This document shows, in pieces, positions 1 to 64,000 of a DNA stretch of 64,000 nucleotides. Numbering within the stretch: the first letter of the stretch is position 1; each line of letters begins with the position of its first letter. Both the position numbers and the translations under genes were made by a program. Source of the stretch: an endosymbiont 'TC1' of Trimyema compressum (lineage in GTDB: Bacteria > Bacillota > TC1); contig NZ_CP014606.1 of assembly GCF_001584725.1 (NCBI RefSeq), positions 682,001 through 746,000 of the forward strand, read 5' to 3'. A model generated the notes under the pieces. The model was not told the DNA's origin and made no database searches. It saw nothing but the letters and a program-made list of their open reading frames with translations.

Positions 1-652
<652 letters not shown>

Positions 653-663
653 GAGGTGCTTTA

Positions 664-3057
664 ATGTTAGTAAGTAAGAATTGGCTTAATGAATATGTTA
701 CAAATACTCTTGAAGCATCAAGCTTAGAAAAAGAGTTAACGGGTTTGGGTTTGGAAGTGGAAAGTGTCTCATCTCTTAGAAATGGCATTTCATCTATTGT
801 GGCAGGAAAAATTGTTACAATTGAAAAGCATCCAGATGCTGATAAGTTAGTCATTTGCCAAGTCGATGTAGGTAAGGAAGTTTTAACTATTGTGACAGGG
901 GCTAATAATGTATATGAAGGAATGGTTGTACCAGTAGCACTAATCGGTGGAAAAGTTATTCAGGGACCTATTAAAGAAAGTAAATTAAGAGGTGTAAGCT
1001 CTTTTGGAATGTTATGTTCAGGAGAAGAATTAGGTATAGATTCAAGTGTCTTAAATGATTTTGAAAAATATGGTATTTTGCCATTACCTGAAACAACTGT
1101 ATTGGGAGCGGACATTGAATTAGTGTTAGGTCTAGATGATGATATTTTAGATATTGATTTAACACCTAATAGATCCGATTGCTATGGTATTTATAATGTT
1201 GCTCGTGAGGTAGCCATTGCCTACGATACCAATATTAAACCTTTAGAGATTAAAGAGGGTGTAGAAGATGCCTCTTTAATTACTGTTAACATTGAAGAAG
1301 AAGAGCTCTGTCATCGCTATATTGCCAGAGTCATTCGAAATATTAAACTCGGTCCATCCCCTTTATGGTTTCAAAACTTTTTAAGAAGTGCAGGTGTAAG
1401 ACCTATTAGTAATTTAGTTGATATTACAAACTATGTAATGTTGGAATTAGGACACCCAATGCATGCCTTTGATTTAGATACATTGGCATCTAATAGGATT
1501 CATGTTAGAAAAGCAAAAAACAATGAAATTTTTGTTACTTTAGATGGTGTAAAAAGAGAAGTAACTGAGGAAATGTTGGCAATTTGTGATGATGAAAAAA
1601 CAGTGGCTTTAGCAGGGGTTATGGGTGGTTTGAATTCCGAAGTTACAGAGAATACTAAGAATGTTCTATTAGAAGCTGCTCATTTTAATGGTGCTAATAT
1701 ACGAAAAACAAGTAGAAAATTAGGCTTGCGATCAGAGGCTTCTAGCCGTTTTGAAAAAGGCTTATCAGAAGATAATACTTTAATTGCAATGAATAGGGCT
1801 GCCTATTTAATAGAACTTTTAGATATGGGTGAGGTTGAGGAGGTTTATGCCGATTCATACCCTGTTAAACAAAATATACCTGTAATTTATGTTGAAGTCG
1901 ATTGTGTGAACAAAGTATTAGGCATGTCAATTTCTAAAGAAGAAATGATTAATATTTTTGAAAAACTTGATTTTAAAGTTGAAGAAAGAAATAATATATT
2001 AGGGGTTACACCCCTTCCACACAGAATTGATATTACTTCATATGTTGACTTAATTGAAGAAGTTATTAGAATTTATGGTTATGATAAATTGCCAGCAATA
2101 CTGCCAGAAGGAACTACAAATGTCTTAGATCAAGACTTTAAGATTACTTTAGGATGTCAGGCGAAAAATAAAATGGCAGCACTTGGTTTCAATGAAGTAA
2201 TAACCTATAGCTTTATTGATCCTAATTATTTTGATAAAATAAGATTGGACAATATCGCTGTTGAAAGAGATGCTGTTAAAATAATGAACCCAATTAGTGA
2301 AAATCAGTCTGTAATGAGGACGATGCTTTTACCTAACATCCTAGAAATTGCTAGTAGTAACTATAAAAGGCAGCAAAAAGATCTTTCTTTATTTGAAGTA
2401 GGACGTATCTTTAAAAGAGCGGGACAAGAGAAGCCTCTTGAAGAACAGCGCTTAGGTGCATTGATTTTAGGTCGTGACATTAAGCAATGGTATGGTAAAG
2501 AGTCTGTTGATTTCTTTTATTTAAAGGGAATATTAAGAAGCCTTATTAACAGCCTTGGTACTGATTTTAGATTAGAGAGAGAAGTAGAGAATAAAACTTA
2601 TCACCCAGGGAGATGTGGGACTATTTTAATTGATAATCAAGTTGTAGGCATCATTGGAGAGCTTCATCCTCAAGTTGCTGCAGCTTATGATATTAAGGAA
2701 AGAATATATTATTTTGAAATTACCCTTGAAAATTTCAAACCCCAAACTGTACCTCAATACAATCCCCTACCCAAGTATCCTTCTGTAGAAAGAGATATGG
2801 CTTTTATTGTGCCGCAAAATGTCTCAATGGCTCAGATAAAATCAGTAGTAGAAAAAGCTGCTCATGCTGAGAATGTAGTTGATTACCATTTGTTCGATGT
2901 TTATGAGGGTGCTCAAATTGAAGCGGACTATAAAAGTGTAGCTTATCAGATTATTTATCAAGATAAAAATAAAACATTAACTGATGAAAAAGTAAGTGTT
3001 ATTCATGATGGTATATTAAAAGGATTACAATATGAGCTTGGCGCTAAATTAAGATAG
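664..3057 (+). CDS. pheT: Phenylalanine-tRNA ligase beta subunit
   Basis: Full-length PheT (797 residues, normal for bacteria) with no lesion. The order matches the family: an N-terminal tRNA-binding OB domain (residues about 40-150), the B3/B4 editing region, B5, a class II-like core, and a C-terminal FDX-ACB anticodon-binding domain (from about residue 705, containing LPKYPSVERDMAF). The ATG at 664 has AGGAGGTG upstream. It forms the synthetase with PheS. The gene is essential, and its clean state contrasts with the many broken neighbours. Confidence 0.98.
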   Translation: MLVSKNWLNEYVTNTLEASSLEKELTGLGLEVESVSSLRNGISSIVAGKIVTIEKHPDADKLVICQVDVGKEVLTIVTGANNVYEGMVVPVALIGGKVIQGPIKESKLRGVSSFGMLCSGEELGIDSSVLNDFEKYGILPLPETTVLGADIELVLGLDDDILDIDLTPNRSDCYGIYNVAREVAIAYDTNIKPLEIKEGVEDASLITVNIEEEELCHRYIARVIRNIKLGPSPLWFQNFLRSAGVRPISNLVDITNYVMLELGHPMHAFDLDTLASNRIHVRKAKNNEIFVTLDGVKREVTEEMLAICDDEKTVALAGVMGGLNSEVTENTKNVLLEAAHFNGANIRKTSRKLGLRSEASSRFEKGLSEDNTLIAMNRAAYLIELLDMGEVEEVYADSYPVKQNIPVIYVEVDCVNKVLGMSISKEEMINIFEKLDFKVEERNNILGVTPLPHRIDITSYVDLIEEVIRIYGYDKLPAILPEGTTNVLDQDFKITLGCQAKNKMAALGFNEVITYSFIDPNYFDKIRLDNIAVERDAVKIMNPISENQSVMRTMLLPNILEIASSNYKRQQKDLSLFEVGRIFKRAGQEKPLEEQRLGALILGRDIKQWYGKESVDFFYLKGILRSLINSLGTDFRLEREVENKTYHPGRCGTILIDNQVVGIIGELHPQVAAAYDIKERIYYFEITLENFKPQTVPQYNPLPKYPSVERDMAFIVPQNVSMAQIKSVVEKAAHAENVVDYHLFDVYEGAQIEADYKSVAYQIIYQDKNKTLTDEKVSVIHDGILKGLQYELGAKLR

Positions 3058-3059
3058 GG

Positions 3060-3337
3060 GTGGAATTTACGAATAAGAAAAACCATGTTGTTTCAGTTAC
3101 AATTTTCAATCGACCATATGCTATTAAAACTGATGAAAAAACTGATTATATCGATAATTTAGCAAAAGAATTAGATCAACTTCTTCATAGAGCCTCAAAA
3201 AAGGTACTTCATCAGAAATTGAAATGATGACCTTAGTCATGTTACAATTTATGGATAAACATAAAAAACTAGAAAAAGATTATGAGTCTTTAATCAAAGT
3301 TGCAAAAAAAATGGAATTAGGTTCAAAAAATAAGTAA
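3060..3337 (+). pseudogene. zapA: Cell division protein ZapA, split by one frameshift
   Basis: Two frames together read as ZapA, a small FtsZ-ring stabiliser. The first begins VSVTIFNRPYAIKTDEKTDY and reaches LDQLLHRASK. The second continues EIEMMTLVMLQFMDKHKKLE to a stop at 3335. They join at an A6 run (3197-3202), where one more A would restore a protein of about 91 residues. pheT-zapA is a standard Firmicutes neighbourhood. The start is uncertain: GTG 3060 sits almost on the pheT stop and lacks a well-spaced ribosome site. The junction reads A AAA AAG in the zero frame, a classic -1 slippery heptamer, so expression by slippage is possible. Alternatives are a sequencing error or a fresh null mutation. 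Confidence 0.8.
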
Positions 3338-3349
3338 AGAGGTGAATGT

Positions 3350-3679
3350 ATGTTTGTATTAGTGCTTGTATTACTCTTATTAATCGTAAGTATAGTGTTG
3401 GGACAACTTAATACCCAAACAATCGATTTTAATTTTTTTGGCATTATGTTACATGGTATCCCTCTAAGTGTTCTCTTACTAACCTGTTTGTTAATTGGTG
3501 TGGTTCTTACTTATCTTTCATTTTCAATTAAAAATTTAATTTTAAAAAATAAATTGGATCAGGAAAGAAAGGCCGTTAAAACTCTTAGTAAGAGAGAGCT
3601 TAAACTAAAAGAACAACTTAAGGAATTAGAACAAAAAGTTTTGAAGAAAGAAGAAGAAGTCAAAAAAACTGAGGAGTAA
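3350..3679 (+). CDS. LapA-domain (DUF1049) small membrane protein
   Basis: 109 residues with two hydrophobic segments (about 1-20 and 33-58) and a charged, Lys/Glu-rich coiled-coil tail from about 65. After the first segment comes NTQTIDFNFFGI, typical of the LapA/YrvD/DUF1049 family. In enterobacteria LapA relatives assist lipopolysaccharide assembly; in Firmicutes the role is unknown. A GAGGTG site precedes ATG 3350. It lies between zapA and recD2 and is probably in the same transcript. The family is fairly clear; the function is not. Confidence 0.75.
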   Translation: MFVLVLVLLLLIVSIVLGQLNTQTIDFNFFGIMLHGIPLSVLLLTCLLIGVVLTYLSFSIKNLILKNKLDQERKAVKTLSKRELKLKEQLKELEQKVLKKEEEVKKTEE

Positions 3680-3691
3680 GAACAGAGTTAG

Positions 3692-5839
3692 ATGGGAAAA
3701 CTAGTCGGAATAGTTGAGAGAATCGTTTATCAAAATGAAGAAAATGGTTTTACTGTTCTACGATTAAGAGAAGAATTGAAAAATAATTTAATTACTGTAA
3801 CAGGCTATTTTGCCGGTATTTCAGTCGGCCTTTTACTTGAAGCAAAGGGCCGATTTGGTGTTTTTAAATATGGAGAACAGTTTGAAGCTTCTGAATATAA
3901 AGAACATTTACCTAACTCTCTTGAAGGCATTGAGAAATACTTATCAAGTGGTTTAATTAAAGGAGTTGGAGCAGTTTATGGCAAAAAGATAGTTAACTAC
4001 TTTAAAGAGGATACACTGGAGATACTTGAAAAATATCCTGAAAGGTTACTTGAAATAGAAGGTATTGGTGAGAAAAAATATGAGCAGATTGTTTCTTCTT
4101 ATCAAGGTCAAAGAGAAATAAAGGATGTTATGATATTTCTACAAAGTCATGGGGTGTCATCTACTTATGCTTTAAAAATATATAAAACATATAAAAATGA
4201 TAGCATAAGAATTGTTTCTGAAAATCCCTATGCTTTAGCTGAAGATGTGTTTGGCATAGGTTTTCATATTGCTGACCGAATAGCTTCTACAATGGGCTTT
4301 GAAAGAGAATCTTTAAAACGAGCTAAAGCTGGATTACGTTATTTGCTAATTCAGAACAGTGGCAAAGGTCATGTTTATGTAGATAAAAAAAACTTACTAA
4401 CTGAAGGAGAAGCTCTATTAGGAGTTTCAGCCTATTTACTTGAGGATAGTCTTGATTGTATGATTATGGATGATGAGGCGATTTTCGAAAGTCCAGAAGC
4501 TATTTATCTTCCTTCATTGTTTGTTTGTGAAAATGGAGCGGTAAAGAGGCTGGAATCAATTTTAATGAGTGGCAAATTTACAGTAAGGGAAAGAAAAAAA
4601 GTTCTAGAAAAAGTTGTTGAGAAAAATCATTTTAACTATAATGAAGAACAGAGACTAGCTATTTTAGATGCTTTAAAAGAAAAAATTATGATTTTAACTG
4701 GAGGCCCAGGAACGGGTAAGACAACCACAACATTAGGCATCATTCAAGCTTTAGAGGAGATTAATCAAAAAATTCTAATTGCTGCGCCAACAGGAAGAGC
4801 TGCAAAACGCTTAAGTGAAATTACAGGTAAAGAAAGCAAAACTATTCATCGTTTATTAGAGTTTTCTCTTCTAGAAGGTTTTAATAGAAATGAAAATAAT
4901 CCTCTAGATTGTAATGTAGTAATAGTAGATGAATTTTCTATGGTTGATATTGTACTTTTTTATCATTTACTTAAAGCAGTTCCAGATTCTGCATCATTAA
5001 TTTTTATTGGAGATGTTGATCAACTACCTTCAGTTGGTCCTGGTAACGTGTTGCAGGATTTGATTGGTTCTGGCTTAATCAAAACGGTTTACCTAAAAGA
5101 GATTTTTAGACAGGGTAAGGAAAGTAAAATTATTACTAATGCACACTTAATAAATAAAGGGATTTTTCCTCAAGTTAATAATAATGAAGATGATGATTTC
5201 TTTTATATTAAAGAAGTTAAGAGAGAACGTATTTTTACTTTAATAAAAAAGCTATGCCAAGAAAGATTGCCTAAAAAATATGGTGTGGATCCAATTAATG
5301 ATGTTCAAGTATTAGTACCTGTTAAAAAAGGAATTGTTAGTACAAAGACAATAAATGAGCTATTCCAGAATACATTTAATCCATTAGGTCCAGCTATTGT
5401 TTCTGGAGAGTATACTTTTAGGGTAAAGGATAAAGTGATGCAGTTAAAAAATAACTATGATAAAAATGTATTTAATGGAGATATTGGGAGAATAGCAGAA
5501 GTTGATGAAAGTGATAGTAGTTTGTTAGTACAGTTTGAAAATGAATTAATTTCCTACGAGCATACTGAGCTGGATGAGCTTCAATTAGCCTATGCTATTA
5601 CTATTCATAAAAGCCAGGGGAGTGAGTATCCAGTTGTTATAATGCCTCTAGTCAATCAGCATTTTATGATGCTTCAGAAAAACTTGATTTACACAGGATT
5701 AACTAGAGCTAAAAAATTATTTATATTAATAGGCAATGATAAAGCCCTAGCTATTGCACTTGAAAAAGATACTATTGATAAAAGGAATACAAGCCTTAAG
5801 GAAAAACTGAGTTTGCTACTGGAAAAATGGAGGATTTAA
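3692..5839 (+). CDS. recD2: RecD2-type ATP-dependent DNA helicase
   Basis: 715 residues, typical of the RecD-like SF1B helicases (YrrC/RecD2) that unwind DNA 5' to 3' outside a RecBCD complex. Visible features are an OB-like N-terminus, helix-hairpin-helix repeats (GLIKGVGAVYGKKI, EIEGIGEKKYEQI), Walker A GGPGTGKTTTT near residue 337, Walker B VVIVDEFSMVD near 408, the GDVDQLPSVGPG motif, and the C-terminal AITIHKSQGSEYP motif near 633. The gene is intact. The upstream ribosome site is weak. It probably acts in replication-linked repair. Confidence 0.93.
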   Translation: MGKLVGIVERIVYQNEENGFTVLRLREELKNNLITVTGYFAGISVGLLLEAKGRFGVFKYGEQFEASEYKEHLPNSLEGIEKYLSSGLIKGVGAVYGKKIVNYFKEDTLEILEKYPERLLEIEGIGEKKYEQIVSSYQGQREIKDVMIFLQSHGVSSTYALKIYKTYKNDSIRIVSENPYALAEDVFGIGFHIADRIASTMGFERESLKRAKAGLRYLLIQNSGKGHVYVDKKNLLTEGEALLGVSAYLLEDSLDCMIMDDEAIFESPEAIYLPSLFVCENGAVKRLESILMSGKFTVRERKKVLEKVVEKNHFNYNEEQRLAILDALKEKIMILTGGPGTGKTTTTLGIIQALEEINQKILIAAPTGRAAKRLSEITGKESKTIHRLLEFSLLEGFNRNENNPLDCNVVIVDEFSMVDIVLFYHLLKAVPDSASLIFIGDVDQLPSVGPGNVLQDLIGSGLIKTVYLKEIFRQGKESKIITNAHLINKGIFPQVNNNEDDDFFYIKEVKRERIFTLIKKLCQERLPKKYGVDPINDVQVLVPVKKGIVSTKTINELFQNTFNPLGPAIVSGEYTFRVKDKVMQLKNNYDKNVFNGDIGRIAEVDESDSSLLVQFENELISYEHTELDELQLAYAITIHKSQGSEYPVVIMPLVNQHFMMLQKNLIYTGLTRAKKLFILIGNDKALAIALEKDTIDKRNTSLKEKLSLLLEKWRI

Positions 5840-5879
5840 GGTATAATTATTAAAAATATAAATTTTAGTAGGTGTCAGA

Positions 5880-7289
5880 GTGGAAGATATTAAAAAAAGA
5901 GATGGTTTTGGAAGTAGTATTGGTGCGCTTTTAGCTATGTTAGGTTCTGCATTAGGGGTTGGAAATATTATTAAATTTCCAGCATTAGTAGGGGAAAATG
6001 GCGGAGCTGCTTTTATCTTAGTTTATATTATTTGTTTATTAGTTTCTGGATTCCCAATAATGGTAGCCGAAATTTTTATTGGTAGAAAAGCCCATAAAAA
6101 TAATGTTGATGCATATACTGAAGCAGGAGGGAGAAAGTCTTGGGGCGCTCTCGGATGGCTTGGAACTTTTGCAGCTATGCTTCTTTTAGCATATTATACT
6201 TTATTTGCAAGTTGGGTGATGCGTTATGCGTATACAACTATGACTGGTCAGTTAAATGGCATTACGGATGTAGGGGTTGCTAAAACTCTTTTTAGTAATT
6301 TCAATGGATCTGCAGAGCCTTTTTTTTGGCAAGTTGGATTTCTACTTTTAGCAGGGATTGTTTTATCATTTGGCGTTAAAAAAGGAATTGAAAGAGTTGT
6401 CAAAATTTTAATGCCCTTATTAATTGTTATTCTTATAATTGCTGTAGTTCGGGGAGCGCTTTTACCTGAAGCAGGTTCAGCATTAAAGTTTTTGTTAAGC
6501 CCAGATTTTAGTAAAATTACTAGTGCAGTGGTAGTTACTGCCTTGGGTCTTAGCTTTTTTAAACTATCTTTGGGAATTGGCTCTATGGTTATATATGGCA
6601 GTTATTCTGATGGACAAACTAAAATAATGAGTACTGCAGCAAAAATTATTATTATTGATTTAGTAGTTTCAGTACTAGCAGGTTTTGCTGTTTTTTCAGG
6701 ATTTTTTTCAGGAAATGGTTCTGGTTTGCCACTGGCTGGATTTGATTTATTATTTGAATCTTTGCCTGTTTTATTTTCAAATGTATTTCTGGGTCAACAT
6801 GTTATGTTTTTATTCTTTTTTTTAACTGGTATTGTAGCTTTTACAGCAGCAATTTCTATATTAGAAGTTCCTATTGCTGTTATCAGTGAAAAAACGAGAT
6901 TAGGTAGATTATCAACAGTCTGGATTGTCATAGCCGTAATAATGATAGTTGGTAGTATACCAAGCCTCGGTAATTCTCTTTTTAGTTATTTCGGAGATAG
7001 CACTTTGGTTATGCGTATTGGTGATATTGAAAAATCAGGAATTACCAATATATTTGATTATATAGTTTCCAATATATTTATGCCATTAATTGGCATGTTT
7101 ACAGCAATTCTTGTGGCCTATAAAATGGATGAAAAAACAGTTATTAATGAATTGAGTAATTTTGGTTCAATTAATAATATAAAAGCAATAAAAATTTACC
7201 GATGGATTTTAAAGCTTACACCTTTTGTATTATTTTTTATTTTCCTAAAGGTATCTGGTATTTTAAGCCTTTTAGGCATTACTATTTAA
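5880..7289 (+). CDS. Sodium-dependent transporter, NSS (SNF) family
   Basis: 469 residues, polytopic, with about 11-12 membrane segments. The first helix carries the NSS signature [21 protein letters not shown], the Na+/substrate-binding stretch. These proteins import amino acids or related compounds with sodium. The substrate cannot be told from sequence. The start is GTG 5880, with AGGTG about 8 bases before it. A TATAAT-like box at 5842 may give an independent promoter. The gene is intact. An ABC gene pair in decay follows 11 bases downstream. Confidence 0.9.
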
Positions 7290-7300
7290 GGAGGAATTTT

Positions 7301-8040
7301 ATGGCAAATACAACAGATATTAAAATTAACGAGGTAATTAAACGTTATAACCCAAATGATAAACCGGCAGTTAATGGTGTGTCATTTGAGGTTAAACCAG
7401 GAGAAATATTTGGCTTTCTAGGTCCTGATGGAGCTGGCAAAACTACATTGATTAAAATGATGACTGGTTTATTGAGACCTGATAGTGGTTCTATTACTAT
7501 GGGTGGCAATGATATTGTGAAAAACCCAGAAGCTACTAAAAAATGTTTGGTTATGCTCCTGATACACCGAGTATTTTCGGAAAAATTAAAGGTATGGATT
7601 ATTTGAATTTTATTGATAATATTTATGAAGTTCCTAAAGATTTAAGAGAAGCTAGGATTAAGGAATACAGTGAGGCCCTTGCTCTTCAAGATAATCTTTA
7701 TGATTTTATTGAGTCTTATTCTCATGGTATGAAACAGAAATTGGCAGTTATTGGTGTTTTGATTTATGAACCGAAAGTTTGGATTTTAGATGAGCCTTTA
7801 GTTGGATTAGACCCTAAGTCAGCATTTACTTTAAAAGAAATAATGAAGAAACATGCTGAAAAAGGCAATATTGTGTTCTTTTCAAGTCACATTCTTGAAG
7901 TTGTTGAAAAACTATGTGATAGAATTGGTATTATTAGAAAAGGAGAATTAGTAACAATAGGCTCTATTAAAGAAATTAAAGAAGCATTTAAAGATGAGTC
8001 TCTTGAAGATATTGTATTGGAGATTATTGACAATGAATAG
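7301..8040 (+). pseudogene. ABC transporter ATP-binding protein, one frameshift
   Basis: An ABC-2 type exporter ATPase split into two overlapping frames. The first part, from ATG 7301 (AGGAGG upstream), has Walker [12 protein letters not shown], with Asp where Asn is usual. The second part has signature SHGMKQKLA, Walker B VWILDEPLVGLDP and the switch histidine in SSHILEV. One added base in the A6 run at 7538-7543 would join them into about 247 residues, and no other lesion is seen. The gene overlaps its permease (ATG 8033), which is wrecked, so the transporter is probably dead even if this subunit is made. Confidence 0.85.
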
Positions 8041-9623
8041 TATCAAAGAATTATTGAAAATTTATTTTAAACAAGCTAGTGGTATTTCTGAAATTGCCTA
8101 TATGACTAAAAAAGGCAGAGTTGGGCCTATCCTAACAAGTATTTTAAAATTAATTGTTAAATTTATTATGGGTATTGTTTTCTTTTTTCTGGCCTTGGCA
8201 TTAGGTATAATAAGCAATGTTTTCGGCTTTCCTGAGGCAAGGTTTGAAAATTGGTATTTTTATTGTTTTTTAATTATGTTAGTTGAGGGATTTTCTCTTT
8301 TCTTTAATATGTTTATTGAAGATAAAAATACAGAATTAATTATTCCAATGCCTATTAAAACCAGTCATATTATTTATAGTAAATTTATTTATACTTTATA
8401 TATTATTAAGTAATATTTTAATTTTAATTCCTTTAGTTTTTGCATATGTTATTCCCTATGGTAATCCTATTTACTGGTTGGTTGCTACAACTGTGATTGT
8501 TTTATTACCTGCATTAACTCTAGTAATTGTCGGTATTATTACTTTATTATTAGGCAGAGTATTGACTACAAAAGGTGCACGAGGTGTTTTATCATTTATA
8601 GGAACTCTTATAATTATTATTTTTAGTTTTTCTATTTCAGCTTTAGGCCCAATATTGAGCAATAGTAATACTAATTCCTTAGAGCTTTTAGGAGCTGCTC
8701 AATCATTCCTTAATTATTCTGGTATCTATCCTCTTGCTGGAGCTATTTTTTTAGTCCTTTTTATAATTTTTTAATATTTTTAGTAGTTTCTATTGCAATC
8801 CTGTTTATATTCTTTAAAGTAGCTACAAGAGTATATTATAATTGGTTTATTTTAGCTAAGTTAGAATCGACAGGGAAAAAGAAAAAAGGGAAAATTACTG
8901 GTGTTAATAAAGCAGAAAGTCCTTTTAAAGCTTTGCTCAAGTGGGATTTTATATATTTGTTTAAAACACCTATGTTTTTTTATATACTCTTTTCTCAGCA
9001 GTTTTAATGCCATTTTTCTGTTTAATACCTTTTTACTTTCTTAATAAAATCGATACAAAGGAAGAAGGATTTCAAGGTATAATGCATGAGGTTAATAATT
9101 TTGTGCAAAGTGAAAATGCTATTTGGATTGTAATAATAAAGGTAACTATTTTTATATAAAGAAACTGCTTCCATTAAAAAGTTCTTGGTTATAATGGAGC
9201 AAGGCAATTATAGCCTACGTATTTTCATTGTTAACTAGTGTTGTAGCATTAGTAATTGGGGCTATAATAGGATTGGGATTATTTGATTTAATCAATCTGT
9301 TCTTATTATCAGCATTATTTTTATTACCATTAACACTGATGTCTGTTCTTATGGATAGTTTAAGACCTTACATGAAATGGACAACACCAAAAATGTGTAT
9401 TAATAAGAATCTTAATAGTTTATTTTCTATGCTTATTGGTTTAATTTTTATAGGAGTTATTGTTATTATTGGTGTTGTTTTGGGATTTGCTCGATTAGCA
9501 GTACCAATTCCATCACTGGTGATTTATTTAGTATTCTATGTACTAGGTTTAATACTAACTGGTTTAGTTATTTTATTAGTAAAAAAGACTGGAAGTAGCA
9601 GAATAAGCAGAATACAAAGTTAA
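8033..9623 (+). pseudogene. ABC-2 type permease, multiply frameshifted
   Basis: A relic of the membrane partner of the preceding ATPase, starting at ATG 8033 inside its 3' end. Hydrophobic protein runs on in broken pieces: 8033-8413, about 8410-8774, about 8775-9005, about 9007-9160 and 9228-9623, with changes of frame between them. The intact length would be near 530 residues. At least four lesions are spread along it, so this is a genuine pseudogene rather than one base-calling error. The substrate is unknown. Confidence 0.85.
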
Positions 9624-9625
9624 AG

Positions 9626-9658
9626 CAAGAAAAAACTCTTTTAAAGAGTTTTTTCTTG
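9626..9658 (+). terminator. Rho-independent terminator after the ABC relic
   Basis: A perfect 15-bp stem (9626-9640 with 9644-9658) and a 3-base loop, A-rich on the left and T-rich on the right. It ends the recD2-NSS-ABC transcript before yicC. A TATAAT box at 9671-9676, without a clear -35, may start the next operon. Confidence 0.85.
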
Positions 9659-9723
9659 TCTGATTTTTGGTATAATTTATTAAATATAGTAAATTAAGTG
9701 AATGGAAGGAGTAATAATAATAA

Positions 9724-10596
9724 ATGAACAGTATGACAGGATTTGGCAAGGGTTCTTTTGAAACTGAGAGTAAAATTTATACTATTGAAGCGCGTTCAGT
9801 TAATCATCGATTTATTGAAGTTAAAATACGTTTGCCAAAAGGATTATTATCCATTGAGGAAAAAATTGATAAAGCAATTAAAAATACCTTTAAGAGAGGT
9901 ACTTTTTCCATTTATTTAGATATTAGAAATAATGGGACCTCCCCATGTGAATTAGATTTGGACTTAAGTATTGCTGAAAGCTATTTTCAGGCAGCTGAAA
10001 AGGTGAAAAATCATTTAGGCATGACCAGCAGTTTGTCATTACAAGATATATTACGTTATCCAGATGTAATTAAAAGTCAAGGAGTAGAAGAGGAAGATGT
10101 ACTTTGGCCAGCAGTGTCTAATGCTTTAAATGAAGCTTTAAAAACAATTGGTGTTATGAGGCGTTTAGAAGGAGAGGCTTTGAAGACAGATTTATTGAAG
10201 AGGCTTCAGCTCATATCAAAAACTTTGGAAGTTGTTGATGAAGATAGCTTAGAAGTTGTTAAAGACTATCAAATTCGCTTAAGGGAAAGAATTGAGAGTT
10301 TACTGGATCAAGTACCAGTAAATGAAGATAGAATAGCTTATGAAGTTGCTGCTTTTGCGGATAAAAGTAGCATAACTGAAGAGCTTGTCCGATTGAGGAT
10401 TCATATTAAAGAATTTGAACGTCTTTTAAATGATGAGGACGCTGTTGGCAGAAAATTAGACTTTCTGATTCAAGAGATGAATAGAGAAATTAATACGATA
10501 GGCTCAAAATCAAGTGTGACTACCATTGCCAATGCAGTGGTTATTTTAAAAAGTGAGCTGGAGAAAATAAGAGAGCAAGTACAGAATATAGAATAA
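9724..10596 (+). CDS. yicC: YicC-family endoribonuclease
   Basis: 290 residues, full length. It opens with the family hallmark MNSMTGFGKG, followed by EARSVNHRFIEVKIRLP, and ends with the DUF1732 region (KLDFLIQEMNREINTIGSK). YicC/YloC proteins are metal-dependent endoribonucleases involved in RNA turnover. The gene leads a yicC-gmk-rpoZ operon, the usual Firmicutes order. The small remA gene (DUF370), often found between yicC and gmk, is absent here. Confidence 0.95.
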   Translation: MNSMTGFGKGSFETESKIYTIEARSVNHRFIEVKIRLPKGLLSIEEKIDKAIKNTFKRGTFSIYLDIRNNGTSPCELDLDLSIAESYFQAAEKVKNHLGMTSSLSLQDILRYPDVIKSQGVEEEDVLWPAVSNALNEALKTIGVMRRLEGEALKTDLLKRLQLISKTLEVVDEDSLEVVKDYQIRLRERIESLLDQVPVNEDRIAYEVAAFADKSSITEELVRLRIHIKEFERLLNDEDAVGRKLDFLIQEMNREINTIGSKSSVTTIANAVVILKSELEKIREQVQNIE

Positions 10597-10613
10597 TAGA
10601 AGGAGGACTCACT

Positions 10614-11222
10614 ATGCTTATTAAAAACTCTCTGATTGTTTTATCAGGTCCTTCTGGTGCAGGTAAAGGTACTTTGTGTAAAGCCTTAATTGAACGTAAC
10701 TCTAGTGTTCATTGTGCAGTTTCAGCTACAAGTAGAGACTGTAGAGGCGCTGAGATTCCTGGGGTTTCCTACCACTATATTGGAAGAGAAGTTTTCATTA
10801 AAAAGATAACTGAATGTGCTTTTCTTGAATATGCGGAAGTATATGGGAACTATTATGGCACATTGAAAGAAGAAGTTTTTTCAATGTTGGAAATGGGCTA
10901 TGATGTTATATTAGAAATTGATATACAAGGAGCGATGCAAATTAAAGAGAATTACAAAAATGCAATTTTCATTTTTGTAATGCCACCATCCTTTACAGAA
11001 CTTAAAAATAGGATATATAATAGAGGTAGAGATTCTATGGAGGATATTGAAAAAAGGATGGAAGAAGTTCGACGAGAATTAAACTATATTTCCGAATATG
11101 ACTATGTAGTTGTAAATGACGAAGTTGATAAGGCAGTTGATAAAATGGAAGCTATATTAATGGCTGAAAAATGTCGTTTATTTAAAAGAACGATTGATGT
11201 AGATGCATTTATTGAGGAGTGA
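10614..11222 (+). CDS. gmk: Guanylate kinase
   Basis: 202 residues. It converts GMP to GDP in the cytoplasm using ATP. The P-loop SGPSGAGKGTL lies at residues about 10-20. The GMP-binding region follows (SRDCRGAEIPGVSYHYIGRE), then EYAEVYGNYYGT and the lid with NRGRDSMEDIEKR. In most homologues the stretch after TSR reads (K)PRPGE, so RDCRGAE is a diverged version. An AGGAGG site precedes the ATG. Intact and essential. Confidence 0.95.
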   Translation: MLIKNSLIVLSGPSGAGKGTLCKALIERNSSVHCAVSATSRDCRGAEIPGVSYHYIGREVFIKKITECAFLEYAEVYGNYYGTLKEEVFSMLEMGYDVILEIDIQGAMQIKENYKNAIFIFVMPPSFTELKNRIYNRGRDSMEDIEKRMEEVRRELNYISEYDYVVVNDEVDKAVDKMEAILMAEKCRLFKRTIDVDAFIEE

Positions 11223-11226
11223 AGAA

Positions 11227-11514
11227 ATGGAAGATAAAAGAATTAATATTGGTCAAATCCTAAAAAAAGTACAAAGTAAGTATATGTTAGCTATGATTGC
11301 AGCTAAAAGAGGTAGACAGCTAGCTTCAATGGAAGAAAAAGAAAAAAGAATAGAGGAAGAGCAGGATAAAAATAAATCATTAGAGCCTGTAGAATTTGCA
11401 GGTCATTTAAGCGATAAAGAAAGAGAAGCATTAAAAAATCATAAACCAATTATAGTTGCACTTAATGAGTTGGCTGAAGGTGAACTTGAGTTTTCATTTA
11501 ATGAGGAAAAATAA
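11227..11514 (+). CDS. rpoZ: RNA polymerase omega subunit
   Basis: 95 residues. ATG 11227 is chosen because GAGGAGTGAAGAA lies just before it; an ATG 24 bases upstream lies inside gmk and has no ribosome site. The YMLAMIAAKRGRQL helix is the omega signature, and the C-terminus is acidic. Omega helps assemble the beta-prime subunit. The gmk-rpoZ order is conserved in Firmicutes. Confidence 0.92.
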   Translation: MEDKRINIGQILKKVQSKYMLAMIAAKRGRQLASMEEKEKRIEEEQDKNKSLEPVEFAGHLSDKEREALKNHKPIIVALNELAEGELEFSFNEEK

Positions 11515-11516
11515 CA

Positions 11517-12518
11517 ATGAAAAGAAAAAGAATTCTTCTAGCCTTACATGAAGACGAGAAGGCCTACGGTGTTTTTCGGTTAATAGATGATTTTGAGAGT
11601 GCTGGCTTTGATGTTAATATTTTAAAGACTAAAGTTAGTGAAAATTTACTTCCATTCTATTATTGGGAAAAGTATTTAACGAAGGAGGGCTCTTTTGATT
11701 TTTTAATTGTATACCCTATAAATACTGAGTTTGAAGCCGATTTGGAAAGTGATAATAGAGAAAATGAGGTGGTGGATTTTCTGTTTGAAAACCAGCTACC
11801 TTATTTAGGTGTTACTGTTGATGAACGCTTTAATACCCAGTCTATTATTGAAACTGTTAAGTGTAATTTTAAAAGTAATAAACTGAACCAATATAGTTTT
11901 TTAGTAACAGTAGGTGGGCTAAAATCTTCTTTTGATAGTCAACATTATTTAGCTGGTTATCAAAACCCTAATTTTTTATATTCCCTGATAAAAAAAATAA
12001 CATTAGACGGTGGTTTGTTAACGGTTGTAACTACAGAGGATCAAAAACCAATTTCTTTTGCCGAAGATGTTATTTATGTGGAAAATATTGAAGAATATAA
12101 ATCTGTTTTAAACGCAAAAGCATTTAAGTATGATATAATATTGGATGGATGTAAGATTCCAAGATTTAGTTTATCCGATGGAGAAGAAGTCCATGTGGAG
12201 TATCAAAAATTTTATGCTGAACTAGAAGAGTCCTATTTACCTTTTAAAGATAAGGGTTTGCTTTCTAATAACCAGGTAATTATGAAATTTTTTGACGGTT
12301 ATGAGATGGATCTAGATAGCATAGATTACTATTTTGAAAACACCGGTATTCAGGGCATTATCAGCAATGAAAAGGATAATAAAAGCAGGACTGGATATAA
12401 AGGTTTTTCAAAACTATATACGAGAGAGCATTCACTTAGGGTTGTTTCTTATCAGAAAATTGACGAGTTAAGCCAAGCAGTGATTAATGAATGCATAACA
12501 ATGTTAGAAGGAAGTTGA
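11517..12518 (+). CDS. Diverged CoaBC-like protein lacking catalytic motifs
   Basis: 333 residues in one clean frame, 2 bases after rpoZ, where Firmicutes normally have coaBC (phosphopantothenoylcysteine decarboxylase/synthase, about 400 residues). The start, [20 protein letters not shown], follows the CoaC beta-alpha pattern. [18 protein letters not shown] and [14 protein letters not shown], then [15 protein letters not shown], follow the CoaB pattern (VTAGGTREPIDPVRYI; GAxVTLVSGP; VETAEEM). The residues that matter are gone: no active-site His, no PAMN, no NxSSGKMG, no CoaB Lys/Asn region. Either the enzyme has decayed without a frame break or it has a new role. Homology is inferred from position and pattern by eye. 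Confidence 0.6.
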
Positions 12519-12523
12519 TAAAT

Positions 12524-13705
12524 ATGATTAAGAAATTTTTTACTTCAGAATCAGTAACTGAAGGCCATCCGGATAAAGTATGTGACCAAATATCTGATGC
12601 CGTATTAGACGCAATTTTAAGAGAAGATCCAAAAGGCAGAGTAGCATGTGAAACATTTGTTACAACTGGATTAGTTGTTGTAGCTGGTGAGATTTCCACA
12701 GACTGCTATATTGATATTCAAAAAGTTGTTCGTGAAACTATTAGAGAAATTGGTTATACAAGAGCAAAATATGGTTTTGACTGTGATACTTGTGGTGTTA
12801 TGGTTGCCTTAGATGAGCAATCTAAAGATATTTCTTTAGGGGTAGATTTATCAGAAGAAGGTAAACGGGGTGAGTATGCTTCAGAAGATGCTATTGGGGC
12901 TGGTGACCAGGGTATGATGTTCGGCTATGCATCTGATGAAACTGAGGGACTTATGCCTCTGCCAATTTTATTGGCTCATAAGCTTGCACAGAGACTTGCA
13001 GAAGTGCGAAAGTCCGGTGAACTCCCTTATTTAAGACCAGATGGCAAGACACAGGTAACTGTCGAATATGACGATGATAAACCAGTTAGAGTTGAAACAG
13101 TTGTTATTTCTACACAACATAATCCAACTGTGAAACAAGAAACAATTTATGAAGATATGATTGAGAAAGTTGTTAAACCTATTATAGATTCAAGTTTACT
13201 AGATGAAAATACTAAGTATCATATCAATCCAACAGGTAGATTTGTTATTGGTGGACCTCAGGGTGATACTGGTTTAACAGGTCGCAAAATCATTGTAGAC
13301 ACTTATGGTGGTGCTGCTGCTCATGGGGGCGGTGCTTTTAGTGGTAAAGATCCAACAAAAGTAGATCGTTCAGCTGCTTATGCAGCTCGTTATGTAGCAA
13401 AAAATATTGTAGCTGCGGGTCTTGCAAACCGTTGTGAAATTCAATTATCTTATGCAATTGGTATTGCTAAACCTATTTCTGTATTTGTAAATACATATGG
13501 AACTGGAAAAGTTGGAGACGATGTGCTGATTAGGCTTATTAATGAAAATTTTGATTTAAGACCTGCAGCAATTATTAGACATTTTGATTTGCGTAGACCA
13601 ATATATAGAAATACAGCGGCATATGGTCATTTCGGCAGACATGATTTAGATTTGCCTTGGGAAAAAGTAGATAAAGTTGAGGCGTTAAAGAAAGCTTTTC
13701 AATAG
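12524..13705 (+). CDS. metK: S-adenosylmethionine synthetase
   Basis: 393 residues from ATG 12524, chosen for AGGAAG just upstream and because the protein then starts [18 protein letters not shown] as in homologues. It makes SAM from methionine and ATP. Visible motifs are [25 protein letters not shown] and [16 protein letters not shown]. Length and ends are normal. It follows the CoaBC-like ORF by 5 bases. No S-box riboswitch is seen. SAM supply matters to the several methyltransferases and radical SAM enzymes nearby. Confidence 0.97.
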
Positions 13706-14230
13706 GAAAGAAGTGTTTTCTCATTCAGTATCCAGTTAGAAATATATTTATAAATCATTTTGACCCATAACCTACGAGATAATCTCCCAAGCAACTTCTT
13801 TTGGTGCTGGGTTAGGAAAACATGATGTTGAAATTGTTTTGCCATATTATATAACGATGGAAAAATTTATACTGCTCTGTATGAGATCCTATCTGTAGGT
13901 GGTCGTTATCCTCATGGTGGTATAATGAATGTTTTTTCTGAAGATTCAGCTATAAGAGATGAAATGATTCGCTGTTGTCGAGATATTAGCGCATATTTAA
14001 ATATTAATATAGTAGGTTTTCACACTGAAGTAATTAAAGGATTATCTACGTCATTTGTTATTTCTTTATTTAGTAAGGCCAATAAGAATAAGTTAAGATT
14101 TAATATAGGGCAAGATGGCCACTGGGTTTATTTTCTTAGATGTGATGACGATGAAATAGATGCAATGAATTTGGAGTATTTTGTACCTCTTGAGACATTT
14201 AGAAGTCTTGTTGATACTATTTGGAATTGA
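13706..14230 (+). pseudogene. Relic resembling AIR-synthase-related / alpha-ribazole kinase protein
   Basis: No intact gene. From about 13764 one frame reads EIISQATSFGAGLGKHDVEI. A second frame, after a shift near 13850, reads KIYTALYEILSVGGRYPHGG and runs to a stop at 14230. The pattern (Gly-rich start, DVE-V-P, YTA-EILSVGxRP) recalls the N-terminal half of PurM-like AIR-synthase-related proteins such as alpha-ribazole kinase, but this is by-eye similarity only. An in-frame stop at 13761 and the shift make it a pseudogene. The ORF from 13928 could still give 101 residues. Confidence 0.4.
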
Positions 14231-14455
14231 TGAGATTTATATTCTTAAAAATGAAAGTATAAAAAGGTGTACAAAAATTAATCGAAAACACTAATTGTTT
14301 CCTTGTAGAAAACAGAGAAAACAAGGTAAGTCATTTAACTAAAATCAAGGAAGGCAGAGGTTTTCTTTTGTTAACTCCTTATAAAATCAAACAAAAACAA
14401 TTAAACAATTTAACATTTCATGAGGTAGGTTGTTTAATTAAAAAACGATAAAGTT
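14231..14455 (+). other. Gene-poor stretch with an unidentified coding remnant
   Basis: From about 14278 one frame is open for some 55 codons without a clear start (fragment KIKEGRGFLLLTPYKIKQKQ, ending GCLIKKR at 14451). I do not recognise it. It may be the end of the broken gene before it or of another lost gene. There is no ribosome site, and the terminator at 14456 follows at once, which supports its being the tail of a former transcript. Confidence 0.3.
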
Positions 14456-14479
14456 AAAAAGAGCCTTAGGGCTCTTTTT
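14456..14479 (+). terminator. Rho-independent terminator
   Basis: A 10-bp stem (14456-14465 with 14470-14479) with a 4-base loop ends in five T. It closes the metK-side transcript. About 30 bases later a TATAAT at 14509-14514 probably starts the radical SAM transcript; no good -35 is seen. Confidence 0.8.
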
Positions 14480-14537
14480 AAATGGCTTTTCTCTCTTTTA
14501 TATTATGCTATAATAAAGAGAATGAGAGGAGATTTCA

Positions 14538-15410
14538 ATGCATGAAATAGTGGCTAAGAGTCTGTTAATTAAAACAAAGAAGCCATCTATGTGGTTTCAT
14601 GTTATGTACAACATGAATATTTATAGAGGATGCAGCCATGGCTGTATCTATTATGATTCAAGAAGTACTTGCTATCAAATTGGAGACTTTGAAGATATAG
14701 GTGTTAAAACCAATGCTATTGAAATTTTAAAAAAAGAATTACCTAGGAAACGGGTAAAAGGAATGATTGGAACAGGAGCCATGAGCGATCCTTACATACC
14801 ATTAGAAAAAAGTTGAATTTAACGGGGCAGGCTTTAGGGCTAATTGCTGAAAACCGTTACCCGGTTACTATAGTTACAAAAAGCAATCTTGTTTTAAAAG
14901 ATATTGATGCATTAATGGAAATTAATAAAATGCTTGCTGTAGTAGTTTTTACCCTTACAACTGTAGATGATGAAATTGCTAAAATAATATAACCGTATGC
15001 CCCTCTACCTTCAAAACGGTTGGAAGCCATGGGAATATTATCTGCTTTAGGTATTTATGTTGGTGTAACGATGATGCCAATTCTACCATTTATTGAGGAT
15101 AATATTAGGGATATTGTTAAGGAGAGCAAAAAGTATGGCGCTTCCTTTATTATTCCTGCTTTTGGGATGACCAACAGGGAAGGACAACGAGAGTACTACT
15201 ATAAGAAATTAGAGGAGTATTTTCCAGGAGTAAAGGAAAAGTATCTTAAAAAATTTGACAGCCAGCCGTTACAATTGTTCAGCTAACAACTGGCGCCAAT
15301 TAAATAATCAATTTACCCTTTTATGTAGGGAAAATGGTTTAGTATATGAAATGAGTAAGTTAAAAAAATATGGAGATATGAGCTACCAATTATCTTTATT
15401 TAATGATTAG
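14538..15410 (+). pseudogene. Radical SAM protein, SplB/Rv2578c-like, inactivated
   Basis: This relates to the radical SAM family near spore photoproduct lyase (YRGCSHGCIY...; GTGAMSDPYIPLE; TIVTKSNLVLKDID; YQLSLF at the end). It has four kinds of damage. The cluster motif CxxxCxxC reads CSHGCIYY, with Tyr (TAT) for the third Cys. A base is missing in the A6 run at 14806-14811. TAA at 14990-14992 replaces the Glu expected in I-E-P-Y-A-P. The frame shifts again near 15285. The start ATG 14538 has a good GAGAGGAGA site. It is non-functional; the ancestral function is uncertain. Confidence 0.85.
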
Positions 15411-15421
15411 GAAGGAGCAGT

Positions 15422-17848
15422 ATGAATAACAAAATAGAATTGCTAGCCCCAGCAGGGAGAATCGAACAACTAAAGGCTGCTGCAGTAAATGGTGCAGATG
15501 CTGTCTACTTTGGCGGTAGCGCTTTTTCAGCTAGGCAAAGTGCTCGAAATTTTTCAGATGAGGAAATAATAATTGCGCGTCGTTTAACTAAAAAATATAA
15601 TGTGAAAATGTTTTGTGCTATTAACACATTATTGTATAAAGAGGATGTATAAGAAGCCTTAGTTTTCATTGATTGGCTAAGTCAGATTGGCATTGATGGC
15701 GTTATTGTTCAGGATGTAGGCTTAATGAATTTAGTCTTGAAATATTGCCCTGAGATGGATGTACATACTAGTACTCAAATGACAATTGCCAATATAGAAA
15801 CAATTACCTATTTAAAGAATATTGGCGTAAAGAGAGTTGTGGTTCCTAGAGAGTCTAGTCTTGCGGATATTAAAGTACTAAGTGAAGGTGGCTTGGAACT
15901 AGAAGCTTTTGTACATGGGGCTATTTGTATTAGCTATTCAGGACAATGTCTTCTGTCTAGTATGATTGGTGGTAGAAGTGGAAATAAGGGGGCTTGTGCC
16001 CAACCTTGTCGACTTACCTATAATTTATACTTAGGAATTAAGAAGTAGTTGCTCCAAGGGCCCATTATCTAAGTCCTAAAGATTTACTATTAATTGATTC
16101 TGTGCAGCAGATGATTAATGCAGGTATTAATTCTTTTAAAATTGAAGGCAGAATGAAAACACCTGAATATGTAGCAGAGTCTGTAAAATACTATCGCAAG
16201 GCTATTGATGTTTATTATAAAGGGACCCCTTATAAATTAAGTGAAGCTGAAAAACAGAATTTGTTAGAGGTATTTAATAGAGATTTCACAGAAGGTTATT
16301 TGAAAGGTATTAAAGATAGGGCCCTTATGAGTCACAAAAAGCCTAACCATAGAGGTGTTTTTTGGGACGGGTTGTAGAGTATCAAGGGCATAAAGCAACT
16401 ATTTTACTAAAAAATGATTTAGATCTAGGGGACAAAATTGCTTTTTGGACAAAAAGGGATGGTCGTGTTGTTACTGAAGTTGGTAAAATTGAATTAAATG
16501 GCAACATAGTGAAAAGAGGATTCACAATGGACAAACGATTGTAATTGATGTGCCAAGAAAAATCGGTAAAGAAGACAGGGTTTTTAAAATTGAGAGCAGT
16601 CAACGTAAACTTCTACTTACTGAACAAATTAAAAAATTAGAAAACAAAGATAAAATTCTCTTAGACGTTAAGTTTTCTGGGGAAATCGGTAAGCCACTTC
16701 TGCTAACTATGAAAACAGAAAAGGGTTAGAAGTAACAAGAGCATCAAAGATCCGCCTAGAAAAAGCGCTACAGCATCCACTAGATGAAAAAATTTTAAGA
16801 GGTCAAATACGTCTTGGCAATACGAAGTATACACTAAATTCCTTAATTAATGAAATTAAAGGAGCCTGTATTATACCTAAAAGTACACTTAATCAATTGA
16901 GGAGAGAGTGTATTGAAGCTTTAGATACCTTGTTCCATAGTGGAAAGAAAGCTGTTTCTGTGAAATTAAATTTACCTCTTAAATCAATAGCTGAAATCAA
17001 AGTTGAAGCTACTGTTTCAACTATTGACCAACTGAAGTTTGCTTTAGAACAAGGGGTGGAAAAAGTTTTTTATCCACTCCTGCCATTTAAGGGAATAGCA
17101 GAAAACTTATTGGCTTATTTAGAAAATAAACCAGCTGAAATACTTGATAGAATAGGCTTAGTTCTACCCAATATTGTCAGGGAAGAGGAAATGCCTGTTT
17201 TAGAAGAAGCTTTTGATTTATTCTATCCTAAAATAAGCTTATTTAAAGCAAATACTTTAGACCAATTAGTATATTTAAAAAATAGAAAATTACCTTTTAT
17301 TAGAGGGGTTAGCCATTTAAATATTTATAATCCTTACACATATGTTGCCCTAAAAGAAGCTTTTGGAGCTGAATGTCTTAGTCTTTCAAGAGAATTAAAT
17401 ATGAAAAACTTAAGTGATTTTAAAGGTAATAGGAGCTTATTAGTCTATGGAGCTTTGCCTTTAATGGTTCTTGAGCATTGTGTTATTAATGGTAGCATAG
17501 GTTGTCAGGGTAAAGCTTGCGGGAAATTTGACTATACTTTAAAAGATAGGAAAAATGTGCTCTTTCCTTTGAAGACAGATGCCTTATGTAAAACCCATAT
17601 TTTTAATAGTAAAAACTTATTTATCAATGAAGATGTTGAGTCCTTGCATAAAAAGAAATTTAGTGATTTTGAGTTAGACTTTTCATTAGATAGCCTAGAA
17701 ACAATGGAAAAAGTTCTAACTGGTTATTTATTTCTATTTAAGAGTTTGGAAAATCAAAAAAAATAATCAGGTTTCAAAAGCTATTGAGAATTTAAAAAAT
17801 ACCGTGTATAACTATACTAAAGGTCATTATCATAGAGGAGTTAATTGA
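15422..17848 (+). pseudogene. U32 family peptidase (long YrrN-like form), ruined
   Basis: The start ATG 15422 has AGGAGC upstream. Pieces match the long U32 family (with DUF3656): ELLAPAGRIEQLKAAAVNGA, DAVYFGG, VIVQDVGLM, DVHTSTQMTIAN, the cysteine region GNKGACAQPCRLTYN, FKIEGRMKTPEYVAESVKYY, and a typical end TKGHYHRGVN at 17848. Lesions: in-frame TAA at 15650, then frame changes near 16045, 16370, 16540, 16715 and 17755. These proteins are linked to tRNA/rRNA hydroxylation or collagenase-like activity in relatives. At least six lesions rule out expression. Confidence 0.88.
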
Positions 17849-17849
17849 A

Positions 17850-20185
17850 ATGATGATTGAGAAAACTCAAATGGTTCTTGAGTTGGCAGAAATTAGAAAG
17901 CGTTTAGCTGCCTTTTGTAGCCATCCATTAGCAGGGGATTGGGCAATAAATATGGAACTAGCTTCTAGTTATGAAGAAACTGAAAGCAGGCTATTTGAAA
18001 CAAGCTGTGCTATGGATATAAAAAGAGAATACCCCTTGTTAAAGTCAGGAGGATTACCTCCAATGGATTTAACGATTCAAAAAAAATAAGAAAGAATCCC
18101 TATTAAAAGAAGAAGATTTATTTAATTTGCTTAGGCTTTTGGAAGTAACTAGCCGAAGTTAAAGGTTTTTTAAAGAGCCAATTGAAATACCGCTTTTTTC
18201 TAATTTAATTCAGCTTTTAATGACTAAAGATGACTTGAAAAATATTTTAAATAATACGATAGATGAAACATTAGTTATTTTAGATACAGGAAGCCCAGCT
18301 TTAAAAGAAATTAGACGAAAACTGCTACAATTGAAGAATAAAGAGAAAACTATTGTGGAGAATATGACAAAAAAGGTTCGTATGTTTCTTTTTTACAAGA
18401 GCCTATTGTAGTTAAAAGAGGCGATAGCTATTGCTTAAGTGTTAAGAGAGAGTATGGTCATAAAGTAAGCGGGGGTTAGTTCAAGATACTTCTAGTACTG
18501 GTAGTACTATATTTATTGAACTGAGAGAAGCCATTCAAATTAGAAGCGATAGAGGTGTTCTTAAAAGAGAAGAAAAAGAAGAAATTGATAGAATCTTGAG
18601 AAGTATATCAGAATGGGCTTATTTAGAGTCTAGGGATTTAGAAAGTAATTTTAAAGGGTTAGGCTATTATAATTTTTATTTAGCTAAGGCATCATTATTG
18701 TCTCAAATGAGAGGTATAGTACCGGATTTAAACAATAAAGGTATTATGGAAATATATTCTGGTAAACGCCCTCTACTAGAAGGAAATGTTGTTCCTAATA
18801 ATGTATTCTTAGGCGAAAAATTTCATACTTTAATTATTACAGGTCCTAATACCGGGGGTAAAACAGTTGTATTAAAAATGGTAGGTTTATTTTCACTAAT
18901 GGTTCGATTAGGGTTAGGCGTACCTGCTAGAATAGGCACTAAAATGCCTTTTTTTTAAAAAAGTATTTGCTCAAATTGGTGATGAACAGAGTATAGAGCA
19001 GTCTTTAAGTACTTTTTCATCTCATATGGTGCAAATTAAAGAAATGGTAGATGAAGGCGATTATCAATCTCTATTGCTTTTTGATGAGCTAGGTAGTGGT
19101 ACTGATCCCTCAGAAGGCAGTAGTTTAGCCATGGCTATCTTAACTCATCTAGGAGAAAATGGTTCGAGAACAATTGCCACAACTCACTATGGTGAGTTAA
19201 AAGCATTTACTTATGAAAATGAGGGCTTTGAAAATGGTTCAGTTACATTTTGATGAGAATACTTTATCCCCTTACTTATAAACTAGTAATTGGAACGCCT
19301 GGGGCTAGTTTAGGTATTGCAGTTGCCCAACCGTTATGGTTTAGATCCTAGTGTTATTGAAATGGCCAAAAATTTTCAACAAGAAGGCGCTTTAGAGGTT
19401 TCAGCATTAATTGTTGACTTAGATAAAACTAGAAATGAACTTAAAGAAGAAACAATAAAAGTAAATAAACTGAAAAAAGAGTTGACTAATGCGAGAGAAG
19501 CTTTGGAAAAAGACAAAGATAAGTTTGAAGAAAAACGTAAGGATAAACTTCAAAAAGAGCAAAAGAAAGCGGAGCTGGAACTTTATAATCTCAGAATTGA
19601 ATCATAAAAAATAATTGAAGCATTAAAAGAACAATTTAAAAATAAACCTGAAATAACTAATCAAATCAGAAAGAAAATTAAGGGACTTGAAAACAAGTTT
19701 TTAAAAACCAATACAGTGAATACAAGAGAAGGTTTAAAATCTGTTGAGGTTGGGGACTCAGTCTTAGTTTATTCTGTTAATAAGGAAGGGACTGTTGAGT
19801 TTATAGACACTCATAAAAAAACTGCTCATGTTAAGGTTGGTCTGATGACTATAAAAGTACCTTTCAATGGATTGGGAAAAATAAAGACTGTGGAGACTGT
19901 AGAATCTGTAATGCCAAGTTGAGGAAACTTTAAAAGCAATTATGTTGCTACAGAAATTGATGTTCGCGGTCATAATATAGAGGATGGCGTCTATCTAGTG
20001 GATAAGTATTTAGATGATGTCTATCTTGGTAATTATCCATTTGTGAGGATTATTCATGGTAAAGGAACTGGTGTTCTTCAAAAAGGCATCTGGAGTTATT
20101 TGAAAAACATCCTCATATAAAAGAGTTTAGGTTAGGTGAAACAGGATAAGGCGGTACTGGCGTGACTGTCGTATATTTTAAATAA
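17850..20185 (+). pseudogene. mutS2: Endonuclease MutS2, ruined
   Basis: MutS2 suppresses recombination or rescues collided ribosomes in other bacteria. The remains keep Walker A GPNTGGKTVVLK (about 18845), Walker [20 protein letters not shown] (about 19075), the coiled-coil linker, and the C-terminal Smr domain (DVRGHNIEDGVYLVDKY; RIIHGKGTGVLQ). They lie in at least seven frame pieces. In-frame stops also occur near 18159, at 19605 and at 20147-20149, where TAA replaces the Glu of GEGGTGVT. The gene follows U32, its normal neighbour. Inactive. Confidence 0.92.
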
Positions 20186-20196
20186 AGGAGAAGTAA

Positions 20197-21149
20197 ATGG
20201 ATATTAGTGAACTGGAAAAAGGTGAAGAAATTATTACATTTTTTTAGTAAAAGAACAGAATCTAAAAGATGCTACTAATGGCAAATATTTAGACTTGCTG
20301 TTAGTTGATAAAACAGGGGAAATAACGGCTAAGTTTTGGCGCTGTGATCCAGTGAAGGTTCAGCCAATTGTAAGAGGCACTTTAGTCAAAGTAAAAGCTA
20401 AGGTTGAGGAATACAGAGGTGCTTTACAACTTAATATTGTGCAAATTAGAGAAGCCATACCGGAAGACAACATTGACAAGGCTTTTTTTATTAAAAATGC
20501 TCCTCTTTCTGGGGAGATCATGTATGAAATGCTAATAGATACTATTAATAGTTTTACTTTTGAACCTATTAAAACTATTGTTAGTAAAAGAGTAACAGAA
20601 ATTAAAGAAAAACTCTTATATTATCCTGCGGCTAAGTCAATTCATCATAGCTTTATTGGAGGACTTTTATATCATACCACTACAATGGTCCAAATTGGTG
20701 AGAAACTATTGCCTATTTATCCATTTCTAGATAGAAACGTTTTGTTAGCAGGTATTATTCTTCATGATTTAGATAAAACTGAAGAGATGATTGCTGATGA
20801 ATTTGGGGTAGAAGATTATACACTTAAAGGTAATTTGCTGGGACATTTAGTAACAGGTGTTACTCATATTAACCGTATTGGTAAAGAAGCAGGAATTGAT
20901 GAAGAAATTATTATCGTGTTGGAGCATTTAGTATTGTCCCATCATAATAAAGCTGAATTTGGTAGTCCTAAACCTCCTGCACTACCAGAAGCAGAGCTTT
21001 TACATTTAATTGATAACATTGATGCTAAAATGAATCAATATGATTATATTTATAGTCACTTAGAGCCAGGTACATTTTCTGATAGAATTTATACTTTAGA
21101 TAATAGACATATTTACAAACCGAAATGGAGAGAGAATAATGGAATTTAA
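20197..21149 (+). pseudogene. yhaM: YhaM-type 3'-5' exoribonuclease, one frameshift
   Basis: The gene begins MDISELEKGEEIITFF and hits a stop inside a T7 run (20239-20245). One more T gives LVKEQNLKDATNGKYLDLLL and an uninterrupted frame to 21149, about 317 residues. It contains an OB-fold (GKYLDLLLVDKTGEITAKFW) and an HD domain (SIHHSFIGGLLYHTTTM, ILHDLDKTEEM, LSHHN). This is the only lesion, so a base-calling error, a new mutation or slippage are all open. The end overlaps the next gene by 11 bases. Confidence 0.85.
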
Positions 21150-22293
21150 TTTAATTGCTACTGCTACATTTGGTTTAGAAGCTATTGTAAAAAGGGAGGT
21201 AGAGGAACTAGGCTATCCTATTACTGAAACATTTAATGGTGGTGTTCTTTTTAAAGGAGGTGGAGAAGCCATTAAGAAATGTAATTTATATTTGCGTTCA
21301 GCCGATCGTGTTTTAATTTGTGTCAATAAGTTTAAGGCTTATTCCTTTGAGGAGCTTTTTGACAATACATACAGTATTCCTTGGGAGGATTTTATTCCTA
21401 ATAAGGCTACTTTCCCAGTAGTTGGCAAATCAATTAAGTCACTACTACATAGCGTGCCTAATTGTCAAAAAATGGTGAAAAAAGCAATTGCAACTCGTTT
21501 AGGAGAATACTATAAGACAAACTGGATTGAGGAGACTGGACCTCTCTATAAAATTGAAGTTACTCTTTTAAAAGATGAGGTAATATTAACAATTGATACG
21601 ACAGGTCCAGGACTTCATAAAAGAGGCTACCGAAATTTAACTGGCTATGCGCCTTTAAAAGAGACTTTGGCGGCTGCTTTAGTCGATTTAAGTTATTATA
21701 GCCAAGATAGATTTTTATATGATCCTTTTTGTGGAACAGGCACTATTCTAATAGAGGCTGCAATGAAAGTTTTAAATATACCACCAGGCTTAAACCGTTC
21801 TTTTGTTTGTGAAACTTGGGAAAATCTAGGGACAGGTGATTTTGCAAAAATTCGAGAAGAAGGAAGAGATTCTATTCTCAATGAGGAGCTAAATATTTTT
21901 GGCAGTGATGTAGACGGTAGTCAATTATCGTTGGCTAGGGCTCACATTGAAAATGCTGGCTTGGAAGGGAAAATTCATGTTCAAAAATTAGATGTTAAGG
22001 AATTTAAAAGTTCTAAAAAATATGGTATTATCATTGCTAATCCACCTTATGGTGAACGCATGGGAAGCGCTGAGTCTGTTCAACCCCTTTATAAATATAT
22101 GGGTGGGTTTTATGAAGAACATCCAACTTGGTCCTGTTATTTTTTAACTGCCTATAAGGATTTTGAAAAAGTATTTGGACAAAAAGCAAGCCGTAGAAGA
22201 AAGCTGTACAACGGAAAAATAGAATGTACCTATTACCAGTATTTAGGACCTAAGCCACCAATGAGAAAGGATGTTGACAATGAAGGAAAATAA
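21139..22293 (+). CDS. THUMP-domain class I rRNA methyltransferase (RlmL/YpsC family)
   Basis: 384 residues, intact. The N-terminal THUMP RNA-binding domain (about 1-155) starts with FNLIATATFGLEAIVKREVE. The methyltransferase domain has the SAM loop DPFCGTGTILIEAA near residue 195 and the catalytic NPPYGERMG near 300, as in enzymes making N2-methylguanosine in 23S rRNA (the position is inferred from the family). It starts inside the end of yhaM with its own GGAGAGA site. It probably still depends on SAM from metK. Confidence 0.93.
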   Translation: MEFNLIATATFGLEAIVKREVEELGYPITETFNGGVLFKGGGEAIKKCNLYLRSADRVLICVNKFKAYSFEELFDNTYSIPWEDFIPNKATFPVVGKSIKSLLHSVPNCQKMVKKAIATRLGEYYKTNWIEETGPLYKIEVTLLKDEVILTIDTTGPGLHKRGYRNLTGYAPLKETLAAALVDLSYYSQDRFLYDPFCGTGTILIEAAMKVLNIPPGLNRSFVCETWENLGTGDFAKIREEGRDSILNEELNIFGSDVDGSQLSLARAHIENAGLEGKIHVQKLDVKEFKSSKKYGIIIANPPYGERMGSAESVQPLYKYMGGFYEEHPTWSCYFLTAYKDFEKVFGQKASRRRKLYNGKIECTYYQYLGPKPPMRKDVDNEGK

Positions 22294-22642
22294 TATTTTA
22301 GAAAAGTATAAAAGAATTGGAATAATTTCCATTATTATTATCCTTGTTTGCATGGTAGCTGCTATTATGAAAATTACAGATAAAGAAGTATTAATATTCT
22401 CTTTGTGTATTTTAGTATTAGGCCTTTTTGCCATACTTTTTAGTGTGATTTTGCTAAACTGGCGCAAAGGATTAATTAAGAGCATTGAAACTGAAAAAAA
22501 TATAACAAATGTAACAGAAGAAGAAAAAAAGGAATATACTGATACTATTATCTCTTATGAGAAAAGTCTAAGGCAGATTACAGTAATGAGCGCTATTCAC
22601 CTTGTTGCTGTTGTTGTCCTTACAATTTTCTTGTTTATCTAG
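22280..22642 (+). CDS. Small membrane protein, unknown
   Basis: 120 residues from ATG 22280, preferred over ATG 22271 because GAAAGGA lies 7-8 bases before it. It overlaps the methyltransferase end. Three hydrophobic segments: about 12-33 (IGIISIIIILVCMVAAIM), 37-61 and 99-119, with a charged linker between the second and third (KSIETEKNITNVTEEEKKEY). I do not recognise a family. Placement between two intact genes and a clean frame argue that it is real. Confidence 0.6.
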   Translation: MKENNILEKYKRIGIISIIIILVCMVAAIMKITDKEVLIFSLCILVLGLFAILFSVILLNWRKGLIKSIETEKNITNVTEEEKKEYTDTIISYEKSLRQITVMSAIHLVAVVVLTIFLFI

Positions 22643-22663
22643 CCCTGAGAAAGAAGTGATAAA

Positions 22664-23671
22664 ATGATCATTAGAGAAAGAATTGAAACACTTGAAGAAA
22701 AAGTATTGTCGTCAAGAGCTGTTTTAAGTAAAAATTCACAAGGCAGGGTTCGTCCTGAAGAACCAAGTGAGTTGAGAACTGACTTTCAGAGAGATAGAGA
22801 CAGGATTATTCATTGTAAATCTTTTAGACGTTTAATGCATAAGACGCAGGTTTTTATTTCCCCTGGAGACCACTATAGAACAAGGTTAACGCATACGCTA
22901 GAAGTAGCGCAAATTGCTAGAACAATTGCTCAAGGTCTGTGTTTAAATGAAGACTTAACTGAAGCAATTGCTTTAGGACATGATTTGGGACATACTCCTT
23001 TTGGACATTCTGGAGAACAGGTTTTGAATAGAATTTTAAAAGATCAAGGTGGTTTTACCCATTATAAACAAAGTTTAAGAGTAGTTGATGTTTTAGAAAA
23101 AGATGGAGAAGGTTTAAATTTAACATTTGAAGTTCGAGACGGCATTGTTAACCATACTGGAAAAAGAACCCCAAAAACTCTTGAAGGCTATGTAGTCAAG
23201 CTCTCTGATAGAATTGCTTACTTAAACCATGATATTGATGATGCCTTACGAGGTGGAATCATAAAGGAAGATGAATTACCTGAGTCTTGTTTAGATATTT
23301 TAGGTAATAAGCACGGTGAGAGAATAAATACAATGGTTGCTGATGTCATTCATTATAGTATGGATCAAGATTATGTAGTACCGTCACCGACAATTAAACA
23401 AGCAATTGATGATTTAAGACAATATATGTTTGAAAAAGTTTATGTGAACTCGAAGGCTAAAATTGAAGATGATAAAGTTGATCGCCTATTAAATGAACTA
23501 TATGCTTTTTATTTGGAACATGAGGATCGGCTACCAGAAGAATATGCTAAACATATTGATGTCACTAAAGAAAGACGTATTGTAGACTATATTGCTGGGA
23601 TGACAGATAGTTTTGCTGTCAACATATTTAAAAAAATCTATCTACCAGCTGGTTATAAGAATATTGAATAA
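22664..23671 (+). CDS. dgt: Deoxyguanosinetriphosphate triphosphohydrolase-like protein
   Basis: 335 residues. The HD metal-binding residues are seen in RTRLTHTLEVAQIARTIA, LGHDLGHTPFGHSGE and the later SDRIAYLNHDIDDAL. The RDRDRIIHCKSFRRLMHKTQ segment is typical of the dGTPase-like branch. Such enzymes remove dNTPs. In many clostridia dgt precedes dnaG-rpoD; here a radical SAM gene, a broken GNAT and the isc genes lie in between. Intact. Confidence 0.93.
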   Translation: MIIRERIETLEEKVLSSRAVLSKNSQGRVRPEEPSELRTDFQRDRDRIIHCKSFRRLMHKTQVFISPGDHYRTRLTHTLEVAQIARTIAQGLCLNEDLTEAIALGHDLGHTPFGHSGEQVLNRILKDQGGFTHYKQSLRVVDVLEKDGEGLNLTFEVRDGIVNHTGKRTPKTLEGYVVKLSDRIAYLNHDIDDALRGGIIKEDELPESCLDILGNKHGERINTMVADVIHYSMDQDYVVPSPTIKQAIDDLRQYMFEKVYVNSKAKIEDDKVDRLLNELYAFYLEHEDRLPEEYAKHIDVTKERRIVDYIAGMTDSFAVNIFKKIYLPAGYKNIE

Positions 23672-23683
23672 GGAGTGCATTTC

Positions 23684-25345
23684 ATGAAAGTATTGTTGGT
23701 AGGTATTAATACTCGTTATATTCATAAAAATTTAGCTATTGATACCCTTTTTAATTATTCCCAAGGTAAATACAATCATGAACTAAGAAGATTAGAAAGT
23801 TCTATTCATGAACCAATTGATAAATTATTTCAGAAAATTGTAGAAGTTAAAAGTCAAGTTATCTGTTTTTCAACCTATATTTGGAATAAAGAAATTATTT
23901 TAAAATTAGCAGAGTCTATAAAAAGGATTCTGCCTAACACAGCAATTGTATTAGGTGGGCCAGAAATTTCAAAAGATTATTTATCCTATGAATACATTGA
24001 CCATTTATTAGTAGGCGAAGGTGAACTTATTTTTGATGAATTTTTGAAAAATAATTGCACTGGATTGCAATTAATTGAAAATAAAGATATTTACATAGAT
24101 TTAGATAAATTACCATTTCCTTATGAGTTAGATTGTTTAGAGCATAAAATTGTCTATTATGAGGGTAGTAGAGGTTGCCCTTTTAAGTGTAGTTATTGTT
24201 TATCTGGTGAAGATAATGTATTGCGTTTAAAATCCCCTAAACATATTAAAGAAGAGATTAAGGCTTTACTTGATGCTGGTGTAAATCAGGTTAAATTTGT
24301 TGATAGAACATTTAATGCCCATCCTAAATGGGCTTTAGAAGTAGCAAAAACTTTACTTCAATTTGCTGATTATAAATGTAATTTTCATTTTGAAGTCAGT
24401 ATTGATAAAGTCAGCAGTGAGCTTATTGATTTTTTTCAGCTGGCACCTGTTGGTTTATTTCAGTTAGAAGTAGGGATTCAGTCAACTAATTATAAAACAT
24501 TGGAAGCAGTAGGTCGACTCAATAATTTCAATAAAATTAAAGAACATTGTAAGGACTTAATCAAAGAAGGTAATATTCATGTTCATACAGACATTATTGC
24601 AGGATTACCCTTAGAAGATCTGCAATCTTTCCAACAATCCTTTAATAATGTTTATCAAATATATGGACATATATTCCAAGTTGGATTTTTAAAAGTTATT
24701 CCTAATACTCGTTTGAAGCGTGAAGGTGATAAATGGGGTATTGTGTACAGAAGTTATCCTCCTTATGAGGTTTTAGAAACAGCTGATCTCTCTGTATCAG
24801 ACTTATTTAAAATTAAGTATGTAGAAGAAGGTGTTGATGTTTTTTATAATACAGCCTACTTTAGACAGACTTTTCTTTATTTAAAAAATAAGATAGATAA
24901 CTTTTTTATTTTTTTTGAAAAACTGGGAGAACTTTATTTCCATAGAGAAGATCAGTTAGGTATAGAAGAGAAATTTGAATTTTTAATGAAATTTATAAAA
25001 AATAATTGTGCAAATATTGATACGCATGAGCTGCTTTCTATAATGACTATAGATTGGCATCTAAATCACAGGCATAAAAAAGAGCCCTTATTTTTATTGG
25101 ATGCTCAGCTTCAGATGAAGCCTCTTTTAGCTTATAAAGATGAGATTCAGAAGTATGGTATTAGTAAGGATAGGCTAAAGTGGTTGAAGATAATAAAACT
25201 ACCTTTTGAATATGTAATAATAGGAACTGATGGCGTTATTGGCAGGAAAGAAAACACTTTCTATCTTTTAGACTATGAAAAAAAGCAAACTATTTATGGG
25301 TATCCAGAAATGAATTTAATTGAGGAAAAATTGTTAGTTGAATAA
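23684..25345 (+). CDS. B12-binding-domain radical SAM protein (DUF4080 type)
   Basis: 553 residues from ATG 23684, placed 8 bases after AAGGAG; the GTG at 23675 is less well spaced. An N-terminal Rossmann-like B12-binding domain (MKVLLVGINTRYIHKNLAID) precedes the radical SAM core with the cluster motif SRGCPFKCSYCLSG near residue 161, then VKFVDRTFN and DIIAGLPLEDL. The C-terminal part fits DUF4080. The reaction is unknown for this family. The gene is intact, unlike the radical SAM gene at 14.5 kb. Confidence 0.88.
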   Translation: MKVLLVGINTRYIHKNLAIDTLFNYSQGKYNHELRRLESSIHEPIDKLFQKIVEVKSQVICFSTYIWNKEIILKLAESIKRILPNTAIVLGGPEISKDYLSYEYIDHLLVGEGELIFDEFLKNNCTGLQLIENKDIYIDLDKLPFPYELDCLEHKIVYYEGSRGCPFKCSYCLSGEDNVLRLKSPKHIKEEIKALLDAGVNQVKFVDRTFNAHPKWALEVAKTLLQFADYKCNFHFEVSIDKVSSELIDFFQLAPVGLFQLEVGIQSTNYKTLEAVGRLNNFNKIKEHCKDLIKEGNIHVHTDIIAGLPLEDLQSFQQSFNNVYQIYGHIFQVGFLKVIPNTRLKREGDKWGIVYRSYPPYEVLETADLSVSDLFKIKYVEEGVDVFYNTAYFRQTFLYLKNKIDNFFIFFEKLGELYFHREDQLGIEEKFEFLMKFIKNNCANIDTHELLSIMTIDWHLNHRHKKEPLFLLDAQLQMKPLLAYKDEIQKYGISKDRLKWLKIIKLPFEYVIIGTDGVIGRKENTFYLLDYEKKQTIYGYPEMNLIEEKLLVE

Positions 25346-25388
25346 TTTAAATTCAAGTAACTGTTAAAGAAACAATAGAGAGGAAAAC

Positions 25389-25900
25389 ATGATTACTATT
25401 AGAAACAAAGAAGAAAAGGAATACAAGCTAGTCGAAGCAATTACAAGAAAGGCTTTTAATAATTTGTTTGTATCAGGTTGTAATGAGCACTATTTGGTTC
25501 ATATTATGCGTAATCATGAGGATTTTATACCTGGACTAGATTTCGTAATTGAATATAAGGGTAAAGTTATAGGGAATATAATGTATACGAAGGCTAAACT
25601 AGTTGATGAAGTGGAAAAGAAAAAGAAATTCTAACGTTTGGACCAGTTTCCATTGGATTTAAAAGCTGTAAAAGATTTAATATGTCTATTGAAGATGGAA
25701 AACTACCAGCAGCTATGTTGGTAAAAGAGCTTAAAGAAGGTGTTCTTCAAGGAAAGAAATGGCTATATTATGAAAGTCCAGTAATGAGCGTTGATAGTAA
25801 AGAGGCTGATATTTTTGATGGTAAACTTAAGAAAATGGAAAAGAAATATCAATTAAGTCAAGAAGAGTTTTATATATTTAGCCAATCCTTTCTAAATTAA
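25389..25900 (+). pseudogene. GNAT N-acetyltransferase with its core deleted
   Basis: The N-terminal part (MITIRNKEEKEYKLVEAITR ... VIEYKGKVIGNIMYTKAKL) and C-terminal part (SIEDGKLPAAMLVKELKEGV ... FDGKLKKMEKKYQLSQEEFY) match a clostridial GNAT family. After a frameshift near 25630, LTFGPVSI runs directly into GFKSCKRFN. The roughly 50 residues that normally lie there, including the acetyl-CoA pyrophosphate loop (R/QxxGxG/A), are missing. A clean internal deletion plus a frameshift means loss of function. Confidence 0.85.
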
Positions 25901-25920
25901 TTTGCAGTGTAAAAAAATAC

Positions 25921-25950
25921 AGAGACTATTGAAAAATAGTCTCTTTTTTG
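25921..25950 (+). terminator. Rho-independent terminator after the GNAT relic
   Basis: A 10-bp stem (25921-25930 with 25935-25944) and 4-base loop, followed by a run of T. It isolates the isc promoter from upstream transcription. Confidence 0.9.
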
Positions 25951-25979
25951 TTGACAGGTAGGAACTCTAGTGATACTAT
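25951..25979 (+). promoter_or_regulatory. Sigma-A promoter of the isc operon
   Basis: TTGACA at 25951-25956 and TACTAT at 25974-25979 with a 17-bp spacer. A TG at 25971-25972 makes an extended -10. The predicted start is near 25986, about 45 bases before iscR. Confidence 0.8.
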
Positions 25980-25993
25980 TAAGTAAGAAACCC

Positions 25994-26006
25994 AACCAAT
26001 TTGGTT
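25994..26006. promoter_or_regulatory. Palindrome, candidate IscR operator
   Basis: The perfect inverted repeat AACCAA-T-TTGGTT lies about 8-20 bases after the predicted transcription start and before the iscR ribosome site (GGAGG). Rrf2 regulators are commonly autoregulated. The assignment is inference from position and symmetry. Confidence 0.45.
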
Positions 26007-26031
26007 ATGATTAGAAAAGGAGGTATTTTAA

Positions 26032-26481
26032 TTGAAGTTGTCTACAAAAGGAAAGTATGGATTAATTGCTATGACTGATTTAGGAAAAAGCTATATTAGG
26101 GATAATGAAGAGTATATTCCTCTTGGCTCTATAGCTAATAATCGAAATATTTCTGAAGCTTATCTAGAACGCCTAATTGCTAAATTAAAAAGAGCTGGTT
26201 TTGTGAAAACACAAAGGGGTGCTTTAGGAGGTTACTGTTTAGCAGTTTCTCCAAACAATATTACAGTTTCCGAACTTCTTGCTATTTTAGAAGGGCCCTT
26301 AGATGTTTGTGGCTGTGGCGATAATAAAAGCGAAAGTTGCGATACATTTGACTCTTGTGTTTCAAGAGTAATTGGAGATGAAATAGCAGAGAAAATTAGA
26401 GAAGTCATCGATCATATGACCTTAGATGACTTAATAAAAAAGCAAGAGGTACTAGAGAAGAGGAGAAATGATGGAGAATAA
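26032..26481 (+). CDS. iscR: Rrf2-family regulator IscR
   Basis: 149 residues from TTG 26032, preceded by AAAGGAGG. The winged helix starts KLSTKGKYGLIAMTDL, with LERLIAKLKRAGFVKTQRGALGGY for DNA contact. The Fe-S-sensing cysteines lie in the CGCGDNKSESC / DSC segment (about residues 94-110). IscR senses Fe-S status and controls iscSU. The gene overlaps iscS. A non-ATG start could keep its level low. Confidence 0.93.
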   Translation: MKLSTKGKYGLIAMTDLGKSYIRDNEEYIPLGSIANNRNISEAYLERLIAKLKRAGFVKTQRGALGGYCLAVSPNNITVSELLAILEGPLDVCGCGDNKSESCDTFDSCVSRVIGDEIAEKIREVIDHMTLDDLIKKQEVLEKRRNDGE

Positions 26482-27661
26482 AGTAATTTATTTTGACAAT
26501 GCTGCAACAACAAAAGTGTATTCAGAAGTTGTTGAATCTATGAGACCTTTTTCTGAAGAACTATATGGTAACCCATCTAGTGTTCATAGTTTTGGCAGAA
26601 AAACAAAAGGATATTTGGATAATTCAAGAAAAATAGTAGCAGAGTTACTAGGAGCAACTGATAAAGAAATATTTTTTACAAGTGGCGCAACAGAAGCTAA
26701 TAATTGGGCTATCTTAGGGGCAGTCGATAAACTTAAAAACAAAGGTAAACACATTATAACATCTTCAATTGAGCATCATGCTGTTTTACATGTCTGTCAG
26801 AAACTTGAAAAAGAAGGCTTTGACGTTACCTATTTACCAGTAGATGAATATGGAATAATTTCTTTAGATGATTTGAAAAGAGCCATTAGACCTGATACTA
26901 TTTTAATTACAGTTATGTATGCTAATAATGAAATTGGTTCTATTCAACCTATAGCAGAAATTGGGGCTTTAGCAAAGGATAAAGGTATTCTTTTTCATAC
27001 AGATGCAGCACAGGTTATTGGGAAAGTATCAATTGACTTAAAAACATTGCCAGTAGATTTATTATCTTTATCTGCTCATAAGTTTCATGGACCAAAAGGT
27101 ATTGGTGCTCTTTATATTAGAAAAGGCGTTAAAATTACTAACCTTTTAGAAGGTGGTGGACAGGAACGTAATAAAAGACCTGGGACTGAAAATATAACAG
27201 GTATTGTAGGTTTGAGCAAAGCTTTGGAAATCTCAACTGCTAATATGGCCAGCAATACAAAAAAAGTTTTAGAGCTAAGAGAGTACTTAATTGATGAAGT
27301 TATAAAAAAAGTTCCTCATATTAGACTAAATGGTCATCGAGAAAAGAGATTAGCTGGTAATGCGAATATTAGTTTTAGCTTTATTGAAGGCGAATCAATG
27401 TTATTAGCACTTGATATGTACGGAATTTGTGGCTCTAGCGGTTCAGCTTGTACATCAGGTTCATTAGATCCATCACATGTTCTATTAGCCATTGGTTTAG
27501 AACATGAAACTGCCCACGGATCATTACGATTAACTTTAAGTGAATTTAATTCAAAAGAGGAAATTGACTATTTTCTTCAGGTAATTCCAGGAGTCATTGA
27601 GCGTTTAAGAAGTATGTCTCCTTTATATGAAGATTTTTTAAAAACGAAAGGAGCAAAATAA
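26471..27661 (+). CDS. iscS: Cysteine desulfurase IscS/NifS
   Basis: 396 residues from ATG 26471; ATG 26468 is also possible but lies only 2 bases from AGGAG. It is a PLP enzyme that delivers sulfur from cysteine for clusters. NAATTKVYSEVVESM lies at the start, the PLP lysine in LSAHKFHGPKG, and the active-site Cys in SSGSACTSGSLDPSHVL, the short-loop form typical of IscS/NifS. It overlaps iscR by 11 bases and is 1 base from iscU. Intact. Confidence 0.97.
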   Translation: MENKVIYFDNAATTKVYSEVVESMRPFSEELYGNPSSVHSFGRKTKGYLDNSRKIVAELLGATDKEIFFTSGATEANNWAILGAVDKLKNKGKHIITSSIEHHAVLHVCQKLEKEGFDVTYLPVDEYGIISLDDLKRAIRPDTILITVMYANNEIGSIQPIAEIGALAKDKGILFHTDAAQVIGKVSIDLKTLPVDLLSLSAHKFHGPKGIGALYIRKGVKITNLLEGGGQERNKRPGTENITGIVGLSKALEISTANMASNTKKVLELREYLIDEVIKKVPHIRLNGHREKRLAGNANISFSFIEGESMLLALDMYGICGSSGSACTSGSLDPSHVLLAIGLEHETAHGSLRLTLSEFNSKEEIDYFLQVIPGVIERLRSMSPLYEDFLKTKGAK

Positions 27662-27662
27662 G

Positions 27663-28109
27663 ATGTATACTGAAAAAGTAATGGAACATTTTATGAATCC
27701 AAGAAATATGGGCGAAATTGAAGGTGCTGATGGTGTCGGTACTGTTGGTAATGCAAAATGTGGAGATATAATGCGTATCTTCTTAGATATTGATGATAAT
27801 CACATTATTAGAGATGTGAAATTTAAAACTTTTGGTTGTGGTGCAGCTATTGCTGCAAGTAGTATGGCAACAGAATTAGTTAAAGGTAAAACTATTGAGG
27901 AAGCGTTACTGATAACAAATAAAGCAGTAACAGAAGCCCTTGATGGCTTACCACCTGCTAAAGTCCACTGTTCCTTATTAGCGGAAGAAGCTATTCATGC
28001 TGCTTTATGGGATTATGCTGAGAAAAAAAGTATTAAAATTGAAGGATTAAAACCGCCAAAAGAAGATATTCATGATCATGAAGAATCCTTGGAGGAGGAC
28101 GATGAATAG
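27663..28109 (+). CDS. iscU: Fe-S scaffold protein IscU/NifU
   Basis: 148 residues. The three scaffold cysteines are present: GNAKCGDIM, FGCGAAIAASS and VHCSLLAEEAI, along with the ligand Asp after the first Cys. The C-terminus carries an acidic tail (KEDIHDHEESLEEDDE). It builds clusters with sulfur from IscS. The stop overlaps the dnaG start by one base. No other isc genes (hscA, fdx) follow, which is usual in clostridia. Confidence 0.96.
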   Translation: MYTEKVMEHFMNPRNMGEIEGADGVGTVGNAKCGDIMRIFLDIDDNHIIRDVKFKTFGCGAAIAASSMATELVKGKTIEEALLITNKAVTEALDGLPPAKVHCSLLAEEAIHAALWDYAEKKSIKIEGLKPPKEDIHDHEESLEEDDE

Positions 28110-29950
28110 TGAGCTATTATGATAATAGTGTCATTGAAGAAATAAGAAATAAAGGCGATATTGTTTCCATAATAGGTGAATTTCTCCCCCTTAAAAAAAG
28201 GGGGAGAAATTTCCTTGCCCTATGTCCATTTCATGGAGAAAAAACACCATCCTTTGTAGTCAGTCCAGAAAAACAAATTTACTATTGTTTTGGCTGTGGT
28301 GCTTCTGGGGATGTTTTTTCGTTTTTAATGGAATATGAAGATTTAACTTTTAGTGAAGCTATTGTTTATTTAGGAGAAAAGTTAGGCATTGACACAGAAA
28401 AAGCCAAAGTTGCTGGCAAAGGAAAACATGTCAGTGATGAAGAGCGAGAAAAAATTGAGAGATTATATACAATACATGCTTTTGTTGCTAGATATTTCTA
28501 TAGAAAATTTTACAGTGAGCTAGGTAGAGAGGCATTTTACTATACACAAAAAAGAGGTCTTTTAAAGGAAACTTTAGAAACATTTAAAGTAGGTTATGCT
28601 CCATATCATAGTGATGAGCTAGTAGAACAGTTAATTAAATTGCACCATACAGAGGAAGAGTTGCTTCTATCTGGTATTTTTGGTAAAAACAATACAGGCC
28701 GTATTTATTGTAAATTTTATAATCGCTTAATATTTCCTATTGAAAATTCTCAAGGCAAAATTATTGCCTTTGGAGGAAGATCTATTGGCAATAATGAACC
28801 TAACAATAATGAACCTAAATATTTAAATAGTCAGGAAACACCTATATTTAGAAAGAAAAATAATTTATTTGCTTTGAAGCATGCACTTCCAGCTATTAAA
28901 AAGCAGAATCAAGTGCTTTTAATGGAAGGCTATATGGATGTTATTTCTGTCTGGCAAAATGGTGTTAAAAATAGTGTAGCTTCCTTAGGCACTGCCTTTG
29001 CTGAGGAGCAAGGTCGTTTGTTGCTGAGGTATTGTAATGAAATTGTTGTTGTATATGATAGTGATGATGCTGGAATAAAGGCTGCTTTAAAAGCCATTGA
29101 TATATTAAAACCTTTAGAAGTTGAAGTGAAAATTGCTACATTAGTTGGCGCTAAGGATCCAGACGATTATATTAGAGAATTTGGATTAAATGCATTTTTA
29201 GAAAGAATACGTCTAGCTAAAAGCGGATTTAGATATATCTTAGATTATAATAAAGAGCGTTTTGATTGTAAAATTCCGGAGGAAAAAGTTAAATGTGTGA
29301 GGCAATTGTTATCTTATGTGATGTCTTTTGAAGATGAATTATTAAGAAATGAGTATTTAAATATTTTAGCTGAAGAATTGGCAATGGATAAAACAGAACT
29401 TCAATCTATTGTCTTTGGCAAAAAATTAACGCCTTCAAAACCAAACCACTATAGAGAAGATAGAATAAATGAAAAACCAAAAAAAATCGAAGCAGAGGAG
29501 CCTCTTGATAAAAGCCAATTAGCAGCTGTTAAGCTTTTTACTAATCATTTGCAATTTGCTCATCTGTTTAATGAAGAAATATTAGTTTCTTTTACGAATG
29601 AGAGAATAAGAGCTTTATTGGATTATATTTTGGCATTACCTTCAGAGGAAAGAAGGATGGATGTAATTTTAGCTAAACTACATTCAGACTTGGATATGAA
29701 AAGTATTTTGGCAGCTCTTACAATGGAATCAGAATACGAATTCCCTGTTATGGAAGAAAAAGATTTTGAGTGTTACTTACTTGCTGTTAGAAAAAATTAT
29801 TTAAAGGTATTGCTTAACGAAATAATTGTTAAAATGAAATTAGCAGAAAAAGAAGGAAATAAGAGTTTGCTTAACGAACTACAAAAAGAGGGTATTTTCT
29901 ATACAAAGGAAATTACTCAAATAGAGAAAACACAAAAAGGAGTTTTATGA
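28109..29950 (+). CDS. dnaG: DNA primase
   Basis: 613 residues from GTG 28109 (GGAGGACG upstream, inside iscU). It makes RNA primers at the fork. The zinc domain is [11 protein letters not shown] ... [11 protein letters not shown] (residues about 40-65). The RNA polymerase core has [15 protein letters not shown] and the TOPRIM residues EGYMD and VVYDSDDAG. The C-terminal region should bind DnaB. The A-rich run at 28191-28201 is intact. Coupled to rpoD as in the classic macromolecular synthesis operon. Confidence 0.97.
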
Positions 29951-31092
29951 TGAGGAAAGCTAAGGCGACAAAAAAAGTGACTAAAGACGATGTGCTAGAA
30001 GCTGATATTGATCTCGCAATTAGTGACAGTAAAAAAGAACAACTTCAAGGAATTATTACAGATATTATTAAAGGCAACAAGTCTGCCATTACATTATCAA
30101 CTAGGGAAGAGATTAAAGATAGCTATAAGGATTTAGAGTTATCTTTAGAAGAATTTACTTTTATTTATGATGAACTTGAAAAACAGGGTTTAGATATTTT
30201 AAATGATGAGATTGATGAGATTGAAGAAGCGAAACCTTTAGACTTATCTGTCTCTGAAGGGGTTTCAACTGATGATCCAGTTCGTATGTACTTAAAAGAA
30301 ATTGGACGTGTTGATCTTTTAACTTCAGAAGAAGAAATTGTATTGGCAAAGCGTATGGAATCTGGCGATGATGAAGCCAAAAAAGAACTAGCAGAAGCAA
30401 ATCTGAGACTGGTAGTTAGTATTGCAAAGCGCTATGTTGGTAGAGGTATGTTGTTTTTGGATTTGATTCAGGAAGGAAACTTGGGACTTATTAAGGCTAT
30501 TGATAAATTTGATTACACAAAAGGTTTTAAATTTAGTACGTATGCTACTTGGTGGATTCGTCAAGCCATTACTAGAGCAATTGCTGACCAAGCAAGGACA
30601 ATCCGTATACCTGTTCATATGGTAGAAACTATTAATAAATATATTCGTGTTTCAAGACAATTGCTACAGGAAAAAGGCCGTGAACCGCTACCAGAGGAAA
30701 TTGCTGAGGAAATGGATGTTACTTTAGATAAGATTAGAGAAATCCAAAAAATTTCTTTAGAACCAGTTTCTTTGGAAACACCAATTGGCGAAGAAGAAGA
30801 TAGTCACCTTGGTGATTTTGTTGAAGATGAAGGTGCTTTGTCTCCTCCTGATATTGCTGCTTTTATGCTTTTGAAAAAGCAGTTAGAGGAAGTTCTGGAC
30901 ACATTAACTGAGCGAGAAAAGAAAGTATTAACACTTCGTTTCGGATTAGATGATGGGAGAAGTAGAACCTTGGAGGAAGTTGGTAAAGAATTTGGAGTAA
31001 CTAGGGAAAGAATTCGACAAATCGAAGCCAAAGCATTAAGAAAATTGAAACATCCTAGTAGAAGTAAGAAACTTAAAGATTATTTAGATTAA
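29947..31092 (+). CDS. rpoD: Housekeeping sigma factor (sigma-A/RpoD)
   Basis: 381 residues, overlapping the dnaG stop by 4 bases (ATGA). Region 1.2 is [11 protein letters not shown], region 2.1-2.4 covers [19 protein letters not shown] to [18 protein letters not shown], and region 4.2 is [16 protein letters not shown]-like ([18 protein letters not shown]). The N-terminal region 1.1-like part is short, as in other Firmicutes. It recognises the TTGACA/TATAAT promoters noted in this window. Confidence 0.97.
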
Positions 31093-31095
31093 AAG

Positions 31096-31138
31096 ATAAC
31101 AAGGCGTCTTTTTAAGAGGCCTTGTTATGTGTTTTTTT
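31096..31138 (+). terminator. Terminator of the isc-dnaG-rpoD operon
   Basis: A 10-bp stem (31096-31105 with 31119-31128) followed by GTG and a run of seven T. Confidence 0.85.
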
Positions 31139-31147
31139 AAGTAGATA

Positions 31148-31156
31148 TGTTATAAT
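31148..31156 (+). promoter_or_regulatory. Extended -10 promoter for lemA
   Basis: TGTTATAAT: an extended -10 (TGn plus TATAAT at 31151-31156) with no good -35, just after the rpoD terminator and about 32 bases before the lemA start. Confidence 0.55.
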
Positions 31157-31187
31157 ATAGTGAAGAATTTAGAAGGAGATGAAAGTT

Positions 31188-31742
31188 ATGGTATGGATTA
31201 TTGTAGGCGTAATCATTTTATTGATTATAGTATTTTTTGTTGCATTTTATAACCGTTTAGTAGGTTTGAAAAACAAAGTCAAAGAAGCCTTTTCCACTAT
31301 CGGCGTATATCTTAAGAAAAGGTATGACTTAATTCCTAATTTAGTGGAGACTGTAAAAGGTTATGCGAATCATGAGAAGAGTACATTGGAAAATGTTACC
31401 CAGGCGAGAAATGTAGCTATGGGCGCAACCAATGCTGAGGATAAATTCGCAGCTGAAAATATGCTTACTGGCACATTAAAGAGCTTATTTGCTGTAGCTG
31501 AAAGCTATCCTGATTTAAAAGCAAATACAAATTTTTTAGATTTGCAAAGACAGCTTCAAGCTATTGAAGATGAAATTGCTATGAGCAGAAAATATTATAA
31601 TGCAAACGTAAGAGAATACAATATTGCTGTTCAATCTTTCCCAAATAACATTGTTGCTGGTATTACTGGATTTAAGGAAGAGCCTTACTTTGAAGTAGAT
31701 GAAGCGAGCACACAACCTGTGGAGGTTAAATTTAATGATTAA
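31188..31742 (+). CDS. lemA: LemA family protein
   Basis: 184 residues. ATG 31188 is preferred because AGAAGGAG ends 9 bases before it, while ATG 31179 abuts that site. An N-terminal membrane anchor (VWIIVGVIILLIIVFFVAFY) leads into the LemA helical bundle (FSTIGVYLKKRYDLIPNLVE, then YNANVREYNIAVQSFPNNIV). The function is not settled; LemA usually pairs with Gly-rich TPM or DUF2207 proteins, as here, which suggests envelope stress or protein quality roles. Confidence 0.92.
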   Translation: MVWIIVGVIILLIIVFFVAFYNRLVGLKNKVKEAFSTIGVYLKKRYDLIPNLVETVKGYANHEKSTLENVTQARNVAMGATNAEDKFAAENMLTGTLKSLFAVAESYPDLKANTNFLDLQRQLQAIEDEIAMSRKYYNANVREYNIAVQSFPNNIVAGITGFKEEPYFEVDEASTQPVEVKFND

Positions 31743-33627
31743 AATGTATAGAAAGCAGCTGCTAGTAGCTGTTACTTTAATATGTTTTTTTGCAGCTGCT
31801 CTTACGGGTAGCTGCCTTTTTGCTAGTAGTACTAATAATACAGGTAATTATAGAGTCACTAATTATGATGTAAATATAAATATAACGGATGAGAATTTTT
31901 ACGAAGTACAAGAAAGTATCTTTGTTAATTTCCCAGTACCAAAACATGGAATTTTTAAATTTATACCTTATCGTTTTTCAGAAAACAGAAATGTATTTCC
32001 AAGAATCGAGAATATTAATGTTCTCGATTATCCTTTTGATGTATCTACAGACAGTAGTGAGGGGACATCAGTCAAAGTACTTAAAATTGGAGATGCAGAT
32101 AAGGAATTAACAGGTAATTATGTTTATAAGATAAACTTTGATTATAAAGTTGGTAAAATACCTGGAAATCAGCAATTTATTTATTACAATATTATGGGTA
32201 ATATGTCTACTAATATAGATAAAGGAAGAATTAGAATTCAATTACCTAAAGCCATTGACGATAGTAAAATACAATTTTTCCAAGGTGCTATTGGTTCTAA
32301 AACAGCGTTTACTAATTTTGGTTATGATGATGTTAATAAGGCTATTGTAGCAGATGTAGTAAAACCTATAGGGCCTAATGAGTTTTTAACAGTCTTTATT
32401 CCTGTGCCTGATGACTATTTTTCAGCAGCCGCTATACTGTCATCTACCTATGATGCTTTTTTACCAGGCTATTTAGTTGCTTCAATTGTGGTGTTAATCG
32501 TTATTTTGTTATTATGGTTCTTCTTTGGCAGAAGCCATAAAATTGTATCCGTTGTAGAATTTTATCCACCTGAAGGCTTATCTCCAATTGCTGTGGATAA
32601 GTATTTGAGAGAAACGGATTTAGATGTGGTAACACCTGACAAAGTAAAAAAATGTAGTAGTTTGTTTTATTACTTAGCAAATAAAGGTTATCTGAATATT
32701 TCTTTTGAAGATAAGGATAACTTTATTTTAAAGAAAACCAATAAATCCTTAGGAGAAGAAGCAGATCACATTATTTACTTTTATAATAGTATCTTCAAAG
32801 AAAAAGATGAAGTGGCTAAGGCAGATATTGAAAAAGATTATTATGAAATTGCAAGCAATACTATTTCCATGCTTCCTGCATGTAAAGTTGTTGAAGGTAA
32901 GAGCAAAGGCTTTATGGTCCTAGGCTTTATTTTGGCTTGTATTCCTGTGATTCCTATTATTATAGGTCTGGCAGATAAAACACCTGTAGGCATGTTTGTA
33001 AGCATTGTTATATATTTAGCTACATTGATTATTCTTTCCATTAGCGGTAATATTCTTGAAAAAAGTATTTCTGGTATTGGTAGAGGTAAAGGAGGTTCAT
33101 TTATTGTTACTATCGTGACAATTATAGGCGGTAGCCTAATTTTAATGCTTGTGACGGGTGTGGTTTCTTTAGTTGTGCTATATTTACTTTTTGGTTTTTC
33201 TTTCCTCTGGAGTTTTTTCATCATAAAAAGGAATGCTGACCAAGCCATGTTAATGGGCCGCTTAAAAGGATTTAGAACTTTTATTGATAAAGCAAAAAAA
33301 GATGAGCTGGAAAAGCTCATTAATGAATCACCTATGTATTTTTATGATATTCTACCTTATGCTCATGTTTTTGGGGTAACTAAGGTTTGGATTGATAAAT
33401 TTAAAGATATTGATGTTGTTCAGCCTGATTGGTATCAAGGTAACAGCGGTGTGCCATTTACCTATCTCTGGATATATGGTGGTTTAATGAACAGTATGAA
33501 TAGTGCTGTTGATACAGGTATTCGATCTAGTAGTATTGGTCAGTTTAATTCTGCTGGTGGTGGCACTGGTGGTGGAGGGGGATTCTCCGGTGGCGGATTT
33601 GGCGGTGGTGGAGGGGGTTCTTGGTAA
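31735..33627 (+). CDS. DUF2207 predicted membrane protein with Gly-rich tail
   Basis: 630 residues from ATG 31735, which overlaps the lemA stop; GGAGGT lies 8 bases upstream. An N-terminal signal or anchor (about 8-27) precedes an extracytoplasmic beta-rich domain (YDVNINITDENFYEVQESIF), a membrane segment near 240-262, a cytoplasmic part (KYLRETDLDVVTPDKVKKCS), a pair of helices near 400-480, and a C-terminal tail of almost only Gly, Phe, Ser and Trp. This is the standard LemA partner. Function unknown. Confidence 0.9.
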   Translation: MIKMYRKQLLVAVTLICFFAAALTGSCLFASSTNNTGNYRVTNYDVNINITDENFYEVQESIFVNFPVPKHGIFKFIPYRFSENRNVFPRIENINVLDYPFDVSTDSSEGTSVKVLKIGDADKELTGNYVYKINFDYKVGKIPGNQQFIYYNIMGNMSTNIDKGRIRIQLPKAIDDSKIQFFQGAIGSKTAFTNFGYDDVNKAIVADVVKPIGPNEFLTVFIPVPDDYFSAAAILSSTYDAFLPGYLVASIVVLIVILLLWFFFGRSHKIVSVVEFYPPEGLSPIAVDKYLRETDLDVVTPDKVKKCSSLFYYLANKGYLNISFEDKDNFILKKTNKSLGEEADHIIYFYNSIFKEKDEVAKADIEKDYYEIASNTISMLPACKVVEGKSKGFMVLGFILACIPVIPIIIGLADKTPVGMFVSIVIYLATLIILSISGNILEKSISGIGRGKGGSFIVTIVTIIGGSLILMLVTGVVSLVVLYLLFGFSFLWSFFIIKRNADQAMLMGRLKGFRTFIDKAKKDELEKLINESPMYFYDILPYAHVFGVTKVWIDKFKDIDVVQPDWYQGNSGVPFTYLWIYGGLMNSMNSAVDTGIRSSSIGQFNSAGGGTGGGGGFSGGGFGGGGGGSW

Positions 33628-33634
33628 CCCCCTC

Positions 33635-33868
33635 CTAAAACGGTTTTTGTTTAGTGATTTTATGAATTTCCCCATAGGCAACCGGATGTTTCTTTAAAGC
33701 ATCTTCAAGGGTTTTTGAATCTTTTTCATCAAGTCTTGCAGCAATGCCACATGATGTACTAATTTCTCTAGGTACAGGTACTATTCTAAAAGGGAATCGT
33801 CCTTTAAATGTATTTTCAAAAGTTAGTGCATCATGTGTTGAGGAAAATGTAATGTAAATATAGGTCAT
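33635..33868 (-). CDS. DUF3343 protein (putative Se/S carrier-like)
   Basis: 77 residues. The start at 33868 is chosen because GAAAGGA lies 8 bases upstream; an in-frame ATG at 33892 has no such site. The sequence (YITFSSTHDALTFENTFKGR ... PVPREISTSCGIAARLD) fits DUF3343. These small proteins are often next to selenium-related or EF2568-type aminotransferase genes, and such a gene starts 55 bases away on the other strand. The single Cys in SCGIA is family-typical. A TATAAT box at about 33895-33900 (minus strand) may drive it. Confidence 0.8.
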   Translation of the reverse strand: MTYIYITFSSTHDALTFENTFKGRFPFRIVPVPREISTSCGIAARLDEKDSKTLEDALKKHPVAYGEIHKITKQKPF

Positions 33869-33923
33869 TAGTATCATCCTTTCATAAGTCATTAATTATA
33901 TTATAAACCATAAGGAGAATTAA

Positions 33924-35066
33924 ATGGAAGTTTATTTAGATTATGGGGCAACAAGTTATAAAAAGCCAGCAGTGGTTTTTGAAGCTATGTCATCTTTTTT
34001 TAATAACAATAATACTAATCCTGGCAGAGGAGGATACCAGTTAGCTGTTGAAGCAGGTCAATGTGTTTTTCAAGCCAGAGCCAATATTCTGAAATTTTTT
34101 AATGGCAGTTTGGAAGACCAAGTTATTTTTACAAAAAATGTAACGGAAGCTCTTAATATTGTAATAAAGGGATTAGCTAATAAAAGTGATCATTTTTTAA
34201 TTTCATCTATTGAGCATAACAGTGTCTATAGAACTATTGATTATTTAGCACAAATCGGTTTAATTACCTATGACATTGTAGCAGTATTGCCATCAGGTGA
34301 GTTTTCTTTTGAGAGTTTGGAAAATAAAAAGAGAAATAATACAAAGGCTTTTATTTTAAATCACGCCTCTAATGTTTCAGGTCACATTATGCCAATTAAT
34401 GATATTGGCAAATATTGCCGAGAAAATAATATTCTTTTAGTTGTTGATGGTGCTCAAAGTGCAGGTATATTGCCTGTTGATTTTCAAAATCAACCAATGG
34501 ATGTTTTTTGTTTTACTGGACATAAACATTTAATGGGACCTATGGGAACCGGTGGTTTTTTAATTAAAAAATCATTAGGTGAGTCCATACCACCCCTCAT
34601 TCACGGAGGAACAGGTAGTTTATCAGAAAATGCTCTAATGCCTGGATTTTTACCTGATCATTTTGAAGCTGGTACTGTCAATGCAGTTGGGATAGCTGGG
34701 TTGGGTGCGGCTGTTGAGTATCTTCTTGAGAAAAGTATTCTACAACTGGAAGGAAAAGAAAAGGACCTTCATAACAGATTATATAAAGGTCTTTTAGATA
34801 GTGTTCCTAATATTCATTTTTATGGTAATATGGCTGTTCCTAAAATTGGGGTCATGTCTTTTAATATTGAAAATGTCGATAATGGTGAGTTTGCTGATTA
34901 TCTTGATGAATATTTTCAAATAATGGCTAGAAGTGGCTTACATTGTTCTCCTTTAGCCCATGAGACATTTTCAGATTTAAGAGGAAGTATTCGCTTTTCA
35001 GTGGGACATTATACTACTGATGAAGAAGTTGATTATGTTTTAAACTGTTTTGATAGTTTATTCTAA
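33924..35066 (+). CDS. Class V aminotransferase, EF2568-type cysteine desulfurase family
   Basis: 380 residues with AAGGAG before ATG 33924. The PLP fold is clear: YLDYGATSYKKPAVVFEAM, PGRGGYQLA, ISSIEHNSVYR, the PLP lysine in FTGHKHLMGPMGTGGF, and a probable active-site Cys in RSGLHCSPLAHET. It best fits the family linked to selenium-dependent molybdenum hydroxylase maturation (named after Enterococcus EF2568), which usually sits near selD, yqeB/yqeC and DUF3343. Only DUF3343 is here. It is distinct from IscS at 26.5 kb. Its end overlaps the deoC relic. Confidence 0.85.
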   Translation: MEVYLDYGATSYKKPAVVFEAMSSFFNNNNTNPGRGGYQLAVEAGQCVFQARANILKFFNGSLEDQVIFTKNVTEALNIVIKGLANKSDHFLISSIEHNSVYRTIDYLAQIGLITYDIVAVLPSGEFSFESLENKKRNNTKAFILNHASNVSGHIMPINDIGKYCRENNILLVVDGAQSAGILPVDFQNQPMDVFCFTGHKHLMGPMGTGGFLIKKSLGESIPPLIHGGTGSLSENALMPGFLPDHFEAGTVNAVGIAGLGAAVEYLLEKSILQLEGKEKDLHNRLYKGLLDSVPNIHFYGNMAVPKIGVMSFNIENVDNGEFADYLDEYFQIMARSGLHCSPLAHETFSDLRGSIRFSVGHYTTDEEVDYVLNCFDSLF

Positions 35067-35714
35067 ACCAGCTAATATTTGGATACCGTTACTAGTGCCT
35101 ATTCTAGACACGCCTTTTTCAATATAGGCGCTAAAGCGTCAATTGTCGTTCTAATGCCGCCAGAGGCTTTTATTTTAGTTTTAGGTGCTCCAGCTTTTAT
35201 TAAGTCAATATTTTCTAAGGTTGCGCCTCTCTTTGGCCAAACCCACTAGATTTTTTAATAAAATCCGCACCTCCAGTTGCTGCTAATTTTGAAGCAATTG
35301 TAATTTCCTTAGAGGTTAAAAGACTGGTTTAAATAATAACTTTTAATGGAATAGACTGACAAACTTTTTTGATACTTTCAATTTCTTCTTGGTAAGCAAT
35401 GAAATTTCTATTTTTAAGGTGAGGTATATTGGCGACTATATCGATTTCTTCAGCGCCATCAGTGAGGCACTGATAGGTTTCTACTGCTTTTGATTTAAGG
35501 TTTTTATAGCCTAGGGGAAATGCTACAACGGTTATTGTTTTTACGGGTATATTCTTTAGCATCTCACGTCCCTTAGAAACATACATTGGTGGAATGCAAA
35601 TACTAAAAAAATTATTTTCAATACTTTCTCCTATGAGTTTCTCTAAATCGAGAATAGTCATATTTTGTTTTAAACAAGTGTGATCAATATAGCTGGCAAG
35701 TGTTTTTTATCCAT
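35058..35714 (-). pseudogene. deoC: Deoxyribose-phosphate aldolase, inactivated
   Basis: Minus-strand pieces read as DeoC: SYIDHTCLKQNMT, then FFSICIPPMYVSKGREML, TITVVAFPLGYKNLKSKAVE, GADFIKKSSGF near the Schiff-base Lys, and RIGTSNGIQILAGL at the end. Lesions: one A short in an A6 run just after the start ATG; TAA at 35331-35329 where KVIIET has Glu; and a further shift near 35235 (GAGAGG). It would have cleaved deoxyribose-5-phosphate in nucleoside salvage. It is convergent with, and overlaps, the aminotransferase gene. Confidence 0.9.
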
Positions 35715-35740
35715 GAGAGACTCCTTAAGTTTTTTTATTT

Positions 35741-35749
35741 ATTATATCA
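35741..35749 (-). promoter_or_regulatory. Extended -10 promoter upstream of the deoC relic
   Basis: On the minus strand TGATATAAT, an extended -10, about 27 bases upstream of the deoC ATG with AAGGAG between. The promoter and ribosome site persist although the gene is broken. Confidence 0.5.
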
Positions 35750-35772
35750 TAGTAAATCATAAGAGGCGAAAT

Positions 35773-36486
35773 ATGTTAGGTACATTAATTAATGTTGGTG
35801 CTATTTTTGTTGGTGGTACACTGGGGCTTTTATTTAGAAAAAAAACGCCAGCAGCAATTGGAGATAGAATTATGCAAGGTTTTGGTATTTTCACATTGGT
35901 AATTGGAATCAGTGGCGCTATTGTAGGTGAAAACCATTTACTCTATCTGTTTTCAATTATTCTAGGTGCTATTATTGGTGAAAGTTTAAAATTAGAAAAA
36001 AGTTAGAAAAATTTACGCATTTTCTAGAGTGTAAGTTTACTAAAGACAATAAAGATAATGATAACTTTAAAGAAGGTTTTATTACGACAACTATGATTTT
36101 CTGTGTGGGTTCTATGTCTATTATTGGACCAATTAAGGCTGTTTTTGAAAATGACTTAAGTCTATTAATGATTTAAAGCATCATTAGATGGTGTTACTGC
36201 TTTTATTTTTGCTTCTGCATTTGGTTTCAATGTATTGTTATCAGGAATAAGCGTTTTGGTTTATCAAGGCTTAGTTACTTTAGGAGCATTTTTGTTAGTG
36301 GATATACTAAGTCCTGAAACTATTAGCGCTATTTCAGTAATGGGAAGCATACTCATTATTGGACTGGGTATTAATTTGTTGAAAATTAAGAAGCTTAATA
36401 TTGTTAATTTATTGCCTGCAATGTTTATTCCTATATTATATGAACCTATTCAAAGTTTAATAGGCACTCTTAAAAACTATTTTTAA
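35773..36486 (+). pseudogene. DUF554 membrane protein, two frameshifts
   Basis: The start ATG 35773 (MLGTLINVGAIFVGGTLGLL) is typical of DUF554, a membrane protein of about 230 residues sometimes linked to two-component control of transport. The frame breaks at an A6 run near 36000 (one A short: KKLEKFTHF follows) and again near 36172, where an extra T turns MIKASLDG into MI-stop. The last part, FGFNVLLSGISVLVYQGLVT to the stop at 36486, is intact. Two lesions suggest a true but young pseudogene. Confidence 0.85.
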
Positions 36487-36499
36487 AGGAGAGAAAAAT

Positions 36500-38683
36500 T
36501 TGTTAGCACAAATATTGCCAAGTCTTGAAGTTAGAAGTCTAAATCGACTATTTACCTATAGAGTACCTGAGCATTTAGAAAAATCCATAACGTTAGGATC
36601 TTGTGTAACTGTTCCTTTTGGCAATGGTGATAGAAAAATAGAAGGATACGTTTTATCTCTTGAAGGTGAAGCAATTAATGAAGATATTAAAGATATTATT
36701 GAGATTAAAGAAAATAAAGTTTTTCCTGATGAGAAGATGTTGCTATTGGCAAAAAAAATCAGAGATTATTATTTTATTCCCTATGCAAGCGCATTAAAGT
36801 TAATGTTTCTAACAGTAGGGGATTACAAGGAATCTTTTGAGGTTTTAACAGCAACCATAACAGAAAAAGGTTGCTTCAGTATTGAATCAATGAGAAAATC
36901 TAAGAAAAAAATTTTTTTAGAAAGTCTTTTAACTGGACCTATTTTATTGAAAGAGGTTTTAGGTAGTTCAATTAGTTTATCTATTTTAAGAGTTTTATTA
37001 AAGGATGGTTTAATTGAGTTATATAAAAGAGAAGAAGATAAGCATGTCCATCTCCATGAGTTAAATAAGGAACAGCAGGCATGTTATAATATAATTGAAA
37101 AGAATATTAGTGAAGGTAAAGCAGAAAAATATTTACTTTTCGGTGTAACTGGCAGTGGCAAAACTGAAGTTTATTTCCATTGCATTAAAAAGGCTTTAGA
37201 TAAAGGTCAACAGGTTTTAGTTATGCTTCCAGAAATTAATTTAACAGAACAAATGATTGATCGTTTTGAAAAAGCTTTTCCTAAAAATGTAGTAAAGTGG
37301 CATAGCCAAATGTCTTTTGGTGAGAAGAAAAAAAATATTGAAGCTTTAAAGCATAAAGAAAAAAATATTCTCATTGGACCAAGGTCAGCTGTATTTGTAC
37401 CAATGGAAAACTTAGGGTTAGTCATTGTGGATGAAGAGCATGATAATAGTTACTATCAAAATACAATGCCCATTTATCATGGTAAAACAGTTGCTTTAAT
37501 GAGAAGTGAAATTGAAAAAGCCACGGTTATATTAGGTAGCGGGACCCCTTCAGTTGAAAGTATGTTTATGGTTAAAGAAAAAGAACTGATTGGTCTTGCT
37601 TTAAAAAAGAAATTTTATAGCCAAGAAAATCCAGAAGTTGAAACTATAGATATGGCTGCAGAGTTAAAGCTCGGTAATTATTCTATTCTTAGTGAGAAAC
37701 TAAGAAAAGCAATAACTAAGACTGTAGAAAATGGTAAGCAAGTGCTTCTGTTTTTAAATAGAAGGGGTTACTATAATTTTTTATTATGTAGAGATTGTGG
37801 CTTTGTGATGAAATGCGATTCATGTGATTTAGCCATGTCTTATCATCGAGAGAAAAAGAAAATGGTTTGTCACTATTGTGGCAAGGAAAAGGAAGTTTTA
37901 AAAGTCTGTCCAGAATGCCAATCCCAAAGAATTAGAGGTATTGGTTTGGGAACGGAACAGGTTTTACAATTAATAAAGGAGTCTTATTCTGACTATACTG
38001 TAGCTCGATTAGATGGGGATTTAAAAGGTGGCAAAAATAGGAAACACTATATAATTGAGTCTTTTAAAAAAGGAGAAATTGATATTTTAGTTGGTACCCA
38101 GCTTATAGCAAAAGGCATTGATTTTCCTAATGTAACTCTCATTGGGATTTTACTTGGTGATTTATCCTTAAACTTTCCTGACTATAGGGCGAGAGAGTGG
38201 ACTTTTCAGTTACTGCTTCAGGTCATTGGTAGGACAGGAAGAAGATATGAAAAAGGCGAAGTTTTGTTACAAAGTTATCGACCTTTTGATATAATATTTA
38301 AGAAGATAGAAAATTTTGATTTCAAAGGTTTTTATAACAGTGAGCTAGCTTTTAGAGAAGCCTATAGATATCCACCTTTCGGCGAAATTTTTCGCATTCA
38401 AATTTTGGGTATAGATGAGACTAAAGTCATTCAAAAAGCTTGGGCAATTTATGATGAAATTAAAGGAGATTTTTTTTCAGAAGAATTATTTTTACCTAAG
38501 GCTAATAGCATTAAGAAAATAAGGGATCAATTCGGTTGGCAAATACTGTTTAAAATTCCTAAAGGAAACAAAAGATTAACTGAAGTTGAAGTTTATTTTA
38601 AAAGCTATCTAGATAAGATATATTTAAATCAGAGTAGGCAGTTGTTGATTTATATGGAACGAAATCCCAATGGACTGCTTTAA
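36500..38683 (+). CDS. priA: Primosomal helicase PriA
   Basis: 727 residues from TTG 36500 (AAAGGAGAG upstream). It restarts stalled forks by loading DnaB. Walker A is GVTGSGKTEVYFH near residue 215, the DEEH box VIVDEEHDNSYYQ, the zinc cysteines CRDCGFVMKCDSC ... CHYCGKEKEVLKVCPEC, and helicase motifs GTQLIAKGIDFPNVTL and QVIGRTGR (usual homologues: QVAGRAGR). The gene leads priA-def-fmt, the conserved Firmicutes order, but has moved away from rpoZ and the CoaBC-like gene. Intact. Confidence 0.96.
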   Translation: MLAQILPSLEVRSLNRLFTYRVPEHLEKSITLGSCVTVPFGNGDRKIEGYVLSLEGEAINEDIKDIIEIKENKVFPDEKMLLLAKKIRDYYFIPYASALKLMFLTVGDYKESFEVLTATITEKGCFSIESMRKSKKKIFLESLLTGPILLKEVLGSSISLSILRVLLKDGLIELYKREEDKHVHLHELNKEQQACYNIIEKNISEGKAEKYLLFGVTGSGKTEVYFHCIKKALDKGQQVLVMLPEINLTEQMIDRFEKAFPKNVVKWHSQMSFGEKKKNIEALKHKEKNILIGPRSAVFVPMENLGLVIVDEEHDNSYYQNTMPIYHGKTVALMRSEIEKATVILGSGTPSVESMFMVKEKELIGLALKKKFYSQENPEVETIDMAAELKLGNYSILSEKLRKAITKTVENGKQVLLFLNRRGYYNFLLCRDCGFVMKCDSCDLAMSYHREKKKMVCHYCGKEKEVLKVCPECQSQRIRGIGLGTEQVLQLIKESYSDYTVARLDGDLKGGKNRKHYIIESFKKGEIDILVGTQLIAKGIDFPNVTLIGILLGDLSLNFPDYRAREWTFQLLLQVIGRTGRRYEKGEVLLQSYRPFDIIFKKIENFDFKGFYNSELAFREAYRYPPFGEIFRIQILGIDETKVIQKAWAIYDEIKGDFFSEELFLPKANSIKKIRDQFGWQILFKIPKGNKRLTEVEVYFKSYLDKIYLNQSRQLLIYMERNPNGLL

Positions 38684-38693
38684 GGAGGTAATA

Positions 38694-39146
38694 ATGGCAA
38701 TTTATCAAGTATTAAGAATTGGGGATCCTTTTTTAAAGGAAACGGCTAAAGAGGTAACTAAATTTGATGAAAGAATGAATAAGTTGATTAATAATATGAA
38801 GGATACAATGAGAGCACATTATGGTGTAGGATTAGCGGCACCGCAGATTGGTATTTCCAAAAGAGTAATCATTGTTGATGATGGAAATGGACTAATTGAA
38901 GTAATTAATCCAGAAATAGTTAAATGCGATGGTGAAGCAGTTGGTGAAGAAGGTTGTCTAAGTGTTCCTGATAGAATGGGTCAGGTTAAGCGTTTTACAT
39001 CAGTTACTGTTAGGGGATTTGATATTAATGGCAATTCTATTACAATTGAAGCTGAAGATTTATTAGCACGAATTCTGCAACATGAAATTGATCATTTAAA
39101 TGGCATTTTATTTATTGAAAAAGCAACAGATATTGAGGCCATATAA
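38694..39146 (+). CDS. def: Peptide deformylase
   Basis: 150 residues from ATG 38694, with AAGGAGGT just upstream. It removes N-formyl from new proteins. All three metal-site motifs are present: GVGLAAPQIG, EEGCLSVPD (Cys ligand) and QHEIDHLNG (two His ligands and Glu). The stop overlaps the fmt start, a conserved pairing of deformylase and formyltransferase. Confidence 0.97.
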   Translation: MAIYQVLRIGDPFLKETAKEVTKFDERMNKLINNMKDTMRAHYGVGLAAPQIGISKRVIIVDDGNGLIEVINPEIVKCDGEAVGEEGCLSVPDRMGQVKRFTSVTVRGFDINGNSITIEAEDLLARILQHEIDHLNGILFIEKATDIEAI

Positions 39147-40087
39147 TGGGGATAATTTTTTTAGGAACCAGTGAATTTGCTGTAGAACCCTTAAGACAGC
39201 TTGTAGCAAATGGTATGGCTGTTGACTGTGTTGTTACTCAGCCAGATAGAAAAAGAGATAGAGGTAAAAAAATCAAGGGGACACCAGTCAAAGAAGTAGC
39301 TCTGGAATTAGGTTTAACTGTATATCAACCAGAAAATGTGAATACTGCTGAATCTGTTGATTTTTTAAAGAAATTTAATGCTGATTTTTTAGTTGTAATT
39401 GCTTATGGACAACTATTATCAGAACAGTTATTAGCAATTCCTAGTATTGTTCCATTAAATGTTCATGGCTCATTATTACCTAAGTACAGGGGAGCTGCTC
39501 CTATAGAGCGAGCAGTTATGGCTGGAGAAAGGGTAACTGGCGTTACTTTAATAAAGGTGGTTAAAGCCTTAGATGCTGGGGAAATGTATTTGAAAAGAGA
39601 AATGGAAATTTCTGATACTATGACTAGCGGTGACGTGGAATCAAAATTAAAAGTACTAGGGGCTCAAATATTAATTGAGGGTATTCAAGCTTTGCAAAAT
39701 GGTGAACTAACAGGCATAGCTCAGAATAGTGAGGACGCTACTTATGCACATAAAATAACTAAAGAGGATCGTTATATTGCTTTTAATTCACAGGGCAAAG
39801 ATATTATTAACTTAGTAAGAGGTTTGCAGCCGAGAACCTTTGCACTTGCTTTTTATAAAGGGGAACCTCTAGGCATTTGCAAAGCAGTTTATGAGCCTAT
39901 TGACTTGATAGGTGAAATGGGTGAAATAATAAAAATTGACAAAAAAAAAGGTATTCTAGTACAATGTAAAGTAGGAGGTATTTTTATTACCAAATTAAAA
40001 CCTTCTGGTAAAAAAGTAATGTATTTTAAAGCCTATTTAAATGGCAATCCATTAAATATAGGTGAAAAATTAGAATCGAGTAAATAA
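39146..40087 (+). CDS. fmt: Methionyl-tRNA formyltransferase
   Basis: 313 residues, starting within the def stop (TAATG). The N-terminal domain has IIFLGTSEFAVEPLRQL, the folate-binding and catalytic stretch NVHGSLLPKYRGAAPIERAV, and DAGEMYL. The C-terminal OB-like domain follows (LQPRTFALAFYKGEPLGI). It formylates Met-tRNAi using 10-formyl-THF. Intact. Confidence 0.97.
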   Translation: MGIIFLGTSEFAVEPLRQLVANGMAVDCVVTQPDRKRDRGKKIKGTPVKEVALELGLTVYQPENVNTAESVDFLKKFNADFLVVIAYGQLLSEQLLAIPSIVPLNVHGSLLPKYRGAAPIERAVMAGERVTGVTLIKVVKALDAGEMYLKREMEISDTMTSGDVESKLKVLGAQILIEGIQALQNGELTGIAQNSEDATYAHKITKEDRYIAFNSQGKDIINLVRGLQPRTFALAFYKGEPLGICKAVYEPIDLIGEMGEIIKIDKKKGILVQCKVGGIFITKLKPSGKKVMYFKAYLNGNPLNIGEKLESSK

Positions 40088-40100
40088 GGAGTGACTAACT

Positions 40101-40799
40101 ATGTTATGGTGGTTTGGAGGATGGACGATACCTTTGTTTATAGCATTTATTGCAGTTATGGTACTTTCAATATATGCTCAAATAAAAGTAAGTAGTACTT
40201 ACAAAAGGTATTTAGCAATACCCAATAGAAAAGGAATTACTGGCTATGAAATGGCTGAAGATTTAAAAAGAGAATTTCAAATGGACGATTTGTCTATAGA
40301 AAGAATTAATGGTGAATTAACGGATCACTATGATCCACGTAATAAAAAACTTGCTTTAAGTGCAAATGTAGCTGATAAAGCAAGTATTGCATCGGTAGCA
40401 ATTGCTGCTCATGAAATGGGGCATGCGAGACAGCATGCTGAAAAGAATCTATTGCTAAGATTTAGAGATGCTACATTTCCAGTCTTAAAGTTTAGTTCTC
40501 AGGCAGCAATTCCATTGCTGATTTTTGGTTTTATTGTAAGTAATAGCAATATTGTGTTAGCAGGAATTATTTTATATAGTGTTATTGCCATATTTCAAGT
40601 TATTACAGCGCCTATTGAATTAAATGCATCTAGAAGAGCCTTGGTGATGTTAAAAGGGAGTTCCTATTTATCAGAGGAAGAGCTTAAAGGCGCTAAAAAA
40701 GTGCTGTCAGCAGCAGCCTTAACTTATATTGCAGCTATGGCAGCTGTTCTTGTACAATTACTGCGTTTTATTTTTATTTTCTTAGGATCACGTGATTAA
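40101..40799 (+). CDS. Zinc metallopeptidase, YugP family
   Basis: 232 residues. Zinc site HEMGH in AIAAHEMGHARQH, an N-terminal membrane segment (about 5-27) and two or three further hydrophobic helices (145-185 and 205-228). The family (YugP/DUF-type neutral metallopeptidase) regularly lies between fmt and rsmB or rlmN in clostridia. The natural substrate is unknown. An AAGGAGTG site precedes ATG 40101. Intact. rsmB, usually next, is absent. Confidence 0.9.
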   Translation: MLWWFGGWTIPLFIAFIAVMVLSIYAQIKVSSTYKRYLAIPNRKGITGYEMAEDLKREFQMDDLSIERINGELTDHYDPRNKKLALSANVADKASIASVAIAAHEMGHARQHAEKNLLLRFRDATFPVLKFSSQAAIPLLIFGFIVSNSNIVLAGIILYSVIAIFQVITAPIELNASRRALVMLKGSSYLSEEELKGAKKVLSAAALTYIAAMAAVLVQLLRFIFIFLGSRD

Positions 40800-40802
40800 A
40801 GG

Positions 40803-41864
40803 ATGGATTCTATTTTAAACTTCAGTGAAGAAGAACTTCAAAAAATAACTATTGAAGGTGGTTTTCCAAGCTTTCGCAGTAAACAGCTTTACAGTTGGCT
40901 ATATGATAAATCTATTTTAGATTTAGAATTAATGAGTAATTTAGATAGAAGCTATAAAAGCTTTATAAGTAATCAATTCAAATTTAAGACAATAGAAATC
41001 ATTAAAAGTATTGCGTCTGATGATAGGCAAACCATTAAATTATTGCTAGAGCTATGCGATAAAGAGACTGTAGAAATAGTTATTATGCGTTATCCTGAAA
41101 AACAAACTACTAAAATTAGGAATACTCTGTGTATTTCTAGTCAAATAGGCTGTCAAATTGCTTGCCCTTTTTGTGCAACTGGACAGTCAGGATTTAAAAG
41201 AAATTTAACAACTGCAGAAATTCTTGAGCAGCTTTTTTTAGCTAATAATTATTTACGGAATACTGTGAATAATTCTGAGAAAATTAATAATATAGTTTTT
41301 ATGGGAATGGGAGAGCCTTTTTTAAATTGGGAAGCAGTTAAAAATGCAGCAACTATTATGAATACAAGGTTTAAAATTGGGGAAAGAAGGATTACAATTT
41401 CTACAAGTGGTGTCACAAAGGGTATTGAAGCACTAGCGGATTTAGGCAAGCAATGGGTTCTTGCAATCTCTTTACATGGTTCTAATAATCAGCTGAGAGA
41501 TGAATTAGTGCCAATAAATAAAAAATACCCTTTAGAAGAGCTTATTCAAAGTTGTCGATATTATATGAATAAGGCAAATCGAAGAATTACTTTTGAATAC
41601 ATTATGATTCATAATAAAAATATTGGTTTGCAAAATAGCAGAGAATTGGGATTATTGTTAAAAGGTTTAAAGTGTCATATTAATGGCATTCCATTAAATG
41701 AAACTGAAGAATATCCTTATAAGAAACCAAGTAAGAACGAAATGAACTTTTTTAGAACTGCTGTTGAAAAAGAAGGAATTTCTTTTTCTATAAGAGAAGA
41801 GAAAGGCCAAAGTATTAATGGCGCTTGTGGGCAGTTACGAAATCAGAGAAAGGGATTGTTATGA
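40803..41864 (+). CDS. rlmN: Dual-specificity rRNA/tRNA C2-adenine methyltransferase
   Basis: 353 residues. Radical SAM enzyme making m2A2503 in 23S rRNA and m2A37 in some tRNAs. Cluster motif CQIACPFCATG (residues about 115-125), MGMGEPFLNWE, the ITISTSGVTKGIEAL segment and the C-terminal catalytic Cys in GACGQLRNQ. Three bases after the metalloprotease; overlaps the phosphatase gene (ATGA). Confidence 0.96.
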   Translation: MDSILNFSEEELQKITIEGGFPSFRSKQLYSWLYDKSILDLELMSNLDRSYKSFISNQFKFKTIEIIKSIASDDRQTIKLLLELCDKETVEIVIMRYPEKQTTKIRNTLCISSQIGCQIACPFCATGQSGFKRNLTTAEILEQLFLANNYLRNTVNNSEKINNIVFMGMGEPFLNWEAVKNAATIMNTRFKIGERRITISTSGVTKGIEALADLGKQWVLAISLHGSNNQLRDELVPINKKYPLEELIQSCRYYMNKANRRITFEYIMIHNKNIGLQNSRELGLLLKGLKCHINGIPLNETEEYPYKKPSKNEMNFFRTAVEKEGISFSIREEKGQSINGACGQLRNQRKGLL

Positions 41865-42580
41865 GAAGTTGGGCAGTAAGTGAAACAGGTAGTGTGCGAA
41901 AAAATAATGAAGACTCTATTTATGCTAATACTGAAAAAGGCTTTTTTGTTATTGCCGATGGTATGGGCGGTCATGAAGCTGGTGAAGTGGCTAGCAGTAT
42001 GGCAGTTGAAAAAATAAGAATAGAGTTAGAGGATAAGGAGACTATCGACAGCAAGACACTGGAAAATGCTTTCAAAGAAACTAATAAATTGATATTTGAT
42101 ACCAGTAGTTTTGAGAAACAACAGCTGATTATGGGTACAACATTAACTGTTCTTAAAATTGAAAAGGATAAAGGCTATTTAGGTCATATTGGCGATAGTA
42201 GAATTTATCTTATTCGCAATCAGGAAATAATAAAGTTAACTGAGGATCATACTTATGTTGAAAAGCTTTATCAAGAAGGTATTATTACATTTGAAGAATA
42301 TGAAAATCATCCTAAAAAAAATATTTTATTAAAAGCTTTAGGCAGCGATAAGCCAATTGAACCACAAATTTTAGAATTTCAAATATTAGATGGGGATATT
42401 ATATTCTTATGCTCTGATGGTGTCTATAATTTGTTGCAAGATGAAGAATTAATTAGTATTCTTTTACAAAAAGAAGGTGATGAGAGAGTTCAAACTATTT
42501 CAAATTTGATTATTGAAAGAGACGCTGTAGATAACTTCTCTTTTATAATTATTGACAAAATTTTCGGAGAGGATAGATAA
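41861..42580 (+). CDS. stp: PP2C-type serine/threonine phosphatase
   Basis: 239 residues from ATG 41861, overlapping the rlmN stop. It reverses phosphorylation by the adjacent PASTA kinase. Metal-site motifs: SVRKNNEDSIYA, IADGMGGHEAGEVAS, GHIGDSRIYLI, LTEDHTYVEKL and FLCSDGVYN (usual: LCSDGLTN). PVDNFS-type ending DAVDNFSFIII. Order stp-prkC-rsgA-rpe is the Firmicutes standard. Confidence 0.95.
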   Translation: MRSWAVSETGSVRKNNEDSIYANTEKGFFVIADGMGGHEAGEVASSMAVEKIRIELEDKETIDSKTLENAFKETNKLIFDTSSFEKQQLIMGTTLTVLKIEKDKGYLGHIGDSRIYLIRNQEIIKLTEDHTYVEKLYQEGIITFEEYENHPKKNILLKALGSDKPIEPQILEFQILDGDIIFLCSDGVYNLLQDEELISILLQKEGDERVQTISNLIIERDAVDNFSFIIIDKIFGEDR

Positions 42581-42585
42581 GTGAT

Positions 42586-44439
42586 ATGGTAGGAAAAATA
42601 TTTGCTGATCGGCATAAAATCATTAAACTTATTGGCAGTGGGGGAATGGCAGAAGTTTATTTAGCAGAAGATATTATGCTTAATAAATCTATTGCCATAA
42701 AGATTTTAAGAAAAGAGTTAATTAACAATAGAGAAAGTGTTCGTTATTTTAAAAATGAAGCAGAGGCTATTTCGCACTTGTCTCATCCCAATATTGTTGA
42801 AGTTTATGATGTGGGCATGGCTGAAGGACATCCTTATATTGTAATGGAATTAATTGATGGCAAAACATTAAAAGATATTGTCAAAGACAAGGCGCCTTTG
42901 TCTCCATATTTTGCTATTCATGTTATGGAAGGTATTTTATCTGCTTTGATTCATTCCCATAAAAAAGGTGTGATTCATAGGGATATTAAACCCCATAATA
43001 TTATGGTCAATAGAGATGGGGAAGTAAAAGTCATGGATTTTGGTATTGCTAGAATTACTGACAAAAACTCGACTATGACATTAACAACTGATATTGTTGG
43101 TTCTGTTCATTATTTATCTCCTGAGCAAGCAGCAGGAAATAAAATAACTGAACTTGCTGATGTTTATTCCAGTGGTATTGTATTTTATGAAATGTTAACG
43201 GGGCGTTTGCCTTATGAAGGACAAAATCCTGTTTCAGTTGCTGTTAACCATATCCAAGGTGGACTTATACCGCCTAAAGATTTAGTGGCAGATATTCCTC
43301 AAGAGCTTGAAAATATTGTTCTAAAAGCTACAATGAGAGATCCTAAGAAAAGATTCAAATCTGCATTAGAGATGAATATTTGCATTGAAAAAGTACGGGT
43401 TTTAATGGAAGAAGGTAAGGTTAATCAAGTAGCAAGAATTCCTCTTGAAGAACCTATTAAGGACAAAAAAGAACTTAAGGATAATTTAAAAAAGGGGCCA
43501 AAAAGCAAACCCAAAAAACCAAAGAGAAACATAAAGAAAATTGCTATTATTACTGGTGTTGCTCTAATTGCTTTAGTGGCTATAATAAGTTTAATTGTTG
43601 GTTTAACAGGGGGTGAAGAAAAAGTAGTACCAGATGTTGCTGGCTTAACAGAAGCAGATGCTAAGGTGAAATTAGAAGGTGCTGGCTTTAAATACCAAAC
43701 GGAAGGTGTCTTTTCTTCAGAAGTTGAGTCTGGCAAAGTAATTGAACAAGAACCTCGAGGTAATACAGTTGCTAAAACAAATAAAGTTGTCAAGCTTAAA
43801 ATCAGCAAAGGCAAAGATAAAGTTGATATTCCTAATGTTGCTGGTATGGGTGAAAAAGAAGCTACTTTGAAATTACAGAGTGCTGGTTTTAAAGTTAAAG
43901 TTACTAATGATAACAGTGATTCTGTTTCTCAAGGACAAGTTATTTCTCAAAATCCCTCAAGTGGTGAGAAAGCAATGCCGGAAACAGAAGTAACTGTTGT
44001 TGTTAGTTTAGGTAAAAAAATTACTACTGTATCTGTTCCTAATTTAGTTGGTCAAACACTAGATTCAGCTGAAAATACTTTGAGTAGTAGCAAATTAACT
44101 GTAGGAGAAGTGACTAATCAAGAGACTTCAGATTATTTGCCAGGGCAGGTAATTAGTCAAGGCGTTGCGCCTGGAACAACTGTAAATGCAGGCGCTGCTG
44201 TTAGCCTTGTTGTAGCTAAAGAGTTTACTTCTAAAGTATATTGTTTGACTTATAAAGTAACTGCAGGTATAGTGAGAAACTTAGAAATGACAGTGACAGA
44301 TAAAAAAGGCAGTCGAACTATTACAGATAAAATGAGTGCGACGGATACTCAGTTTAGTAAAGATATTCAGTATTTTGGGTCAGGCACTTTAGTATTTAGA
44401 GACAATGACACTGTAGTGGATACAATTCAGTTACAGTAG
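42586..44439 (+). CDS. prkC: PASTA-domain serine/threonine protein kinase PrkC
   Basis: 617 residues. Kinase domain (about 9-270): GSGGMAEVYLAED, AIKILRKEL, HRDIKPHNIMV, MDFGIARI and SVHYLSPEQA. A basic juxtamembrane region (KKGPKSKPKKPKRNIKK) leads to one membrane helix (about 319-343). Outside are three PASTA repeats (VPDVAGLTEADAKVKLEGAG; IPNVAGMGEKEATLKLQSAG; VPNLVGQTLDSAENTLSSS) and a C-terminal domain. It senses muropeptides and controls cell-wall growth. Intact, which suggests a peptidoglycan wall is still made. Confidence 0.97.
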   Translation: MVGKIFADRHKIIKLIGSGGMAEVYLAEDIMLNKSIAIKILRKELINNRESVRYFKNEAEAISHLSHPNIVEVYDVGMAEGHPYIVMELIDGKTLKDIVKDKAPLSPYFAIHVMEGILSALIHSHKKGVIHRDIKPHNIMVNRDGEVKVMDFGIARITDKNSTMTLTTDIVGSVHYLSPEQAAGNKITELADVYSSGIVFYEMLTGRLPYEGQNPVSVAVNHIQGGLIPPKDLVADIPQELENIVLKATMRDPKKRFKSALEMNICIEKVRVLMEEGKVNQVARIPLEEPIKDKKELKDNLKKGPKSKPKKPKRNIKKIAIITGVALIALVAIISLIVGLTGGEEKVVPDVAGLTEADAKVKLEGAGFKYQTEGVFSSEVESGKVIEQEPRGNTVAKTNKVVKLKISKGKDKVDIPNVAGMGEKEATLKLQSAGFKVKVTNDNSDSVSQGQVISQNPSSGEKAMPETEVTVVVSLGKKITTVSVPNLVGQTLDSAENTLSSSKLTVGEVTNQETSDYLPGQVISQGVAPGTTVNAGAAVSLVVAKEFTSKVYCLTYKVTAGIVRNLEMTVTDKKGSRTITDKMSATDTQFSKDIQYFGSGTLVFRDNDTVVDTIQLQ

Positions 44440-44447
44440 GAGGACTT

Positions 44448-45326
44448 TTGAGAACAGGAAGAATTATCAGAAGCGATAGTGGTTTTTATTATGTGCTTTC
44501 AGATGGTCTATTATTTGAATGTAAACTCAGAGGAAAACAAAAAGCTGTTAAAGGCAAAGGTTATCCCGGAGATGTAGTTCACTTTAATATTTTAGAAGCG
44601 GATAAGGGCATTATTGAGAAGATTGATGATAAAAGAACATTTTTAGTTAGACCGCCTATTGCTAATGGTGATCAACTATATATTGTAATGAGTATCGCTT
44701 TACCTGAATTAGATTATAATTTGCTAGATAGACTTATTTTATTAGGAAAGTGGAGTAAGCTTTCAGTTGGTCTAATTCTGAATAAAAAGGATGAAGAAAA
44801 GAAAGGATTCCTTGTCAGTGTAAGGGAATCTTATAAAAATGCTGATATTCGGCTATTTCCTGCATCTGCTATGAGTGGAGAAGGTATTGAAATTATAAAA
44901 AGAAGTTTAGATAGTAAACTTACTATTTTAGCTGGCCCTTCAGGTGTAGGCAAGTCAAGTATTTTAATTGCTTTAGATTCTGCATTGGTTTTAAAAACAG
45001 GATTATTAGGTGAAAAAATAAACAGAGGTAGACATACCACTAGAGTATCAGAGTTTTATCAAGTTGGTAATGGTTTAATAGCTGATACGCCGGGTTTTAG
45101 TCGACTAGAGCTACCAACTATAGATAAACAGGAACTCCCTGCTCTATATAATGAATTTGTTCCTTTTAAAGGCGATTGTCAATTCCTTAGCTGTTTACAT
45201 CACAAAGAAAAAAAATGTGGTGTAAAGAAGGCCGTTGAGGAAGGGCTAATTGATGAGGGACGCTATAAGCGCTACCTCTATTTCCTAGAAGAATTAACTG
45301 AAAGAGAAGAAAGAAGGTATAAATAA
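44448..45326 (+). CDS. rsgA: Ribosome small-subunit GTPase RsgA
   Basis: 292 residues from TTG 44448 after AGGAGGAC. Circularly permuted GTPase for 30S maturation: OB domain first, then G4 LNKKDEE, G1 GPSGVGKSSIL, G3 DTPGFSRLEL, and a zinc site with CQFLSCLHHKEKKCGV. The family region R-G-R-H-T-T is present (NRGRHTTRVSE). One base before rpe. Intact. Confidence 0.96.
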   Translation: MRTGRIIRSDSGFYYVLSDGLLFECKLRGKQKAVKGKGYPGDVVHFNILEADKGIIEKIDDKRTFLVRPPIANGDQLYIVMSIALPELDYNLLDRLILLGKWSKLSVGLILNKKDEEKKGFLVSVRESYKNADIRLFPASAMSGEGIEIIKRSLDSKLTILAGPSGVGKSSILIALDSALVLKTGLLGEKINRGRHTTRVSEFYQVGNGLIADTPGFSRLELPTIDKQELPALYNEFVPFKGDCQFLSCLHHKEKKCGVKKAVEEGLIDEGRYKRYLYFLEELTEREERRYK

Positions 45327-45974
45327 ATGATTGCCCCTTCATTGTTATCTGCGGATTTTGCCAATTTAAAAGAAGCAGTTAAGAAAATAGAAGATAGCGG
45401 TGCTAAATGGTTGCATTTAGATGTAATGGATGGCCATTTTGTGCCCAATATTAGTTTTGGTCCAAGTATTATTAAGGCTTTGCGTCCTCACACTAACTTG
45501 TTTTTTGACTGTCATTTAATGATTGAAAATCCAGAAAACTATATTGAAGTTTTTAAAGATGCAGGGGCTGATTTAATCAGTGTTTCTGTAGAAGCTTCTA
45601 CCCACCTCCATAGAGTGGTTCAATCCATTAAGGAAGTAGGCTGTCAAGCTGGTGTCGTATTGAACCCTGGAACGCCATTAGAGTCAATTAAGTGGGTTTT
45701 AGAAGACGTTGATGTTGTTTTAATTATGTCAGTAAACCCTGGCTTTGGTGGACAAAAATTCATTCATGAGATGTTGCCTAAAATTAAAGAACTTAAAACA
45801 ATGATTGAAAACAGAAATTTAGATACACTTATTGAAGTAGATGGTGGTGTATGTTTAGAAAATGCTAATTTAGTGAAAATGGCTGGTGCAGATATTCTTA
45901 TAGCTGGGTCTGCTGTCTTTGGAGAAAAGGATAGCGGTGCTGCATTTAAGGCATTAGAAAAATCCTTAGAATAA
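45327..45974 (+). CDS. rpe: Ribulose-phosphate 3-epimerase
   Basis: 215 residues. TIM barrel enzyme of the pentose phosphate pathway. Motifs: PSLLSADFANLKE, HLDVMDGHFVPNISFGP, CHLMIENPENYIE, MSVNPGFGGQKFI and EVDGGVCLENA. It closes the priA-to-rpe operon; the thiamine pyrophosphokinase gene often found next is missing, and a promoter for ribU starts at its stop codon. Confidence 0.97.
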   Translation: MIAPSLLSADFANLKEAVKKIEDSGAKWLHLDVMDGHFVPNISFGPSIIKALRPHTNLFFDCHLMIENPENYIEVFKDAGADLISVSVEASTHLHRVVQSIKEVGCQAGVVLNPGTPLESIKWVLEDVDVVLIMSVNPGFGGQKFIHEMLPKIKELKTMIENRNLDTLIEVDGGVCLENANLVKMAGADILIAGSAVFGEKDSGAAFKALEKSLE

Positions 45975-46003
45975 TTGACAAGCTTAATTGTTGATGCTAT
46001 TAT
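45975..46003 (+). promoter_or_regulatory. Sigma-A promoter of the FMN riboswitch-ribU unit
   Basis: TTGACA at 45975-45980, spacer 17, TATTAT at 45998-46003 with TG two bases upstream (extended -10). It starts immediately after the rpe stop. The start point would fall near 46010, just before the aptamer. Confidence 0.8.
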
Positions 46004-46017
46004 TATTTAAGAATATT

Positions 46018-46126
46018 TCTTCAGGGGTAGGTGAAATTCCTTACCGGCGGTAAAGCCCGCGAGCAACATAGGTTGTTGATCTGGTGTAAATCCAGAGCCG
46101 ACAGTAGAGTCTGGATGAGAGAAGAG
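46018..46126 (+). promoter_or_regulatory. FMN riboswitch (RFN element)
   Basis: The conserved blocks of the RFN aptamer are all present: AGGGGTAGGTGAAATTCC, ACCGGCGGTAAAGCCCGCGA, GATCTGGTGTAAATCCAG, AGCCGACAGT and the closing GATGAGAGAAGA, which pairs with TCTTC at the 5' end. It senses FMN and lies upstream of a terminator hairpin and ribU, so FMN should stop riboflavin uptake gene transcription. Recognition is from sequence blocks; the switching mechanism is inferred. Confidence 0.95.
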
Positions 46127-46152
46127 ATTGCCGTTTTATACAATGGTTTTTA

Positions 46153-46184
46153 CCCCTTAAGGAAATACCCTTAAGGGGTTTTCT
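46153..46184 (+). terminator. Riboswitch-controlled terminator before ribU
   Basis: A 10-bp GC-containing stem (46153-46162 with 46169-46178), 6-base loop and TTTTCT tail, between the FMN aptamer and ribU. It is the likely expression platform. Confidence 0.85.
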
Positions 46185-46210
46185 ATTGTTTAAAGAAAAG
46201 AGGAATTAAA

Positions 46211-46750
46211 ATGAAAATCAACACAAGAAAATTTGTAATACTGGCTTTATTAGGTGCATTAAGTGGCTTGTTAATGTTTTTTGAATTTCCAATTTTACCA
46301 ACGGCACCTTTTTTGCAGTATGATCCTAGTGATGTTCCCGTTATCTTTGCAGGCTTATTTTTTGGTCCACTTGGAGGAATTATTGTAGCTTTAGTCAAAT
46401 CACTTATTTTTGCAATATCCGGTAAGAATGCTACGGGATTTATTGGCTTAATAGCTGCTATTATTGCCAGTGTAACTCTTCTTTTAGGGACAGTTAGTAT
46501 TTATCGCTATAAGGCTAAGAAAATATCCCTTGTTGCAGGTATTATTATTGGTACTATTGGTTTAACAGTAGTGATGGCACTCCTAAATCAATTTTTTCTC
46601 CTCAATGCCTGGGGAATTGAAGAGGCAGCAAGAGGTCCTTTGGTTTTAGGTGCTGTTATTCCTTTTAATATTATCAAAGGATTAATTTCTTCAATATTAG
46701 GTTGCCTCCTGTTTTTAGGGTTAAAAAACAGATTACAACGCTTCAAATAA
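46211..46750 (+). CDS. ribU: Riboflavin ECF transporter S component
   Basis: 179 residues with about six membrane helices. FVILALLGALSGLLMFFEFP, then FLQYDPSDVPVIFAGLFFG, a RibU hallmark for flavin binding, and IIVALVKSLIFAISGK. It works with the shared EcfAAT module (not in this window). The FMN riboswitch upstream confirms the substrate. Start ATG 46211 with AGAGGA. Uptake suggests the cell depends on external riboflavin. Confidence 0.95.
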   Translation: MKINTRKFVILALLGALSGLLMFFEFPILPTAPFLQYDPSDVPVIFAGLFFGPLGGIIVALVKSLIFAISGKNATGFIGLIAAIIASVTLLLGTVSIYRYKAKKISLVAGIIIGTIGLTVVMALLNQFFLLNAWGIEEAARGPLVLGAVIPFNIIKGLISSILGCLLFLGLKNRLQRFK

Positions 46751-46758
46751 AAAAATCT

Positions 46759-46786
46759 AAGCCTTCTTGAAATAAGAAGGCTTTTT
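46759..46786 (+). terminator. Terminator after ribU
   Basis: A 10-bp stem (46759-46768 with 46774-46783), 5-base loop, ending in a T run. Confidence 0.9.
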
Positions 46787-46787
46787 G

Positions 46788-46817
46788 TTGCCAAAGGCAT
46801 ACAAAAACTGTTAAGAT
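46788..46817 (+). promoter_or_regulatory. Possible promoter for the cobC relic
   Basis: TTGCCA at 46788-46793 and TAAGAT at 46812-46817 with an 18-bp spacer, just after the ribU terminator. Moderate match only. Confidence 0.35.
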
Positions 46818-46853
46818 AGTAGGAGTGGTAACAGTAATTTTGAGGAGCGTGGA

Positions 46854-47471
46854 ATGACAGAAATATATTTAATACGACATGGGCAGACGACATGGAATAT
46901 CAACCATCGATTTCAGGGGGAAAAGAAATATTCAATTAACAGATCAAGGAAGATTAGAAGCTGAAATGCTGGCCAAACGTTTAAGTAAGGTGCCTTTTGA
47001 GATAATATATTCTAGTCCACTAGATAGAGCGAAAGAGACAGCCCAGATTATTTCTGAAAAGCAAAAATCAAGGGTTTCCATACAAAATGACTTTTGTGAA
47101 ATTTCCTTTGGAGATTGGGAAGGCTATACTTTTGAGGAAATAAGAAATATTACACCTTGGATAGATGAGTAGTATGCAGATCCTAGTACCCATAGGATTC
47201 CAAATGGAGATGACTTAACAGCCGAAATAGTATGATTAAAAAAGATTTAGCTAATTTGGGGGAAGTTCACAATGGTGAGAGGATTGCCATTATTGCACAT
47301 GCTGGTATTTTACGATTAGCTCTGTTGTGTAGTCTTGGATTACCCTTGTCTTATTATTGGAGATTTGTACTATCTAATACGTCATTTACCGTTTTACAAT
47401 ACCGTGAAAATGTTTTTAATCTAGCAGTTTTAGCAGTTTTAAATGACTATAGTCACTTGTCTAACAGGTAA
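46854..47471 (+). pseudogene. cobC: Histidine phosphatase (alpha-ribazole phosphatase-like), broken
   Basis: It begins TEIYLIRHGQTTWNINHRFQ, the RHG catalytic motif, then shifts at a G5 run (46916-46920). The next frame gives LTDQGRLEAEMLAKRLSKVP, YSSPLDRAKETAQII, DFCEISFGDWEG and meets TAG at 47170. A further frame has ERIAIIAHAGILRLALL with the second catalytic His. Normal length is about 200 residues. Three lesions: inactive. CobC-like enzymes act in the last steps of cobalamin assembly; phosphoglycerate mutase-like roles are also possible. Confidence 0.85.
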
Positions 47472-47489
47472 ATTTATGTTAAAATAGGA

Positions 47490-48044
47490 GTGTTTAAAAT
47501 TATTAAAATAATTGGTGGAGACAAAAAAGGATTCTCTTTAAAAACAAAAGTAGGAACTAGTACAAGGCCTACCCTTAACAGAGTCAGAGAAAATATATTC
47601 AATATACTTCAATCTGTTATGCCCAATTCATTGGGATTGGATTTATTTGCTGGTAGTGGTGCAGTTGGCATTGAAGCATTATCCAGGGGGGCTCAGGCAG
47701 TAACTTTTGTTGAAAAAGACAAGGTTGCTTTTGCTGTTATTAGGGAAAATCTAAAGAAAACTAATTATCTTAATAAAAGCTTTGTTTTTCCATCATCATG
47801 GCATATATTTCTGAAGAAAACCACTGAGGTTTTTGATTGGATATTTGTGGATCCACCTTATGGCTTAGATGTTTATCATGAAGTTATAGAAGCCATTGGC
47901 AGTAGCCAGTGTCTTTCAGAAGGTGGAATTATTATTTTGGAAACAGATAAAGCAGTTCAAGTGAAAAGTCAAATTAATGGATTTATTTGTTATAGAAAAA
48001 TTCGTTATGGAAATACAATAATATGGTTTTATAAAGAAATGTAG
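47490..48044 (+). CDS. rsmD: 16S rRNA guanine-N2 methyltransferase RsmD
   Basis: 184 residues by the GTG at 47490. Motifs: IIGGDKKGFSL, TRPTLNRVRENIFNIL, LDLFAGSGAVGIEALSRGA and catalytic DPPYG. The start is odd: the ribosome site AGGAG touches the GTG, leaving no spacing. Homologues begin at the next few residues (M-I-I-G-G), which would require an ATT codon near 47499-47502 here. The coaD gene that normally follows rsmD is absent: a coiled-coil gene starts 13 bases on. Confidence 0.92.
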   Translation: MFKIIKIIGGDKKGFSLKTKVGTSTRPTLNRVRENIFNILQSVMPNSLGLDLFAGSGAVGIEALSRGAQAVTFVEKDKVAFAVIRENLKKTNYLNKSFVFPSSWHIFLKKTTEVFDWIFVDPPYGLDVYHEVIEAIGSSQCLSEGGIIILETDKAVQVKSQINGFICYRKIRYGNTIIWFYKEM

Positions 48045-48057
48045 GAGGGGTAAACAC

Positions 48058-48519
48058 ATGAATACGTTAAAGTTAATTGATTCTCTTGAAGAGATGCTTG
48101 AAACAGCACACAAAGTACCTTTAACTGGGAATATTATGATTAAGGGAGACGAGATTTTTGACTTGCTAAATGAAATTAGGGATTCTTTTCAGGAAGAAGT
48201 TAAAAAAGCACGTCAAATTGTTAGAGAAAGAGAACAGATGATAGACAGCGCCAAAAGAGAAGCAGATATGATTATAAAAGGCGTTGAAGCTAATATAGAA
48301 AATATGATAAGTGAAACATCTATTAAGAGAAGAGCTGAGCAGAAAGCAGCTGAAATTGAAGAAGCTGCTTATAAGAAGGCTTCACAATTAATCAATCACA
48401 GTGAGTCTTATTCTGAAGAGATTCTCAATACGCTTGATAATTATGTTAATAAATGTTCTGGCAACATTAAAGAAGCTAAACGACAATTAACATCAATTAA
48501 AACTAAGAAAAGTATGTAG
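48058..48519 (+). CDS. Coiled-coil protein, DivIVA/ATP-synthase-b-like
   Basis: 153 residues, AGGAGGGG before ATG 48058. After a short N-terminal part (KVPLTGNIMIKGDEIFDLLN) the chain is one long charged coiled coil (about 35-150: EEVKKARQIVREREQMIDSA ...) with no membrane segment. Similar proteins sit between coaD and ackA in many clostridia, and their role is unknown; resemblance to DivIVA or V-ATPase stalk subunits is structural only. Intact. Confidence 0.7.
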   Translation: MNTLKLIDSLEEMLETAHKVPLTGNIMIKGDEIFDLLNEIRDSFQEEVKKARQIVREREQMIDSAKREADMIIKGVEANIENMISETSIKRRAEQKAAEIEEAAYKKASQLINHSESYSEEILNTLDNYVNKCSGNIKEAKRQLTSIKTKKSM

Positions 48520-48560
48520 AATACTACAATTTAATATTAAAGGAGAGACAAAGAGACTTT

Positions 48561-49760
48561 ATGAACATTTTAGTTTTAAATTCAGGGAGTTCATCCATTA
48601 AGTATCAATTACTAGATATGGAGCAAGAGGTATTATTGGCTAAAGGACTAGCAGAAAAAATTGGATTTGATGAAAGCATTGTTAGCTTCGTCAATGGAGA
48701 AGGTAAAAAAACTAAAATAACAAAAAGTATTCCAAACCATCTAGAGGGCATCAAAGTAATGATTGACGCTCTTTTAGATGCTGAATGCGGCGTTATTAAA
48801 ACGGTTACAGAAATTGATGCTGTAGGACATAGGATTGCCCAAGGTGGAAGTTATTTTAAATCATCAAGTTTAGTTAATGATGATGTAAAGACAAAAATTA
48901 AGGATTGTTTCCAGTTGGCTTCTTTACATAATCCCCCTCAATTCAAAGGTATTTTAGCAATTGAAGAAGTGGTACCTGGTGTACCCAACATTGCTTGTTT
49001 TGATACTGTTTTTCATCAAACTTTACCTGATCATGCATACATGTATGCACTACCATATGATTGGTATCAAGAGGATGGTGTAAGAAAATATGGATTCCAT
49101 GGTTTATCTCATGAATTTGTTAGTAAAAGAGCTGGTCAAATACTAAATAGAAAATGGGATGATTTAAAAATTATTTCATGTCACTTAGGTAATGGTGCAA
49201 GTGTTGCTGCTGTTAATAAAGGTGAATCAATTGATACTAGTATGGGCTTCACCCCATTACAAGGTCTTGTAATGGGCACACGTTGTGGCGATATTGATCC
49301 AGCTATTATCCCTTATATTATGGGGAAAAGGAATTATTCAACAGAAGATGTAGACAATGCCTTAAATAAAGAAAGCGGAGTTAAAGGTATCTCTGGTGTT
49401 TCCAGTGACTTTAGAGACTTGGAAAACGCAGCTTTTAACGAAGGCAATAAAAGAGCTGCATTAGCATTGCAAATGTTCGACTATAGAGTTAAATTTTATA
49501 TTAGTGCATATTTCGGGATTTTAAATGGGGCTGATGTAATTTTATTCACAGGTGGTCTTGGTGAAAATTCACCAGAAATGCGAGAAGCCGTTTGTAAAAA
49601 TTTAAGTGCTCTTGGTATAGAAATTGATTTAGAGAAAAATAAAGTGCGTGGTAAAGAAACAATTATCTCAACACCTGAATCAAAAGTTGCTGTAATTGTG
49701 ATTCCTACTGATGAAGAGTTAGTAATTGCAAGGGAAGCAAAAGATATTATTTCCAGATAA
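48561..49760 (+). CDS. ackA: Acetate kinase
   Basis: 399 residues. NVLVLNSGSSSIKYQL-type start (LVLNSGSSSIKYQLLD), GHRIAQGG, CFDTVFHQTLPDHAYMYALP, HLGNGASVAAV, TGGLGENSPEMR. It makes ATP from acetyl phosphate, so acetate is a likely fermentation end product. The partner pta is not in this window. AAAGGAGAGA upstream; full length and undamaged. Confidence 0.97.
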   Translation: MNILVLNSGSSSIKYQLLDMEQEVLLAKGLAEKIGFDESIVSFVNGEGKKTKITKSIPNHLEGIKVMIDALLDAECGVIKTVTEIDAVGHRIAQGGSYFKSSSLVNDDVKTKIKDCFQLASLHNPPQFKGILAIEEVVPGVPNIACFDTVFHQTLPDHAYMYALPYDWYQEDGVRKYGFHGLSHEFVSKRAGQILNRKWDDLKIISCHLGNGASVAAVNKGESIDTSMGFTPLQGLVMGTRCGDIDPAIIPYIMGKRNYSTEDVDNALNKESGVKGISGVSSDFRDLENAAFNEGNKRAALALQMFDYRVKFYISAYFGILNGADVILFTGGLGENSPEMREAVCKNLSALGIEIDLEKNKVRGKETIISTPESKVAVIVIPTDEELVIAREAKDIISR

Positions 49761-49767
49761 TTTGTAC

Positions 49768-49795
49768 TTGAAAAATTCTCATAATCAGTTATAAT
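49768..49795 (+). promoter_or_regulatory. Sigma-A promoter for yceD-rpmF
   Basis: TTGAAA at 49768-49773, 16-bp spacer, TATAAT at 49790-49795. Located 8 bases after the ackA stop and about 19 before the next start codon. Confidence 0.7.
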
Positions 49796-49813
49796 GATAT
49801 AGTGTGGTTATAA

Positions 49814-50278
49814 ATGATGAGATTATTATTAAATAAACAAGTAAATACTCCTAAAAATTTTTATATTTCTGGATTCCTTCCAGAATTTAAAAATGAAGTG
49901 ATAATAGATGGTGCTTATTATTTTTCTGAAAATAATGCCCTTCATGTGTCTGGTTCATTGAGAACAGAAATAAGTGTATGTTGTGATCGTTGTTTAAAGT
50001 CATTTACCTCTGTATTGCAAACAACATTTGAAGAAGAGTTTATGTCTAAAGATCTAGCTAAAACTTACTATGCATATGACAATGAAGGTATTGATTTAGA
50101 TGGAATTATGTATGAAATCTTACAATCAGCAATGCCCGAAAAGTTTTTATGTTCAGAGTCATGTAAGGGATTATGTGATCAATGTGGTATTGATTTAAAT
50201 AAATCTATTTGTCAATGTGATACACGAGAAATCAATCCTAAGTTTGAGATGTTAAGGTCCTTATTATTGGAGGATTAG
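49814..50278 (+). CDS. YceD/DUF177 family protein
   Basis: 154 residues from ATG 49814 (or 49817); no strong ribosome site, and the transcript leader would be very short. Cysteine motif CDRCLKSF in the middle and CSESCKGLCDQCGIDLNKSICQCD at the end, typical of DUF177. The family lies upstream of rpmF throughout bacteria and is linked to 23S rRNA or L32 assembly. Intact. Confidence 0.92.
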   Translation: MMRLLLNKQVNTPKNFYISGFLPEFKNEVIIDGAYYFSENNALHVSGSLRTEISVCCDRCLKSFTSVLQTTFEEEFMSKDLAKTYYAYDNEGIDLDGIMYEILQSAMPEKFLCSESCKGLCDQCGIDLNKSICQCDTREINPKFEMLRSLLLED

Positions 50279-50299
50279 TTAGAGAGAGGAGGATGGAAA

Positions 50300-50485
50300 A
50301 TGGGAGTACCTAAAAGAAGAACGTCAAAATCCAAAAAGAATATGAGAAGATCTGCCTGGAGAAAAATGGATGCCCCAGCGATTGCTGAATGTCCTCAGTG
50401 TCATGAGTTGAAAGAACCCCACAAGGTTTGCCCAACTTGTGGTTTTTATAAAGGAAAGCAAGTACTTGCTGTAGAAAACAATTAA
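50300..50485 (+). CDS. rpmF: 50S ribosomal protein L32
   Basis: 61 residues, AGAGAGGAGGA upstream. GVPKRRTSKSKKNMRRSAW at the start; zinc cysteines in CPQCHELKEPHKVCPTCGFYKG, the zinc-binding (C+) form of L32. In many Firmicutes plsX/fapR or acpP follows; here a terminator follows and then dxs. Confidence 0.97.
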   Translation: MGVPKRRTSKSKKNMRRSAWRKMDAPAIAECPQCHELKEPHKVCPTCGFYKGKQVLAVENN

Positions 50486-50500
50486 TTAAAGAGTTATAAT

Positions 50501-50530
50501 AAAAGAGCTGGAATTAACCAGCTCTTTTGT
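50501..50530 (+). terminator. Terminator after rpmF
   Basis: An 11-bp stem (50501-50511 with 50518-50528), 6-base loop, T-rich 3' side. Confidence 0.9.
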
Positions 50531-50611
50531 GTCATATAGAAAAATAATATTTTTTCTGATTGGTGCTATTTTTAAGTAAATAGCTACTTCAAAAGAAAAA
50601 GAGGCAGACAA

Positions 50612-52435
50612 ATGATTTTAGAAAATATTAAATCTCCTGAGGATTTAAAGAAAGTTAATGAAAAAAATCTAAGACCTTTATGCGAAGAGATTAGAGAATA
50701 TATAGAGAGTGTTGTTAATAAAAATGGAGGTCATTTAGCTTCCAACCTAGGTGCAGTAGAGCTAACCGTTGCAATGCACCGTTCTTTTGATGCGCCAAAA
50801 GATAAAATAATCTTCGATGTAGGCCATCAAAGCTATACCCATAAAATATTAACTGGCCGTTATGAGGCTTTTAAAACTTTGAGACAATACAAAGGGTTAA
50901 GTGGTTTTCCTAAACGTTCAGAAAGCCCTTATGATCCGTTTGATACAGGACATAGCAGTACTTCTATATCAGCTGCATTAGGGATAGCAACGGCAAGAGA
51001 TATTGAAAAAGAAGATTTTCAAATAGTAGCACATATTGGTGATGGAGCCTTAACAGGTGGCATGGCTTTTGAGGCAATGAACCATTTAGGTCATTTACAG
51101 TCGAAAGTAATCATTGTACTAAATGATAATGAAATGTCTATTTCAGAAAATATTGGCGGTGTATCTAAGTATTTAAGTCGCCTTAGTTCTGGGAATGCGT
51201 ATAGACGTTTTAAACAAAGTTTAAATGTTAGTTTATCTAAGACGGCAGTCGGTAGGAAATCTAGAAGAGTTTTAAGTCGCTTTAAAGGTAGTATTAAATA
51301 TTTATTTTCAAAGAAGGGTGTATTATTTGAACAGTTTGGATTAACTTATCTTGGACCCTATGATGGTCATGATGTAATTGGTTTAGAGGAAGGCTTTAAA
51401 ATAGCTAAGTTTGTAGAGGGTCCCGTTTTACTCCATGTTGTTACTACAAAAGGAAAAGGTAACGAAGAAGCAGAATACAATCCTGAAAAATTTCATGGAG
51501 TATCACCAGGAAAAGGAAAAAAATATAGAAGTTTAACAGAGTTTTTTGGTTCCCGTTTAGTTGAGTTAGCAAAAGAAAATAAAAAAATAACGGCTATTAC
51601 AGCGGCTATGTGCACTGGTACAGGTTTAGATATTTTCAGAAAAGAGTTTCCTCAAAGATTCTTTGATGTGAGTATAGCGGAGCAACATGGTTTAACATTT
51701 GCAGCTGGACAAAGTGTACAGGGTTTACATCCTGTTATTTCCATTTATGCAACCTTTATGCAGAGAGGAGTAGATCAAATTATTCATGATATTTGTTTAC
51801 AGAATCTACCGGTTACTATGATTTCTGATAGAGCCGGTCTTGTAGGTGAAGATGGAGAAACCCATCATGGAATATTTGATATTGCCTTGTTTGGCGCCAT
51901 TCCCAATCTTGTGTTTATGGAGCCTAAAGATGGTAAGGAATTAGAAGCTATGCTGACATTTGCTACAGTGTATAATGGACCAACAATGATTCGTTTTCCA
52001 AAAGGAAGTTCACCTATTTTTAGTGCAGAAGTCAGTCCTATAGTACTTGGTGAGATGGAAATGATTCTTGATAACAATGGGAAGTGTTGCATAGTAGCTT
52101 TGGGAACTGAGGAGACAATGGCTCTTTATATTGCAGAAGAATTAAAAAAGAAAAATATTTTAATTGATGTAATTAATCCAAGATTTATTAAACCGATTAA
52201 TCAATTTTGGCTAGATAAACTCAATAGTTATAACCAAGTGTTTACTATTGAAAATCATGTTGTAGTAGGCGGGTTTGGTTCTTTTATAAAATCTCAATTG
52301 AATAAGGCTAAAGTTTATAGTTTTGGTTTGCCTAATGTATTTATGCCTCATGGAAGTATTGAAGAGATCAGAAAGGAAGTAGGTTTTACTAGAAATCAAA
52401 TTCTAAAAGAAATTGAGGAAAAGGTAGTTGAGTAA
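50612..52435 (+). CDS. dxs: 1-deoxy-D-xylulose-5-phosphate synthase
   Basis: 607 residues. Thiamine diphosphate enzyme making DXP from pyruvate and glyceraldehyde 3-phosphate for isoprenoids. HLASNLGAVELTVAMH, DVGHQSYTHKILTGR, the ThDP motif GDGALTGGMAFEAMN, NDNEMSISENIGG, and the pyrimidine domain with SIAEQHGLTFAAG. The length is slightly under 620. It starts a dxs-tlyA unit; the xse/ispA genes usually before it are not here. Intact. Confidence 0.96.
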   Translation: MILENIKSPEDLKKVNEKNLRPLCEEIREYIESVVNKNGGHLASNLGAVELTVAMHRSFDAPKDKIIFDVGHQSYTHKILTGRYEAFKTLRQYKGLSGFPKRSESPYDPFDTGHSSTSISAALGIATARDIEKEDFQIVAHIGDGALTGGMAFEAMNHLGHLQSKVIIVLNDNEMSISENIGGVSKYLSRLSSGNAYRRFKQSLNVSLSKTAVGRKSRRVLSRFKGSIKYLFSKKGVLFEQFGLTYLGPYDGHDVIGLEEGFKIAKFVEGPVLLHVVTTKGKGNEEAEYNPEKFHGVSPGKGKKYRSLTEFFGSRLVELAKENKKITAITAAMCTGTGLDIFRKEFPQRFFDVSIAEQHGLTFAAGQSVQGLHPVISIYATFMQRGVDQIIHDICLQNLPVTMISDRAGLVGEDGETHHGIFDIALFGAIPNLVFMEPKDGKELEAMLTFATVYNGPTMIRFPKGSSPIFSAEVSPIVLGEMEMILDNNGKCCIVALGTEETMALYIAEELKKKNILIDVINPRFIKPINQFWLDKLNSYNQVFTIENHVVVGGFGSFIKSQLNKAKVYSFGLPNVFMPHGSIEEIRKEVGFTRNQILKEIEEKVVE

Positions 52436-53232
52436 GGTTCGTTTAGATGTTTTTCTAATTGAAAATGGTTATTTTAAAACTAGACAGAAAGCAAAAGCAG
52501 AAATTATGGCTGGGAATATTCTTGTTGATCATATTAAAATTGAAAAAGCAGGTACTTTAATTAAAGATGATAGTATTATTACAGTTTTAGGAAAAAAATT
52601 CCTTATGTAAGCAGAGGAGCGCTTAAACTTAAAAAAGGTTTAGAGGCATTCAATGTTTCTGTTAAGGGGAAAGTTGCTTTAGATATTGGCGCATCAACAG
52701 GAGGATTTACGGAAATATTATTGTTAAATGGAGCTCTGAAAGTCTATAGTGTTGATGTTGGCTATAATCAGCTGGCATGGTCATTGAGACAAAATCCCAA
52801 AGTAGTTGTTTTAGAAAAACCAATGGTCGCAATTTGACACCTGAAAACTTAGATAACAATCAAGTTGATATTGTAAGTAACTGATGTTTCTTTTATTTCT
52901 TTAGATAAGATTTTACCGGCAGCCTACAGTTGTTTAAAAGATGATGGAGAAATGATAGCCTTAATTAAGCCTCAGTTTGAAGCCGGTAAAGATGGTGTTA
53001 ATAAAAAAGGGTTGTTACTGAGCCAAAGGTCCGCATTGAGGTAATTGAGAAAATTATTGCTATTAGTTCTGATATAGGATTTTCAGTTTTAGATTTAGCT
53101 AGTTCTCCTCTTAAAGAGCCAAAGGGCAATAGGGAATACCTTATTTATTTAAAAAAGGAAGCAGAAACAAAAATATTAATAGAAAATGATATAATAAAGA
53201 AAGTTGTTGCTTTAGCATTTGCTGAAATTTAG
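52428..53232 (+). pseudogene. tlyA: TlyA-type rRNA 2'-O-methyltransferase/hemolysin, broken
   Basis: Begins KVRLDVFLIENGYFKTRQKA (S4 domain) at TTG 52428, inside the dxs end. The FtsJ-like domain follows in pieces: YVSRGALKLKKGLEAF, ALDIGASTGGFTEILL, VDVGYNQLAWSLRQ, TDVSFISLDKILPA, ALIKPQFEAGKDG, ending ALAFAEI. Frame breaks occur at an A7 run (52592-52598), near 52820 (A5), near 52877 and near 53012. Four lesions mean loss of function. The dxs-tlyA-nadK order is ancestral, but about 6.5 kb of other genes now separates tlyA from nadK. Confidence 0.9.
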
Positions 53233-53254
53233 TATTTAACATAGGAGGGGTTTA

Positions 53255-54181
53255 ATGTCAGTTATTTTAGAAGTTAAAAAACTCATTAAGAAGTATGGGG
53301 ATTTTGGAGCTGTAAATGATATTTCTTTTACAGTTGAAAAACAGTCTTTGTTTGCTTTTTTAGGTCCTAATGGAGCTGGGAAATCAACTACTATAAATAT
53401 TATTGCTACATTGCTTGAAAAAACATCAGGGGATATTCTTGTTAATGGCTATCATGTTGGTTCAGAGGATCAAATGGTTAGGCAAAATATTGGTATTGTT
53501 TTTCAAAATAGTATGCTAGATGAGTTATTAACAGTAAGAGAAAATATTGTATTGAGATCTGCACTGTATAAAATATCCAAAAAAGAATGCGAAAAAAGAC
53601 TTGAAGAAATGCATGGATACATTGGCTTAAATGATATTTTAGATCGTCCGTATGGAAAATTATCCGGTGGGCAAAAAAGAAAATCAGATATTGCCAGAGC
53701 CCTTATTCATTATCCAACTATCCTATTTTTAGATGAGCCAACAACAGGACTAGATCCTAAAACGAGAATACAGGTTTGGAAAACAATTAAGAAATTACAA
53801 GTTGAAAAACAGATAACAATTTTTCTGACTACCCATTATATGGAAGAGGCTGCTGGAGCAGATGAGGTTGTTATTATTAATAAAGGACAAATAGTTGGGG
53901 AGGGTACACCTTCTCAGCTTAAAGATGAATACAGTATTGATACAGTTAAAATCACACCCTTTGATATGACTGCTTATATTTTATACATAAATGATAAAGG
54001 ACTAAAACACGATGTTGTAGCTGATCAAGTTATTATTCCAGTAAAAAATAGTACAGATGCTTTAATACTCCTCAAAGAATCAGAATGTTATATTGAATCT
54101 TTTGAAGTTTTAAAGGGAAATATGGATGACGTATTTTTAAATATTACTGGAGAAGCATTAAGAGGAGAAGGGGGGATATAA
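53255..54181 (+). CDS. ABC transporter ATP-binding protein, DrrA-like exporter
   Basis: 308 residues, AGGAGGGG upstream. Walker A GPNGAGKSTTIN, Q-loop in IGIVFQNSMLDELLTV, signature LSGGQKRKSDIARAL, Walker B ILFLDEPTTGLDP, His switch TTHYMEEA. The C-terminal extension of about 90 residues is as in DrrA/NatA-type exporters for drugs or lipids. One base overlap with the permease. Intact, unlike the ABC pair at 7.3 kb. Confidence 0.95.
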   Translation: MSVILEVKKLIKKYGDFGAVNDISFTVEKQSLFAFLGPNGAGKSTTINIIATLLEKTSGDILVNGYHVGSEDQMVRQNIGIVFQNSMLDELLTVRENIVLRSALYKISKKECEKRLEEMHGYIGLNDILDRPYGKLSGGQKRKSDIARALIHYPTILFLDEPTTGLDPKTRIQVWKTIKKLQVEKQITIFLTTHYMEEAAGADEVVIINKGQIVGEGTPSQLKDEYSIDTVKITPFDMTAYILYINDKGLKHDVVADQVIIPVKNSTDALILLKESECYIESFEVLKGNMDDVFLNITGEALRGEGGI

Positions 54182-55062
54182 TGATAGTATGGGCATTAAC
54201 TAGGCGTAACTTAAAGAATTTTATAAGAAATAAATCTAATGTTTTCTTTTCTTTTCTATCGATTTTAATAATTATTTTGCTGTATGTTTTTTTTCTAGGT
54301 CAACTGCAGATTAATTTACTCGAAGCTTATGCACCAGATGCAGCACGAGTGGATATACAGTTTTTAACTAATAGTTGGATGATGGCTGGCGTTATATTAG
54401 TTAGTACGATTACTTTGCCATTAGGTTTTTATGCAGTGATGGTGGCTGACTACGAAAATGAAAATATTAGTGATTTTCTGTGTGCTCCCTTGAGAAGAAG
54501 ACGCCTCGTTTTAAGCTATACTTTAGCGGCCTTTATAATTGGGGGTATATTGACATTCATTAATTTTATTTTAGCGGAAATATATATTGTCTTAAGAGGT
54601 GGTGCATTATTAGTGCCTGTTTCCATGATTAAAGCAATTCTTGTAATATTGCTTTGCTTGTTGGTATCAACAACTATTCTCTATTTTGTTATTTCATTTG
54701 TCAAAAAAATGAATGTATTTTCTATTTTGAGTACAGTTGTAGGGACAATTATTGGATTTTTAGCTGGAATATTTGTACCCATTGGTACTTTGCCTACTAT
54801 AGCCCAGACTGCTATTAAGCTTTTTCCCTTGTCCTATGGCGCTGTCTTAACGCGACAAATTTTTATGGAAGAACCCATGAGAAGAGTCTTTAATGGGGTT
54901 CCAGAACACCTAAGAATTGCTTATGAAAATGATTATGGTGTTACAGTTACTTTTAATGATATGGAAGTTACTACAGGCGTTATGATTGCCATTCTTTTAG
55001 GAACTGCAGCAATAGCAACTATTATTTCAGTTATTAGAGCGCGTAATATTAAGTTCAAATAA
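54181..55062 (+). CDS. ABC-2 type permease
   Basis: 293 residues with about six membrane helices (near 20-42, 60-85, 110-137, 145-170, 180-202, 265-288). It begins MIVWALTRRNLKNFIRNKSN, typical of DrrB-like permeases, and has the conserved LFPLSYGAVLTRQIF after the fourth-fifth helix region. With the preceding ATPase it forms a complete exporter. The substrate is not predictable. Confidence 0.93.
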   Translation: MIVWALTRRNLKNFIRNKSNVFFSFLSILIIILLYVFFLGQLQINLLEAYAPDAARVDIQFLTNSWMMAGVILVSTITLPLGFYAVMVADYENENISDFLCAPLRRRRLVLSYTLAAFIIGGILTFINFILAEIYIVLRGGALLVPVSMIKAILVILLCLLVSTTILYFVISFVKKMNVFSILSTVVGTIIGFLAGIFVPIGTLPTIAQTAIKLFPLSYGAVLTRQIFMEEPMRRVFNGVPEHLRIAYENDYGVTVTFNDMEVTTGVMIAILLGTAAIATIISVIRARNIKFK

Positions 55063-55075
55063 TAAAAGATAACAA

Positions 55076-55104
55076 AAAGGACTATCATAAAATGATAGTC
55101 CTTT
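55076..55104 (-). terminator. Bidirectional terminator between permease and tRNA-Trp
   Basis: A perfect 13-bp stem with a 3-base loop between the convergent exporter genes and the tRNA gene. On the minus strand it is followed by a T5 run, so it probably ends the tRNA transcript; on the plus strand the tail is weaker. Confidence 0.85.
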
Positions 55105-55113
55105 AATCCTATT

Positions 55114-55189
55114 TGGCAGGGGAGACAGGATTCGAACCCGCAACCAATGGTTTTGGAGACCACTACTCTACCAATTGAGCCACTCCCCT
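55114..55189 (-). tRNA. tRNA-Trp (CCA anticodon)
   Basis: 76 bases on the minus strand. The acceptor stem AGGGGAG pairs with CTCCCCT, followed by G and an encoded CCA end (55116-55114). The D arm is GGCTCAATTGGTAGAG, the anticodon loop CTCCAAA with CCA in the centre, and the T arm GCGGGTTCGAATCCTGT. It is a single tRNA gene with its own promoter and terminator. Encoded CCA is usual in Firmicutes. Confidence 0.96.
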
Positions 55190-55209
55190 AGAACTAGGCT
55201 ACATTGAAA

Positions 55210-55238
55210 ATTATATCTATTTTGTAGTCTATAGTCAA
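55210..55238 (-). promoter_or_regulatory. Promoter of tRNA-Trp
   Basis: On the minus strand TTGACT (55238-55233), 17-bp spacer, TATAAT (55215-55210), about 20 bases before the tRNA 5' end: near consensus, as expected for a stable RNA gene. Confidence 0.85.
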
Positions 55239-55263
55239 TAGTAAAAATGAAAGAAGAGAAGAA

Positions 55264-55930
55264 ATGAATCAATATTTAATTATTTATTCTGGAGGAACCA
55301 TTAGCATGGAAGCTGGAAGTGATGGCGGAACAGTCAATAAAAAGGCGTTTCAGAAGAAGCTTCAGCAGTATTTAGCTCGTAAAAAATTTACTGCCACTAT
55401 CCTTCCAATTAAAAAAATGTAGATTCAAGTCAAATTACCTTTAAAGAGATAAATGAAATAATTTTAATTTTAAAAACCAATTATTCCTCTTATAATGGCT
55501 TTCTAGTCTTACAAAAGTATCATTGACTTCAAAAATGCCTTATAGTGTTTATTCAACTGAAAATACTCTTTGGAGACAAATAGCAGATAACAGAAATAAG
55601 CTATCATTTGATTTTTTAACTGAAAAAGAAATTGAAGTTTTAGTAATAACTGGTTTTACGCCTTTTTCAAAACAAGAATTGCTTAGGAGATAGTTTATTA
55701 TTAGTTATATATGGAAGTGGAACTTTTTTTACATAGAAGTGACATTATAAATAGAATTAAGGAATATAGAAAAGCTGGTAAAAAAGTTTTAGCTATTTCC
55801 CAGTGTTTAGGTGAAGTCATAGGATTTTTCAAAATATGAGGCTAGCCTTCCACTTAAGGAATTAGGGGTTATGGAAGGTAGCCAGATGATTTTAGAAGAA
55901 GCAATTGGTTATTTACATAGTCAAGAATAA
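55264..55930 (+). pseudogene. Type I L-asparaginase relic with core deletion
   Basis: MNQYLIIYSGGTISMEAGSD carries the first catalytic motif (TGGTIxM), with Ser for the first residue. One base is missing in an A7 run near 55415, after which VDSSQITFKEINEIILILK follows. After NGFLVL the region that should hold the second catalytic motif HGTDT is missing, and further shifts and stops follow to a conserved end (LKELGVMEGSQMILEEA). The relic spans about 220 codons against about 325 in the family. Divergent from tRNA-Trp. Inactive. Confidence 0.8.
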
Positions 55931-55932
55931 TC

Positions 55933-57087
55933 CTATTTGTTTCTCCTTACTATTAAATAGTAGATTAGGGCAGCAACGATAGCTATAGTTGTTAAGCCAT
56001 ACATGAGCTGATAGCCTAACTGAGCTGCAAAAATACCAAATAGTATCGAACCTAATCCAATACCTAAATCAAAGCCAGTAAAGAAGGTTGCATTGGCGGC
56101 ACCAAGCCTTTCTCTAGGGGTATTAAGGATAGCCATAGTCTGGAGACTAGAGTGACAACCACCAAAACCGATACCATAAATGAGACCTACAAGTAAGAAA
56201 CTGCCTAATGAAGTAGCTGTTGATAGTGCAATCATACCAATTAAGACACTGATGAGTGAGGGAATGACTACGTAATCAAAGCCTAAAATATCTGTTAGTT
56301 TTCCGAATATAGGTCTTACTATTAATAAGGATATTGCAAATACTGTAAAGAATAAACCTACGTCGGCAACGCCTCTATTAACAGCGTAAATTGGTAAAAA
56401 ACCAAGAATTGAGCCATAAGTTATAGTAACCAGTGTCATAACAATGGTGGCATGTTTTGCAGATTTTTCAAAAACTATAATTTTCCCTAGTTTATTTTTA
56501 TTGTCAACTTTTACATAATGGATAAAAAAGCAAGGATTATGGCGATTATTGAAAGCACATAAGCTATATTAAAAAGAAGATTAAATGAGTACGTACTTAT
56601 AATAAATAAGCCAATTGCTGGAGCAGCAGCCATGGCTAGACTTCCTTCCGGTGAGACTAAAGTAGCCTATTCCTTCACCAAATCGTTTTCTAGGAATTTT
56701 ATCTGAAACAACAGTACTTATAGAGGTTGTTGAAATTCCCCAACCAAAACCATGTATAAATCTAAAAATAAGTATTAATAGTACTGTTGGTAGCCAACGA
56801 TAAGCTAATACAGCAACAATAAAAATAAGTAATCCAGTTAAAAATATACCTTTTTTACCTATCCTATCTAAAAAAATTCCTGCTAAAGGTCTTGAAATAA
56901 TAGCAGCAATAGTAGAAATACCTGTAACAAGTCCAATAATTCCATCAGAGCCTCCTAATGATTGAATGTAAACAGGTAGAGTTGGTAAAAGTAATTGAAA
57001 AGAAAAATATAAGAATAAGTTAGTTAATAAAATAATAATAAAGTCTTTTGTCCATAGTGGGGTTTTTACATTTCTAAAGTCTGTCAT
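55933..57087 (-). pseudogene. MFS transporter, broken in the middle
   Basis: The N-terminal half (57087 to about 56650) reads as a major facilitator: FIIILLTNLFLYFSFQLLLP, GLVTGISTIAAIISRPLAG, DRIGKKGIFLTG. The C-terminal half (56439-55933) continues with TYGSILGFLPIYAVNRGVAD, FGKLTDILGFDYVV and ends IVRRNK. Between them (56650-56440) the frame is lost more than once. About 385 residues if intact, close to small 12-helix drug or sugar exporters. The substrate is unknown. It ends 2 bases from the asparaginase relic. Confidence 0.85.
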
Positions 57088-57198
57088 TTTTTAAGCCTTT
57101 CTAATAATGAATTTTTGCAAGTTAATATTAATCTTCTTAATAAGTTTAGCAAAAATAGCAGTAAATAGATAGATAGGGTAGGTAATTGATAGATTTAG

Positions 57199-57227
57199 TT
57201 GCAAAAAAGAGTGGCGTTTTATACAAT
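57199..57227 (+). promoter_or_regulatory. Promoter of the ferredoxin gene
   Basis: TTGCAA at 57199-57204, 17-bp spacer, TACAAT at 57222-57227; the start codon is about 32 bases downstream with GAAAGGAG between. Confidence 0.65.
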
Positions 57228-57258
57228 ATAGATAGTAGAATAGAAAGGAGAATTACTT

Positions 57259-57447
57259 ATGAAATCATATGTAGATAAGGGTACATGTATTGGTTGTGAA
57301 AGCTGTGTAAATGAGTGTCCTGAAATATTTTTTATGGATGATGAGGGACTAGCTGAAGCTAAAGATGTTGAGTTAACTGGGGTATTATTAGAAAAGGCCT
57401 CAGAAGTAGAAGAGGTCTGTCCTGTTGAAGCCATTTCAATTAAGTAG
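57259..57447 (+). CDS. Single-cluster [4Fe-4S] ferredoxin
   Basis: 62 residues. Ligands in CIGCESC and the later EEVCPVEAI; NECP adds a further Cys, probably the partner of a disulfide or unused, as in other single-cluster ferredoxins. It is acidic overall and soluble. Likely electron carrier in fermentation or for radical SAM enzymes. It is monocistronic: its own promoter and a strong hairpin enclose it. Confidence 0.92.
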   Translation: MKSYVDKGTCIGCESCVNECPEIFFMDDEGLAEAKDVELTGVLLEKASEVEEVCPVEAISIK

Positions 57448-57448
57448 C

Positions 57449-57499
57449 TAAACTTTATTAAGCCTACTGATTATTTGTTAGTAGGCTTAATAAAGTTTA
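57449..57499 (+). terminator. 19-bp perfect hairpin after ferredoxin
   Basis: Left arm 57449-57467, loop of 13 bases, right arm 57481-57499, perfectly complementary over 19 bp. The following sequence is A-rich before reaching a T5 run at 57506-57510, so the tail is not a standard one. It probably terminates ferredoxin transcription or stabilises its 3' end. Confidence 0.7.
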
Positions 57500-57524
57500 A
57501 AATAATTTTTAAAGGATAGGGAAA

Positions 57525-58982
57525 ATGAATATTAATAAAGTAAATGAGTCAATGCTTGTTGATTTCTATGAATTTACTATGACTAATGGTTATTTTGTTA
57601 GTGGTCTTGCTGATAAAAAAGTTGTTTTTGATATGTTTTTTAGAAAAGTTCCTGACAATGGTAGTTTTGCAATTATGGCTGGTTTAGAACAAGTTATAGA
57701 ATACATTGAAAACTTACATTTTGCAGATGAAGATATTGAGTATTTGAGCAGTCGAGGGATTTTTAGTGAAGATTTTTTAGGCTACCTTAAAGATTTTGAG
57801 TTTACTTGCGATATTGATGCTGTTCCAGAAGGCACTCCTATTTTTCCACAAGAACCAATTGTTCGCGTTAAGGGACCTTTGATTCAAGCACAGTTTATTG
57901 AAACAATGCTTTTAATGCATATTAATCATCAAAGTTTAATTGCAACAAAAGCTCGCCGTCTAGTAAAAGCCGCAAAAGGTAGAAATGTTGTTGAATTTGG
58001 TTCAAGAAGAGCTCAGGGGTCAAGCGGTGCACTTTTAGGAGCAAGAGCAGCATATATTGGTGGTTGTTCTGGTACCGCTTGTACCCTTGCAGATCAATTA
58101 TTCAAAGTGCCAGCTCTTGGTACAATGGCCCATAGCTGGGTTCAACTTTTTACAAAGGAAGAAGAAGCTTTTAGGCGGTATTGCGAAATCTATCCTGAAA
58201 ATGCAATTCTTTTAGTGGACACTTATGATGTTCTTAATTCTGGTATCCCAAATGCTATTAAAGTGTTTAATGAAATTCTAATACCTAAAGGCTTTAGACC
58301 AAAAGGCGTTAGAATCGATAGTGGTGATATGGCCTATTTATCTAGGCAAGCTCGGGTTATGTTAGATGAAGCTGGATTTAATGATTGTATTATATTTGCT
58401 TCAAATTCTTTAGATGAGGTTGTAATTAATGATTTGATTAATAATCAAAATGCTCAAATTGACTCATTTGGCGTAGGAGAGTGTTTAATAACTTCAAAAT
58501 CTGACCCAGTTTTTGGAGGCGTCTATAAATTATCTGCCGTAGATGAAAAAGGAGAAATGATTCCCAAAATTAAACTCAGTGAGAATGTAGAGAAAATTAC
58601 AAATCCCGGCTATAAAAATGTTTGGCGTTTATATGATAAAAAAACCAATAAGGCTATTGCTGATGTTCTAACTTTGGCTGATGAATTTATTGATACATCA
58701 AAACCTTATCATTTGTTTGATCCAGATCATACATGGAAACAAAAACTGATTGCTGACTTTACTGCTAGACAATTACTGGAGCCAGTATTTGACAAAGGCA
58801 AGTGCGTATATAAGCGTAAATCATTGGCTGAAATTAGAGATTATTGTAAAGAGGAACTCAATAGCTTTTGGGAGGAAATATTACGTTTAGAAAGACCTCA
58901 ACCTTACTTTGTAGATTTATCATTGTCCTTATGGAAAATGAGAAAGAATTTAATTACAGAACATATTTTTACAGAAAAATAA
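57525..58982 (+). CDS. pncB: Nicotinate phosphoribosyltransferase
   Basis: 485 residues. First committed step of nicotinate salvage to NAD: nicotinate plus PRPP plus ATP. MLVDFYEFTMTNGYFVSGL, FDMFFRKVPDNGSFAIMAGL, FGSRRAQGSSGALLGARAAY, the active-site segment GTMAHSWVQLF (His), and RIDSGDMAYLSRQARVML. AAAGGATAGGG upstream. Intact. With nadK at 59.7 kb it implies salvage-based NAD(P) supply. Confidence 0.96.
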   Translation: MNINKVNESMLVDFYEFTMTNGYFVSGLADKKVVFDMFFRKVPDNGSFAIMAGLEQVIEYIENLHFADEDIEYLSSRGIFSEDFLGYLKDFEFTCDIDAVPEGTPIFPQEPIVRVKGPLIQAQFIETMLLMHINHQSLIATKARRLVKAAKGRNVVEFGSRRAQGSSGALLGARAAYIGGCSGTACTLADQLFKVPALGTMAHSWVQLFTKEEEAFRRYCEIYPENAILLVDTYDVLNSGIPNAIKVFNEILIPKGFRPKGVRIDSGDMAYLSRQARVMLDEAGFNDCIIFASNSLDEVVINDLINNQNAQIDSFGVGECLITSKSDPVFGGVYKLSAVDEKGEMIPKIKLSENVEKITNPGYKNVWRLYDKKTNKAIADVLTLADEFIDTSKPYHLFDPDHTWKQKLIADFTARQLLEPVFDKGKCVYKRKSLAEIRDYCKEELNSFWEEILRLERPQPYFVDLSLSLWKMRKNLITEHIFTEK

Positions 58983-59000
58983 AGTTAGGAATAAAATTTT

Positions 59001-59698
59001 ATGCATAATAATAAAAACAGACAGGCAAAAGAATCTTACAAGTTATTGTTCTTGTAATTTTAATAGGATTGATTATTGGATTGGTTAGTCAATGGCAACA
59101 TATTTGGAATCTTTTTAAGAATCGTGAGCTCCTAGAAGCCACCGTTTAAAAATATGGTTTATTTAGCAGTCTTATTATGGTGGGATTACAAGCCCTTCAA
59201 ATAGTAGTGGCTTTTATTCCTGGTGAAATCACGCAAATTGCTGCAGGTTATTTGTTTGGTACTGTTCAAGGGTCGCTTATTTCACTAGTGGGTTTATTTA
59301 TTGGAGCAGCGATTACATTTTACATTGCAAGAATTCTCGGTCATGATTTTGTAAAAAAAGTAATAAAAAAAAGAACAGTATGAAAAATTTTCTAATCTTT
59401 TAAATAGTACAAAAGGTGAAGGCATATTATTTATTTTATTATTAATTCCTGGATTGCCAAAAGACTTTCTATTTTATTTAATGGAAATTACCGATATTCA
59501 GGCAAAACGCTTTTTTCTATAGTAGTGATTGCTAGAACACCAACCATTATTGGCTCTGCACTTATTGGGGCAAACTTAGCCAATAACAATCTCTCCATAG
59601 CTATTGGTATTTCAATATTTGCTATTATTGTAGTAGCAATTGGATTAATATTTAAAGACCGAATTATTGCTTTTCTTGATAAAAGAAAAAATAAATAA
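59001..59698 (+). pseudogene. TVP38/TMEM64 (VTT-domain) membrane protein, broken
   Basis: Pieces fit a VTT-domain protein: ILQVIVLVILIGLIIGLVSQ, FIPGEITQIAAGYLFG with the PG...GYLFG core, ILLLIPGLPKDFLFYLMEI, and IARTPTIIGSALIGANLA. Breaks: a shift near 59040, in-frame TAA at 59147-59149, a shift near 59370 and one near 59510. The family may move lipids or affect membrane composition. The relic would be about 230 residues. Inactive. Confidence 0.85.
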
Positions 59699-59724
59699 TA
59701 ATTAAAGAAAAGGAAGATATAATT

Positions 59725-60543
59725 GTGATAGGCATTGTTTGGAATTCAAAAAAAGATGGAGCTGAAGTATTAGCTGATTATATTGTAAAGTGGTTTACAA
59801 AAAGGAATATTCCAATTTTAGTAAATGAAGATAATATGTTTACAGAAGAATTAAACTTTATTATTGTTTTAGGCGGAGATGGAACTATTTTACATACTGT
59901 TAAAAGAATGCATCCATACTCAATACCTTTGCTAGGGATAAATTTAGGTAATTTAGGTTTTTTAACAGCTATAGAAAAAAATAATATTGACTATTATTTA
60001 GAACAAGCATTAGATGATAGCAATTATTTAATTGAGAAAAGAATGATGTTAGATGTTAGTATTTGCAAAGATAATGTATGTATTTGGAAAGATACGGCTT
60101 TAAATGACATCGTACTTTCTAGGCGTTCTCTTTCTAGAATTCTGAATTTTTGCATAGAGGTATCTGATAATCCTATTGGCAATTATTATGCCGATGGATT
60201 TATTATTTCTACGCCTACAGGCTCGACAGCTTATTCTCTATCGGCTGGCGGGCCGATACTTACTCCTCAAATGGAAGCAGTTGCTTTGACTCCTATCTGC
60301 GCTCATACCCTGTATGCCAGACCTATGGTTGTTTCTGCAAAAGAAAAGGTTAAATTGTATTTAAATGAAGCATTTGATGAAAATGTTGTTACAATTGATG
60401 GACAAAGAAGAACAAAATTAACAAAAGGCGAAGAGCTTTTAGTAGAAGCTTCAGAGATATATGCCAAAATTATTCGCTTCAAGGATAGGAGCTTTTTTGA
60501 AGTTTTAGCTGAAAAATTGGTTCGCGAGGTTAAAGATGGTTGA
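59725..60543 (+). CDS. nadK: NAD kinase
   Basis: 272 residues from GTG 59725 with AAAAGGAAG upstream. Phosphorylates NAD to NADP. Motifs: LGGDGTILHTV, LGINLGNLGFLTAI, the NAD-binding PTGSTAYSLSAGGPILTP and AHTLYARPMVV. Essential and intact. It overlaps the mnmM relic by 8 bases; nadK-argR-recN is the ancestral order. Confidence 0.97.
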   Translation: MIGIVWNSKKDGAEVLADYIVKWFTKRNIPILVNEDNMFTEELNFIIVLGGDGTILHTVKRMHPYSIPLLGINLGNLGFLTAIEKNNIDYYLEQALDDSNYLIEKRMMLDVSICKDNVCIWKDTALNDIVLSRRSLSRILNFCIEVSDNPIGNYYADGFIISTPTGSTAYSLSAGGPILTPQMEAVALTPICAHTLYARPMVVSAKEKVKLYLNEAFDENVVTIDGQRRTKLTKGEELLVEASEIYAKIIRFKDRSFFEVLAEKLVREVKDG

Positions 60544-61004
60544 TTTTAAAAGTGGTATCACTTTTATTCATGGGATTTTCAAGGAACGACTTAATAATAA
60601 GGGCATTCATATTGACGCAACCTGTGGCAACGGCTATGACAGTCTTTTTCTTGCTAAGGCTCTAAAAGGAGCCGGACATTTGTTTTGTTTTGATATTCAA
60701 CCTTTTGCTATTGCTGCTACAGAGAAGTTACTTTTATGTGAAACCCAGTATTAAAACTTTTGTAACGAAATCATATTCAACTGTCGAAAGTTTAAAGTAG
60801 GGTTTGTTTTTTCTCAAAACAGGAGGACTAATCGGAATAATGGTATATAATGGTTACGAGGGTGGCAGTGAAGAAGAGGAAGCTGTTAAGAATTTTCTTA
60901 AAACACTATCACAAAAAGAGTACAATGTTGTGGTCTTAAATCATCTGAATCGACCAGAGGATCCTCCTTATCCAATTGTAATTGAAAAAATAAAGGATGA
61001 GTAA
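60536..61004 (+). pseudogene. mnmM: MnmM/YtqB-like tRNA methyltransferase with internal deletion
   Basis: The N-terminal SAM domain is clear (HIDATCGNGYDSLFLAKALK) and so is the C-terminal end (GGLIGIMVYNGYEGGSEEEE ... NHLNRPEDPPYPIVIEK). Between 60740 and 60815 the family's mFNLGYLPGGDK block is missing and the frame is broken. The total length is about 156 codons against about 190. MnmM completes mnm5s2U at the wobble base of some tRNAs in Firmicutes; loss of the NLGYLP region should abolish activity. Confidence 0.8.
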
Positions 61005-61006
61005 TT

Positions 61007-61462
61007 ATGAAAAAAGAAAATAGACAATCATTTATATTATCTTTAATAAATGAAAAACCTATAGGAACACAAGATCAACTAGTTTATGCTTTACATGAAG
61101 CAGGCTATCATGTAACTCAGGCAACTGTTTCAAGGGACATTAAAGCTTTAGAATTAGAGAAAGTTTCAACAGACATGGGGTCAGTTTATAGAAGTAAGAA
61201 CCTTCAGTTTGGAGGAGAACATAAAAAAACACTATCATTATCTACTATTTTTGAGAATTCAGTAACTAAAGTAGTAGGCGTTGATTATTTTATTGTAATT
61301 CATACTTTGCCTGGGGCGGCTTCTACAGTTGCATTTCATTTAGACAGTGAAGAAAATATTGGCATTTTAGGAACTATTGCTGGTGATGATACTATTTTAG
61401 TTATTCTAGACAATAAGGAAAAAGTGAACAACATATTAGAACTATTTAAAGGTTATTTGTAG
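61007..61462 (+). CDS. argR: Arginine repressor ArgR
   Basis: 151 residues. The N-terminal winged helix (KKENRQSFILSLINEKPIGT, then HVTQATVSRDIKALELEKV) and the C-terminal hexamerisation/arginine domain (VVGVDYFIVIHTLPGAASTV, GTIAGDDTILVIL) are complete. Conserved between nadK and recN in clostridia. Its presence suggests that arginine-dependent control of arginine metabolism genes elsewhere remains. Confidence 0.95.
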   Translation: MKKENRQSFILSLINEKPIGTQDQLVYALHEAGYHVTQATVSRDIKALELEKVSTDMGSVYRSKNLQFGGEHKKTLSLSTIFENSVTKVVGVDYFIVIHTLPGAASTVAFHLDSEENIGILGTIAGDDTILVILDNKEKVNNILELFKGYL

Positions 61463-61470
61463 GAGGTTTA

Positions 61471-63153
61471 ATGCTAAAGGAGATAACAATCAAAAACTTT
61501 GCTTTAATTGACGAGATTACAGTTGAACTAACAACAGGACTCAATGTTTTAACAGGTGAGACTGGTGCTGGTAAGTCGATTGTGTTAGATGCTATTGGCT
61601 TGCTTTGTGGTAAAAGAGCCAGTCTGAACTTTATCAGAAAAGGTGAAGACAAAGCAAAAGTAGAAGGTTATTTTATTATTACAGATGATTTGAAAAATAA
61701 AATAAATGATTTAGACTTAGTTGATTGTGATAATGAGTTATTTCTTTCTAGAGAAATTTCTGTAAGTGGCAATAATAAATGTAAAATTAATTATAAGACT
61801 GTTCCTCATACTATTTATCAGATTATTGGAAAATTCCTATTTGATATTCATGGACAAAACCAGGAACAGAGTCTTTTATTGCCTGAAAAACAGCTTACTC
61901 TTTTAGACGGCTTTTTAGATAATACGCAAAAAGTATATTTAAAAAAAGTCAAAGAAAGTTATTTAAAGTGGGAAGAAGCTAAAAATAAGATAGATAAAAT
62001 TTTAAATGAAAATGAAGAGAAAAACGAAATGGTTGACTACTATATATTTGCCATTGATGAAATAAATAAAGCTGAATTAGAAGTTGCAGAAGAAGATAAA
62101 TTACGAGAAGAACGTAATAGGATTGTAAATGGAGAAAAACTAAGCAAGAAAGGAGAACAGATTTATAGTAGACTATGGGGTGCACAAGGCTGTGTCCCAT
62201 CTTATGAGGAAGTAACATTTCTTTTAAAGGAAATGAGTCTTTTGGATGACATTATTACATCAGTTAAAGACAAAAGTATTGAAGTTCTTTACAATCTAGA
62301 AGAGGTAGCTAATGATTTTAGGACTTATTTTGATAGTTTAGAATATGATGAATATACTTTAAATAAAATTGAACGCAGATTGGAAATTATAAATAGTCTG
62401 AAGAGAAAATATGGTAATTCAATTGAAGCTATTCTAGAAAGACAAACGGAGATGAAGCTGGTAATTGAACAAGTCGAAAATAAGGATGCTTATTTACAGC
62501 AATATGAAAAAGAAAAAGAAGAAGCTCTGAGATTATACAATCAATTTTCTGAGAAGCTTTCTCTAGGAAGACGGGAAAGTGCTGCTAAAGTTGAGGCTTT
62601 AATTAAAGAAAACTTAGAAAATTTGGGGATTTATGGTGATAGTTTTAAAGTTCACTTTATTGATAATGAAATGCCAACTGAAATTGGTAGAGAAAAAATA
62701 GAGTTTTATTTCAGTCCAAATAAAGGGGAAGGTGCTCAACCTTTAAAGAAAATTGCTTCAGGTGGTGAAGTGTCAAGAATAATGTTAGCTTTTAAAAAGG
62801 TCTTTGTATCTTTAGATAATGTACCCTCTATGGTTTTTGATGAAATAGATACAGGGGTTGGAGGAGAATCTTTACTAAAAGTTGCTTTGAGTTTATATGA
62901 CATCAGTAGAGAGAGACAAGTTATTTGTGTAACTCATGGACCTTTAATAGCCGCTTTTGCGGATAGTCATTTTAGAATCAGAAAAGATGTAATTGATGAA
63001 CGTACAAAAATTAGCGTAATTCCCCTTGAAGATAAGGATGCAAGGAGTGAAGAACTAGGAAGAATGCTAGGCGGTACAGAACACTTAAATTTGGCTAAAG
63101 ATCAAGGGGAGGAAATGATTTTATTTGCAATGGAACAAAAAAGTGTAAAATGA
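61471..63153 (+). CDS. recN: DNA repair protein RecN
   Basis: 560 residues. SMC-like ATPase for double-strand break repair. Walker A GETGAGKSIVLDAIGLL, long coiled-coil arms (about 160-340), signature ASGGEVSRIMLAFK and Walker B MVFDEIDTGVGGE, His VTHGPLIAAFAD (homologues: THLPQIA). AGGAGG before ATG 61471. Intact. In spore formers spoIVB and spo0A follow; here they do not. Confidence 0.95.
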   Translation: MLKEITIKNFALIDEITVELTTGLNVLTGETGAGKSIVLDAIGLLCGKRASLNFIRKGEDKAKVEGYFIITDDLKNKINDLDLVDCDNELFLSREISVSGNNKCKINYKTVPHTIYQIIGKFLFDIHGQNQEQSLLLPEKQLTLLDGFLDNTQKVYLKKVKESYLKWEEAKNKIDKILNENEEKNEMVDYYIFAIDEINKAELEVAEEDKLREERNRIVNGEKLSKKGEQIYSRLWGAQGCVPSYEEVTFLLKEMSLLDDIITSVKDKSIEVLYNLEEVANDFRTYFDSLEYDEYTLNKIERRLEIINSLKRKYGNSIEAILERQTEMKLVIEQVENKDAYLQQYEKEKEEALRLYNQFSEKLSLGRRESAAKVEALIKENLENLGIYGDSFKVHFIDNEMPTEIGREKIEFYFSPNKGEGAQPLKKIASGGEVSRIMLAFKKVFVSLDNVPSMVFDEIDTGVGGESLLKVALSLYDISRERQVICVTHGPLIAAFADSHFRIRKDVIDERTKISVIPLEDKDARSEELGRMLGGTEHLNLAKDQGEEMILFAMEQKSVK

Positions 63154-63288
63154 ACGTTAGGTGAAAAATTATAAATTTTATGGAGGTGACAGGTAATGGA
63201 CGATCCGAGTCAGTTGTATTATTGTAAATTATTTATTAAAAAAATTGGGTTGTCATATTATAGACGATCCTAGAAAGGAAGGTTTATA
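63154..63288 (+). other. Inter-gene stretch with a 25-codon ORF, possible gene stump
   Basis: ATG 63196 with a strong GGAGGTGA site begins a 25-residue ORF ending at 63273. It starts MDDPSQL, as do several clostridial hemolysin/CNNM membrane proteins, then loses any likeness. It may be the stump of such a gene after a large deletion; the 8-mer GACGATCC occurs near both ends of the ORF. Low certainty. Confidence 0.3.
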
Positions 63289-64000
63289 ATGATTACTGCT
63301 TATAAAACAATGGATGGAGCATTGAGCTCTGTTGATATTTCAGAACCTCACAATTGGATTAATTTAGTAAACCCAAGTAAGCAAGACTTAGAAACTGTAG
63401 CAGAAAAAACAGGTGCTTTACTAGAATTTTTAGAGGCGCCTTTAGACCCAGAAGAGCGCTCAAGAATTGATACTGAAGATGAACAAACATTAATTATTAT
63501 TAACGTGCCTATAGAAGCAGATGAAGGGGAAAATCAGACAAGCTATGATACGATTCCTTTAGGATTGTTGATAATTGAAAATCATTTTATCACTATTTCT
63601 TTAGAGGATGTTGATGTATTGGAGGATTTTATTAATAGACCTTTAAGATCTACCTCTACCTTAAAGAAAACGAGATTTGCTTTACAGATTTTTTATAAAA
63701 CAGCCACTTATTATTTGAAATTTCTAAAACAGTTAGATAGAAAAACTAATGAAATAGAAAGATCTTTACATAGGGCCATGAAAAATGAACGCTTAATAAA
63801 ATTATTAGGTCTTGAAAAAAGTTTAGTATATTTTATGACTTCCTTAAAAGCCAATGAAATTGTAATGAGGAAAATCTTTAGAGTAAATTTGCTACCAATG
63901 TATGAAGAGGATGAAGATTTACTGGAAGATGTCTTAACAGAAGTTCACCAAGCAATTGATATGGCTGAAATCAACACCAATATTTTAAGTGGCATGATGG
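63289..64000 (+). CDS. corA: CorA-family divalent cation transporter, N-terminal part
   Basis: 237 codons seen, open to the window end. ATG 63289 has AAAGGAAGG upstream. The cytoplasmic funnel domain is typical: WINLVNPSKQDLETVAEKTG, IIINVPIEA, LGLLIIENHFITIS, and the long stalk helix (SLKANEIVMRKIFRVNLLPM ... LTEVHQAIDMAEINTNILSG). The membrane helices and GMN motif lie beyond the window. Likely Mg2+ uptake. No lesion so far. Confidence 0.92.
   Translation, partial: MITAYKTMDGALSSVDISEPHNWINLVNPSKQDLETVAEKTGALLEFLEAPLDPEERSRIDTEDEQTLIIINVPIEADEGENQTSYDTIPLGLLIIENHFITISLEDVDVLEDFINRPLRSTSTLKKTRFALQIFYKTATYYLKFLKQLDRKTNEIERSLHRAMKNERLIKLLGLEKSLVYFMTSLKANEIVMRKIFRVNLLPMYEEDEDLLEDVLTEVHQAIDMAEINTNILSGMM

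Follow-up and report, generated by a model that had tools for sequence, protein, structure and literature searches.

A frame break at an A-run in zapA of the Trimyema compressum endosymbiont TC1, probably an early step of gene decay in a genome with broken mismatch-repair genes

A programmed -1 ribosomal frameshift requires a slippery heptamer of the form X_XXY_YYZ in the zero frame. According to the part of PMC4066793 drawn on here, E. coli heptamers without stimulators shift 2- to 10-fold above background, and transcriptional slippage is tied, in the portion of PMC3711429 that we cite, to runs of n above 7. Slippage has also been proposed, in the relevant sections of PMC3017870 and PMC5009743, as the means by which frameshifts are tolerated in genes of insect endosymbionts.

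A heptamer of the required form lies at a frame break in zapA of the endosymbiont TC1 of Trimyema compressum. The window, by which we mean the whole 64,000-nt stretch of DNA analysed, carries six A's at 3197-3202 followed by a G at 3203, and the codons read from the GTG at 3060 are TCA AAA AAG GTA at the break, which places the heptamer AAAAAAG in the phase tcA AAA AAG (Table 1). The sequence-only reading had described this as a perfect A AAA AAG motif, the same as that of dnaX, from which a -1 slip leads into the remaining ZapA frame. All of this holds: here, as in E. coli dnaX, the motif stands in the zero frame, and the -1 frame of zapA runs to the stop at 3335-3337 without a second lesion. 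Both the read-through protein (39.6 bits) and the first part alone (24.3 bits) pass the cut-off of 23.8 bits for the ZapA family, PF05164. In a 14-row alignment of ZapA proteins (L026, one of these rows, is a spurious short frame; several further loci were omitted for want of a usable frame), the two parts continue as one protein, and the second aligns with the proteins of relatives along its length and is well kept. The presence of a single lesion, and the good state of what follows it, count against a reading of the gene as decaying.

Table 1. Features at and around the zapA frame break, in window coordinates
Feature	Position	Strand	Remarks
pheT (presumed), upstream of zapA	664..3057	+	open over 797 aa; relatives 33-41% identity
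zapA first part, zero frame	3060..3227	+	GTG start, 55 aa; stop TGA 3225-3227
A-run and G at the zapA frame break	3197..3203	+	A_AAA_AAG in zero frame; from sequence
zapA remainder, -1 frame	3203..3337	+	open from A-run to stop 3335-3337
LapA-domain protein gene	3350..3679	+	open; PF06305 40.6 bits
recD2	3692..5839	+	open; TIGR01448 861 bits
ABC-transporter ATPase gene (presumed)	7302..8040	+	broken once; A6 run 7538-7543, not in slip-prone phase

The gene upstream of zapA is one that we take to be pheT, from a first look at its sequence; a scan of named genomes with its product found seven loci at the identities tabulated, none of them near. In the relative G002, zapA likewise lies just before recD2. 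The presumed ATPase gene, named from a reading of its translation, has a break nearby and of the same kind as that of zapA. It belongs to an ABC-transporter operon at 7302-9000 of the window, in which the frame of the next gene changes near 8407 and 8770.

The motif has the heptamer and the phase of E. coli dnaX, as expected if a programmed -1 ribosomal frameshift yielded a short and a full ZapA in the manner of that gene. Its surroundings argue otherwise. None of five patterns of SD-like stimulator (from PMC4066793) is present 6-17 nt upstream of the heptamer, and where a stimulatory stem-loop had been suggested as a check after 3203, four pseudoknot-free folds around and after the motif gave z-scores of -0.34 to -0.79, which is nothing unusual. 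Furthermore, AAAAAAG occurs 1204 times on the forward and 1153 times on the reverse strand of the genome, and 47 times in the same phase within 296 ORFs of at least 150 aa (266 kb of ORFs, from the 464-kb sample described below), so that its presence alone says little.

Relatives do not share the split. Our search covered 41 genomes including that of TC1, the closest being five of the same family, with no other genome of the same genus; 25 gave a match at E <= 0.01 and 16 gave none. Apart from the two pieces in TC1, all 25 matches, from 24 genomes, are without an internal stop, although one of the 25 lies in a 1196-aa frame and is a different protein. The five same-family genomes have no A6 run at the junction. 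Viral contigs scanned for a 23-base stretch of zapA gave no match, and the titles returned by a literature search on ZapA with ribosomal frameshifting concern only sobemoviruses, an antiviral host factor and plant alkaloids. Lacking both conservation and stimulators, a programmed shift in zapA is rejected, and we regard it as extremely improbable. The sequence-only reading had offered a programmed or tolerated frameshift and a one-base deletion as options; the deletion is favoured, programming being set against about a hundred other breaks in a 464-kb sample of the genome as well as the evidence above. We also rejected translational coupling of two half-genes, through an ATG at 3224 that shares bases with the zero-frame stop and begins an ORF of 37 aa: it is possible on the sequence, but the relatives have one frame, and nothing else supports it.

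A real deletion could nevertheless be tolerated, if slippage of RNA polymerase or the ribosome at the A-run were frequent enough for some full-length ZapA to be produced. The slip-prone phase of the run and the preservation of the rest of the gene are consistent with this, and the frameshifted genes of insect endosymbionts, as treated in the cited sections of PMC3017870 and PMC5009743, provide precedents. Yet six A's fall short of the run lengths tied to transcriptional slippage (PMC3711429, in the portion cited), stimulator-free heptamers shift little in E. coli (PMC4066793, likewise in part), and breaks on the same heptamer are found in plainly dead genes. We therefore judge tolerance unlikely. 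It is slightly more doubtful still that, in a 1.6-Mb genome without MutS and MutL, slippage on short A-runs sustains part of the function of genes like zapA; if this were true, cell division would depend in part on leaky decoding.

The state of the mismatch-repair genes bears on how such a break could arise. Loss of mismatch repair raises the rate of homopolymer indels. In TC1, the best match to mutS1 anywhere in the genome consists of pieces below the family cut-off, and for mutL there are two pieces, both under the cut-off, one of which carries five stops. The mutS and mutL pieces, at G000:C1:1006848-1011168, are separated by stops, and the genome has no full-length match elsewhere. The window itself contains pieces matching the MutS family at 18593-19235 and a remnant of an Smr domain with a break and a stop at 19845-20182; together these are probably a decayed mutS2.

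With MutS and MutL decayed, slips in A/T runs would go uncorrected, and breaks in TC1 are indeed enriched at such runs. Within ~10 nt of a run of at least 5 lie 49 of 124 break events (39 of 80 deletions and 10 of 44 insertions), against ~16% of random positions in unbroken genes. A slightly wider search found 43 deletion breaks near A/T runs of at least 5, ten of them with a canonical heptamer nearby. In three of these ten, all of them breaks other than that of zapA, A_AAA_AAG is present: two belong to genes broken three and six times, and the third to an integrase-domain remnant. The break in zapA therefore belongs to a series.

These events were counted in a sample of 464 kb (the window and 400 kb beyond it) of a genome of 1.62 Mb in two contigs that is 96.88% complete; for comparison we used ~1.17 Mb of the same-family genome G002, which was the sole control. 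Frame-aware alignment of G002 proteins to the sample gave 174 comparable genes, of which 45 carry the 124 events (80 deletions, 44 insertions in total); 34 of these genes have several breaks and 11 a single one. Eleven of the 124 events sit at least 60 nt inside an open ORF and are probably alignment artefacts. Where identity is at least 50%, 27 of 114 genes are broken, by 83 events. The reverse search, made as a control on G002, covered 180 places and returned 19 events, spread over 17 of them; 14 of the 19 lie inside open G002 ORFs, and their source is therefore the broken query proteins rather than G002. A BLAST-based test for genes in pieces, over 400 kb of G002, found 18 of 113 genes broken in the endosymbiont as against 0 of 103 in G002. 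Under a model allowing frame shifts, the coding fraction is 0.74 in the endosymbiont sample and 0.95 in that of G002. Only this fraction was used from the ab initio model; its shift counts (292 in the endosymbiont, 195 in G002) were dropped, since many calls fall at ordinary gene junctions.

The breaks are clustered by gene. Event-free genes number 129 of 174, compared with 90 expected from an even rate and 98 from a rate set for each sampled stretch (the window being one stretch). In one example, L057, nine comparable genes without events are followed by an ilvC homologue with five events and a stop, and the next two genes are again event-free. In-frame stops mostly stand apart from the shifts, 17 of 20 being at least 30 nt from any of them, and 16 of the 20 are TAA or TAG; some TGA codons in glycine-reductase genes could be explained by selenocysteine. 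Named by their intact G002 homologues, the broken genes include mutS, ilvC, components of glycine reductase, a carbamoyltransferase, an M18 aminopeptidase, an FMN reductase, transporters, SfsA, nucleoside phosphorylases, a purH-like gene and a sulfate permease. Ten long genes of the window, among them dnaG, rpoD, metK, dxs, recD2 and recN, have open frames from end to end, and FtsZ is intact. Breaks and nonsense codons are therefore widespread in dispensable genes while essential genes stay open, as in a genome that is accumulating pseudogenes.

Two further observations concern the same genome. At L062 3036-18580, glycine-reductase genes and their neighbours (a carbamoyltransferase and a YgeY-like hydrolase) are mostly broken, yet 68-83% identical to their G002 homologues. 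By BLAST, the two copies of 23S rRNA show complete, ungapped identity across 2820 nt, which is neutral with regard to decay; at the second copy (G000:C1:1202432-1204935) the family search returned pieces and no match to the 5' part of the model, consistent with either a truncated operon or an assembly join.

A lone break in an A-run, in a gene without other lesions and with unbroken relatives, might also come from an assembly indel error at a homopolymer, the cell itself having an unbroken zapA, and the 11 genes with a single break leave some room for such errors. However, the 128 unbroken genes examined in the sample contain 407 A/T runs of at least 6 that remain in frame. This speaks against assembly errors being frequent at such runs, even though these genes were chosen as break-free, and the ten long open genes of the window, several of them essential, point the same way. 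Those single-break genes that could be named (transporters, reductases, a peptidase, an integrase remnant and others) are more in keeping with decay than with random error. We set aside pervasive sequencing error as an account of every break, because the breaks follow gene borders, nonsense codons are present, essential genes have kept their frames and the coding fraction stays low even when shifts are allowed. For the single run in zapA we consider such an error improbable, and the break is presumably present in the living cell.

Our preferred reading, to which we assign a probability of roughly 0.6, is that zapA has recently lost one base from its A-run, as an early step of its decay, in a genome that is under reduction and lacks mismatch repair. 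In the proposed course of events, reductive decay would have left many dispensable genes with several indels and nonsense codons, the mutS and mutL genes among the casualties, and slips in A/T runs would since have escaped correction; the zapA break would then be later than the loss of mismatch repair. Model bacteria can do without ZapA, so that the cell would tolerate its loss, and probably little of the full protein is made. The break is most likely ordinary decay of a dispensable gene. It also carries a caution: wherever bases are being lost from A-runs, frame breaks that coincide with a perfect slippery heptamer are to be expected, since by frame alone about one such loss in three should leave the slip-prone phase. 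More interesting than the break in zapA is the wider finding of a lineage in active gene decay with broken mismatch-repair genes, and a separate study of this shrinking genome may be worthwhile.

Compared with E. coli dnaX (PMC3711429, in the portion cited), the zapA break shares the heptamer A_AAA_AAG in the zero frame, but it has no SD-like stimulator, unusual downstream structure or conservation, and the roles of the frames are reversed, the zero frame leading to the long product in dnaX and to the short one in zapA. In relation to the poly-A/T frameshifts of Blochmannia vafer, as presented in the cited sections of PMC3017870, the zapA run is shorter (six A's against at least nine), the genome, at 1.62 Mb, is larger, and slippage would apply here by analogy; what the two have in common is a single indel in an A-run, within a gene that is otherwise open, in an AT-rich genome that is losing genes.

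Follow-up and report, generated by a model that had tools for sequence, protein, structure and literature searches.

Does the absence of coaD from its common position beside rsmD mean that coenzyme A (CoA) synthesis has been lost or altered in the endosymbiont TC1? The question arises from a window of 64,000 nucleotides (G000:C1:682001–746000) in a 1.62-Mb genome that comprises two contigs and is 96.9% complete. In this window, a coiled-coil ORF begins exactly 13 bases past the end of rsmD, ackA is next with a start at 48561, and no coaD occurs between rsmD and the coiled-coil ORF or ackA (Table 1). This gene order had been given correctly in the preliminary description, where it was taken, along with a “damaged” CoaBC-like protein, to suggest that CoA synthesis is lost or rerouted, and that a late precursor or CoA itself may be imported.

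Table 1. Genes of the rsmD locus and of the chromosomal slot that typically holds coaBC (positions are those of the window).
Feature	Position	Strand	Basis or remark
gmk, guanylate kinase	10614..11222	+	ORF; conserved neighbor, marks the coaBC slot
rpoZ	11203..11514	+	ORF; conserved neighbor, marks the coaBC slot
Putative diverged CoaBC descendant	11517..12518	+	Without CoaC and CoaB catalytic motifs; in six of six family genomes
metK	12491..13705	+	ORF; conserved neighbor, marks the far end of the coaBC slot
rsmD, 16S rRNA methyltransferase	47490..48044	+	PF03602, E 3.3e-51
Coiled-coil gene	48058..48519	+	Weak DivIVA similarity, 26.6 bits, under the Pfam cut-off
ackA, acetate kinase	48561..49760	+	ORF

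Many genes of the window appear frameshifted or fragmentary, including those for an ABC transporter, a U32 peptidase, MutS2, an S4-domain protein, a VTT-domain protein, and others (7202–9623, 14538–20000, 25389–25900, 35329–36486, 52428–53200, 55264–57087, 59177–59698, and 60536–61004). Core genes are intact amid the broken ones, as in a genome undergoing reduction. Just upstream of rsmD, at 46855–47471, is a broken histidine phosphatase gene whose halves (46879–47172 and 47232–47471) match PF00300 in different frames, and a lone ECF S-component gene (PF12822, 81 bits; weak folate-family similarity) is located nearby at 46211–46750.

A canonical, intact coaD is located elsewhere in the genome, at C1:1102360–1102824 on the minus strand. 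It matches TIGR01510 over its full length (positions 1–155), scoring 203.2 bits (curated cut-off 103.3), and contains no stops. The 162-aa ORF sits directly between genes that read as dnaE and pyk (pyruvate kinase), slightly overlapping each of them, and coaD was also found in four of the five sister genomes, the exception being a genome that is 79% complete. The absence of coaD beside rsmD had favored the earlier reading that the gene itself was lost; with intact copies in TC1 and its relatives, that reading has virtually no chance of being correct.

The expectation that coaD nearly always comes after rsmD in clostridia also proved too strong. By coordinates, the two genes are neighbors in about 16 of the 21 genomes checked outside of TC1’s order and in none of eight inside it, where the count comprises only genomes giving both hits (five of TC1’s family, f1, and three of the sister family, f2). 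The departure of coaD from rsmD is order-wide, and some other clostridial families are also without the pairing. In addition, a homolog of the coiled-coil gene directly follows rsmD in three other families (G011, G015, and G023; loci L076, L078, and L081), and the order rsmD–coiled coil–ackA is common to four sister genomes. Since the separation spans the order and the same coiled-coil neighbor recurs in other families, this is an old, ordinary rearrangement: coaD left the rsmD neighborhood long ago and now resides in a dnaE–coaD–pyk cluster. The coaD observation itself is ordinary, and it illustrates how little the absence of a gene from its conserved place says about the loss of a pathway. 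coaE was also read as an intact ORF in TC1; the genes for the last two steps of CoA synthesis, coaD and coaE, are both intact.

It is the middle of the pathway that, on the evidence of the genome sequence, is gone. The sole match to the coaBC profile TIGR00521 in the TC1 genome, at E values up to 1, is located at C1:1483396–1484540 and consists of two pieces with stops. Its reading frame is not intact: a reading of the three frames reveals at least five frameshifts. Just upstream, a second coaX gene (coaX2) carries two frameshifts and one in-frame stop, and the order of the decayed cluster is ECF S-component gene, coaX2, coaBC. Together, coaX2 and coaBC carry about eight lesions over 1.9 kb, most of which fall at short A/T runs. 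The same TIGR00521 search, again at E up to 1, covered separate CoaB or CoaC proteins and returned only the pseudogene; of the 14 control genomes for this profile, one gives a match under the cut-off, and the profile therefore sees weaker forms as well. CoaA gave no hit in the TC1 genome, and panC was not found there. In the decayed cluster, the ECF S-component gene (L015 6158–6604; G000:C1 ~1482158–1482604) includes a stretch of Gly-Ile-Ala repeats that looks like a tandem-repeat expansion.

Across the genome, then, coaD, coaE, and a single coaX exist as intact genes, coaA was not found, and coaBC is recognizable only as a pseudogene. The suggestion that CoA synthesis is lost or rerouted is probably right with respect to rerouting, although by way of coaBC rather than coaD: of the two canonical genes whose presence elsewhere would have spoken against it, only coaD was found.

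Profile searches of three sister genomes likewise found no canonical coaBC (G001, 98% complete; G003, 94%; G004, 79%). G001 and G003 have the gene set of TC1, with no coaBC, no panC, and one coaX of an altered kind described below. A 49.8-bit CoaA hit in a 210-aa frame of G001 was rejected as probably a uridine kinase. G002 and G005 possess canonical coaBC in an operon with coaX and apparent panB and panC genes (panC confirmed).

The CoaBC-like protein that had been regarded as damaged is encoded by an intact window ORF of 333 aa (11517–12518); a broken coaBC does exist, but it is the one outside of the window. The ORF occupies the slot after gmk and rpoZ that holds coaBC in the clostridial genomes examined, and homologs with 29–35% identity to the TC1 protein occur in the same slot in all six family genomes. 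Pfam and NCBIfam scans yielded nothing useful, and profile and fold comparisons were therefore used. The first match of the family profile against the PDB was CoaB (5int, E 0.0077), hhalign against a canonical CoaBC gave a probability of 91.8%, and the first 44 Foldseek hits of an AlphaFold model (pLDDT 74.9) were CoaBC and CoaB structures. In alignments, the CoaC catalytic regions (PATAN, PAMN, and ACGxxGKGR) are replaced or deleted in all six proteins, and the CoaB K-x-K-K loop, whose role is described in PMC7794376, and AAVxDY motif are replaced. Pairwise dN/dS values of ~0.11–0.23 among closer genomes indicate that the gene is maintained. The protein thus shares the fold and chromosomal slot of CoaBC (PPCS/PPCDC), but has the catalytic motifs of neither half. 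From these alignments and the model, we infer a non-enzymatic CoaBC descendant with a new role; that it acts within CoA metabolism as a partner or a sensor is a guess.

Two explanations would leave TC1 with a working CoaBC. In one, the pathway is complete and canonical, only ordinary rearrangement has occurred, and the coaBC frameshifts are sequencing or assembly errors. The intact coaD agrees with this, and short A or T runs, where most of the lesions lie, are where such errors arise. Assembly error could account for single lesions, but is an unlikely source of some eight of them within 1.9 kb, an in-frame stop included, since coaX1, coaD, coaE, and many long genes have none; moreover, two other near-complete sister genomes are without any coaBC. 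This explanation is accordingly considered improbable. In the other, the slot protein still works as a CoaBC despite strong divergence, as its slot, fold, and conservation under selection might suggest. The protein was rejected for that function because of its absent motifs, with the CoaC catalytic regions deleted and the CoaB loop and neighboring motifs replaced, and G002 and G005 retain canonical CoaBC beside it. A diverged enzyme here is even harder to credit than the error explanation.

The kinase gene coaX1, which adjoins dusB, is intact in the TC1 genome (PF03309, 191.7 bits) and present in all six family genomes, including G002 and G005, where it is retained alongside the canonical route. 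CoaX1 proteins form a single clade with a long stem and 100/100 support. Relative to 16 comparison CoaX proteins, they have six fixed changes at conserved columns (G89E, R110L, N113D, D129N, G148V, and T184S), with all but T184S at columns that are invariant in every comparison row. In all six CoaX1 proteins, the PAN motif hGhDR has become hGhDL (R110L), and the INTERFACE motif GGxIxPG has become GVxIxPG (G148V), reading GVAIAPG. The Arg of the PAN motif contacts pantothenate, and the substrate site is built from the two motifs jointly (PMC8721197). Where coaX lies beside coaBC, namely in G002 and G005 and in the case of the pseudogene coaX2 of TC1, the Arg is kept. Asp109, the PAN-motif proton acceptor and proposed catalytic base, and Thr132 are kept in CoaX1, and dN/dS values of ~0.04–0.1 in closer pairs indicate strong purifying selection. 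D129, which we take from the family annotation rule to be a monovalent-cation ligand, is changed in CoaX1, and D129N could entail loss of kinase activity.

A strict DNA pattern for the Arg variant, which specifies a hydrophobic residue at the PAN-motif Arg and misses variants with other flanking residues, matched 4 of 398 genomes of the phylum, and these are exactly the four sampled members of TC1’s family. Loss of coaBC is not unique to that family: no coaBC over the cut-off was found in G018, G024, G026, G028, or G038, each at least 97% complete and from other families of the phylum, and no coaX was found in G018. None of these five matched the Arg-variant pattern, so coaBC loss is not generally accompanied by the Arg change. 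The five genomes are further candidates for CoA synthesis without CoaBC.

The lack of detectable CoaBC, panC, and CoaA, with CoaX, CoaD, and CoaE intact, fits the Apn variant of the pathway (PMC6593275); the kinases covered by the searches in TC1 were CoaA and CoaX, and of the genes for pantothenate synthesis, panC. On balance, and by a small measure, we favor TC1 as a new instance of this predicted pantetheine shunt, probably by way of a type III kinase whose specificity has changed. Support for the gene losses is good, and from them and the CoaX1 sequence we infer the use of pantetheine. By sequence, the ancestral coaBC has become a protein without known catalytic motifs, and the second coaBC, in a cluster with an ECF transporter gene and coaX2, is a pseudogene. 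Under the favored scheme, the cell would import pantetheine or pantetheine disulfide through a presumed transporter. The PAN Arg-to-Leu and INTERFACE Gly-to-Val changes would reshape the CoaX1 pocket that normally recognizes pantothenate, the putative pantetheine kinase would generate 4′-phosphopantetheine, and CoaD and CoaE would then complete CoA. Altered motifs of this kind would be expected from a change of substrate, and may let TC1 start from scavenged pantetheine instead of pantothenate (vitamin B5). The import suggested in the preliminary description probably holds in a narrower form: because coaD and coaE are both kept, pantetheine or phosphopantetheine is the likely precursor, and CoA or dephospho-CoA an unlikely one. 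The ECF S-component gene before coaX1 (L013 2255–2775), intact in the five sister genomes, is a candidate importer there; in TC1 it has one frameshift, real or a sequencing error, which counts against the pantetheine scheme.

The main competitor is that the cell imports 4′-phosphopantetheine and uses CoaD and CoaE only, with CoaX1 no longer a kinase and performing some other job, e.g., a regulatory one. Room is left for this because CoaX1 carries D129N and also occurs where the canonical route is present; it is changed at six conserved positions in all and kept even where a canonical CoaX exists. There are precedents for both parts: the CoaX of Mycobacterium tuberculosis is an inactive but expressed homolog (PMC7770189), and many mycoplasmas have CoaD and CoaE only (PMC8721197). 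Opposed to it are the retention of D109 and T132, the strong purifying selection on coaX1, and, as cited in PMC8721197 and PMC12570885, the excretion of phosphopantetheine by E. coli without re-uptake. Phosphopantetheine import is consequently regarded as unlikely, if the most serious of the alternatives to pantetheine use.

For the family as a whole, a more elaborate history can be offered tentatively, and as a single package it is doubtful. A whole clostridial family would have converted its ancestral, pantothenate-specific type III kinase to a pantetheine kinase and its ancestral CoaBC to a conserved non-enzymatic protein; some members would then have regained the canonical route through the acquisition of coaBC–coaX operons, one of which decayed again in TC1. 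If pantetheine use is borne out, the pantetheine shunt would have, in CoaX1, its first known type III kinase.

Bypass of CoaBC through phosphorylation of pantetheine is known from the CoaA salvage of E. coli and Bacillus subtilis (PMC11487621), but CoaA is a type I kinase that was not found in TC1. Pantethine rescues a B. subtilis coaBC mutant, and the CoaX of that species cannot perform pantetheine salvage (PMC11487621). No type III kinase examined to date is reported to accept pantetheine (PMC11487621, PMC12570885), which speaks against the pantetheine scheme and makes genomes with such a kinase but no CoaBC a puzzle. The closest likeness in gene content is the Apn shunt, in which a pantothenate kinase, CoaD, and CoaE are present, CoaBC and panC are missing, and dependence on pantetheine is predicted (PMC6593275). 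TC1 differs in that its kinase is changed in both substrate motifs in a family-specific manner, and in that an apparently catalytically dead CoaBC descendant is kept in the coaBC slot. With respect to the kinase itself, the nearest parallel is found in Mycoplasma, where type III kinases have Leu or Ile for the Arg of hGhDR and an altered INTERFACE motif, and some species are without CoaBC, although species with both CoaBC and the Arg-variant kinase also exist (PMC8721197). The authors of that study raised pantetheine use as a possibility, but it could not be tested since the proteins were insoluble. TC1’s family is an unrelated lineage with the same Arg change and, unlike Mycoplasma, has canonical CoaX copies beside coaBC as an internal control, which makes the idea testable with other proteins.
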